A stretch of DNA of 36,574 nucleotides from a bacterium (GTDB taxonomy: Bacteria > Armatimonadota > Chthonomonadetes > Chthonomonadales > JAMCWF01). This document shows positions 1-36,574 of this stretch, one piece after another. The DNA lies in contig JAKBZR010000027.1 of the NCBI GenBank assembly GCA_021842405.1, forward strand, positions 1 to 36,574, written 5' to 3'. Within the stretch, counting starts at the first letter, position 1, and each line of letters opens with the position of its first letter. Made by a program: the position numbers and the translations under genes. A model generated the notes under the pieces. The model was not told where the DNA came from, did no database searches, and worked only from the letters and a program-made list of their open reading frames with translations.

Positions 1-92
1 TTTTTCAGCGGTCGCCATACCCCCCCCCGCCTGTTCTCATGCCCGTCCCCATGTATAGACCGAAGATCACCTTTCCTTTTCCGTGTTTCCGT

Positions 93-124
93 ATACTTCC
101 GAAAAGAGGCATTACCGGAAGTAT
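93..124. repeat. Inverted repeat upstream of recombinase gene
   Basis: The arms ATACTTCCG (93-101) and CGGAAGTAT (116-124) are perfect complements separated by 14 bases, in the leader of the tyrosine recombinase gene. It could be a recombinase or operator site. The spacer is longer than the 6-8 bases usual for a tyrosine-recombinase core, so the role is open. Confidence 0.4.
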
Positions 125-144
125 TACCACCCGTTCCAAACCCT

Positions 145-174
145 TTGACACAAGGGTAAAAAAACGGGTAAAAT
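145..174 (+). promoter_or_regulatory. Sigma-70-type promoter for recombinase gene
   Basis: TTGACA at 145-150 and TAAAAT at 169-174 are separated by 18 bases and lie 43 bases before the start codon at 217. A GGGGAGG purine run at about 198-204 could be the ribosome binding site, although its spacing of about 12 bases is long. Confidence 0.55.
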
Positions 175-216
175 ATATATATATGCTTCAATGAAACGGG
201 GAGGCGCACGGACGAA

Positions 217-1218
217 ATGAACGGATTGAGCGGCTGCGTGCTTATGCCAAACGGCGGGCGGGTAAGCCTGCCTGTTGCAACGGATGCGGCGCCGGCAGGC
301 CCACTGGCCATGATGCTGGCCGATAGCCGAAGCGAGGAGACCCGGCGCGCCTACCGGAACGACCTGAAGGACTTCTTTACCTGGCAGGGATATGAGGGGC
401 CGAGCCGGGAAGCGGTCAACCGCTTCTGCTCCCTGCCGGTCGCCAAGTTGGCCTATACCCTGAACGGCTACAAGGCCGATCTGCTCGACCGCAACCTCTC
501 CGAGGCGACCGTCAACCGGCGGCTGGCCGCCCTGCGCTCGCTGCTTCGGATGGCCAGGCGACTGGGCTACGACTGCGCCGATCCCTCCGGCCTGGTCGGC
601 TCCGAAAAGGTCACCTCCTACCGCGATACCCGCGGCCCCGCCATTTCCGAAGCGGCTAAGCTGCTTGAGGCGGTTGACCGCAGCGCCCTGCGCGGCAAGC
701 GCGACTACGCCATCCTGCTGCTTTTGTGCGAAAACGCGCTTCGGCGAGGGGAGCTTCACCGCTGCAACGTGTCCGACTTCGACCCGGCCCAATTCCGGCT
801 GATGATATTAGGCAAGGGCAAGGGGAGCCAGAAGGCGCCGGTCACCCTCTCGAAAGCCTCGGTCGAGGCCCTGGGCGACTACCTCGCCGCACGCGGTAAC
901 CCGGACGGGAGCGCGCCCCTTTTCACCAACGCCGCCCGTTTCAGCGACGGGGAGCAGCGGCTATCCGGGCGCGGCCTGCTGCACGTGGTGAACGCGCTGG
1001 GCATTAAGGCGCTGGGGCGTCCGCTTCACCCGCACGCCCTGCGCCACATGGCCATCACCGCCTACCTGGACGCCACCTCAGGCGACGTGCGCGGCGCTCA
1101 GCGGCTCTCCCGCCACGCCTCCCTTCTCACCCTGCAGCGCTACGACGACAACCGGGCCGACCTGCAGGGCGCCGCCACCAATCTGCTCTCAACCCTGCTG
1201 AAAGAGGGCCGCCGGTGA
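217..1218 (+). CDS. Tyrosine recombinase (phage integrase family)
   Basis: This 333-residue protein should cut and rejoin DNA at specific sites through a covalent 3'-phosphotyrosine. It has an N-terminal SAM-like core-binding domain (about residues 30-115, with ETRRAYRNDLKDF). A C-terminal catalytic domain carries the first Arg in ALRRGEL (about 177), the Lys loop in GKGKGSQKAPV, the HALRH box (about 275), and RLSRHASLLTLQRYDD holding the second His and the Tyr nucleophile. Length and all catalytic residues are normal, so it is probably active. The start at 217 is preferred because the ATG at 191 runs into a stop. The gene overlaps the downstream ribbon-helix-helix gene by four bases (GTGA), so the two form an operon. 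Its GC-rich codon use differs from the later Rhs region. It could be the element's integrase or a plasmid/phage dimer resolvase. Confidence 0.93.
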   Translation: MNGLSGCVLMPNGGRVSLPVATDAAPAGPLAMMLADSRSEETRRAYRNDLKDFFTWQGYEGPSREAVNRFCSLPVAKLAYTLNGYKADLLDRNLSEATVNRRLAALRSLLRMARRLGYDCADPSGLVGSEKVTSYRDTRGPAISEAAKLLEAVDRSALRGKRDYAILLLLCENALRRGELHRCNVSDFDPAQFRLMILGKGKGSQKAPVTLSKASVEALGDYLAARGNPDGSAPLFTNAARFSDGEQRLSGRGLLHVVNALGIKALGRPLHPHALRHMAITAYLDATSGDVRGAQRLSRHASLLTLQRYDDNRADLQGAATNLLSTLLKEGRR

Positions 1219-1580
1219 GCGAAAAAGAGCCGCTGACACCGAGGCGGGCTGCCGGGAGGCCGAGAAAGGGCGGGCGGTCGCCAAAAGGGGAGAAGCGCTA
1301 CCTGCAGATCACGCTGATGCTCGACGCGCCGCTATTGGCCGCCCTCGATGCTTTGGCCGAGGCGGAGGGGATGAGGAGCCGTTCCGAGATCGTGCGCCAC
1401 ATAAGCCGGGAGTACCTGCGACGCGCCGCCAAGCGAGCCGGCCGTAACGCCGACATGCGCCTGGCCGCCATCCTGCAGGCCGCCGCCGAAGAGGAGGCCG
1501 CGACCGGCCCGATCGCCCGCTTCGTGGCTAGCCTCAAGGAGCACGCCGGCCAAACTGTACCTGAAGAGAATGAAGAATGA
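1215..1580 (+). CDS. Ribbon-helix-helix-type DNA-binding protein
   Basis: This 121-residue basic protein starts with GTG at 1215, overlapping the recombinase stop. After a basic tail (RRAAGRPRKGGRSPKGEKR) it has a beta strand (YLQITLMLDAPLLAALD) and two helices ending in RSRSEIVRHISREYLRR. That is the pattern of a ribbon-helix-helix repressor or CopG/ParG-like protein, which dimerises and inserts the strand into the major groove. Sharing an operon with the recombinase suggests it regulates that gene or acts as a recombination accessory factor. The C-terminal 45 residues are acidic and alanine-rich and match nothing I recognise. Confidence 0.7.
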   Translation: MSEKEPLTPRRAAGRPRKGGRSPKGEKRYLQITLMLDAPLLAALDALAEAEGMRSRSEIVRHISREYLRRAAKRAGRNADMRLAAILQAAAEEEAATGPIARFVASLKEHAGQTVPEENEE

Positions 1581-1606
1581 GATAAGTCCTATAGGCCGTA
1601 TACGAC

Positions 1607-1675
1607 TTATATCCGTTTAAACAGGTGAAGCTCTGCAATCAACCGCTCGGCCTCCTGCAGTTTCATACTCATCAT
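1607..1675 (-). CDS. 22-residue micro-ORF, tail duplicate of the 152-aa protein
   Basis: ATG codons at 1675 and 1672 overlap the stop of the upstream 80-aa gene. The product contains LQEAERLIAEL, which resembles EREAARLIAEL in the protein encoded at 1889-2347. The DNA is also similar (GGTGAAGCTC, then GCAATCAACCG against GCAATTAACCG). It is probably the remnant of a duplicated copy of that gene and may not be translated for a purpose. A short inverted repeat (ATAAGTC 1582-1588, GACTTAT 1604-1610) lies between it and the convergent gene. Confidence 0.35.
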   Translation of the reverse strand: MMSMKLQEAERLIAELHLFKRI

Positions 1676-1917
1676 TTCTGCTCCAAGTAGTCAATCCAAT
1701 TTCTCAAGTGCTCCCACTTGCCGTTCCTGGACAGGTTGACCCAATCAGTCTTGCCGCTAAGCCAGCGCGTGTCGGCGCATTGAAGCGTAGGCCAGCCGTA
1801 AGACTCGGCCAGTTCCAGGAGCTTGGTTTCCAATATCTCGCGGCGTGAGGTTGTGCGCTCGAACCGCTGGATTACCTCATAATCGAGTTCAGGCTCTTTG
1901 GACGGTCTTGAGTTCAT
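1672..1917 (-). CDS. Small hypothetical protein of the integrative element
   Basis: I do not recognise this family. The chosen start at 1917 gives 81 residues beginning MNSRPSKEPELDYEVIQRF and overlaps the end of the upstream 152-aa gene by about 28 bases. A purine-rich GGAGATTGAGAAAG precedes the ATG. An alternative start at 1965 would add 16 residues in deep overlap and is less likely. The protein is hydrophilic and Trp-rich at its C-terminus (WPTLQCADTRWLSGKTDWVNL, shown in pieces: WPTLQCADTRW then LSGKTDWVNL), with no membrane segment or signal peptide. Overlap with the primase-like operon suggests a role in element maintenance. Confidence 0.6.
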   Translation of the reverse strand: MNSRPSKEPELDYEVIQRFERTTSRREILETKLLELAESYGWPTLQCADTRWLSGKTDWVNLSRNGKWEHLRNWIDYLEQK

Positions 1918-2347
1918 CTTTCTCAATCTCCTTTCCGTCGAATACCAACTTGGCCAACGCCTCAAGCGGCATCGGCTCGGTATGCGCTTGCCAGAATGAG
2001 TAAGGCAGCGTATCGGCCAACCTCACAAGAGGTTCGCGTATTGGCAGCCGTTCGGCTTTGGGCATAGAGCGCGGCCAGCCGGCTACCAGCCGGTCGGGAT
2101 TCTCACCTGTGAGCCACAGCTTGCCACCGTGACGGTGAAGCTCAGCAATTAACCGAGCGGCCTCCCGTTCCAATTCAACGCGGCGTTCCAGCAGTTCATC
2201 GCGAATCAAATCATGGTGCTTCTCAACGTAGGCTGCTATCTCCGTCGTGACGCGCTTTTCAGGCCGCACAACGATCTGATCGCCGTTGAGCGAAAGAGTG
2301 AAGCCGTGTTTCTGAAACTTCCCGATGGTTGACACGAACATGGTCAT
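1889..2347 (-). CDS. Hypothetical protein with TubC-like N-terminal segment
   Basis: This 152-residue protein starts four bases before the primase-like stop (ATGA overlap). The strong GAGGAGG just upstream of ATG 2347 supports that start. Residues 1-50 (GFTLSLNGDQIVVRPEKR followed by a helix with HHDLIRDELL) resemble the small TubC N-terminal docking fold, which in phage and element proteins often precedes replication or DNA-processing domains. A charged helical stretch follows (ELEREAARLIAELHRHGGK), then an unrecognised C-terminus. Translational coupling to the ATPase suggests they work together. The TubC resemblance is by eye only. Confidence 0.6.
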   Translation of the reverse strand: MTMFVSTIGKFQKHGFTLSLNGDQIVVRPEKRVTTEIAAYVEKHHDLIRDELLERRVELEREAARLIAELHRHGGKLWLTGENPDRLVAGWPRSMPKAERLPIREPLVRLADTLPYSFWQAHTEPMPLEALAKLVFDGKEIEKDELKTVQRA

Positions 2348-4380
2348 TTTGCCTCCTCATCTTCAGTCGGCGCCGCCGCCAGCAGCGAATCGAGGTCGCG
2401 GTCAGCATCGGGGCCGGCTGGAATAGGAAAGTTAGGGGAAAAATGCGTCATTTCCGTCATTGCGTCATTTTGAGCGTGAATTGCCTTGCCGGAGCCGTCA
2501 GATTGCGTCATCCCATCGCTCGAATGCGTCACCGCATTGCCCGATTGCGTCACCGCATTGCCCGATTGCGTCACCCCAAAGAGATCATTTTGAGCGTGCG
2601 GGTGACGCGATGACGGAAATGACGCATTTTCGCGGAACTTTTCTTCATTAATGGAATTCCTATCAACATAAACATACGCGCCGTCCTTTTGCCGGTAAAA
2701 GGTGATGGTATACCCTTCCGCCTCGATACTGGGTGCAAGCCCTTTAAGTTGCCGGCTCAATGACTGCACATTTTTCGGCCAGCCGGGAACGTGGCGACTA
2801 GACTCGTCAACGCGACCCAGCAACATCTCAAATAACCGCGAAATCCTGTCGTTGAATCTTCCCTCGCCGAAAATCTCCATCAGGGCTTCACCGACCGGTG
2901 AGGCTTCTATTCCGATCCGACAGGATTCCTTCCGGTTCAGGGAGTATGACTCCAGGAATGAACCGGACTTCCAGCCCAAGGATACTTCAGCCGCCGTCAC
3001 CCACATCGCGAAATCGGCCATCCGTGGCAATGTATCAAGTTTGATATTCGGTAAATTCTTCAAAACCGATGGCAAAACGTCCATCAGCGCGCCGAAAATT
3101 CGAGGCTTAATCCGCTGAAACTCAGCTTCAAGTTTCTTTTCCGACTTGCGTTTGTTTTCGGGTATCCCTGCCAGCTCAAGCACCAATGAGCGATCCAACA
3201 AGTCCGGACGGCTGACAGGATCGGCAATTCCGGTCAGGATGATCGGGCGCTTGAAGTTAAAAATCTCCTCTTCAGCGTCGGTGTAGTTTTTGCGCGTTGC
3301 AAAGCCTCCGCCTGTGGAGAAGGTGCATAGAGCGTTGGAAATCCAATCTGGAAGTCCCCCGAGGTTATCAAAAACTTGTAGCCAGCAGTTCCGGCCGGAA
3401 ATAGCCAGGTCTCGCAGTTCTTTCGGCAAAAAACGAAGCGGGGCGCTGTTCGGATCGATAAGCTCACGTATCACCCGAGCAGCGGTAGATTTTGCCGCCC
3501 CTTGCGGGCCAGTCAAAACCAAAGCAGGAAACGGGCCGGGCGAGAAGCAACCGATCAGAAAGCCAACCAGAAGGCGCCATGCATCGGCATTAGCCACATT
3601 CAGAAAAGGTCTAAGCTCATCTAGGGAACCGCCGGATTCGGGCCTCGGAAGCGGTAACATCCCACGCGAACGCCGGAAATAAACGTCCGATGGTGCATTG
3701 CCAATTGACCAGCCTCGAGCGCTTACCGTAACAACGTCCCAATCCGAGTTGCCCAAGTCAATTATGATTTTGCCCGACACGTGGGCGATCCGTGTGAAAA
3801 CCCGGTGCTCTGAACCCTCATAAACCGCCTGCGCGGATAGATCATCGAGCGCGCCTTGGAGGGTTTGCGTGCCAGGCGTCCAGCGCGGCGACTGTCGGAA
3901 GGCAAGCCACCGCAGCCAATATTCAAATGCGCTACCGTGAATCGTTGCGTGCTGAGTAATGCCGTTAGGAGCAAATGTAGCATAGGTTTCCAGATCGGGG
4001 TCATGCCAGAGTTCCAAGCCGGCGTCCAGCGCAAGCTGAACGAGCCGGATAGAAGCGGACTCTTTAACTGCCTCGGCCGCCGATTCGGACTTTTTAACTA
4101 CCTCGCCCGACGCCTCAGCCGCCGGCAGGCGCTTCGCATCCCGGATCGCGGCCACCGTCTCGTCAAATAAACTTTGAGCATGTAGGCACTGATTCTCAGC
4201 AAGGAGCCCTTCACCATGCGGCCCCTCGTAAAAACGTATTGGTTCACTGCACCCTTGATGGCAACGAACGTCCAAACGAGGGGGACATGGCTCATGCCTA
4301 TCACTAACCACGTCATCGGGTTTATTAAGCAAAAAAAACTCCCGTAATTCCTCAAAAGTGGTAAAATTACTGCCGTTCAA
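2344..4380 (-). CDS. P4-like primase/helicase-type ATPase of the element
   Basis: A 678-residue protein with a TTG start at 4380, preceded by AAAGGAAAT. Its centre is a P-loop ATPase: Walker A GPQGAAKST (about residue 290), Walker B-like WLQVFDNLGG (about 335), and a sensor region PIILTGIADP followed by DLLDRSLVLEL. This matches helicase-like ATPases that load or unwind DNA during replication of phages, satellites and integrative elements. The N-terminus has a Cys-rich patch (CPPRLDVRCHQGC), but I see no convincing primase catalytic motifs. The C-terminal tail (about 585-650) is low complexity, with repeated VTQSGNA and HAQND units encoded by the GCGTCA repeat array. It is the largest gene of a leftward operon of small DNA-binding genes. 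Confidence 0.75.
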   Translation of the reverse strand: MNGSNFTTFEELREFFLLNKPDDVVSDRHEPCPPRLDVRCHQGCSEPIRFYEGPHGEGLLAENQCLHAQSLFDETVAAIRDAKRLPAAEASGEVVKKSESAAEAVKESASIRLVQLALDAGLELWHDPDLETYATFAPNGITQHATIHGSAFEYWLRWLAFRQSPRWTPGTQTLQGALDDLSAQAVYEGSEHRVFTRIAHVSGKIIIDLGNSDWDVVTVSARGWSIGNAPSDVYFRRSRGMLPLPRPESGGSLDELRPFLNVANADAWRLLVGFLIGCFSPGPFPALVLTGPQGAAKSTAARVIRELIDPNSAPLRFLPKELRDLAISGRNCWLQVFDNLGGLPDWISNALCTFSTGGGFATRKNYTDAEEEIFNFKRPIILTGIADPVSRPDLLDRSLVLELAGIPENKRKSEKKLEAEFQRIKPRIFGALMDVLPSVLKNLPNIKLDTLPRMADFAMWVTAAEVSLGWKSGSFLESYSLNRKESCRIGIEASPVGEALMEIFGEGRFNDRISRLFEMLLGRVDESSRHVPGWPKNVQSLSRQLKGLAPSIEAEGYTITFYRQKDGAYVYVDRNSINEEKFRENASFPSSRHPHAQNDLFGVTQSGNAVTQSGNAVTHSSDGMTQSDGSGKAIHAQNDAMTEMTHFSPNFPIPAGPDADRDLDSLLAAAPTEDEEAK
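2441..2629. repeat. Symmetric GCGTCA iteron-like array inside the ATPase gene
   Basis: GCGTCA occurs in the forward sense at 2445, 2462, 2505, 2526, 2547 and 2568, and as TGACGC at 2603 and 2620. The central four are spaced exactly 21 bases apart. The outer pairs are each spaced 17 bases and are mirror images. The arms 2441-2467 and 2603-2629 are complementary with one mismatch over 27 bases. CATTTTGAGCGTG also recurs directly at 2465-2477 and 2586-2598. Helical-turn spacing plus symmetry suggests a replication origin or a multi-site protein-binding region. The alternative is a simple coding tandem repeat. Confidence 0.7.
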
Positions 4381-4443
4381 CTTGAATTTCCTTTCCGCCG
4401 CCCTCCGCCACTCGCCCGGTTGGGGGCGGCTTTTCGTTTTTAG

Positions 4444-4474
4444 AAAGCCGCCGGTTCATCACGCCGGCGGCTTT
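4444..4474. terminator. GC-rich hairpin between HTH gene and ATPase gene
   Basis: AAAGCCGCCGG (4444-4454) pairs perfectly with CCGGCGGCTTT (4464-4474) around a nine-base loop. The stem begins at the stop codon of the HTH gene. No clear T-run follows on the minus strand, so it may attenuate or stabilise the mRNA rather than end it. Confidence 0.4.
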
Positions 4475-4707
4475 CATTTTGGGTGCGGGGGACGGCGGCG
4501 AACCGATCCCCCGCTTTTCCGCCGGCCGGGCAGAAACCGTCCAGGGTCAATATCGAGATGGGCGGCAAGCCGTGAAGCCGTGCGCCAGCTAGCGCAACCG
4601 CGAAATGCGGAGCGAATCGTCGAGGTCGAGAGGCCGCACGCCTTCGCCAAATCCTCAAGCCCCACGCGAACGGCCTTCACACCGTCCCTGTTATCGAGCT
4701 TGCGCAT
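4474..4707 (-). CDS. Small helix-turn-helix regulator
   Basis: The ATG at 4707 gives 77 residues. The segment VGLEDLAKACGLSTSTIRSAF reads as a helix-turn-helix (LEDLAKACGLS, then TSTIRSAFRG), followed by SRLAAHLDIDPGRFL, typical of XRE/Cro-like proteins. It overlaps the end of the preceding ribbon-helix-helix-like gene by 17 bases with a GGCGGAG ahead of the ATG. A longer reading from 4785 lies wholly inside the upstream gene and is less likely. The tail is basic (GRRKSGGSVRRRPPHPK). Likely role: repressor or copy-control factor of the element. Confidence 0.65.
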   Translation of the reverse strand: MRKLDNRDGVKAVRVGLEDLAKACGLSTSTIRSAFRGCASWRTASRLAAHLDIDPGRFLPGRRKSGGSVRRRPPHPK

Positions 4708-4885
4708 CGGACTCCGCCAGAAACCGCTCAATCGCGGATCGCAGCAGCTCTTGTCGGTTAACATCCAACTCGCTGGCTCGTTCATTAATCCGAGCCAGCA
4801 GGCTCGGCGGCAAAACCAGCCCGAAAACCATTTTCCGCGTTGCTTTCGGCGCCTTCAACGCGGACGGATTGTAAATCGTTTTCAT
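4691..4885 (-). CDS. Small ribbon-helix-helix-like protein
   Basis: A 64-residue protein starting at ATG 4885 after a good AAAGGAG site. KMVFGLVLPPSLLARINERA followed by ELDVNRQELLRSAIERFL fits the beta-helix-helix plan of Arc/CopG-type DNA-binding proteins, which bind operators as dimers. It lies 20 bases after the 42-residue HTH gene and overlaps the next HTH gene, so all three are probably co-expressed. Too short for a firm family assignment. Confidence 0.6.
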   Translation of the reverse strand: MKTIYNPSALKAPKATRKMVFGLVLPPSLLARINERASELDVNRQELLRSAIERFLAESDAQAR

Positions 4886-4904
4886 CTTTCAACTCCTTTC
4901 GTTT

Positions 4905-5033
4905 TTAGCCCGATTCATAGGGATCGTTGTCAATAAACCACCGCAGCAGTGTGGCGTTGCTGACGCCCAGGGCTGTCGCCACGGCTGCGATCGACAGCCC
5001 GCGATCCAACCTCAAGTGTTTAAGCCTTGTCAT
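4905..5033 (-). CDS. 42-residue helix-turn-helix protein
   Basis: This gene falls below common ORF length cut-offs. It starts at ATG 5033, seven bases after a strong GGGAGG, and reads MTRLKHLRLDRGLSIAAVAT, then ALGVSNATLLRWFI, ending NDPYESG. LSIAAVATALGVSNATLLRW is a textbook helix-turn-helix (alanine, then G-V-S at the turn, then the recognition helix). It overlaps the upstream 51-residue gene by 14 bases. It is a minimal DNA-binding domain, perhaps an excisionase-like or transposase-derived HTH. Confidence 0.55.
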   Translation of the reverse strand: MTRLKHLRLDRGLSIAAVATALGVSNATLLRWFIDNDPYESG

Positions 5034-5175
5034 CGCCGGCCTCCCGCCCGGCGTTCGGTTGCAAGATGGTTCGGTCAGCAGCCAGGCGGCGCATTGCGAT
5101 TCTAATGACGGCGTCCATCCAAAAAGCGAATAGCTTAGGCTCGGGGGCCGAGCTAGGAGCTGACTTTTTCTTCAT
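5020..5175 (-). CDS. 51-residue hypothetical protein
   Basis: This ORF was found by reading the minus strand. ATG 5175 follows AGGAAGGGAAAG, and the product begins MKKKSAPSSAPEPKLFAFW and continues MDAVIRIAMRRLAADR. It overlaps the 71-residue gene upstream by 23 bases and the 42-residue HTH gene downstream by 14 bases, and each neighbour has its own ribosome binding site. The stop-start chaining is the main evidence that it is expressed. The product has a basic, Pro-rich start and one amphipathic helix. No function recognised. Confidence 0.5.
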   Translation of the reverse strand: MKKKSAPSSAPEPKLFAFWMDAVIRIAMRRLAADRTILQPNAGREAGDDKA

Positions 5176-5368
5176 CTTTCCCTTCCTGATGGCTTGTATC
5201 TTCCATCACTGGCATTAAATCGCCGGTAATGCGCTTCAGAAATTCCTGTACCAGCTTCGGATCAGAGCTGGCCGCCACAACCCGCGCCTCTGCAACGCTT
5301 GAGCCGCGATACAGAACTAGGAAAGCGGGCTTGGTGGATTCTGATTTTTGCTGTTTTTTGAAGACCAT
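5153..5368 (-). CDS. 71-residue hypothetical protein, first gene of element operon
   Basis: ATG 5368 lies six bases after a near-ideal GGAGGTG, so translation should be strong. The product starts MVFKKQQKSESTKPAFLVLY and ends in an acidic tail (EGKDEEKVSS). It is hydrophilic with no recognisable motif. As the first gene of a chain of overlapping small genes running down to the ATPase, it may be a regulator or early protein. The promoter must lie between 5380 and 5455, but I could not fix convincing -35/-10 boxes there. Confidence 0.6.
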   Translation of the reverse strand: MVFKKQQKSESTKPAFLVLYRGSSVAEARVVAASSDPKLVQEFLKRITGDLMPVMEDTSHQEGKDEEKVSS

Positions 5369-5447
5369 TTTTTCACCTCCATCCTATAGGGAAAAAAACG
5401 AGGGATTCGCAACAATAAATTGCAAAGATGTCTAAAATTCTTTTAAA

Positions 5448-5490
5448 GTAAAAAAATCACCCCTGCCTTTTCTGTTTGGCAGAGGTGATT
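5448..5490 (-). terminator. Rho-independent terminator
   Basis: Read on the minus strand, the stem AATCACCTCTGCC pairs with GGCAGGGGTGATT (12 of 13 pairs) around a ten-base loop and is followed directly by a run of seven T. It lies 28 bases after the stop of the 321-aa gene and just upstream of the next leftward operon, so it insulates the two. Confidence 0.85.
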
Positions 5491-5518
5491 ATAAGAGGCG
5501 AAGAAGCGTTTTTGCCGC

Positions 5519-6484
5519 TTAGTACAAGTAGGGTTTCAGCTTCTTCCTAATTTTGGAGCGGTAAGCACGAAATTTATCCGGTTCCATTTCAAAGCTGGCG
5601 GCAGCCCTTTTAATATCGCCCCTCTCCTGATATTCATCGGAGTTTTCCACCATGTCCTCAAAAATCAGCCACTCAATCTTGGACAGTGTTGCTTTTGCTG
5701 CTTGCGGTAATGTTTCGTTAATATTCTCTTTCATAATGAGGAAGTCCAGCGGTGAAGGCTCGGGATCTGCAATATTCTCGTCGGGAGGAACGATAATAGA
5801 CTTACTGGGCAAAGTGTTCCGGCGCCAATTATTGTCAATTCGGCGTAACAGATCGATTGAGAGCTTTTTAAATCGGGAGACTGAGACCATATCCAACGGC
5901 AAATCAACGTAATCAGGAGGATTGGGGAGATGAGCCCAGGGCGTATCACGGCCAGGCATTATACTTTTCATAAAACAGTGGATGAGGGAATTATCCCAGT
6001 AACTATCATTACGAGGTACTGTACATTCCGTTGTGGCGAATTGGGCTTCCTCAAGGATGAGTGCGCGGCAATTTTCACGTATATCTCCACCCTGCTGCTT
6101 TAAGTCGGTGATGAGGCCGGGCGGGCGGTTTTTGAAGTTGTTTAGGCTGCTGGACAGGGCGGCCAGAATCCCGGCGACAAAGTGAGGAGGCGGCCCATAT
6201 AATGTCTCGCGGTAGGCACTCTGCGAAAACAAATGAATCTCCAGAAAATAATCGATCACGTCCGGTTGCGCCCTAGCTTGGAGATTGTGTATATGCTCCT
6301 CAGCTTGCGTAATAGCTTTGAGAACGCGGTCAAGCGGCGCGTTCGACGGGGTTGAAATTAATTCACTGAACGGACTACGATTAATAAACGGCTTGGCATC
6401 GTCGAGAACGCAGTTAAGCGGTGTATTCGGCAGTTTTGAAATTATTTCTCTTAACGGATCGCCCTTAATTCCCATCTCACTCAT
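5519..6484 (-). CDS. Hypothetical protein with sigma-region-4-like C-terminus
   Basis: This 321-residue protein starts at ATG 6484 after a strong AAGGAGG. The family is not recognised. Residues about 5-60 hold an imperfect internal repeat (DPLREIISKLPNTPLNCVL against SPFSELISTPSNAPLDRVL) with a matching 84-base DNA periodicity. The last 60 residues (LSKIEWLIFEDMVENSD, then RGDIKRAAASFEM and EPDKFRAYRSKIRKKL) look like a helical DNA-binding module similar in outline to sigma factor region 4. Its start overlaps the end of the broken recombinase, and a terminator follows it. It may regulate the element, but this is inference. Confidence 0.55.
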   Translation of the reverse strand: MSEMGIKGDPLREIISKLPNTPLNCVLDDAKPFINRSPFSELISTPSNAPLDRVLKAITQAEEHIHNLQARAQPDVIDYFLEIHLFSQSAYRETLYGPPPHFVAGILAALSSSLNNFKNRPPGLITDLKQQGGDIRENCRALILEEAQFATTECTVPRNDSYWDNSLIHCFMKSIMPGRDTPWAHLPNPPDYVDLPLDMVSVSRFKKLSIDLLRRIDNNWRRNTLPSKSIIVPPDENIADPEPSPLDFLIMKENINETLPQAAKATLSKIEWLIFEDMVENSDEYQERGDIKRAAASFEMEPDKFRAYRSKIRKKLKPYLY

Positions 6485-6925
6485 CTTGATTGCCTCCTTA
6501 ATATTCGGTCGGTCGGTGAAGCGATATCTTGAGCCTGGCGCAGGTCGGCCTCGGCAATCCGGGCATAGCGCCGGGTCATTGTCAGGTCGGAGTGCCCCAT
6601 TCCCACACTCACGGCAAAGACGTTGGCGCCGCCGCGAATCATGCTGATGCCGTGCGTGTGACGGAACCGGTGAGCGCCGCTACGGGGCACATTGGCCGCG
6701 ATCCCACGCCGCCGGCATATCTCGCCCAATGCGTGAACGGTGAGATGATGCCGGTATGTCCGCTTGGAAAGAGCGGATCGCCGGCCTCCGGGTCACGGGT
6801 ACGCAGGTAGCGCCAGATCAGCTCGGCGCACATCTTGCCGAAGGCCTGACTTCGGGCCTTTCCGCCTTTCCCTTTCGTAATTCTCACCATTCGCGTCTTA
6901 AGATCAACGTCGCCAACCGTATGGA
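6481..6925 (-). pseudogene. Truncated, frameshifted tyrosine recombinase
   Basis: Only the catalytic half remains. One frame (to 6639) reads VGDVDLKTRMVRITKGKGGKARSQ and GDPLFPSGHTG. The other (6729-6481) reads HALGEICRRRGI, SGAHRFRHTHGISMI and GMGHSDLTMTRRYARI. These are consecutive pieces of one integrase: the Lys loop, the HxFRH box, then GHxxxxxTxxxY. A frameshift falls near 6745-6755. Homology starts abruptly near 6925, so the N-terminal domain and first catalytic Arg are gone. It lies directly downstream of the intact recombinase and is probably the remnant of an earlier integrase. Confidence 0.85.
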
Positions 6926-6939
6926 CAGAAGGAAAAGGT

Positions 6940-6984
6940 AATAGAACTGATAAGATAAGACTTACTTAACCTATCAGTTCTATT
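6940..6984. terminator. 13-bp perfect stem-loop between the two recombinase genes
   Basis: AATAGAACTGATA (6940-6952) is the exact complement of TATCAGTTCTATT (6972-6984), with a 19-base loop. GGAAAA extends the stem after a short bulge. It lies just after the stop of the intact recombinase (minus strand) and at the broken end of the pseudogene. It may be a terminator or a former recombination site. Confidence 0.5.
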
Positions 6985-6996
6985 TTCCGATACTGA

Positions 6997-8007
6997 CTAC
7001 CTCTTGCCGCCCTTGCCAAGCAGCCTCGCAGCCGGCGAAGCCAGCCGGTGCATGCTCACTATATCGGCGTCCACCAACTCAACGTAGCGCCGTGTCATCG
7101 CCATACTGCTATGACCTAGCGCCGCCTGCAAGCCGAAGGTGTGCCCGCCGCCCCGCAGAATCTCCACCGCGAAGGTGTGCCTGAATTTGTGAACGTTCGC
7201 CCCGTCTACGCCAGCCTCCTTGCCGAGATTGCAGATCAGGTGATACAAGCTGACCCTTGTAAAGCTGCCGCCGCACTCGCTCACAAACAGCGGCGCGTCA
7301 TCGCTCTGTCGTTCCACCCGAAAGTACCTGAACAAGAGGCGGGCGACCGTCGGGCTGAATACGATTTTGCGTCCCTTGCCGCCCTTGCCCATCACCCACG
7401 AGGTGGTTTGCTTCAGGTCTACGTCGCCTCGCCTGAGTGAGCACACTTCCGACGCCCTGGCGCCCGTGTCCAGCAGGAAGGCGATCAGGGCGACGTTTCT
7501 GGCGCTGTTGCGGCTGCGCTTGGCCGCCTCCATAAACCGCCTGATTTCATCGGCTGAGTACGGCTTCACGTCACTCATTCGAGCGACCGGCGCGCCGACC
7601 GCCTTCATCGGGTTACGGAACGCCACCCCTTCCATCTCCAAATCAGCGGCGATCCAGTTGAACAGGGTACGCAATGTCCGATAATAGGCGTGAATAGTGT
7701 AGGGCTTCACCTCGCCGGTCAGATGCGGGTTGCCCCAGCGTCCGTCTTTATGAGGGACGCGCAGATAGTTGAGAAACGCCCTGATTTCACGGGCGCCGCA
7801 GTGCGTCAGCTCATTCTGTCTGAGCCACCAGCGGAACTTGCCGGTAAGGTCGATCCGCCATCGGATGGTGGCTTTCGAGTGCATCCGCGCCTGACAGTCG
7901 GCAATCCATTCGTCAATCAGGCTTTCAAGTTCGCTAACCGGCCAAGCGGCGACCTCGCCCGTTTCCGGCCTGCCGGAATCGCGAAAAGCAAGTGATAAGT
8001 TATTCAT
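6997..8007 (-). CDS. Tyrosine recombinase, likely integrase of the tRNA-Pro element
   Basis: A 336-residue XerC/D-like recombinase starting at ATG 8007 behind GAGGAGGAG. The N-terminal SAM-like domain (ELESLIDEWIADCQARM to about 115) is followed by a complete catalytic domain: Arg in DTGARASEVCSL, Lys loop in MGKGGKGRKIV, HKFRHTFAVEIL, and LGHSSMAMTRRYVEL with the nucleophilic Tyr. The gene ends at 6997, before the stem-loop. Its start lies 89 bases from the 3' end of a tRNA-Pro gene, the usual arrangement for an integrase acting at a tRNA attachment site. The intergenic DNA has a 14-base direct repeat and a hairpin that could be arm sites. Confidence 0.93.
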   Translation of the reverse strand: MNNLSLAFRDSGRPETGEVAAWPVSELESLIDEWIADCQARMHSKATIRWRIDLTGKFRWWLRQNELTHCGAREIRAFLNYLRVPHKDGRWGNPHLTGEVKPYTIHAYYRTLRTLFNWIAADLEMEGVAFRNPMKAVGAPVARMSDVKPYSADEIRRFMEAAKRSRNSARNVALIAFLLDTGARASEVCSLRRGDVDLKQTTSWVMGKGGKGRKIVFSPTVARLLFRYFRVERQSDDAPLFVSECGGSFTRVSLYHLICNLGKEAGVDGANVHKFRHTFAVEILRGGGHTFGLQAALGHSSMAMTRRYVELVDADIVSMHRLASPAARLLGKGGKR

Positions 8008-8058
8008 TCGCTCCTCCTCAATTTCTGGAGAAGCGGTTCGCCGCCGAAAAGCAAGTGA
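7982..8058. repeat. 14-bp direct repeat near the integrase start
   Basis: CGAAAAGCAAGTGA occurs at 7982-7995 and 8045-8058, 63 bases apart. The first copy lies within the integrase start region and the second between it and the tRNA. Direct repeats of this size beside tRNA-targeting integrases are often arm-type binding sites. The sequence itself does not prove that here. Confidence 0.45.
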
Positions 8059-8083
8059 CTAAAACACGAGGGAATTTAGTCAC
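8055..8083 (-). terminator. Hairpin downstream of tRNA-Pro
   Basis: GTGACTAAA (8055-8063) pairs perfectly with TTTAGTCAC (8075-8083) around an 11-base loop. On the minus strand it begins 13 bases after the tRNA 3' end and is followed by TTGCTTTTC. It may terminate the tRNA transcript. Confidence 0.5.
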
Positions 8084-8095
8084 CCCCGCACCCGA

Positions 8096-8172
8096 TGGTC
8101 GGGGTGGCCGGACTTGAACCGGCGACTTCTTGCTCCCAAAGCAAGCGCTCTGCCAAACTGAGCTACACCCCG
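8096..8172 (-). tRNA. tRNA-Pro (anticodon UGG)
   Basis: The minus strand gives a full cloverleaf. The acceptor CGGGGTG pairs with CACCCCG, with discriminator A and an encoded CCA (8096-8098). The D arm is GCTC/GAGC. The anticodon stem CTTGC/GCAAG encloses TTTGGGA with anticodon TGG. The T arm GCCGG/CCGGC has the loop TTCAAGT. It is complete, not a fragment, so if an element integrated here it restored the 3' end. The 3' end points at the integrase at 6997-8007. Confidence 0.95.
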
Positions 8173-8214
8173 TTATCGCTCTCAAATTATGGGGCTTGGA
8201 GACGCCGATTGTCA

Positions 8215-8386
8215 ATAGCGAAACGTAGGCCGTTTATTCCTGCTGGCCTCGCCTTCGGCGGCGCGCTTCACTCCGCCATCGCCTGGCTGAACCAGAAGCG
8301 GATGAAGGCCAACCCGGTATCGTTGGACTGTCTCTACCGCGTCTTCGAGGCCGACTGGTACGCCCAAAAGGCGGAGACCGGAATGA
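8215..8386 (+). pseudogene. Unidentified coding remnant between tRNA and MITE-like repeat
   Basis: A GC-rich stretch reads in one frame as AGLAFGGALHSAIAWLNQ, KRMKANPVSLDCLYRVFEAD and WYAQKAETG. The composition looks coding, but there is no start signal of its own and the frame runs from inside the tRNA into the next repeat. I do not recognise the family. It is probably a relic of a gene that once flanked the tRNA. Confidence 0.3.
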
Positions 8387-8387
8387 A

Positions 8388-8555
8388 TTCAGTTTTGCGG
8401 AAAATAAAAAGTTAACAGGTAAATCACCTCACCCTCTAACCCCCTCTCCGAACTCGGAGAGGGGGAATCGGAAGCGGGAGGAAACGGGTGACACCCTCCC
8501 CCCTCGGGGGAGGGCTGGGGTGGGGGCGAACGAACAGCATTCCCACAAAACTGAA
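8388..8555. mobile_element. MITE-like element carrying C/G-rich palindromes
   Basis: The ends TTCAGTTTTGCGG (8388-8400) and CCACAAAACTGAA (8543-8555) are inverted repeats with 12 of 13 matches and enclose 168 bases without coding potential. Inside are CCCCCTCTCCGA/GGAGAGGGGG and CCCTCCCCCCTCG/GGGGGAGGG palindromes, a type of interspersed repeat common in some bacterial genomes. No target duplication is obvious. It lies 20 bases from the stop of the aldolase gene and may act as a bidirectional terminator. Confidence 0.5.
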
Positions 8556-8574
8556 CTGTTACAAAATGTGGATA

Positions 8575-9345
8575 TTATAATGCTTTTCGGATTTCTTGTA
8601 CCCTCCGCAAGCAGCTTTCTGACAGAAGGGCGATGTCATTTAGGCAGCTTAGGAACTGGATACCCATCGGTATCCATTTTCCTGGATTAGTAGCACCAGC
8701 AATGCCAACATAGATACCATGTCGAGAACAGGCCGAAATAATTTGCTCCATTTTCTGAGTTAATACCGGGTGGTCAAACTCACCGGGGAGACCAAGTGAG
8801 AGCGACAAATCTGCAAGCCCAATTATAACCAGATTAAGTCCCTCAACGGCAACAATCTCATCAATTACTTCTATGGCGCGGCCTGTCTCTGCCTGTACCG
8901 CTACGAGTATTTCTGGCGGTGTTTCAATAACATACTGCTCAAGCGACAGAGCGCGGTAGTCGTTTGCATAAAGCGGTGAGCCGCAACCGCGGACGCCCTG
9001 GGGCGGAAATCGGCACCAACTCACCACTCTCTCTACAACTCGACGATCTTCCACTCGAGGCACGATGATCCCCTGAGCACCGTTATCCAAAAGCGGGGCG
9101 ATCAGATGATACTCCGGTGAGTTGACCCGTACTAACGGCGTAAGGTTGACTAGACGGGAAGTCTGAATAAGCGCCGCCACTGTTTCGATGCTGGAACCGC
9201 CATGCTCCATATCCAGACAAATGAAGTCCATTCCGGCGTCCGCATAAATCAACGGCACCCCCCTGCAACCTGTTACCGTCTCGCCCCCAAGTACGATTTC
9301 ACCGGCTCGTAGTTTGTGCAGTGTGGTGTTTGGGCGCACATTCAT
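8575..9345 (-). CDS. HpcH/HpaI-type aldolase (2-keto acid aldolase)
   Basis: This 256-residue TIM-barrel enzyme should cleave or form 4-hydroxy-2-keto acids with a divalent metal, releasing pyruvate plus an aldehyde. Family motifs in order: ICLDMEHGG, TPLVRVNSPE, LLDNGAQGIIVPRVED, CRFPPQGVRGCG, VAVQAETGRAIEVIDEI (metal-binding Glu region) and LNLVIIGLADLSLSLGLPG. Length is normal. Its ATG overlaps the stop of the dehydrogenase gene (ATGA), so the two are translationally coupled. Neighbouring amidohydrolase and Ldh_2 genes suggest catabolism of a sugar acid, hydroxy acid or aromatic intermediate. The exact substrate is unknown. Confidence 0.88.
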   Translation of the reverse strand: MNVRPNTTLHKLRAGEIVLGGETVTGCRGVPLIYADAGMDFICLDMEHGGSSIETVAALIQTSRLVNLTPLVRVNSPEYHLIAPLLDNGAQGIIVPRVEDRRVVERVVSWCRFPPQGVRGCGSPLYANDYRALSLEQYVIETPPEILVAVQAETGRAIEVIDEIVAVEGLNLVIIGLADLSLSLGLPGEFDHPVLTQKMEQIISACSRHGIYVGIAGATNPGKWIPMGIQFLSCLNDIALLSESCLRRVQEIRKAL

Positions 9346-10424
9346 TGATTTAATTCCTCTCTCTTGGCTGTTGGCGCGTTTATGGGGTAGCCAGACTCAT
9401 CCGCCGCCTCTGCCAGTCGTTTCCAAGTTTCATCATCAATCGGAATACCCTCTTCCTTCCTTATGCGCGCCGTTCTGGATTCGATTTCTCCCGGGATGAG
9501 TACACTCTCTACCCCGGAAGCGGTAGGGCAACTCTTTACGCGCTCGAAAAGGCCGACTGCAGACCAACTGAAACGTTCCATCGGTACAAACACGGCAGGA
9601 TCTACGGCTAGCAGAAACAGTCCACTTTCCTCTTCTTCTGATTCCCCGCTACACCCAGTGCCTCCCATAGCTCCCGCAAGCAACTCACAAACCAACCCCA
9701 GTCCATATCCTTTATATGCAACAGGGCCGCCCATTGGAAGCAAAGCTCCTTCCGGTGGGCCGTAGTAAGCTGCCGGATCTGTTGTCGGCCTCCCCGCAGC
9801 ATCAATTACTGCGCCTTCTGGAAGAGGTATTCCTTGATTTCGGCAGAGCCGTACTTTGCCTTCCGGGATCACACTACAGGTAATATCGAGTAAAAAAGGA
9901 TCCTCACAATCCGAAGAGACAGGTATCGGCGCAGCCACCGAGATGACTTCTGGAGAGAGGCACGCGCGCGCACCTCCAAAAGGAGCGACGCGGGGAGTTA
10001 ATGCGTTTGAGAAGGCCAATCCAACTAATCCATTCCGCGCGATTCGCTCGGGATATTCCCCAATCCTGCCCAAGTGGTTTGTAGATCGGATACAGACCAT
10101 TGCTAAACCAATCCTGGATGCTTTATTAATCGCGACCTCAGTCGCAAGACGCCCCGCTAAGGGCCCGAAGCCGTAATTACCGTTAATCACTGCAAAAGCA
10201 GGTCCTTCGTTAATCACAGAAGGGCGGGCACTCGGCTGAATCTGGCCAGCGTGTATATCTTGAACATACTGGGGAATACGGACGATGCCATGCGAGTCAT
10301 ACCCTCGTAGACTCGCATCCAGCAGCGAATCAACTACAGTGGATGCAATATCGAGCGGAGCTCCGGCACTTTGCAGAATTGACACACATAGTGGTCTCAG
10401 TTCGTGATTCTTCACATTTATCAT
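9342..10424 (-). CDS. Ldh_2-family malate/L-lactate-type dehydrogenase
   Basis: An NAD(P)-dependent oxidoreductase of the malate/ureidoglycolate/sulfolactate dehydrogenase family, converting a 2-hydroxy acid to a 2-keto acid. The start at 10424 gives a normal 360-residue protein beginning MINVKNHELRPLCVSILQSA. It lies 13 bases after the amidohydrolase stop, behind TAGGAA. A longer reading to 10601 only shadows the upstream gene. Motifs: SLRGYDSHGIVRIPQYV, the substrate/cofactor region VCIRSTNHLGRIGEYPERIA with its catalytic His, FSNALTPRVAPFGG, and YKGYGLGLVCELLAG. It may make the keto acid used by the coupled aldolase. Confidence 0.87.
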   Translation of the reverse strand: MINVKNHELRPLCVSILQSAGAPLDIASTVVDSLLDASLRGYDSHGIVRIPQYVQDIHAGQIQPSARPSVINEGPAFAVINGNYGFGPLAGRLATEVAINKASRIGLAMVCIRSTNHLGRIGEYPERIARNGLVGLAFSNALTPRVAPFGGARACLSPEVISVAAPIPVSSDCEDPFLLDITCSVIPEGKVRLCRNQGIPLPEGAVIDAAGRPTTDPAAYYGPPEGALLPMGGPVAYKGYGLGLVCELLAGAMGGTGCSGESEEEESGLFLLAVDPAVFVPMERFSWSAVGLFERVKSCPTASGVESVLIPGEIESRTARIRKEEGIPIDDETWKRLAEAADESGYPINAPTAKREELNQ

Positions 10425-10437
10425 TTTGCGTTTATTC

Positions 10438-11485
10438 CTACTTTCCATATACGAAAGCTGCATTCTCCCCCAATATCCTGGCCCGATCGGTCTCACTGAG
10501 GAACTCGCTGTATTGAACCATATAATCGAGAAGTTGATGGTATGTGGCTCGATTAAGCAGACCGGGAACATCCGATCCCCATAGTATCTTGGCACTCCCA
10601 ATTAGTTCAACGGCCTTTCTCAATAGTTCCAGCGCGGTTGGATAGGGATAGTTCTCATTGGAATATGCGGGCAAAGCCGCCATATCCAGCCAGACCTGGG
10701 GATTTCGTGCGAGCAATACCTGCTCCTTCCACTGGTGTAGCAACCTCGTGTTATCCGCGCTACCTAACGGTGGTTGGGCCAAATGTGCAATAACAAGCCG
10801 TAGGTTCGGATGGCGATCCAGAATCGCCCCAACTGCGCCTGTTTGATAAGATTCTGTTCCCACAGCTCCCAAGTCCACTGTCAGCACCATACCTTGACGT
10901 TCTATCTCATCCCATAGCCACTCTAAATGCTAGTGTTATGCACACTATATAGCTTGACATCAGAACGGTTGTATGGGGAGATATGGTATGAACTCAACCA
11001 CCTTCCAACAACCATTTTCAAATATGTAAAGAACCGTCATGTGCACTACACTAGTCATCGAGGCATAGATCGGGATAGAGACCCGAAAAACCGGTCGTCA
11101 CACTCATCTCCAACTTTATGATGTGAAAACCGAAGTCTTCGAAAATCCGTTTAAAATCTTCACGAATCCGAGCAGAGCGAAGATCTAGGTAGCCAGCCCC
11201 GATAAACCGATCCGGCCAGTGACGCGCGGCTCGATGCACAAATTCATTGTGGTTACCGTAAAATGGACCCTGAAGCAGCACGGCTCTATCTACGTTTGCC
11301 CAATCCATGTACTCCAACAATACCTCCGGCGGAAAAGAGGTGAACCCTGAAAATGGAGGCAATAGTCGGATTATTTCCGAGTCGCCGCATCGCACTTTTC
11401 CGTACCGCAGCGACCGTGTGGCACCGGCGCCAATTCGACCATTAACCCTATTAAAAATATGCGTGTGAGCATCAATGATCATCAT
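10438..11485 (-). pseudogene. Amidohydrolase_2-type gene broken by a 124-bp insertion
   Basis: The 5' part (11485-11051) begins MMIIDAHTHIFNRVNGR with the metal-binding HxH and ends GLYPDLCLDD at a stop inside the insert. The 3' part resumes with HLEWLWDEIERQG, then LRLVIAHLAQPP and KILWGSDVPGLLNRATY, including the late Asp in GSDVP. Removing 10930-11053 restores one frame (DD joined to HLEW) and a protein of roughly 310 residues. The family hydrolyses or decarboxylates small carboxylic or aromatic substrates with a metal-activated water. It is the first gene of the operon with the dehydrogenase and aldolase, so the pathway is probably damaged. Downstream genes may still be expressed. Confidence 0.85.
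10930..11053. mobile_element. Small non-autonomous insertion (MITE-like)
   Basis: The ends CTAGTGTTATGCACA (10930-10944) and TGTGCACTACACTAG (11040-11054) are inverted repeats matching at 13 of 15 positions. The insert is AT-rich, has no coding capacity, and splits an otherwise continuous amidohydrolase frame. A clear target duplication is not visible unless CTAG was duplicated, which would leave a stop after excision. I do not recognise the parent IS. Confidence 0.7.
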
Positions 11486-11646
11486 TGATATGAGCTCTGT
11501 TTAATCTTCGGTTTAGCAATAAGAAGATAATCTGTTCTACCATTCTTCAATCTTCAATAAGCCTTTTCACGTTATTAAAATTGAAATAATATCGTAACGA
11601 GGTTGTTTGGCACACCCTCTTGTGGCGAATAACTCTACCTCGATCA

Positions 11647-12963
11647 CTACCTGCCGCTAAATGCCCTCCACCTCCATTTAGGCGCAACGGTATAAGAGAG
11701 CCGGATGCTTTCCCCTCGTCCCAGCAGAACGGTCTGTCCCGGAAAAAGACCTGACCTGATTTTCTGGCTGTCTCCGGATACATCGGTGAGAATCCATGAC
11801 GAAACCTTACCCGGATCCAAAATTAGTATCTCAATCATATACGGATTACGATTTGTAACCACCTGATCGGACTTTGGGACAGCAGGGGTTTCCACCTGAA
11901 ATCCAACAGGAGAAGCGGTGATAACTTCGTTGGTTGGAATCTTGGCGCGATTTGTGGTCCCTCCGGCCAGATTCAACTCATATACTATATTATCTTTTGC
12001 GCTTTCTTCAAAAATGAGCCCTTTCCCCTTGGATGCTTGCGACACATCCAGCGTCAAAAAATTACGGGACCCGAACAGATCAGCGCCGACGCTTCCCCGC
12101 ACCCCCTCGCTGTTGATGGACATATCAATCCGGTTGAACTCTGGGACAGAATCCTTATCGCCCAGTTGGAGGTGAATCCGGCACTGGTGGTTATGCAGAA
12201 CTCGGATCCAGTTATCCTGTACACCGCTACCGTGCAGGTAAACTCCCCTGTTGCAGAGAAGGACCGCATTCGCATTAATCCGGTTCCAAAGAATTGGACC
12301 TAATGAAGCATCCAGTAAAATACCCGTACCCTTAAGCCCGCTAATCTGGTGAGTATCAAAGCTGAAGAATCCGCCTCCCACCACCGATGAGACGCTGAAG
12401 CTGCTATCAGTAATTACTTTTAAACCATCAATCGGCACTGGATTCACCGGCGCGAGGCGAATAACGGCACCGTTTCCTGCATTGGTGAGAATGCCAAACC
12501 GATAATGACAATCCATGCAACTATCAATTCGGATTGTATCCGCCGTTTTATTCCCATTGTAAGTGATAACGGCTTCCCCTCCATCAATGCGAAACCCCTG
12601 CATCGGCGGAATGTAAATAGTATTTGTTGTTATATAGTGCGCTCCTCCCCCTCTATCGCCCTGGACACCAGCGATAAATAGATTGAGATGTTCCTTCCTT
12701 GCTTCGTTGATGGCTTCTTGGATTCCAGCAGTTTTCGTGCCTGGTGTGAAAGGGCCGAAATCTCCTCCATCCAGAGGACCATGGGGTGTTACTACGATGT
12801 AGCCTAGATGACGGTATTGTTTCACCAGAGTATCTCCATCATTCGCAGCGCCTGCATATCCAGTTGCTTCAACAATCATGACAATTACAACTAGAAAGAG
12901 GGCGATGCTCCAATTCCTGCCGGACACTCTACAACCTGATGGTAGAAATCCTTGTTGTTTCAT
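11647..12963 (-). CDS. Secreted right-handed beta-helix protein (pectate-lyase superfamily)
   Basis: This 438-residue protein starts at ATG 12963 after AAAGGAATAAA. The N-terminus has a basic stretch and a hydrophobic core (WSIALFLVVIVMIVEATGYA) typical of a Sec signal peptide. The mature part begins with a pectate-lyase_3-like motif (GTKTAGIQEAINEARKE) and continues with repeated short beta-strand runs such as NTIYIPPMQGFRIDGG, AVITYNGNKTADTIRID and AVLLCNRGVYLHGSG, as in beta-solenoid polysaccharide lyases, GH28 enzymes and surface proteins. Catalytic residues cannot be assigned. Its neighbours, a GH116-like enzyme and a GH36 remnant, suggest extracellular carbohydrate processing. Confidence 0.7.
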   Translation of the reverse strand: MKQQGFLPSGCRVSGRNWSIALFLVVIVMIVEATGYAGAANDGDTLVKQYRHLGYIVVTPHGPLDGGDFGPFTPGTKTAGIQEAINEARKEHLNLFIAGVQGDRGGGAHYITTNTIYIPPMQGFRIDGGEAVITYNGNKTADTIRIDSCMDCHYRFGILTNAGNGAVIRLAPVNPVPIDGLKVITDSSFSVSSVVGGGFFSFDTHQISGLKGTGILLDASLGPILWNRINANAVLLCNRGVYLHGSGVQDNWIRVLHNHQCRIHLQLGDKDSVPEFNRIDMSINSEGVRGSVGADLFGSRNFLTLDVSQASKGKGLIFEESAKDNIVYELNLAGGTTNRAKIPTNEVITASPVGFQVETPAVPKSDQVVTNRNPYMIEILILDPGKVSSWILTDVSGDSQKIRSGLFPGQTVLLGRGESIRLSYTVAPKWRWRAFSGR

Positions 12964-13295
12964 TTTATTCCTTTGTGATTTCAGTGATGATGTTATCCTA
13001 CTTATTTGCAGTTACTCTCTAAATTGATATTCTCACCATTCCCTTATGCGGCAGCGATAAAGGCTTAAACGATAAATATACGGACGTTTTATAGTTTATT
13101 TCATGGACAATTTATAGAATATATTAAGTTTTTATAGGTATATATTTGGCTTTTACAACAGCCTCTTTATAATCTATTCATTCCTTTTCGTATACCTCCT
13201 AAGTGTGCCTAATTTTATAATTCGGCATGTACCGATACAGAGTGCGATACTGAATATACTTTCCCATCATCTTGATCGAAGGATAACGATCGCCT
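12964..13295. other. AT-rich intergenic region, no gene found
   Basis: Between the beta-helix gene and the 61-residue membrane protein gene I see no credible ORF on either strand. The stretch 13060-13200 is strongly AT-rich and probably holds the promoter of the leftward beta-helix gene, but no convincing -35/-10 pair stands out. A short CGATC inverted repeat near 13275-13291 is too weak to call a terminator. Confidence 0.5.
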
Positions 13296-13481
13296 TTACA
13301 TCAAGCTGTTGGCGTACGCGAGAACCGCCATCCCGACAAGAAGCACCGCCGCCGAAGCATACGGGGTGTTCACCGCCTTTTCCACCGTATATCGGCGTAG
13401 CATACGGTACTGGAGACCAAATGCCCCGGCTGAAACTGCGGCAAAAGATACCAGACTAAATCCGCCAATTAAAGGGTTCAT
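13296..13481 (-). CDS. 61-residue membrane protein coupled to GH116-like gene
   Basis: The ATG at 13481 overlaps the stop of the glycosidase gene (TAATG). The product, MNPLIGGFSLVSFAAVSAGA then FGLQYRMLRRYTVEKAVNTP and YASAAVLLVGMAVLAYANSL M, forms two hydrophobic helices joined by a basic loop. A longer reading to 13664 overlaps the glycosidase in another frame and is rejected. Stop-start overlap implies co-translation. Function unknown; it may be a small inner-membrane partner. Confidence 0.6.
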   Translation of the reverse strand: MNPLIGGFSLVSFAAVSAGAFGLQYRMLRRYTVEKAVNTPYASAAVLLVGMAVLAYANSLM

Positions 13482-15997
13482 TATCTTTTTCTTTCTCCGA
13501 CGGTAAGGGAGTTTGGACGCGTCAAGTGGGTTTGATTGATACGCCCGGCGGCCGCTTGAAGCACCCGGTAGACTAATCCTCCTGGCTTGGTCGGAGCGGC
13601 AAAGTCCTCGCCCTCGAGAGCGGCTGGCAGTGACCAGAGCATCATATTCTGGTAATAGTCCCACCCATACGTCACATTCCCGGAATCACCGAGCACGATG
13701 TTGGGCTGATCCCAAGTGTTGCCTTTCTGACACACAATGCTGTACCATACTTTATGCGCCAGATCCAGACCGATCTCCTTCTCGCCGTTGTATATGTAGG
13801 TCATCGCAAGCATGAGGGCTTCCGGCGGGAAGTAGGCGTAGGTGCCATAACCTCCTACCCCCACTGCCGGAGAACCGTTCGGATTAGCATAATTGGCGGC
13901 GCCGTATTTGGTCACTGCAATATTGCATCGCAGGATCGTATCGAGCGTTTTAGCGGTGCGGTCCGGAGGGAATATGTTCGGCAGGTCTTCCTGACGTGCA
14001 ACCCACTCACCATCCAGTTGATTGGCGAATACCAGATCGGATATTTTCCCCGTCTCGGGCTCCCAGTAGTTCAAATAATAGTCACCCGCCCATAGCTTAC
14101 TCTCCAGAGCAGCCGACCCGGCTTTGAACCAATCCCGGCACTGCTTGGCAAATGCGGTATCACCAATCGCCTTCGCCATCCGTTCTGCAATAAGTATCTG
14201 GGCCAAGTGGAGGCCTCCTACATGGGTTACCATTCCGGCCCAGCCGGGTGCTGGAGCCTCAAACCATTCCGTACCCACGTTACCGGTAGGCATGGCGATG
14301 ATCCGCTCGCCGATCGGGTATGCGGGCCGTAAGTTGACCGTGTATATCAGGTTTTGCTTTACGATGGGATAGAACTCTTTGAGAAACTCCTTATCTTTCT
14401 GACCGTAGCACAGCCAGTAGCGATCTACCATCGTCGCCAGCGAAATACCATTCGTGGTGAACTGATAGCCCTTGGTTGGATTGGCAAAATCAATGGGCGG
14501 TGTGTTGCCCGTGCATCCGCCAAATATCCACACCGCTGCCCCATCTGGATATTGGTAGTGCTTGTAACCCCGTAGGGTCGAGAGAGCTAACTGAGGAAAG
14601 AAATATACCAGTGGTTGATTGCCGTAAAAACTACAAGGGATGCACTCAATCTGCGGGCAACCACGAGGACACTCGTTCAAGCCAAAAAGACCGCTGTCTG
14701 CTCGAACCCAGTTAAGAAGATTTTTTTGCTTCTGCGCCCACATCCCATCTTCCGGTATTAAATATAAAATATTTATCAGCGAATCGCGCAGCCAGATAGG
14801 GAGATGCTGATCGGTATAGATTACTTGCTGCCACGCCAGTACCCGCCTCAGCAACGAGGTATGCCATCGGGCAAGTGTCTGCGCCGCATCCGATGCGCTA
14901 GGGTAGTAACGGGCATACATGTGGGTAAATCTATGAGGTGCGCCGGCCCAATTGTAGCCGCCTGCATTCCACGTCGGCGCGTACCATGTCAGTACATATC
15001 GGACAACTTTACTGCCGCCCGGACGAAGGGTAAAGTCCACCACAGCCGAAGATCCGGCTTGATTTGAGGTGCTCTCCGGCAACTGCTTTGCAATCTTAAG
15101 CCAGGCGCCGGCCTCTGCGCCAAGCCCTCCACCCAACCGAAGGCTCTCCTTTCCGATGACGCCTAGACAATACGATGCATCCGGACTGGAAACCTCCACG
15201 CCGTTAAACCCTCCGTGCAACTCGGTGCGTTTGAACTGATCGCTGCCAGCCTCTTGGGGTAGCGGTCCCGGAAACGAAAATGCCAGCGTTCCCTTCTGTG
15301 TCTTGGGTGTGGTGTTGTGAAGATGTACCTCGAAGATAATACCAGGTAGTGTGGATGCCTTCAAATCACCGGGCAAGAAGGGTGACCAAGCGCGGAGACC
15401 TACGCTCACCGGCGCGTCGGTCTCAAACTCCATGTCAGCAACAGGATAATGGCCCCAGTAGTATATTTGACTGGGAGTAGATACACCCTTGAGATCAAGG
15501 TGGGATCGGGTCGGCAGGAAAGGAGCTTTAGTGTCAACATAACCGTTTCCACGCCATATTCTATAGGGAGTGCCCGGAGTGGAGGGCTGATATCCTCCCT
15601 CGCCATACTCTATCTTTTTAGGGTCGCAAAGTACCCATGTCTTCCCTCCAACGCTCAGTCCAAGAATGGGCAGATTGAGGGGACCGCGGCGAGGAATAAT
15701 TGTATTGAATAGTGTGCAGTAGCCAAGCAGCCCGCTCGTGGCCAAGTCTTGACATCCGGTATCAATGCCTCCCAGCGCCATGCCGTTTGTCACATGATCC
15801 TGAAGCCGATAGATCACTCCGCTGACGGGTGAGGTGAAGCCTTTCGCTCTAAACTGCACCCATTTCGCGCCGGGCAAGTTTGTGGGGAAGAGAGAAGGGG
15901 TGTTATTTTTCATTCTCTCAGCTCTGGACACGCCGGTAATACCCAGAGATAGGGCTAATATTGATGCAAGTGTCATCAATAGATGTCGTTGAATCAC
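13481..15997 (-). CDS. Secreted GH116-like glycoside hydrolase
   Basis: An 838-residue protein with a clear signal peptide (LLMTLASILALSLGITGVSRA). The N-terminal half is a beta-sandwich-like domain beginning GMALGGIDTGCQDL, like the G-GG-G motif at the front of glucosylceramidase-type (GH116) enzymes. The C-terminal (alpha/alpha)6-barrel half contains HLPIWLRDSLINILYL, the ECPRGC..IECIPCSFYG segment where GH116 has its nucleophile region, and the conserved end WDYYQNMMLWSLPAALEG. It probably hydrolyses beta-glucosides or similar glycans outside the cytoplasm. The usual nucleophile motif is diverged and Cys-rich, so catalytic assignment is uncertain. Normal length; first gene of a two-gene unit. 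Confidence 0.65.
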   Translation of the reverse strand: MIQRHLLMTLASILALSLGITGVSRAERMKNNTPSLFPTNLPGAKWVQFRAKGFTSPVSGVIYRLQDHVTNGMALGGIDTGCQDLATSGLLGYCTLFNTIIPRRGPLNLPILGLSVGGKTWVLCDPKKIEYGEGGYQPSTPGTPYRIWRGNGYVDTKAPFLPTRSHLDLKGVSTPSQIYYWGHYPVADMEFETDAPVSVGLRAWSPFLPGDLKASTLPGIIFEVHLHNTTPKTQKGTLAFSFPGPLPQEAGSDQFKRTELHGGFNGVEVSSPDASYCLGVIGKESLRLGGGLGAEAGAWLKIAKQLPESTSNQAGSSAVVDFTLRPGGSKVVRYVLTWYAPTWNAGGYNWAGAPHRFTHMYARYYPSASDAAQTLARWHTSLLRRVLAWQQVIYTDQHLPIWLRDSLINILYLIPEDGMWAQKQKNLLNWVRADSGLFGLNECPRGCPQIECIPCSFYGNQPLVYFFPQLALSTLRGYKHYQYPDGAAVWIFGGCTGNTPPIDFANPTKGYQFTTNGISLATMVDRYWLCYGQKDKEFLKEFYPIVKQNLIYTVNLRPAYPIGERIIAMPTGNVGTEWFEAPAPGWAGMVTHVGGLHLAQILIAERMAKAIGDTAFAKQCRDWFKAGSAALESKLWAGDYYLNYWEPETGKISDLVFANQLDGEWVARQEDLPNIFPPDRTAKTLDTILRCNIAVTKYGAANYANPNGSPAVGVGGYGTYAYFPPEALMLAMTYIYNGEKEIGLDLAHKVWYSIVCQKGNTWDQPNIVLGDSGNVTYGWDYYQNMMLWSLPAALEGEDFAAPTKPGGLVYRVLQAAAGRINQTHLTRPNSLTVGERKR

Positions 15998-16055
15998 GGT
16001 ATTCTCCTTGTTTGATATTGTTGTTTGCCAAGTTACTCTCGTTATTCAATGATTC

Positions 16056-16360
16056 TCATGCCTGAAAGGGTACGTCGTTCAGTTTATATATCTCCTCATC
16101 GGTGAACAACGGAATGGGGTGTAGCTGAAGCCCTCCATCAATAACCAAGTATGTCCCGGTCGTATAGGGACTCAACCGATCGGAGAGGAGGAGTATGGCA
16201 GCGGGACCGACCTCATCAGGATTGCCAAATCGCCTCATTGGAATACTTCCTCGCAATCTTTCCAGCGGTTTACCAACCAGTCCCGCCGTTAACCGAGTAA
16301 TATAGTGCCCCGGGATGATCATATTAACGCGAATGCCATACGGAGCAAGTTCCGCCCACC
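16056..16360 (-). pseudogene. 3' fragment of a short-chain dehydrogenase/reductase
   Basis: Reading through the annotated ATG at 16322, the same frame extends upstream as WAAELAPYGIRVNMIIPG (first residues approximate at the join). It then continues SIPMRRFGNPDEVGPAAILL and TTGTYLVIDGGLQLHP, the standard last third of a classical SDR. The Rossmann glycine motif, the catalytic Ser and the YxxxK are absent because the gene is cut near 16360 and joined to a GH36 fragment. Confidence 0.88.
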
Positions 16361-17020
16361 CTCAAGCTCGAAATAGACTCCAAAAAGCAAACCTCTGTTA
16401 TGCGCATATCTTCGTAATGGCCCAAAACCATTTGGAAACCGCTTGGGATCCGGTTCTAGCCATTCTCCGTATGTGGCACACCAGGTTGGGCCATCCACAA
16501 TAAAAGCCTCCATCCCTGCCGCCGCCGCAACGTCCATACATTTTTCAACGTTAGCCGAATTATACGACATCCCTTGGTAAACCGAGAGCGGTTGATCCGA
16601 CGGAAAAAGGTATTGCACGCGGTACGATCTTTCAGGGTTACACGTCGGTACCACTGAACGGCGGATATGATCCTGCATGGTCTGAACGGCCGTGTCAAAA
16701 TTTCCTTTTATGTAAGCTAAATGGACAGTCGGTGTAGTGATTGTCTCGTCTGGAGCAATCACCCGCAATGCAGCCTTAAGCGCCATTGGACCAATTTTAA
16801 AAATAAGACCATTCTCATTCACAAATTCCATTCGATAACTAACCGGCCACCCCAGTTCCCCGAAGAAATACTCGCCGCGGGTTATTGCGTGAAGTATAAA
16901 GTAGGGTTTAGTCCAATACAATCCATCGAGTTGTTCCAATACGGTGACCTTATGATCCAACGACTTCCAGACAAACCAGCCGACATCCCCCCCTCGAAAG
17001 AACCGCGATTTAATCCGTAT
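16319..17020 (-). pseudogene. Internal fragment of a GH36-type alpha-galactosidase
   Basis: The minus strand reads VGWFVWKSLDHKVTVLEQLD from about 16990, then NPERSYRVQYLFPSDQPLSV, AAAAGMEAFIVDGPTWCATYG, EWLEPDPKRFPNGFGPLRRY and GLLFGVYFELEGG. These are the middle strands of the GH36/melibiase barrel, including the FxxDGxW and FPxGxxPL motifs and the GLxFGxxFE strand. About 700 residues are expected for the family and about 215 remain. The catalytic Asp-containing region downstream is lost at the join to the SDR, and the N-terminus is lost near 17020. A TTG at 16960 gives the longest formal ORF, but the gene is dead. Confidence 0.8.
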
Positions 17021-17149
17021 TTATGCAGGGATTTGCCGGCTTGATGGCGAATGGTATAAAAAGCCGCTAAAGTTGACCACCGCCGGGCCGCGCTCACCGG
17101 ATTTCAACCCTGATACGCACTGAAAAATTAAAACTATATAAAAAACCCA

Positions 17150-17257
17150 ATGAAGATGGCTGATATGATCAATGATAACAAATACCATTGCAAGCGCTGG
17201 CAATTCGGCGTCCCGCCGGCCGGCAACGCCAACTTCGCTTGGGTGGGCGCCACATGA
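17150..17257 (+). pseudogene. HsdM fragment directly upstream of hsdR
   Basis: From 17195 this frame reads RWQFGVPPAGNANFAWV and then GAT and stop. GxPPxGNANFAWxQH is a distinctive stretch found just after the NPPF motif in many type I modification subunits. The frame is open from ATG 17150 (MKMADMINDNKYHCK). The TGA at 17255 overlaps the hsdR ATG as ATGA, so the piece may now act as a leader peptide. It differs from the matching part of the HsdM encoded at 20285, so it comes from another type I system. Confidence 0.7.
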
Positions 17258-19788
17258 AGGAAGCCACAGCCCGAATCAAGATCAACAAGCTGCTCGAAGC
17301 GGCTGGCTGGCGTTTCTTCCCCGATAGTCAGGCCCGGGCCAACATCCGTCTTGAGTCGACCGTAGCAATCACAGCCGCCGACCTCGACTCCCTCGGCGAG
17401 AACTTCGAGAAGGCCGAGCGCGGCTTTGTCGACTTCCTTTTGCTCGACGTTCGGGGCTTCCCGTTGATCGTTTTGGAGGCCAAGGCCGAGGACAAAAATC
17501 CCCTCGTCGGCAAGGAGCAGGCCCGCAAGTACGCCCGCTCCCAGAACTGCCGCTTCGTCATTCTCTCCAACGGCAACCTGCACTACTTCTGGGACCTGGA
17601 GCGTGGCAATCCCTACGTCATCACCTCGTTTCCAACGCCTGAATCCATTGCTGGCTACCAAAAAACCACTCCGAACCCACAATGTCTGGTTGAAGAACGC
17701 ATCGAGGTGGACTACATCGTCCTGACCCAGCGTCCGACCTACCAGTCCGAGGCGGACTGGAAGAATGAGGCCGAACGCCCGGCATACATCCAGGCCAACA
17801 AGCTCCGGTTCCTGCGCCCCTACCAGCTCAAGGCCATTCATCAGTTGCAGGCCGCTGTGCGGGATGGGAACGACCGCTTCCTCTTCGAAATGGCGACGGG
17901 CACCGGCAAGACGCTGACCGCCGCGGCCGTGGTCAAGCTCTTCCTGCGCTCGGCCAACGCCCGGCGCGTGCTCTTCCTGGTGGATCGGCTGGAGCTGGAA
18001 GACCAGGCCAAGAAGGCGTTCACCAGCTTGCTCTCCGCCGACTTCCAAACGGTCATCTACAAGGACAACCGTGATGACTGGCGGCGGGCCGAGATCGTGG
18101 TCACCACGGTGCAGTCGCTGCTCTTCAACAACAAGTACCAGCGGCTCTTCTCGCCAACCGACTTCGATCTGGTGATTTCCGACGAAGCGCACCGCTCCAT
18201 CGGCGGCAATGCCCGCGCCGTCTTCGACTACTTCATCGGCTACAAACTGGGCCTGACCGCCACGCCGAGGGATTACCTGCGCCGCTTCGATAAGGACAAC
18301 CCAAGCACCCGCGACCCGCGCGAGGCCGAACGCCGCCTGCTGCTCGACACCTATCGCACATTCGGCTGCGAGAGCGGCCAGCCGACCTTCCGTTATTCGC
18401 TGCTCGATGGCGTTAAAGACGGCTACCTTCTCAACCCGACCGTGGTGGATGCGCGCACGGAAATCACCACCGAACTGCTCTCCGAAGAGGGTTTCATCGT
18501 CTCGTTCACCGACGATACCGGCGAGGATCAGCAGGAAACCTTAAAGCAGCAGGAGTTCGAGAGGAGCTTCTTCTCGGAGGCGACCAACCAGCTTTTCTGC
18601 AAGACCTTCCTCGAGAATGCGCTACGCGACCCGGTCAGCGGCGAGATCGGTAAGTCCATCGTCTTCGCTGTAAGCCAGAACCACGCCGCCAAGCTGGCGC
18701 AGATTCTCAACCAGATCGCCGACCGCATGTTCCCCGGCAAATACCAGTCCGACTTCGCTGTGCAGGTCACCTCGCAGGTGCCGGACGCCCAGCAGTTCAC
18801 CATCAACTTTGCCAACAACAACTTGCTCGGCTCGGGCAACTTCATCCCGGCCTACAAGACAAGTAAGGCGCGGGTGTGCGTTACCGTCGGCATGATGACC
18901 ACCGGCTACGACTGCACCGACATCCTCAACCTCGGTCTGTTCCGGCCCATCTTTTCACCAACCGATTTCATCCAGATCAAGGGGCGCGGCACCCGCAAGC
19001 ATAACTTCCTCGAACAGCTTTTCGACGACAGCCTCAAGGACGGCGTTTTGCAGCCGCAGAAGACCGGCTTCAAGCTCTTCGACTTCTTCGCCAACTGCGA
19101 GTACTTCGAGACCGAGTTCAACTACGACGAGGTGATCAAGCTGCCGCGGCCGACCGGCAAGCCCCGCGATGACGGCGGCCAAACCGGGCCGGTGGCGTAC
19201 GAGGGAACCTACGAGCACCTGGGCGCCGATATCCTCGCTTCGATCCAGATTGCGGAAGTGGGCGCCGAAGGCATGAAGATCGACCGAATGTTCTTCGAGC
19301 GCTTCGAAGAGGCCGTGCGCGAAGACCCGGTCATCGTCGAGGCCGTCGAAGCCGGCCAGTGGGATCGCGTGATCGACTACGTGAACCGCGAGGTCTTCGA
19401 CAAGCCCGAGGAGTACTACAGCCTCGACAAGCTGCGCAAGGCCGCCGCCGTGGACCGGCGCATCACCCTGCGCGAAATCCTAGAGAAAGTCTTTGGGCTG
19501 ATCCCGCGCTTCAAGAGCAAGGACGAATTGCTCGAAGAAGAGTTCGCCAAGTTCGTGGCCGACCACGTCCCCGAGCCCCCCTCGGCGATCCCGGCCATCA
19601 AGCACTATTTCAAGGCCTACGTCACCAGCGGGCGGGTGCGCGAAATCATCGACCAGCGCCAGTTCACCGACCTGGCCACCAACCCGGTGTTCTCGACCCA
19701 CGACTTCCGCGCCGTGCCAAAGAAGTACCGCACGCTGATTCCTGAATACGTCAAGGACTACGTTTCGTTGAACCAGTTCGCCGCCTGA
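17254..19788 (+). CDS. hsdR: Type I restriction enzyme, R (motor/nuclease) subunit
   Basis: The 844-residue HsdR translocates DNA with ATP and cuts far from the recognition site in complex with the M and S functions. The N-terminal nuclease domain contains GFVDFLLLDVRGFPLIVLEAK (Asp and the ExK of PD-(D/E)XK near residues 60-75). The SF2 helicase motor has Walker A FEMATGTGKT (about 210), motif II VISDEAH (about 308), motif III LGLTATP and motif VI IQIKGRGTRK. A C-terminal helical domain follows. The start at 17254 is preferred over 17188 because the latter would overlay the HsdM remnant and family homology begins with KEATARIKINKLLEAAGW. It is followed 11 bases later by the GxxExxY gene. Confidence 0.95.
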   Translation: MKEATARIKINKLLEAAGWRFFPDSQARANIRLESTVAITAADLDSLGENFEKAERGFVDFLLLDVRGFPLIVLEAKAEDKNPLVGKEQARKYARSQNCRFVILSNGNLHYFWDLERGNPYVITSFPTPESIAGYQKTTPNPQCLVEERIEVDYIVLTQRPTYQSEADWKNEAERPAYIQANKLRFLRPYQLKAIHQLQAAVRDGNDRFLFEMATGTGKTLTAAAVVKLFLRSANARRVLFLVDRLELEDQAKKAFTSLLSADFQTVIYKDNRDDWRRAEIVVTTVQSLLFNNKYQRLFSPTDFDLVISDEAHRSIGGNARAVFDYFIGYKLGLTATPRDYLRRFDKDNPSTRDPREAERRLLLDTYRTFGCESGQPTFRYSLLDGVKDGYLLNPTVVDARTEITTELLSEEGFIVSFTDDTGEDQQETLKQQEFERSFFSEATNQLFCKTFLENALRDPVSGEIGKSIVFAVSQNHAAKLAQILNQIADRMFPGKYQSDFAVQVTSQVPDAQQFTINFANNNLLGSGNFIPAYKTSKARVCVTVGMMTTGYDCTDILNLGLFRPIFSPTDFIQIKGRGTRKHNFLEQLFDDSLKDGVLQPQKTGFKLFDFFANCEYFETEFNYDEVIKLPRPTGKPRDDGGQTGPVAYEGTYEHLGADILASIQIAEVGAEGMKIDRMFFERFEEAVREDPVIVEAVEAGQWDRVIDYVNREVFDKPEEYYSLDKLRKAAAVDRRITLREILEKVFGLIPRFKSKDELLEEEFAKFVADHVPEPPSAIPAIKHYFKAYVTSGRVREIIDQRQFTDLATNPVFSTHDFRAVPKKYRTLIPEYVKDYVSLNQFAA

Positions 19789-19799
19789 GGAAGTTGGAC

Positions 19800-20291
19800 A
19801 TGGATGGACAGGATATACAGGATGAGAGATTGAAACATGAAGAAATAACAGGGATCGTGATCGGTTGCGCTTTTGATGTGATGAACGAACTCGGCGCCGG
19901 CTTTCTCGAGTCCGTGTACGAGAAGGCACTCCTTGTCGCGATCCGACATAAGGGCCTTTCTGCAACATCCCAACATGCGGTGAAGGTGATGTTTCGGGGT
20001 GAATGCGTTGGGGGCTTCTATGCAGATATCCTCGTTGAGGAAAAGGTGATCCTTGAGTTGAAAGCGGTCAAAGCCATCGCACCGGAACACCAGGCCCAGA
20101 TCATCAACTATTTGAACGCCACGGGAATCGAAGTCGGCCATCTCATCAACTTTGGCAACCCAAAGCTTGAGTACAAGCGATTCACAAGGATTTTAGACTT
20201 GGATGATCAGCATGCACGGGAACCATTTCGATTCCAATCGACGATCCTGTATATCCTGTTCATCAGGGTAATTTCTCAACAAGCATGCTAG
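19800..20291 (+). CDS. GxxExxY protein (PD-(D/E)XK-like) bracketed by inverted repeats
   Basis: A 163-residue protein matching the GxxExxY family: VIGCAFDVMNELGAGFLESV then YEKAL, where GFLESVY is the naming motif. FYADILVEEKVILELKAVKA holds an Asp and ExK as in PD-(D/E)XK nucleases, and EHQAQIINYLNATGIEVGHL and INFGNPKLEYKRF complete the fold. The family is widespread but, to my knowledge, lacks an established function. The start codon and first residues (MDGQDIQDER) and the C-terminal STILYILFIRVI are encoded by the flanking inverted repeats. The gene lies between hsdR and hsdMS, overlapping the latter's start, so it is co-transcribed. It may be cargo of a mobile repeat unit rather than part of the R-M machine. 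Confidence 0.88.
   Translation: MDGQDIQDERLKHEEITGIVIGCAFDVMNELGAGFLESVYEKALLVAIRHKGLSATSQHAVKVMFRGECVGGFYADILVEEKVILELKAVKAIAPEHQAQIINYLNATGIEVGHLINFGNPKLEYKRFTRILDLDDQHAREPFRFQSTILYILFIRVISQQAC
19803..20264. mobile_element. Candidate GxxExxY mobile unit with ACAGGAT inverted repeats
   Basis: The 21-base left end at 19803-19823 (contains GACAGGATATACAGGAT) is complementary to 20244-20264 (contains ATCCTGTATATCCTGTT) with one mismatch. The 462-base unit contains essentially only the GxxExxY gene. It sits between hsdR and hsdMS, which are normally adjacent. A repeat of the same family without a gene is inside hsdMS. No target duplication was recognised. Confidence 0.65.
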
Positions 20292-22819
20292 ACACCACCA
20301 CCAAGCGCCGCATCGATACCGCCCGCGACATTCTCGTCGGTAAGGTGCCCGACCCCAAGAGTCAGGTCGAGCAGATCACCATCGCGCTGGTCTACAAGTT
20401 TATGGACGACATGGACGCCGAGTCTGAAGAGCTGGGCGGCAAGCGCAAGTTCTTTACCGGCGACTTCGCCCGTTACGGCTGGGCTAAACTCATGCGCGCC
20501 GGTCTGGGCGGCTTTGAGACGTTGAACCTGTATGCCGAAGGCATCACGCGCATGCCCGAAAACCCCGGCATCCCGCCACTGTTCCGCGACATCTTCAAGA
20601 ACGCCTTCCTGCCCTACCGCGACCCGGAGACCCTGCGCGCCTTCCTCAAGATCATTGACGAGTTCGAGTACGACCACTCCGAGCGCCTCGGCGACGCCTT
20701 CGAATACCTGCTCTCAGTACTCGGCTCCCAGGGCGATGCCGGCCAGTTCCGCACTCCGCGCCACATCATTGATTTCATCGTCGAGGTGGTGGACCCGAAG
20801 AAGAACGAGACCGTGCTCGACCCCGCCTGCGGCACCGCCGGATTCCTGATCTCGTCCTACAAGCACATCCTCAAGGCAAACCAAATCAACATGGATACAC
20901 AGGATGGACAGGATAAAGAGAAAGCCCAACCATCCTGTAAATCCTGCCCATCCATGTTCGTTTCTTCTCTAACCCCCGACGAGCGCGGACGGCTGGCCGC
21001 CAACTTCAGGGGCTACGACATCTCGCCCGACATGGTGCGCCTGTCGCTGGTCAACCTGTACCTGCACGGCTTCACCGACCCGCACATCTACGAGTACGAC
21101 ACCCTCACCAGCCAGGAGCGCTGGAACGAGCACGCCGACGTCATCCTCGCCAACCCGCCCTTCATGTCACCAAAGGGGGGCATCAAGCCGCACAACCGCT
21201 TCAGCGTGCAGAGCAAGCGCAGCGAGGTGCTGTTCGTGGACTACATGGCCGAGCACCTCACGCCCGGCGGCCGCGCTGGCATCATCGTGCCCGAAGGGAT
21301 CATCTTCCAGAGCCAGACCGCCTACAAAGACTTGCGAAAGATGCTTGTTGAAAACGCCCTCGTCGCCGTCGTCTCCCTGCCGGCTGGCGTGTTCAACCCG
21401 TACTCCGGCGTCAAGACCTCGATTCTGATCCTCGACAAGGCGCTGGCGAAGCAGAGCGGCAGCATCGCCTTCTTCAAGATCGAGAACGACGGCTTCGGCC
21501 TCGGCGCCCAGCGTCGCGCCTTCGACAAGAACGACCTGCCGCAAGCCCAGGCCGAGATCGGCGAATACCTGCGCCGCCTGCGCGCGGGGGAATCGGTGGC
21601 TGACTACCATCCCACGCTGGGCCTGATCGTGGCAAAGGAAAGGATCGCCGCGAATGGTGACTTCAACCTCAGCGGGGAGCGGTATCGGGAGGGGACTGAG
21701 CGGGCTTCCTCATATCCGCACGTTCGGCTGGGCGACGTCGCAAGGGTCACTTCTGGCAACTCGGCACCGCAGGGCGACGAATACTTTGCCGGAGGCGAAG
21801 CTCCCTTCATTCGCACGTCGGACGTCGGCGCTGTTCACCTTTCAGACAACTTCGTTGGTTCTGTTGACAAAGTGAACGCCAAGGCACTTGCGGAATTCCG
21901 TCTGGAGTTGTTTCCGGTTGGAACGATACTTTTTCCCAAGAGCGGCGCATCCACCTTTTTGAATCACCGGGTCGTCATGGGAGCACCAGCCTATGTGTCG
22001 AGTCATCTCGCCTGCATCATCTGCGAGGAGTCGAAGGCGCTCCCGAAGTACGTCTATCATCTTTTGTGTCGGGTTGATGCTCGCGACATAACGCCGGACC
22101 AGGCCTATCCGTCCTTGCGGCTATCGGAAATCGGAGCCATCCAAATCCCCCTGCCGCCGCTGGAGGTGCAGAAAGAGATCGTGGCGGAGATCGAGGGCTA
22201 CCAGAAGGTCATCAACGGTGCCCGCACCGTCCTCGATAACTACCGCCCGCACATCCCCATCCACCCCGACTGGCCGAAATGCAATCTTGGCAGCCTCGCC
22301 GAGAACTTGGATTCGCGTCGCGTCCCTATCACCAAAGGCGACCGCAAAGCAGGACCATTTCCTTACTACGGCGCGTCCGGCATCGTCGATTCCGTTGCCG
22401 AGTTCATCTTCGACGAAGACATCCTTCTCATTTCAGAGGATGGCGCGAACCTGCTCGCTCGATCAACGCCCATTGCATTCTCGGTGTCCGGTAAATGCTG
22501 GGTAAACAATCACGCTCACGTTTTGAAGTTCGCAGAACCCGCGACGCAGAAGTTCGTGGAGGTCTATCTCAATTCCATTTCCATCGAGGAATTCGTCACC
22601 GGCGCAGCGCAACCGAAGGTGAACCAAGAAGCGCTGAACAGAATCCCAATTCCGATCCCGGACGATGTCGTCATGCAGCAAGCCATCGTCGCCGAAATCG
22701 AAGCCGAACAGACGCTGGTCGCCGCCAACCGCGAGCTGATCGCGCGCATGGAGAAGAATATCCTAGTCACGCTCGCCCGTGTGTGGGGACCTGAAGCAAC
22801 TGTCACCTCAGAGACCTGA
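20285..22819 (+). CDS. Type I modification-specificity fusion protein (HsdM-HsdS)
   Basis: This 844-residue chain joins the N6-adenine methylase and specificity functions that are usually two genes. Residues 1-470 are HsdM: an N-terminal helical bundle, motif I VLDPACGTAGFLI (about 176), motif IV ILANPPFMSPKGG (about 288) and GGRAGIIVPEGIIFQ. Residues 480-660 form one target recognition domain (YPHVRLGDVARVTSGNSAPQ to IQIPLPPLEVQKEIVAEIEG). Residues 665-840 form a second (WPKCNLGSLAENLDSRRVP to IPDDVVMQQAIVAEIEAEQ), with the usual helical spacers after each. Two different domains imply a bipartite target. Residues 202-225 (MDTQDGQDKEKAQPSCKSCP and flanks) are an in-frame repeat insertion absent from ordinary HsdM. 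Start at ATG 20285. Confidence 0.93.
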   Translation: MLDTTTKRRIDTARDILVGKVPDPKSQVEQITIALVYKFMDDMDAESEELGGKRKFFTGDFARYGWAKLMRAGLGGFETLNLYAEGITRMPENPGIPPLFRDIFKNAFLPYRDPETLRAFLKIIDEFEYDHSERLGDAFEYLLSVLGSQGDAGQFRTPRHIIDFIVEVVDPKKNETVLDPACGTAGFLISSYKHILKANQINMDTQDGQDKEKAQPSCKSCPSMFVSSLTPDERGRLAANFRGYDISPDMVRLSLVNLYLHGFTDPHIYEYDTLTSQERWNEHADVILANPPFMSPKGGIKPHNRFSVQSKRSEVLFVDYMAEHLTPGGRAGIIVPEGIIFQSQTAYKDLRKMLVENALVAVVSLPAGVFNPYSGVKTSILILDKALAKQSGSIAFFKIENDGFGLGAQRRAFDKNDLPQAQAEIGEYLRRLRAGESVADYHPTLGLIVAKERIAANGDFNLSGERYREGTERASSYPHVRLGDVARVTSGNSAPQGDEYFAGGEAPFIRTSDVGAVHLSDNFVGSVDKVNAKALAEFRLELFPVGTILFPKSGASTFLNHRVVMGAPAYVSSHLACIICEESKALPKYVYHLLCRVDARDITPDQAYPSLRLSEIGAIQIPLPPLEVQKEIVAEIEGYQKVINGARTVLDNYRPHIPIHPDWPKCNLGSLAENLDSRRVPITKGDRKAGPFPYYGASGIVDSVAEFIFDEDILLISEDGANLLARSTPIAFSVSGKCWVNNHAHVLKFAEPATQKFVEVYLNSISIEEFVTGAAQPKVNQEALNRIPIPIPDDVVMQQAIVAEIEAEQTLVAANRELIARMEKNILVTLARVWGPEATVTSET
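20888..20958. repeat. Gene-less ACAGGAT palindromic repeat inserted in hsdMS
   Basis: The arms 20888-20914 and 20932-20958 both start from AACATGGAT outward and contain CAGGAT twice. They pair at 22 of 27 positions around a 17-base purine-rich loop. The sequence family is that of the ends of the GxxExxY unit. The insertion keeps the reading frame and adds about 24 residues between the methylase motif I region and the segment DERGRLAANFRGYDISPDM. Confidence 0.8.
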
Positions 22820-22822
22820 GCC

Positions 22823-22900
22823 ATGATAAACTACGGCGAACGGGTCAAATTCGTGCAGGAGCACTTCACCGACGGTCTTGCGTTGGTAATTGGGTTTCGG
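22823..22900 (+). pseudogene. 5' fragment of the next gene in the hsd operon
   Basis: ATG 22823 lies four bases after the hsdMS stop and encodes MINYGERVKFVQEHF then TDGLALVIG before the frame runs into unrelated DNA. This looks like the true beginning of a third operon gene, now fused near 22895-22905 to the 3' part of a phage-type ATPase in another frame. The family cannot be told from about 25 residues. Confidence 0.5.
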
Positions 22901-22902
22901 GC

Positions 22903-23640
22903 TGTCCGCTGCGCTACTGTGAGGCGATTGAGACGGCCGAGAAGGGCGGCTACCATGTCCTCGTCATCGATTCGCTCTCCCATGCCTGGATGGGCAAGGA
23001 GGGAGCGCTCGATCAGGTGGACAAAGCGGCCAAGCGCTCCCAGTCGGGCAACTCTTACTTTGCCTGGCGGGAGGTGACACCCCTTCACAACCGATTGGTT
23101 GACTCAATGCTGGGCGTTGACTGCCACCTGATCGTGACGATGCGGGCCAAGACCGAGTACGTCATTCAGGAGGTAAACGGAAAGCAGGTGCCCAAGAAGA
23201 TCGGCATGGCCCCGATCCAGCGTGACGGGGTGGAGTACGAGTTCGACGTGGTGGCCGATATGGATTTGGAGAACAACTTCGTCGTTTCCAAGTCCAGGTG
23301 CAAGGCCTTAAGCGGCGCGGTCATTCCCAAGCCGGGCAGCGAGGTGGCGGATGTGCTGATGAGATGGCTTAACGAGGGCGGATCGCCTCCGTCTCAAGTG
23401 TCCAGAGAGCCGAAGCCGGCTACTCCCGCTCCCGGCAACGGACTGGAGCTGGCCAAAGCCAGATTCCTGGAGGCGGCCGAACCGGTGATCAGCTCGGATA
23501 TACTGCACAACGCCAAAAAGCTCACCGCGGTACTCAGTGAGCTTGATCCTCAACTTAACAAGCCGGTCGAGAAGTACACCGCCTCCGATTGGGAGACGGC
23601 GACCGAAGCGATATACTTTCTCGATCCGGTCGAAGCCTAG
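22903..23640 (+). pseudogene. 5'-truncated phage-type RecA-like/AAA_24 ATPase
   Basis: Read upstream of ATG 22990, the frame gives RYCEAIETAEKGGYHVLVID and SLSHAWMGKEGALDQVDK, i.e. a Walker B strand (VLVID) and the following helix. Then come GNSYFAWREVTPLHNRLVDS, DCHLIVTMRAKTEYVIQEV and GVEYEFDVVADMD, characteristic of phage Sak4-like nucleotide-binding proteins used in single-strand annealing or recombination. The Walker A region is missing at the junction with the hsd-linked fragment, so the ATPase cannot be active. A C-terminal helical tail (LELAKARFLEAAEPVI) follows, then a terminator. It is a prophage remnant. Confidence 0.75.
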
Positions 23641-23655
23641 CGTTCTCCCCATTAT

Positions 23656-23693
23656 TCAGCCGGATGCATATTCTTGCTACCGGCTGATTTTTT
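23656..23693 (+). terminator. Rho-independent terminator after the ATPase remnant
   Basis: TCAGCCGG (23656-23663) pairs with CCGGCTGA (23680-23687) and is followed directly by six T. It ends 16 bases after the stop at 23640 on the plus strand and also separates it from the convergent Rhs locus. Confidence 0.85.
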
Positions 23694-23772
23694 AATTCAA
23701 GTAAACAACTCTTGCAATTAATTTGACAAATCAGGTCGGATCGCTGTAAACTACCATCTTTTTGATGGTACC

Positions 23773-24100
23773 TCAAATCAGAATACGGCTGTTTAACTGC
23801 TGGTCAAACCCGTAGAAGCTGCTGGTGTTCCCACGCCGCTCCCGAAGCCAATCCGCCCCACTCGCCGGGGGAATCGGTGTAGTGGGCCTGAGTCACCAGG
23901 CTGGCGTCGGTCTCGATCAAAACGTTTTCACCATCACGAACGAAGATTACGGTACCCGACGAGTTGACCTTCTTCTGCCGCATCCCGTCCGCCGAGTAGG
24001 TGTAGGTCTCAGCCCCACCCGCAGAAGATACGCCGGTCAGTCGGTTCTCGAAATCCCAGGTGTAGGTAAAGGACACCCTTTGGATCGAACGGCATAGGCA
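23773..24100 (-). pseudogene. Rhs orphan cassette A, frameshifted and truncated core
   Basis: The minus strand reads FTYTWDFENRLTGVSS, ETYTYSADGMRQKKVNSSGT and ENVLIETDASLVTQAHYTDS, then GGLAS in one frame. An extra G (TCGGGAGCGG instead of TCGGAGCGG) shifts it to ERRGNTSSFYGFDQQLNSRI ending LI and stop. These match the conserved core of the other Rhs copies in the window. The core ends abruptly at the ILI codons, before the GGNITDSYLYKAFGEE part, and there is no tip. It is the most decayed member of the array. Confidence 0.85.
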
Positions 24101-24168
24101 TACTTTTCATATAAATCGATCCCTTGTGACCTCAAAAATAACTAATAACTAGAGGTGTCGAAAGTCAT

Positions 24169-24645
24169 TTATCTAGGAGTCGTCCAAATTCTAACATTAT
24201 TGTTATTGTCGTGGAACGCGATGACGGGCTTCCCATTAAGTCCTCTAAATGTAAGAATAATCCTCGTTTTTTTCCCTCTGAGAAGAATACCAGGTGGAGC
24301 ACCTCTAGCACCGGAATCAATGCCAACTATAGTTTTCTCTTTGTAGTTTTCCATACTAAGCGTCGAAGTACCCGTTGGGTCTAATCCAATGCCAAAGGCT
24401 CCATTTTTGTTGAAAATATCAAGACTTACGATCCCCGATTTGTAAAATCGATCGGGACCGAAATCCGCTAAAAGATGTCCCGTTTTATCTACTAGTTCAA
24501 ATCGCTGTGCACGAATTACGGCCGGATCTTTTGTTTGTGATCCGCTTACGTACGCGTTTAGAATAACGCCTGCCGATAACCCTAGCACAAAACCGAACAA
24601 TATTCTGCCGTTAAACAACCACTTGAATATCTGTCTTAAAAACAT
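24169..24645 (-). CDS. Membrane-anchored beta-rich protein, candidate Rhs-B partner
   Basis: The start is set at ATG 24645, preceded by GCAGGAGGACTTCCG, an excellent ribosome binding site. A reading from 24681 would overlap the stop of the Rhs B tip. The 158-residue product begins MFLRQIFKWLFNGRILFGFV with one membrane helix (FGFVLGLSAGVILNAYV). Repeated strand pairs follow: RAQRFELVDKTGHLLADFG, SLDIFNKNGAFGIGLDPTG, TIVGIDSGARGAP and RIILTFRGLNGKPVIAF. I recognise the general 'F-x-LVD-x-x-G' beta-repeat style but no named family. Its tight position after tip B fits an immunity gene, though this is inference. Confidence 0.6.
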   Translation of the reverse strand: MFLRQIFKWLFNGRILFGFVLGLSAGVILNAYVSGSQTKDPAVIRAQRFELVDKTGHLLADFGPDRFYKSGIVSLDIFNKNGAFGIGLDPTGTSTLSMENYKEKTIVGIDSGARGAPPGILLRGKKTRIILTFRGLNGKPVIAFHDNNNNVRIWTTPR

Positions 24646-24674
24646 CGGAAGTCCTCCTGCCTTTCGTTTCACCG

Positions 24675-25627
24675 TCACCATTGGTGCCCAAAGTCCGGTG
24701 GAGGCATCTTTCCACTCTCAATTATTGCTGCACATTCCTTCTCACACAACTCCTTTGCATCATCTTCATCCGGTACCTCTTCACATAAATCTTCGCAGCA
24801 ATCGTATTGCCATCCACCGACTTCATTTCCAAGCTGGATGCACGCCATATAGCATCCGTGACTGATACTATTCCACCAATTACAGTTTGAATGCGATGGA
24901 GATGGTGGTGAAGGCGGATGCGGTGGTGAAGGTGGATGCGGATGACATCGCACGTGTGACCCGCACCCCTCCTTTGCCATCATACATGCCGCTTTTGGCA
25001 GTATCCCCCAATCGATTAAGGCTTGATAGCAACACCAAAAACATATACCAGGAGGCGAGGAAGGACACCACCTCCGGCCACAAGGTCTCCATTTTCCCGA
25101 AGGATCCTCAAATAAAACCGGTCCATTCCCCACGTACCGATACAGATTCCAATCCCCCCCGTCAAACCCAATCGGATCCCGGCTTACCCACCTACCCAGA
25201 TCGGTCCGCAGATGCCTTGCCCTCACGTAAAGCCTGCTCGCGATGTCCCGGTAGTACCCCACCTGTCCGCCGAACCGCAGCGGGTTGACCGTCGTTCCCG
25301 ATACCAGAAGCTCCTCACCGAACGCCTTATAGAGGTAGCTGTCGGTAATGTTACCGCCCATTGAGATCAGAATGCGCGAATTGGCCTGCTGGTCGAACCC
25401 GTAAAAGCTGCTGGTTGAACCCCTCCGCTCCGAAGCTAATCCGCCCCACATTCCCGGATAGTCGGTGTAGTGGGCCTGCGTCACCAGGTTGGCGTCCGTC
25501 TCGATCAAAACGTTCTCCCCGTCCCGAACGAAGATTACGGTTCCAGACGAGTTGACTTTCTTCTGCCGCATCCCGTCCGCCGAATAGGTGTAGGTCTCAG
25601 CCGTACCGTCGGGATAGCTGACTTTGG
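24675..25627 (-). CDS. Rhs orphan cassette B with Cys/Pro-rich tip
   Basis: The frame carries conserved Rhs core from SYPDGTAETYTYSADGMRQ through GGNITDSYLYKAFGEELLV and RDIASRLYVRARHLRTDLG to SRDPIGFDGGDWNLYRYVGN, the junction where Rhs tips diverge. The tip (about 140 residues) is unlike the others: Cys-rich (CFWCCYQALIDW, CCEDLCEEV) with a Pro-Ser-His spacer. It matches no toxin I know. There is no YD-repeat N-terminus, start codon context or secretion signal, so it is probably a silent cassette. Its 5' end abuts a MITE inserted at TTAA, and ORF-calling runs on into the MITE to 25646. Confidence 0.8.
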
Positions 25628-25755
25628 TTAAGAGCCTGTCCGACAAACTTCAAAATTAACTACAATGATACTATATGTAGTAGTATAATGAATTTATATT
25701 AACAATATATTGTATATCATATTTTTATGATTGGGTTTATCAGACAAGCTCTTAA
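25628..25755. mobile_element. 120-bp MITE with TTAA flanks, ends match the IS at 36467
   Basis: The element 25632-25751 starts GAGCCTGTCCGACAAAC and ends with the complement of GAGCTTGTCTGATAAAC. Including TTAA on each side (25628-25631, 25752-25755), the arms match at 18 of 21. The interior is AT-rich and non-coding. The left end is identical over 17 bases to the end of the insertion sequence that starts at 36467, so that IS family could have moved it. Confidence 0.8.
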
Positions 25756-25756
25756 C

Positions 25757-26353
25757 TCAATGATAAAGGACGCTCCCAACGGTGCATATATAAAATAATA
25801 TATAAAATGAAATACCGAAATACAACGTTCTTTTATTCAAACCAAATAATGGATGTAATTTATACCCTATCGAAAAATACAGAGATCCACAAACTATTTC
25901 CGGCATCACCGTAATCAATACCCATAAGGCAAACGAGGAAAAGTTCCCTCCAACTGATAAGAGGATACCCATACGGGTTAATATCAACCCATAAATGACG
26001 CTAATAAGGTACATGGCAGTAAAACTATATCCAATACAAGTTACAGGTCTGAATCGAAATCTTTTTTGCAGTACCGTAATTAAAGATAATATCCATCCAT
26101 ACACCACACCGAGCGGTATCCAGGCTGGCAAAGCGAGAAAAAGAAATGGCACCCCCATTAATATAAAAAATGGCAGATAAATAAAGTTGTCGACATAGAC
26201 TCGCGCTTGAAGAGGATACAAGGAAGACTGCCCTATACAGAAAGAAGCAGGCAAAGATGCAACACCTATGGCGGTCATTATCACGGATGTAATGATCGCC
26301 CGTCCGCTAGTACTTTCTGACCATTTTATTAAAGGTTGGGGGGCATCAGCCAA
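25757..26353 (-). CDS. Integral membrane protein, candidate Rhs-C partner
   Basis: A 198-residue protein with about five hydrophobic helices (for example IITSVIMTAIGVASLPASF, IYLPFFILMGVPFLFLALPA, IPLGVVYGWILSLI, CIGYSFTAMYLISVIYGLIL and GISFYILFYICTVGSVLY). The family is not recognised. It lies 107 bases downstream of the Rhs C tip, on the same strand and before the next cassette, where an immunity gene would be in an Rhs array. A membrane immunity protein would suit a tip acting in the envelope, but nothing in the sequence proves it. Confidence 0.6.
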   Translation of the reverse strand: MADAPQPLIKWSESTSGRAIITSVIMTAIGVASLPASFCIGQSSLYPLQARVYVDNFIYLPFFILMGVPFLFLALPAWIPLGVVYGWILSLITVLQKRFRFRPVTCIGYSFTAMYLISVIYGLILTRMGILLSVGGNFSSFALWVLITVMPEIVCGSLYFSIGYKLHPLFGLNKRTLYFGISFYILFYICTVGSVLYH

Positions 26354-26460
26354 TTGGTTTCCCTCCTCTCTGAGATAAGGAACGGTCTGCTAGAATGTCC
26401 TCCTTGTTTACACGGTTGTTACCTCTAACGATATATGAAATATCACCCATTTTTAAACCT

Positions 26461-27514
26461 TTAATATGGGGCGTATGGACCCATAACTGGACCTGCTGGA
26501 TTATATGGATATGGCAAAGGTGTATGGGGTATGTAAAAATTATCCGGCGGCGGGAGATTATTTGTAACGTTGCATTGCTTTAATAAAGATGAGACAAAGT
26601 CTTGACATGAATGACCCCAAACGTTGTAGTAGGGGCCTCCGGGTGCTGGCCCAATTCCTGGAAACCATTGCTTGCCACCTATTGTAGACCCAACTCCTTT
26701 GGCGTAAGCGGCTTCTGCACAAAGGCACTCCTGTTGTTGTGGAGTTACCGGCAACGGCGTGCAATGAACATTGATGCCCTGCCATCCGCCCTTGTTCTCT
26801 GGGCAACTACCTTTCCCAATCATTATCCCTCCCCGACTGTAACCGATACAGCCACAGCCGGCGGTCTTGAGATACCAATGCCCATCGGCCTCGTATGGCA
26901 ATCCTGGAAATACCGGCCTCCAGCAAAATTTCAAACCTACAGGAAGAGTCCCAAACGGATCGGTCTCTATAACAGGTCCATTCCCCACATACCGATACAG
27001 ATTCCAATCCCCACCGTCAAACCCGATCGGATCCCGACTCACCCACCGTCCCGTAGTCACATCCAACTCTCTGTGCCTCACGTACAGCCTGCTCGCGATG
27101 TCCCGCCAGTACCCCACCTGTCCGCCGAACCGCAGCGGATTGACCGTCGTCCCCGAAACCAGAAGCTCCTCACCGAACGCCTTATACAGGTAACTGTCGG
27201 TAATGTTACCACCGATTGAGACCAATATTCTAGTGTTGCTCTGCGGGTCAAACCCGTAGAAGCTGCTGACAGAACCCCTCCGCTCCGAAGCCAATCCGCC
27301 CCACATACCGGGTGAATCGGTGTAGTGAGCCTGGGTGATCAGGTTGGCGTCAATCTCGATTAGCATGTTCTGGCCGTCCCGCACGAAGATCACGGTTCCC
27401 GACGAGTTGACCTTCTTCTGCCGCATGCCGTCAGCCGAGTAGGTGTAGGTCTCAACGCCGCTTGGTGAGGAAACGCCGATCAGCCGATTCTCAAAGTCCC
27501 TTATATAGGTAGTA
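26461..27514 (-). CDS. Rhs orphan cassette C with possible papain-fold tip
   Basis: Core homology begins 12 bases after the propeller gene stop (TTYIRDFENRLIGVSS) and runs through SADGMRQKKVNSSGTVIFVR, GGNITDSYLYKAFGEELLVS and YVRHRELDVTTGRWVSRDP to DWNLYRYVGNGPVIETDP. The approximately 160-residue tip has GYSRGGIMIGKG, QQQECLCAEAAYAKGVG and NVWGHSCQDFVSSLLKQC. The last resembles Cys-containing motifs of NlpC/CHAP-like amidases, but the assignment is weak. There is no start signal or N-terminal shell; ATG 27426 lies inside the core. Part of its core is identical over about 60 bases to the long Rhs gene at 30235. Confidence 0.8.
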
Positions 27515-27525
27515 AAAATATCCGT

Positions 27526-28533
27526 TCACCAATCGGGTGAGGATATGCTTTTAGTGCCCCCAAGTCGGGGAATAATCTGATGTTGGTGAGAGCCATCGGG
27601 ATTTGAGACGTAAAGCACCACTGTACCCACTGAGGAAGGAATTTTCTTTCCTCGTATAACCATCCAGCGCGGCCCATATTTGAGATACAAAATTTTATCT
27701 CCGCCGGGCGACCAAGAGACACGGTCACACATCACGTTCTTTATCGGCAATTGGTGCAAATCACTCCCGCTAGGCCTTACTGTGTAAAGTTCCATTGGAA
27801 AAACGTGGGTGCTCCCACGAGTACAACCAAATAGAATTAAATTTCTTTTTTGCGACCAATTGGGGTAAACGCAATCACCGGAAGGTTGATGTGGCAGTAT
27901 TCGAGGAACCCTTCCATTTGCATTAACAAGCCATATTTTCCACTTTCCCGAATGGTTTGAGGCAAAAGCAATTGTTTTGCCGCTTGGAGACCAGCTTGGG
28001 TTACGTATGTCACAGTCGCCGCTATATAATATTCTAATTTTATGGGTTGCGATATTGAGTACGCACAACCAGGAGTGCTCTTGTGGGTCCGTAGGCGATG
28101 AGCGTACAAATGCCAATCTCTTCTCATCCGGAGACCAAGCGGGTTGAAAGTCCATCCCGATCGTGACCCGTCTCTTATTGGTGCCATCGGCATTCATTAT
28201 GTAAATGCCATCGGGCAAGCTTCCGGAATAGTACCAGGTACCAGCACTATAGGCAATGAGAGAGCGACTAGGGGACCATGAAGGGCAATAAACAAACGGC
28301 TCATCTCCCCGAAGATCGCATCGGAATTTGTCTTCCGGATCTAACAAATAAATGCCTTCGCAAGCGATCGGATAGGCCTCCCAACTTCGTTTCGGGCGGC
28401 GCCGAAAGTGGTTCAAAAACGCTCTGGACGATATCTCGTTTGCATAAAAATAATCGGCTCTCGATGAATTTTCCGAACAGATAGGCAAGAGGAGAATTAG
28501 CATCAATGTCGTTATTACGGTGAACCTATACAT
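27526..28533 (-). CDS. Secreted PD40/TolB-like beta-propeller, candidate Rhs-D partner
   Basis: The start at ATG 28533 (MYRFTVITTLMLILLLPICS) gives a signal peptide and 335 residues. A GTG at 28551 overlaps the tip D stop and is a less likely start. The mature protein has repeated PD40-type blades: GDEPFVYCPSWSPSRSLIAY, GMDFQPAWSPDEKRLAFVRS, DIRNPSWSPSGKTIAFASN, GDCVYPNWSQKRNLILFG and DRVSWSPGGDKILYLKY. This is the repeated (P)xWSPDG-IAF unit of TolB/WD40-like propellers, which bind proteins or ligands in the envelope. Translational contact with tip D suggests an immunity or partner role. Confidence 0.75.
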   Translation of the reverse strand: MYRFTVITTLMLILLLPICSENSSRADYFYANEISSRAFLNHFRRRPKRSWEAYPIACEGIYLLDPEDKFRCDLRGDEPFVYCPSWSPSRSLIAYSAGTWYYSGSLPDGIYIMNADGTNKRRVTIGMDFQPAWSPDEKRLAFVRSSPTDPQEHSWLCVLNIATHKIRILYSGDCDIRNPSWSPSGKTIAFASNHSGKWKIWLVNANGRVPRILPHQPSGDCVYPNWSQKRNLILFGCTRGSTHVFPMELYTVRPSGSDLHQLPIKNVMCDRVSWSPGGDKILYLKYGPRWMVIRGKKIPSSVGTVVLYVSNPDGSHQHQIIPRLGGTKSISSPDW

Positions 28534-28547
28534 CCGACATACCCTTA

Positions 28548-29360
28548 TCACCCAAAATTATCCCAACAATCATGCAGCCGTGTATCCCTTGAAGAATTAT
28601 TATATTCGGCCTCTGAAACACAGACGGGCCACAGACCGAAGCCAAATATATTTTGATGAAGATCTATGAGTCGCCCAGCAACATAAGGACCGGCGTCAAC
28701 AACTGTAACGGTAACTAAATCTCCAGTCTTTCGGTTAAATACCTTTAGTTTCCCTCCGCATATCTTGGGTTTATAAGCAGCAATTTTCGGTACCGTGTCT
28801 CCCAGTTCATCCCACACATACTTGCAATAACAGCTTCTTGGAGTAACAGTAGGATCCGGTTTCACATGCCGACACTTGTCTTCTTTTGGCCAGCAAGAAA
28901 GATATACACCGCATGCTAAGCATTGGTTCTCCTTGCAAGTCCACGTAGATGCAATTCCTTCTATCCATCTTTCTTTTTTGTTAGCCGGTGGTGGACAAGG
29001 TTTCAGGTGTTGCTTTTCCGGTTTTTGTGGTGCAAGTCCATTCATAGATACAAGGTTGGTTGGATTATTAGCTGCATAAGGGAGCGCAAATATTGGGACT
29101 TTGATAGTATTAAGAAGAACAGACAATAAATCAATGGGAAGTATCAGCCCATCTTGGAAAAACGGATCTCTACTCATCCACCGCCCCAGATCAGTCCGCA
29201 GGTGCCTCGCCCTCACGTAAAGCCTGCTCGCTATGTCACGATAATACCCGACCTGCCCGCCGAACCGCAGCGGATTGACCGTCGTGCCCGATACCAGAAG
29301 CTCCTCGCCGAATGCCTTGTAAAGGTAACTGTCGGTAATATTGCCGCCGATTGAGACCAG
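28548..29360 (-). CDS. Rhs orphan cassette D with double-psi beta-barrel-like tip
   Basis: The core starts abruptly at LLVSIGGNITDSYLYKAFGE and continues FGGQVGYYRDIASRLYVRA and RHLRTDLGRWMSRDP, so only the last piece of core is kept. The tip (about 190 residues) is Cys-rich and then reads KICGGKLKVFNRKTGDL, VTVTVVDAGPYVAGRLIDLH. That is very like the RlpA/barwin double-psi beta-barrel (GKxVxVxNxxxG, then DRGPFxxGRxIDLS), with the conserved Asp in DAGPY. Such folds bind or cut peptidoglycan. The tip overlaps the region of the next gene's start. No start codon context; GTG 29216 is only the longest ORF start. Confidence 0.75.
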   Translation of the reverse strand: MVSIGGNITDSYLYKAFGEELLVSGTTVNPLRFGGQVGYYRDIASRLYVRARHLRTDLGRWMSRDPFFQDGLILPIDLLSVLLNTIKVPIFALPYAANNPTNLVSMNGLAPQKPEKQHLKPCPPPANKKERWIEGIASTWTCKENQCLACGVYLSCWPKEDKCRHVKPDPTVTPRSCYCKYVWDELGDTVPKIAAYKPKICGGKLKVFNRKTGDLVTVTVVDAGPYVAGRLIDLHQNIFGFGLWPVCVSEAEYNNSSRDTRLHDCWDNFG

Positions 29361-30201
29361 AAGAAGGAAGGGGTTCCACTTGTAAGCCGCCGGCGATAAC
29401 AGTGTTCTTCCTTACTCCGTACTTTTTCAAAAAATAGTCGAACTCAACCGAAGGATAATATGGATGAACCCACCCTCCAATACCATCGGTACGATCGTAA
29501 AACCACATCTTTACCGGTTTTAGCCTGCCATCGGAAAGAAGTTTCCAAGGATACCTCTCATCAAATTCTACATACTTATTTCGGGATGTAGTCGGGGATT
29601 GATACGGATATCCTGAAATATCTCTATGCTTCTGTTGCTCTGTTCTACTCGGTACAATAAGTCCATCCGGTATACCCCATTGGTTTAGGAATCCATCTAC
29701 TTGGTGTTCGGGAACCCAATGTGGTACATCAAAAATGTAACGATTGAGTGCGTAGAGTTGAGGCAACCGCAAATTAGTAAGGGTGTTAATCTCAGCCAAC
29801 CCTATCCGCGCGGCTTTCCTGGAAACAAAACTGTAAGTTCTCCCTGGAAGTTTCATGAACACGATTCGACGTTCCGCCTCGCGGATGTCTCCCAACGAAT
29901 ATTTTGCAATACGATTTATGACACTTACAGCAACCGGAAGCTCATTGTGAGAATCAATCTGACGCGGACAACGATCTAAAAGTTTCAAGATCGCTTTCAC
30001 ATGTTTTTCAACGTAAGGCAATCGCAACGACACTTTCCTATTCGACTTCATAGATAATGTGAAAGATGTATATTGCTGATCGTTTCTTTTAAGATAAAAA
30101 GTTGATACAGTGCTACATATTTGCATGTCCAGCCTTCTGTAATGCATCGCTTCCATTCCAACTATTACAAAGAATGATGTAAGAAAAAGTAAAACCTTCA
30201 T
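29361..30201 (-). CDS. Hypothetical exported protein, 3' end cut by Rhs cassette D
   Basis: The ATG at 30201 follows AGAGAAGAAGA and a hydrophobic start MKVLLFLTSFFVIVGMEA, a probable signal peptide or lipoprotein-like leader without a lipobox. About 278 residues are unique, with no family recognised (DRCPRQIDSHNELPVAVSV, YALNRYIFDVPHWVPEHQV, KMWFYDRTDGIGGWVHPYYP). After VIAGGLQVEPLP the frame enters the antisense-phase Rhs core of cassette D and ends at 29236 with an artificial tail of about 42 residues, so the native C-terminus is probably lost. Its position just downstream of the long Rhs gene makes it the candidate partner of that tip. Confidence 0.6.
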
Positions 30202-30234
30202 TCTTCTTCTCTTTTCCTATCACCTGCCAGTTTG

Positions 30235-32095
30235 TTATTGACACTTATGGTACTTGGGGCAGCATTCGATTGTCTGCTTATGTTTTTTACAGCAACAATT
30301 GAACTTTATTTTCAGATAGTGGTCTTGCGCTTTTTTGTCATTCCACCCTTTGGGGGCGTTCTTCCTCCACGGGAGCCACCCAGGCGGGATATGGGATTTG
30401 CGAGAAGAACAATGCCACGGTCCGGTTTTTGACTCTTTAAGATGATATCCGCTTACAAAAGCGACCTTTCCAATTTCGCTAATATTCCCATACATATTAC
30501 TTAGTACACTACCCGTAGGCAAAAGTATGTCATATCCTCCTAACCCTCGGTTTTTGCACGGCGGGCCATAAGAAATTTTACCTTTCCTGACCTGCCATGC
30601 CTCCCAGTATTCTGTAAAATTTTTCCATCCTGTGGGAAGTGGTACGGGTTGATTGTTATTGCAGTAAAAGACATGCCACTCAAAACGAATATGTTGTATT
30701 ATCCACCCCTTGGCATGGACCTTACCAGAACCCTCTATGTGATACTCTGTTAAAAATCCAACGTCGCTGCAGGTTAAACTAGACAGCCCTGTGGGTTTGA
30801 TGAACAAATTAACTCCCGATTTAACCTGCTTGTAATCCTCTGTGATAGTATTCTGATTATATGAATACTGACTCAATCCATCCTCTGTAAATATCGGATC
30901 CCTGCTCATCCACCGCCCCAAATCCGTCCGATAGTGCCTCGCCCTCACGTAAAGCCTGCTCGCGATGTCGCGCCAGTACCCGACCTGCCCCCCGTACCGC
31001 ATCGGGTTGACCGTCGTGCCCGATACAGCCAACTCCTCGCCGAAGGCTTTGTACAGGTAACTGTCGGTGATATTACCACCGATTGAGACCAATATTCTAG
31101 TGTTGCTCTGCGGGTCAAACCCGTAGAAGCTGCTGACAGAACCTCTTCGCTCCGAAGCCAATCCGCCCCACATACCGGGGAAGTCGGTGTAGTGAGCCTG
31201 GGTCACCAGGCCGGCGTCGGTCTCGATCAGCACATTCTCGCCGTCCCGCACAAAGTAGACCGTTCCCGATGAAGTCGCCTTCTTCTCCCTTAACCCATCC
31301 GCCGAGTAAGAGTAGGTATCTACGGTTCCGTCGGGATAGCTGATGCCGATCAGCCGGTTCTCGGTGTCCCAGGTGTAGGTGGTCAGACTGCCGCCCGCGT
31401 TCTCCACCAAGAGATTGCCGTCGGCATCGTAAGTGTTGGTGGTCGGCTGGCCCGATGACGGCTGAAGCAGCACCAGCTCGTTAGCCGCGTTGTAGGAATA
31501 GGTGGTAAGCTGACCGCCGTCGTTTTTCACCAGCCGGTTGCCCAATGGATCGTAGGTGTAGGTGGTGTTGTAGGCGTTGGAACCCGACCACTGCTCGCTG
31601 ATTAACTGATAGCTCGGATCATAGCCGAAAGTGACTCTCGTGCCGTCCAACTCCACTACGTTCAACCGGTTGCCGACCGCATCGTAAGAGGCGGTATATA
31701 TTGCTAATGCCGAACCGTTTGAAGCAAGGTTACTTAAAACCGTCTCCCGGCCCGCCGCGTCGTAGGTGTGGTTGATACTCATCCCGCTGGCCAACGTCTT
31801 GACGCTCTCACGATCCAAAGCGTCGTACTGCAACGTGGTGAGTTCGTTGTAAGGGTTGATAATACCGGTCAGGCGACTCTGCGCGTCGTAAGCATAGGTG
31901 GTGTACCCGCCGTCCGAATCGAGCAGCAGTGTGCGGCTGCCAACCGGGTCAAACGTATAGGTCAAAGCCTTGCCGATCCCGTCGGTAGTTCCGATCAGCT
32001 TGCCGTCCGCGTCGTACCGATAGGAGGTGATGCCGGTCACATCCTGCATCGTAAGCTGACGACCCACCGCGTCGAAGATGTAGGTGGCCCGTCAA
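30235..32095 (-). CDS. Rhs/YD-repeat protein, 5' end missing
   Basis: The longest Rhs reading frame in the window (610 residues from the formal start at 32067, open to about 32095) has successive YD repeats: YRYDADGKLIGTTDGIGKAL, YTFDPVGSRTLLLDSDGGYT, YAYDAQSRLTGIINPYNEL, YDALDRESV and YDPLGNRLVKNDGGQLTTYS. Next comes the conserved core to the RHxxTDLGRWMSRDPI junction, followed by a unique 190-residue tip rich in Trp, Lys and Cys. In complete proteins these repeats form a shell around the toxin tip, with trafficking domains at the N-terminus. Here the shell is cut at ATYIFDAVGRQLTMQDV, where the DNA switches to the opposite-strand Cas1 remnant. Confidence 0.9.
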
Positions 32096-33058
32096 GAGGA
32101 GACGCTTAACTGGTTGAGGTGTCGGGCGGTATTACCGGGCCTTGAGGAGTACGCCTTGCGGTCACTGCCGTCTGATGCGGTGACGCAATCGAATACGCTG
32201 GACGATCTGCGATTGGTCATGGCTCCATTCCAGTGGAATGGAAAGCCCAAGCCGCGAATCGTTACTTTGACGCTTGGCGCGGTATGCCGATGACGTTCCA
32301 GAAGGTAGCTCCCGGTTGTGTTCAGCCGCCCGCCCGCTGGCAAAGGTTCGAGAGCCGGGTATCGCTCAAGTCTGGCCGAAACCAGGATGCAACCGATCCG
32401 ATCAATGCGCTGCTCAACTTCTCATACGCGGTGGCGGCGGCGGAAACCCTGATCGCGGTTCGAGCCGCCTCATTGGAGCCGTCGCTGGGCGTACTGCATG
32501 AGGATAGGGACGGGCGGCCTTCCTTAATATATGACCTGATGGAGCCGCTGCGCCCGAAGGTTGATCGGCTGATACTGGAGATGATAACCTCCCGCACCTT
32601 TAAGATGAACCACGATCCCCGCTTTCGCGAGGACATGCTTTATCCTGCTCAAGGAAGGGATTTGTCGGCTCGGTATTGAATTGGCGGCTGAAGTCGGCAA
32701 GCTGGTATCGGAGCGGATACGGGCGGAGGCGGACAGGGTGGCGGCTACGGTGAGGCAGTCGCTTCTGTCGGTTGCGAATATCACCTACCGGGTGCCAAGA
32801 GCGGCTGCTAAGATTGAGCGGCACACACCGGACGGCAGGCCGGTTGCTTCACCCAAGGGGGTATGCTGCGTTTGTGGAACTCCGCTCACCGGTAGTGGCC
32901 GCTACTGTGACACTCACCGGCGGGAAAGGTTCTCCGAGCAGTGGCGGAAGCTCTGGGCGGAAGGTAAGATAAAGGCGGCGCAGGGTGAGGAGGCCAACCG
33001 CAAGCGCAGCGACAGTATGCGAAGGATGTATGCGCTGAAGGGGCATACTCTCGATTAG
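32096..33058 (+). pseudogene. Stand-alone Cas1 relic with C-terminal zinc-finger-like tail
   Basis: Three frames give consecutive Cas1 pieces. First: ETLNWLRCRAVLPGLEEYAL to NTLDDLRLV. Second, from about 32233: EWKAQAANRYFDAW, DPINALLNFSYAVAAAETLI, GVLHEDRDGRPSLIYDLM and EPLRPKVDRLILEM. Third, from about 32630: LLKEGICRLGIELAAEVGKL. The presumed metal ligands are all still encoded (Glu in EWKAQAANRY, His in LHED, Asp in YDLMEP). The tail has CCVCGTPLTGSGRYCDTHRR, a CxxC...CxxH finger. The N-terminal domain is missing at the Rhs junction, and frameshifts lie near 32225 and 32630. Such Cas1-like proteins without Cas2 or a CRISPR array are known as solo Cas1. None of cas2, other cas genes or a CRISPR array is visible. 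Confidence 0.78.
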
Positions 33059-33109
33059 ATGGGGGCTGGCAGGAAATCGCCACTTGTGCGCGGAATAATC
33101 TAACTATCA

Positions 33110-36100
33110 ATGATCCAGGATCACAGGAATTTTACTTTGACAGTTTCAACCGAGGAAAATAGATGGCATAGTGAGGGATTGTTTTCGGTTCACTATCTCA
33201 CTCAACGGCTTTCCGCCGCTGGGTCTACATATTGGCCCGATAAAAACACTTCCGATGCCGTTTTTAACCAAGCGCGAGATATCCTGATTAAAAATATCAC
33301 CGGCCTACGGGTGGGCAATGAGGAAGACTGCGAAGATCGGTTCATTACACCGATGCTTAGATTACTGGGATTTGGCTACAGTAATCGCAGAATAATACCC
33401 GGAGCCGAGCTGCGGCTTCTGCCCGATTATCTCCTCTACACTTCACCAGAGATTGCCAATATTGCTTTTCAGAAAGGAACCCCCGAGGGCTATTATGCTG
33501 AATGTCTGGCGATCCTCGAAGCAAAACGCTGGAATCATAACCTCAGCGAAGAGGCCAGCGGTAGGGGCAATGCTCCAAGAGGCCGTTCTCCGCATTATCA
33601 GATACGCGACTACCTCGCCGAGACCGAACGCCTCGTATGGGGCATATTGACTAACGGCGCAAAGTGGCGGCTGTATTGCAAGCGTGACCGTGCCAGCAGC
33701 TTTTTCGAGTTCGACCTGGAAAGTATACTAACCCAAGATAGATCGTCAGAAGATGAGGTCGGTGCCCGCAGGCAGTTTCGCTTATTCTATGCCTTATTCC
33801 GGCGCGCAGCGTTTGACCGCAACCCGGATGGTTCCTGCGCACTGGATGGTGTTCGGCTCCAGGCGCAGCGGTTTCAGGAAGAGGTTGAGCGTGATCTGCG
33901 TAATCAGGTATTTCAATGCGTGGAGATACTGGGACGCGGGTTCCTCTATAATCAGCAAAACGAGCTAATCGAAGACGACCTACCTACCATTTATGAAAAT
34001 ACCTTGATCCTGCTCTATCGTATTCTGTTTGTTCTCAATGCGGAGGCGCGCGAATTACTTCCAACCCGCTCAACCAACGAACGCAGCCGCACTTATTACT
34101 ACTCTTACGGTCTCGAACTGGTGCGCCGTAAACTCAACGATTCCAATACTGCATCGGAATACGCTGATGATAATACATTCCAGCTTAATCAGCGTTTGAA
34201 CTCCCTCTTCTCCCTTATCAACGGTCAACCGCAGGGAAAATATGACAAGAATAAAGACTTGGACATTCCACAGTATAATGGGGGCCTATTCGCCCCGGAA
34301 CGGTATCCGTTTCTAGAACAGAAGCACGTCGCCGACAGCTTCATATCGGAAGTGCTGAAATTACTCTGCTTTAGCGAAACCACAAGCGGTGAAACCATCG
34401 CTTTTGATTATGCGAGTCTCGGCGAGCGACACTTGGGGAGTATCTACGAAGGACTGCTCGAGTACCACTTTGTGGTGGCCAATGGAGGATTGAAACTAAC
34501 CAACGACAAAGGCGAGCGTAGGACAACCGGAGCCTACTACACACCGGAAGGGTGGGTTTCCTACATTGTCGAGAAGACTCTGCAACCGCTGCTGGAACGC
34601 GCAGAAAAGGCTATCCCCACTAGCAGGGCGAATGCAGAGGAGGTTGAGCTTGATGATAGCTTCGCCAAAGAGGTTTTGAAACTCAAAATCTGCGATCCGG
34701 CAATGGGAAGCGCCCATTTTCTGGTGGAAGCGACCACGTTTCTGGCAGAGGCCGTCGCCGCTCATCCAACGACCGCCCCTCGCGCCCGTCTCAATGCGGA
34801 TGGAACCTTCCGCCTCAAATCCGACGGCAGTGGGGAACCCCTCTATACTCAGGAAGCTAAACTGGCATATTGGAAACGGCGCGTTGTCGAATCGTGTATC
34901 TACGGCGTAGATGTTAATCCACTAGCGGTTGAGCTTGCTAAACTCTCCCTCTGGCTAAAGACGGTAGATCGTGTCCCGCTTAACTTTCTCGATCACCATC
35001 TGCGTTGCGGCAACTCCCTATTGGGAACGCATCTGGCTGATCTCCCCAAGTTTCCTGGCCGCAAGAAAACAACAAAGCTAGGCAAAGAGTTATCATTGTC
35101 AGTGTTCACCAGCAGCCTGGCGGAGACGCTAAAACAAGCCATCGCCGACATCACCGCGATTGAAAGCGTCGCAACGGATACACACAGTGCGGTGAAGGAA
35201 AAGGAGCGGCTCTGGCGTGAAATATCAGAATCGCTGATGCCTCGCTTTCGGGCGCAAGGTGATCTCTGGATGGTTCCCTGGTTTGACCAGACGCGGTTGA
35301 ATTGGCATGACTACGAAGCGACGTTTGCAGATGAAGATCTGGCGAAGCAGCGACGCGAAGAATGTGCTGATATACTTGACCCCCTGCGCCCATTCCACTG
35401 GGAGCTGGAGTTTCCCGACATCTTTTATGACGAGTTCGGCTCCGCAAAAGATGATCCAGGCTTTGATGCGGTGATCGGCAACCCACCTTGGGAGCGGATA
35501 AAGCTGCAAGAAAATGAGTTCTTTTCCGCCCGCAACCCAGCCATTGCGCAGGCGACCAGGGCGGCTGACCGGAAGGATCAGATTGCCAAACTCCAGAAAA
35601 AAAACCCGAAGCTCTGGGATGAGTATGGTGCGGCCCGCAACCGGGCTGAAAATATACTTGATTTTGTTCATCGCTCCGGTTTCTACCCGCTTATGGGGCG
35701 CGGCGATACCAACTACTACGCTATCTTTGCCGAGAAGTCACTCCAGCTTGTTAGCTCGAACGGACGGGTCGGCCTGCTGGTTCCCAGCGGCATCGCCACC
35801 GATGACACTTCGAAGCACTTTTTTCAACACCTGGTGGAAAACCGACTATTGACCGAACTGCTGGATTTTGAAAATCGAGAGGGTATTTTCGAGGATGTAG
35901 ATAGCAGATTCAAATTCAGCATAATCCGTATGTCGGGTGCTGGAGAGCCGCAAAAAGAGGTGCATTGTGGATTTTTCTTGCATAACATGAGGGAATTGAA
36001 CGACCCGGAGCGGATTTTCACCCTCACGCCGGATGATTTCCGCCGGTTCAATCCCAACACGCTTACCTGCCCGATTTTTCGCCGCCGACAAGACGCGGAG

Positions 36101-36466
36101 CTGACGCGCAAAATCTATGCGAACGTTCCGATCCTGATTGAGGAGACGAAGGGAGAGGCCGGTAACCCATGGGGCATTCAATTTTCTACAATGTTTCATA
36201 TGACAAACGATTCGCGCCTGTTTAAAAGGAATCAGGAGCTGGAAGATGAAGGATTCTGGCTCGGAGAGGGAACTGTTTATACGAAAGGTACGGTGAAGTA
36301 TCTGCCCCTCTATGAGGGCAAGATGGTTCAGTTATATGATCACCGAGCGGCGAGCATTATCGTTAATCCACAAAATCTACACCGACCAGCGCAGGAACAG
36401 ATCACCTCCATTACGGAGTACACCAATCCAAGCTACTGTCCAATGCCACAATTTTGGGTTAATGAA
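33110..36466 (+). CDS. Type IIG-like restriction-methylase, 3' end cut by an IS
   Basis: At least 1119 native residues remain. The N-terminal region holds PDYLLYTSPEIANIAFQ and ECLAILEAKRWN (about 134), a PD-(D/E)XK nuclease pattern. After a helical spacer comes GAYYTPEGWVSYIVEKTLQP, then motif I CDPAMGSAHFLVEATTF (about 528), CIYGVDVNPLAVELAKLSLW, and motif IV DAVIGNPPWERIKL (about 790), the Eco57I-type N6-adenine methylase. The C-terminal specificity region starts near 880 and is interrupted at WVNEE by the IS, after which the frame runs into IS sequence and stops at 36541. Such single-chain enzymes cut and methylate. DISARM DrmMI-type methylases look similar, but the ExK motif and lack of disarm genes favour type IIG. 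Start ATG 33110 has a poor ribosome site. Confidence 0.85.
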
Positions 36467-36574
36467 GAGCCTGTCCGACAAACCCATAACAAAGTGATAT
36501 TGACATTGTTGGCACCATGTGGTATAATCGCAATCATATAATCTCCAAACGAGGTATTTGATGCGCCATAACTT
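36467..36574 (+). mobile_element. Left end of an insertion sequence (continues past window)
   Basis: The terminal repeat GAGCCTGTCCGACAAACCC begins at 36467 inside the methylase gene. A promoter, a GAGGT ribosome site at 36551 and the start of an ORF at ATG 36561 (MRHN...) follow, so the transposase reads rightwards out of the window. The ends resemble those of IS5/IS4-type elements, but with four residues of transposase the family cannot be fixed. Confidence 0.8.
36500..36528 (+). promoter_or_regulatory. Consensus sigma-70 promoter at the IS end
   Basis: TTGACA (36500-36505) and TATAAT (36523-36528) are both perfect and separated by exactly 17 bases, the ideal arrangement. It would drive the transposase from ATG 36561, 33 bases downstream of the -10 box. 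Confidence 0.9.

Follow-up and report, generated by a model that had tools for sequence, protein, structure and literature searches.

The GxxExxY unit within a type I R-M operon

A small gene of the GxxExxY family lies between hsdR and an hsdM-hsdS fusion in the window (the whole stretch of DNA analysed, 36 574 nt), and both ends of this gene are built into inverted repeats. The locus raises the question of whether such genes travel as compact, repeat-bounded units, and whether the encoded protein is the enzyme that acts on the repeats. An inverted-repeat search of positions 19300–20800 returned a single inverted pair, with arms at 19803–19835 and 20232–20264. The core arms, GATGGACAGGATATACAGGAT (19803–19823) and GATGAACAGGATATACAGGAT (the reverse complement of 20244–20264), are identical at 20 of 21 positions. 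An earlier note, which had placed the start codon and the C-terminus of the gene in 21-base inverted repeats, was thus correct on this point. A chance palindrome was ruled out by shuffles and by shifted windows. The ORF can start at an ATG within the left repeat, the right repeat is translated, and the stop codon (20289–20291) overlaps the start of hsdM, so that the R-M operon is unbroken; all three genes run in the same direction. The coordinates are collected in Table 1.

Table 1. Features of the GxxExxY unit and its surroundings (window coordinates)
Feature	Position	Strand	Remarks
hsdR (type I restriction subunit)	17188..19788	+	Directly upstream of the GxxExxY unit; start uncertain (ORF from TTG 17188, ATG at 17254)
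Left repeat arm GACATGGATGGACAGGATATACAGGAT	19797..19823	+	Includes the candidate GxxExxY start, ATG 19800
GxxExxY gene (PF13366/TIGR04256)	19800..20291	+	163 aa from ATG 19800
Right repeat arm, reverse complement GATGAACAGGATATACAGGAT	20244..20264	-	Within the C-terminal codons; pairing weaker out to 20232
hsdM-hsdS fusion	20285..22819	+	Start codon overlapped by the GxxExxY stop
Gene-less 71-bp hairpin AACATGGATACACAGGATGGACAGGAT...ATCCTGTAAATCCTGCCCATCCATGTT	20888..20958	+	Repeat family of the GxxExxY arms; in frame inside hsdM

The gene is present in one copy in this genome. The sequence ACAGGATNNACAGGAT occurs three times in the entire 3.5-Mb genome, and all three are in the window: in the two arms and in the hairpin inside hsdM, which the earlier note had not mentioned. 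The end of the left arm, AACATGGATNNACAGGATNNACAGGAT, is also found at five related loci (L102, L104, L105, L107 and L109).

Between the residues KAN and LTPDER the window HsdM carries 29 residues (QINMDTQDGQDKEKAQPSCKSCPSMFVSS) where most homologues have about 7–10, such as IDSKGNST (L102), TDENGQGT (L217) and TAESVST (L227); two others, L212 and L115, have longer, unrelated stretches at this site. The corresponding RNA hairpin folds at -30.5 kcal/mol (z -5.4). The hairpin was not found in hsdM of L102, L106, L111, L115 or the other homologues compared and is unique to the window. Judging from these homologues, the hairpin, 640 bp from the unit, is itself an insertion.

Packaging of GxxExxY genes in inverted repeats

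TIGR04256 is present in 68 of the 291 genomes of the phylum, in up to 8 copies. Flanks were collected for about 110 GxxExxY genes of the phylum and 80 relatives from other phyla, and each locus was scored by the best ungapped inverted repeat spanning the gene, with scores ≥16 regarded as strong. Strong inverted repeats enclosed 63 of 85 loci in a first set (1 of 336 shifted windows) and 54 of 78 in a second (2 of 526). Over all loci with both flanks, 128 of 183 (70 %) lie within a strong inverted repeat, compared with 3 of 862 shifted windows; about 30 % of the 183 genes are without one. As a control, ParE toxin loci were taken from 40 of these genomes, and none of 30 reached even a score of 12, which rules out packaging as a general trait of small sporadic genes. 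The proposal that GxxExxY genes are generally compact repeat-bounded units is therefore borne out, and the genes examined, mostly packaged in this way, span about twenty bacterial phyla.

The arms have a median length of 33 nt and an internal autocorrelation that is maximal at lags of 9 and 10. They are made of two or three tandem 7-nt units of the general form CRNNRAK with a period of 9–10 nt, and are reversed in orientation at 12 loci. Several unit classes exist (ACAGGAT, CRCNGAT, CRCNGAG, CRCNAAG, CRCNAAT, CRCNRAA and GGGGAT). ACAGGAT, which the earlier note had taken for the repeat of the whole family, is thus one lineage-specific class among several and not a universal GxxExxY repeat.

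GxxExxY had no match in phages and occurred in only 8 of 72 556 plasmid records and 7 viral contigs, ruling out phage or plasmid cargo as the main route of spread. GxxExxY genes are very probably repeat-bounded units that spread horizontally together with their own repeats.

Co-inheritance of protein and repeat, and the ends of the element

Mapped onto a tree of 125 proteins, repeat class requires 24 changes, against a shuffled mean of 74 and minimum of 67; the tree is built from few columns and leaves many forks open, closely similar copies add to the clustering, and the class was assigned by motif (by eye at a few loci). Among the 57 rows that come from other phyla and name a host phylum, the class changes 8 times (26 when shuffled), and the host phylum 38 times (44 when shuffled), which is near random. 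At its deepest fork the tree divides proteins with units ending mostly in G from proteins with units ending mostly in T. An alignment-free comparison of GxxExxY proteins and repeats likewise gave a Mantel r of 0.378 (null maximum 0.048). At the level of sequence, then, protein lineage and repeat class are co-inherited across phyla.

Homology between copies in unrelated places ends at the outer edges of the arms. Among 125 element pairs with homology confined to the element, the similarity runs more than 8 nt past the outer repeat edge in just two pairs on the left and one on the right, i.e. the element ends are sharp. No target-site duplication was found; flanking direct repeats are no longer than at mismatched control ends. 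Some known insertion sequence and transposon families are also without target-site duplication.

The GxxExxY protein

The window protein matches PF13366 (E 1.4e-40) and TIGR04256 (E 2.7e-40) over the full models, with 137.4 bits (cut-off 35) and 138.7 bits (cut-off 22) at positions 2–115/116 and 2–117/117. Neither the Y1 (HUH) transposase family PF01797 nor PF05635 matches it, PF13366 alone doing so. The active-site set is E37, D76, E86-x-K88 and Q100xxxY104, and eleven residues are invariant in 50 sequences, including G34, E37, Y40, D76, E86, K88, Q100 and Y104. In the AlphaFold model the core (residues 11–130) has a pLDDT above 90, and most of the repeat-encoded tails are of low confidence and predicted to be disordered. 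A PDB sequence search matched GxxExxY to no solved structure. The predicted fold is closest to those of Cas4 SSO0001 (4ic1), LHK-Exo (3syy) and lambda exonuclease (E 1e-4 to 1e-3, modest TM-scores); RNA splicing endonucleases appear as weak matches far down the list. Between copies, including those in different contexts, dN/dS is 0.03–0.17, indicating purifying selection. From the invariant active site, the Cas4/lambda-exonuclease-like predicted fold and the dN/dS values we infer that GxxExxY is an active nuclease.

S23 genes with similar packaging

GxxExxY is not the only family with this architecture. Genes of PF05635 (S23, a four-helix bundle) lie in inverted arrays of tandem units at 53 of 67 loci (L228–L257, L350–L389); PF05635 has no match in the window genome. 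The S23 units, of AGTCATT, GTTGGCA, GGGTGTT, GTCGAAA and ACGACAGGT types, are unlike those of GxxExxY, and here also repeat and protein similarity go together (Mantel r 0.353, null maximum 0.107). The same repeats were not found around unrelated genes as often as around GxxExxY genes: units of GxxExxY type occur in 3 of 54 repeat-bounded S23 genes and in 118 of 140 GxxExxY genes. S23 proteins are not known to be nucleases. Their similar packaging speaks for a general class of element, and makes it less compelling that movement should require a nuclease. It is conceivable, although we would put it at somewhat less than an even chance, that the GxxExxY genes and the S23/four-helix-bundle genes represent two lineages within a single, broad and unnamed class of bacterial selfish elements, in which a small non-transposase protein is enclosed by inverted tandem-unit arrays of lineage-own sequence, spreads across phyla, and seeds gene-less hairpins by a mechanism outside the known transposase classes.

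The S23 parallel also bears on the possibility that the unit acts at the level of RNA, like the intervening sequences (IVS) of 23S rRNA. The arms would then form a transcript stem that is cut by RNase III or by the protein, so that operons and genes could tolerate the insertion; the unit would spread through reverse transcription or recombination, with the GxxExxY and S23 proteins as helpers that bind or process RNA. IVS elements are excised by RNase III (PMC4990558), and the S23 genes, which encode the IVS proteins, are packaged likewise. Additionally, the whole unit folds with its arms paired, the solo hairpin folds strongly, the units lie within an operon with coupled stop and start codons, and the weak, distant matches to RNA splicing endonucleases would fit. 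However, both the nearest fold matches and the QxxxY motif belong to DNA exonucleases and Cas4, the arms are oppositely oriented at the 12 loci mentioned, strong repeats also occur solo in DNA outside any obvious transcript context, and an RNA stem would not need tandem units. An RNA-level element is hence considered unlikely.

Dispersed gene-less copies

Pairs of ACAGGAT repeats (ACAGGATNNACAGGAT) other than the gene's own arms occur in 18 of 68 genomes with GxxExxY and 11 of 223 others (p 2.6e-6), and CGCAGAT pairs (CGCAGATNNACGCAGAT) in 15 of 68 and 9 of 223 (p 2e-5), associations to which genome size, lifestyle and relatedness could contribute. A few of the ACAGGAT matches in genomes without GxxExxY are ordinary coding sequence. 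When the class of the solo repeats was compared with that of the resident gene, the result was positive for CGCAGAT (7 of 12 vs 8 of 56, p 0.003) and null for ACAGGAT (2 of 5 vs 16 of 63); genome G005 carries 31 ACAGGAT pairs yet no gene of the ACAGGAT class among its examined loci. Solo repeats are also found in some genomes without GxxExxY, for example 16 CGCAGAT copies in G201 and 5 ACAGGAT copies in G268.

Genome G275 contains dispersed repeats that are 85–97 % identical to the arms of its own GxxExxY element (L068), either as hairpins (three units, GACGGC, loop, GCCGTC, three units) or as single arms or half-elements. The G275 element is absent from the same locus in G274, where a different long palindrome (GTCGTGGGTCGGCTCACCAGAGCCGAC and its inverse) occupies the site (G274:C600:1810–2060, L326). 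No base-exact empty site was found: in a same-genus comparison for L024 the flanks were scattered, and between L071 and G190 the content between the flanks differs.

The solo repeats could mean that the repeats are moved by other machinery (host replication, recombination or an enzyme elsewhere), and that small genes such as GxxExxY and S23 ride along, exploiting or regulating the repeats, for instance by binding to them. Such hitch-hiking would suit an architecture common to two unrelated protein families, the repeats of G201 and G268, and the lack of target duplication. We regard it as improbable all the same, because across phyla the repeat class follows the GxxExxY tree and the unit grammar is specific to each family, a pattern that a passenger would not bring about, and because solo repeats are enriched in genomes with GxxExxY and the nuclease site is under strong purifying selection.

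Some further arrangements of the repeats were observed. At L200 (G210:C53:1356–2160) ACAGGAT hairpins form a tandem array with a spacing of roughly 165 bp. In G057 (L348, L349) CGCAGAT hairpins adjoin arrays of CGCAGAG and CACGAAG types; different repeat classes thus nest or cluster. Another 27-bp sequence, at about 3075–3103 of L024 (G079), is present at more than 10 places in that single-contig genome.

The hsdR–hsdM junction

In four related loci (L212, L213, L215 and L218) the gap between hsdR and hsdM is only 14–19 bp. Two others (L214 and L227) have a four-helix-bundle-like gene at the junction, recognised by eye in the translation. The gap in L216 is 275 bp and consists of tandem CCCCGCTTCGCGGCCATCTCC copies and their inverse, a different repeat family. 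The junction therefore appears to take such inserts repeatedly. The junction gene of L227 includes tandem units of GTGGAC type.

The order hsdR–GxxExxY–hsdM is common to the window and L102, L104, L106, L111 and L115, which come from several phyla (Desulfuromonadales for L102, Planctomycetota for L104, Bacteroidetes for L106, Spirochaetota for L115), although most of these related loci are metagenome bins and single host assignments may be wrong. The wider GxxExxY set includes isolates of Geomonas, Nostoc linckia, Arenimonas metalli, Longilinea and Botrimarina. In the nearest relatives with this order, homology to the window extends through the flanks, which together with the shared order indicates that the unit has travelled with the R-M operon in this clade. 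The earlier note had the unit separating genes that are normally adjacent. That much agrees with the short junctions of the four loci above, but a fresh insertion into the window operon is ruled out by the order kept in five relatives. On the evidence of gene order and flanks, the unit is, in the window clade, a long-term resident of the junction that has moved along with the R-M operon.

Outside this arrangement, homology of L107 and L109 to the window is limited to the element, and that of L105 to the element plus 21 nt of the hsdM start. L105 (2440–3250) holds a full unit, then the 21 nt of hsdM start, then a copy of the unit in which the gene is reduced to its first and last codons. This suggests local duplication after exit from an R-M operon.

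Long residence also raises the possibility that GxxExxY is an accessory type I restriction subunit, e.g. a defence or anti-autoimmunity nuclease, and that the repeats are leftovers. The gene order kept in the five relatives and the overlap of the GxxExxY stop with the hsdM start would accord with such a role. Against it, the closely homologous operons with short junctions have no GxxExxY, L214 and L227 have the four-helix-bundle gene instead, near relatives of L107 and L109 lie outside R-M operons, and no PADLOC model matches GxxExxY. Likewise, the repeats have been kept though the operons diverged to about 76 % identity. A subunit role is accordingly judged very improbable.

Comparison with known systems and proposed mechanism

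Packaging, its generality, co-inheritance, sharp ends, dispersed gene-less copies and purifying selection are all read from sequences, and they are best accommodated if the unit (19797–20264) is a member of an extensive family of selfish elements that apparently has not been described before, has the build of REP/RAYT or MITE/IS pairs, and is moved by a Cas4-like PD-(D/E)XK nuclease acting on its repeats. We favour this reading, with moderate confidence.

REP/RAYT systems have flanking inverted repeats, dispersed doublets and singlets, protein–repeat co-evolution, a single-copy gene and no clear target duplication, and the enzymes of REP/RAYT and REPINs are IS200/IS605-related Y1 transposases (PMC2817692, PMC3116915). 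The GxxExxY gene resembles them in lying in inverted repeats that are also dispersed as hairpins and singlets, in the co-evolution of the two, in that each version usually occurs once in a genome, and in having no evident target duplication. It differs in that the protein is, by predicted fold, a Cas4-like PD-(D/E)XK nuclease and not a Y1 HUH transposase, in that the arms consist of two or three tandem 7-nt units with a 9–10 nt period, and in that the family spans many phyla and, in the genomes examined, has fewer dispersed copies (77 at most). Since the defining Y1 transposase is absent, the GxxExxY unit would work like REP/RAYT without being a member. With MITE/IS pairs it shares a gene-bearing unit and gene-less hairpins that have the same, sharp ends; unlike them, it has no DDE, HUH, serine or tyrosine transposase, and no target duplication was found. 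The 23S rRNA IVS/S23 elements (PF05635; PMC4990558) are similarly short, sporadic units with one small gene between inverted repeats, which in this phylum are also tandem-unit repeats, but S23 is an unrelated four-helix protein and its repeat units are different. Cas4, lambda exonuclease and RecB-like PD-(D/E)XK proteins share the predicted fold and the motif set E, D, E-x-K and QxxxY, whereas GxxExxY has a core of about 120 residues, no conserved iron-sulphur cysteine set, and its own bounding repeats.

In the proposed mechanism the nuclease would recognise the tandem 7-nt units, whose 9–10 bp period would place successive units on one face of the helix. Nicking or cutting at the units might then begin copying or excision, with host repair or replication, or a further partner, finishing the move, and gene-less hairpins could be mobilised in trans. 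In the window clade the unit would have become established at the hsdR–hsdM junction, where the overlap of its stop codon with the hsdM start keeps the operon intact, and would since have been carried along as the R-M operon spread.

Among environmental bacteria GxxExxY is common as a family annotated as 'unknown', and it has the look of a mobile genetic element of a class that has escaped notice. Should the protein be the enzyme of such a repeat-bounded unit, this would account for the family itself and for the tandem-unit hairpin families (CACAGAG, CGCAGAT and ACAGGAT types) of many genomes, and would place a Cas4-like nuclease among the DNA-moving enzymes. The pairing of each protein lineage with its own 7-nt unit amounts to a directly testable recognition code, and through the S23/IVS parallel the long-standing problem of the spread of IVS-like elements becomes testable too. 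In open-licence full text GxxExxY is named in only two papers (in one of them as an annotation beside a CRISPR reverse transcriptase), and the repeat, the Pfam/TIGRFAM accessions and the packaging were not found described there; a description elsewhere is possible.

Other features of the window

A large Eco57I/DrmMI/type IIG-like methyltransferase gene is located at 33110–36541, and the window is therefore probably part of a defence island. By eye, two proteins (217–1218 and 6997–8007) resemble tyrosine recombinases, and the region between their genes may be an integrated element. On the minus strand, 23804–32067 contains RHS/YD-repeat C-terminal cassettes (GGNITDSYLYKAFGEEL), likewise recognized by eye, in at least three copies with differing tails.
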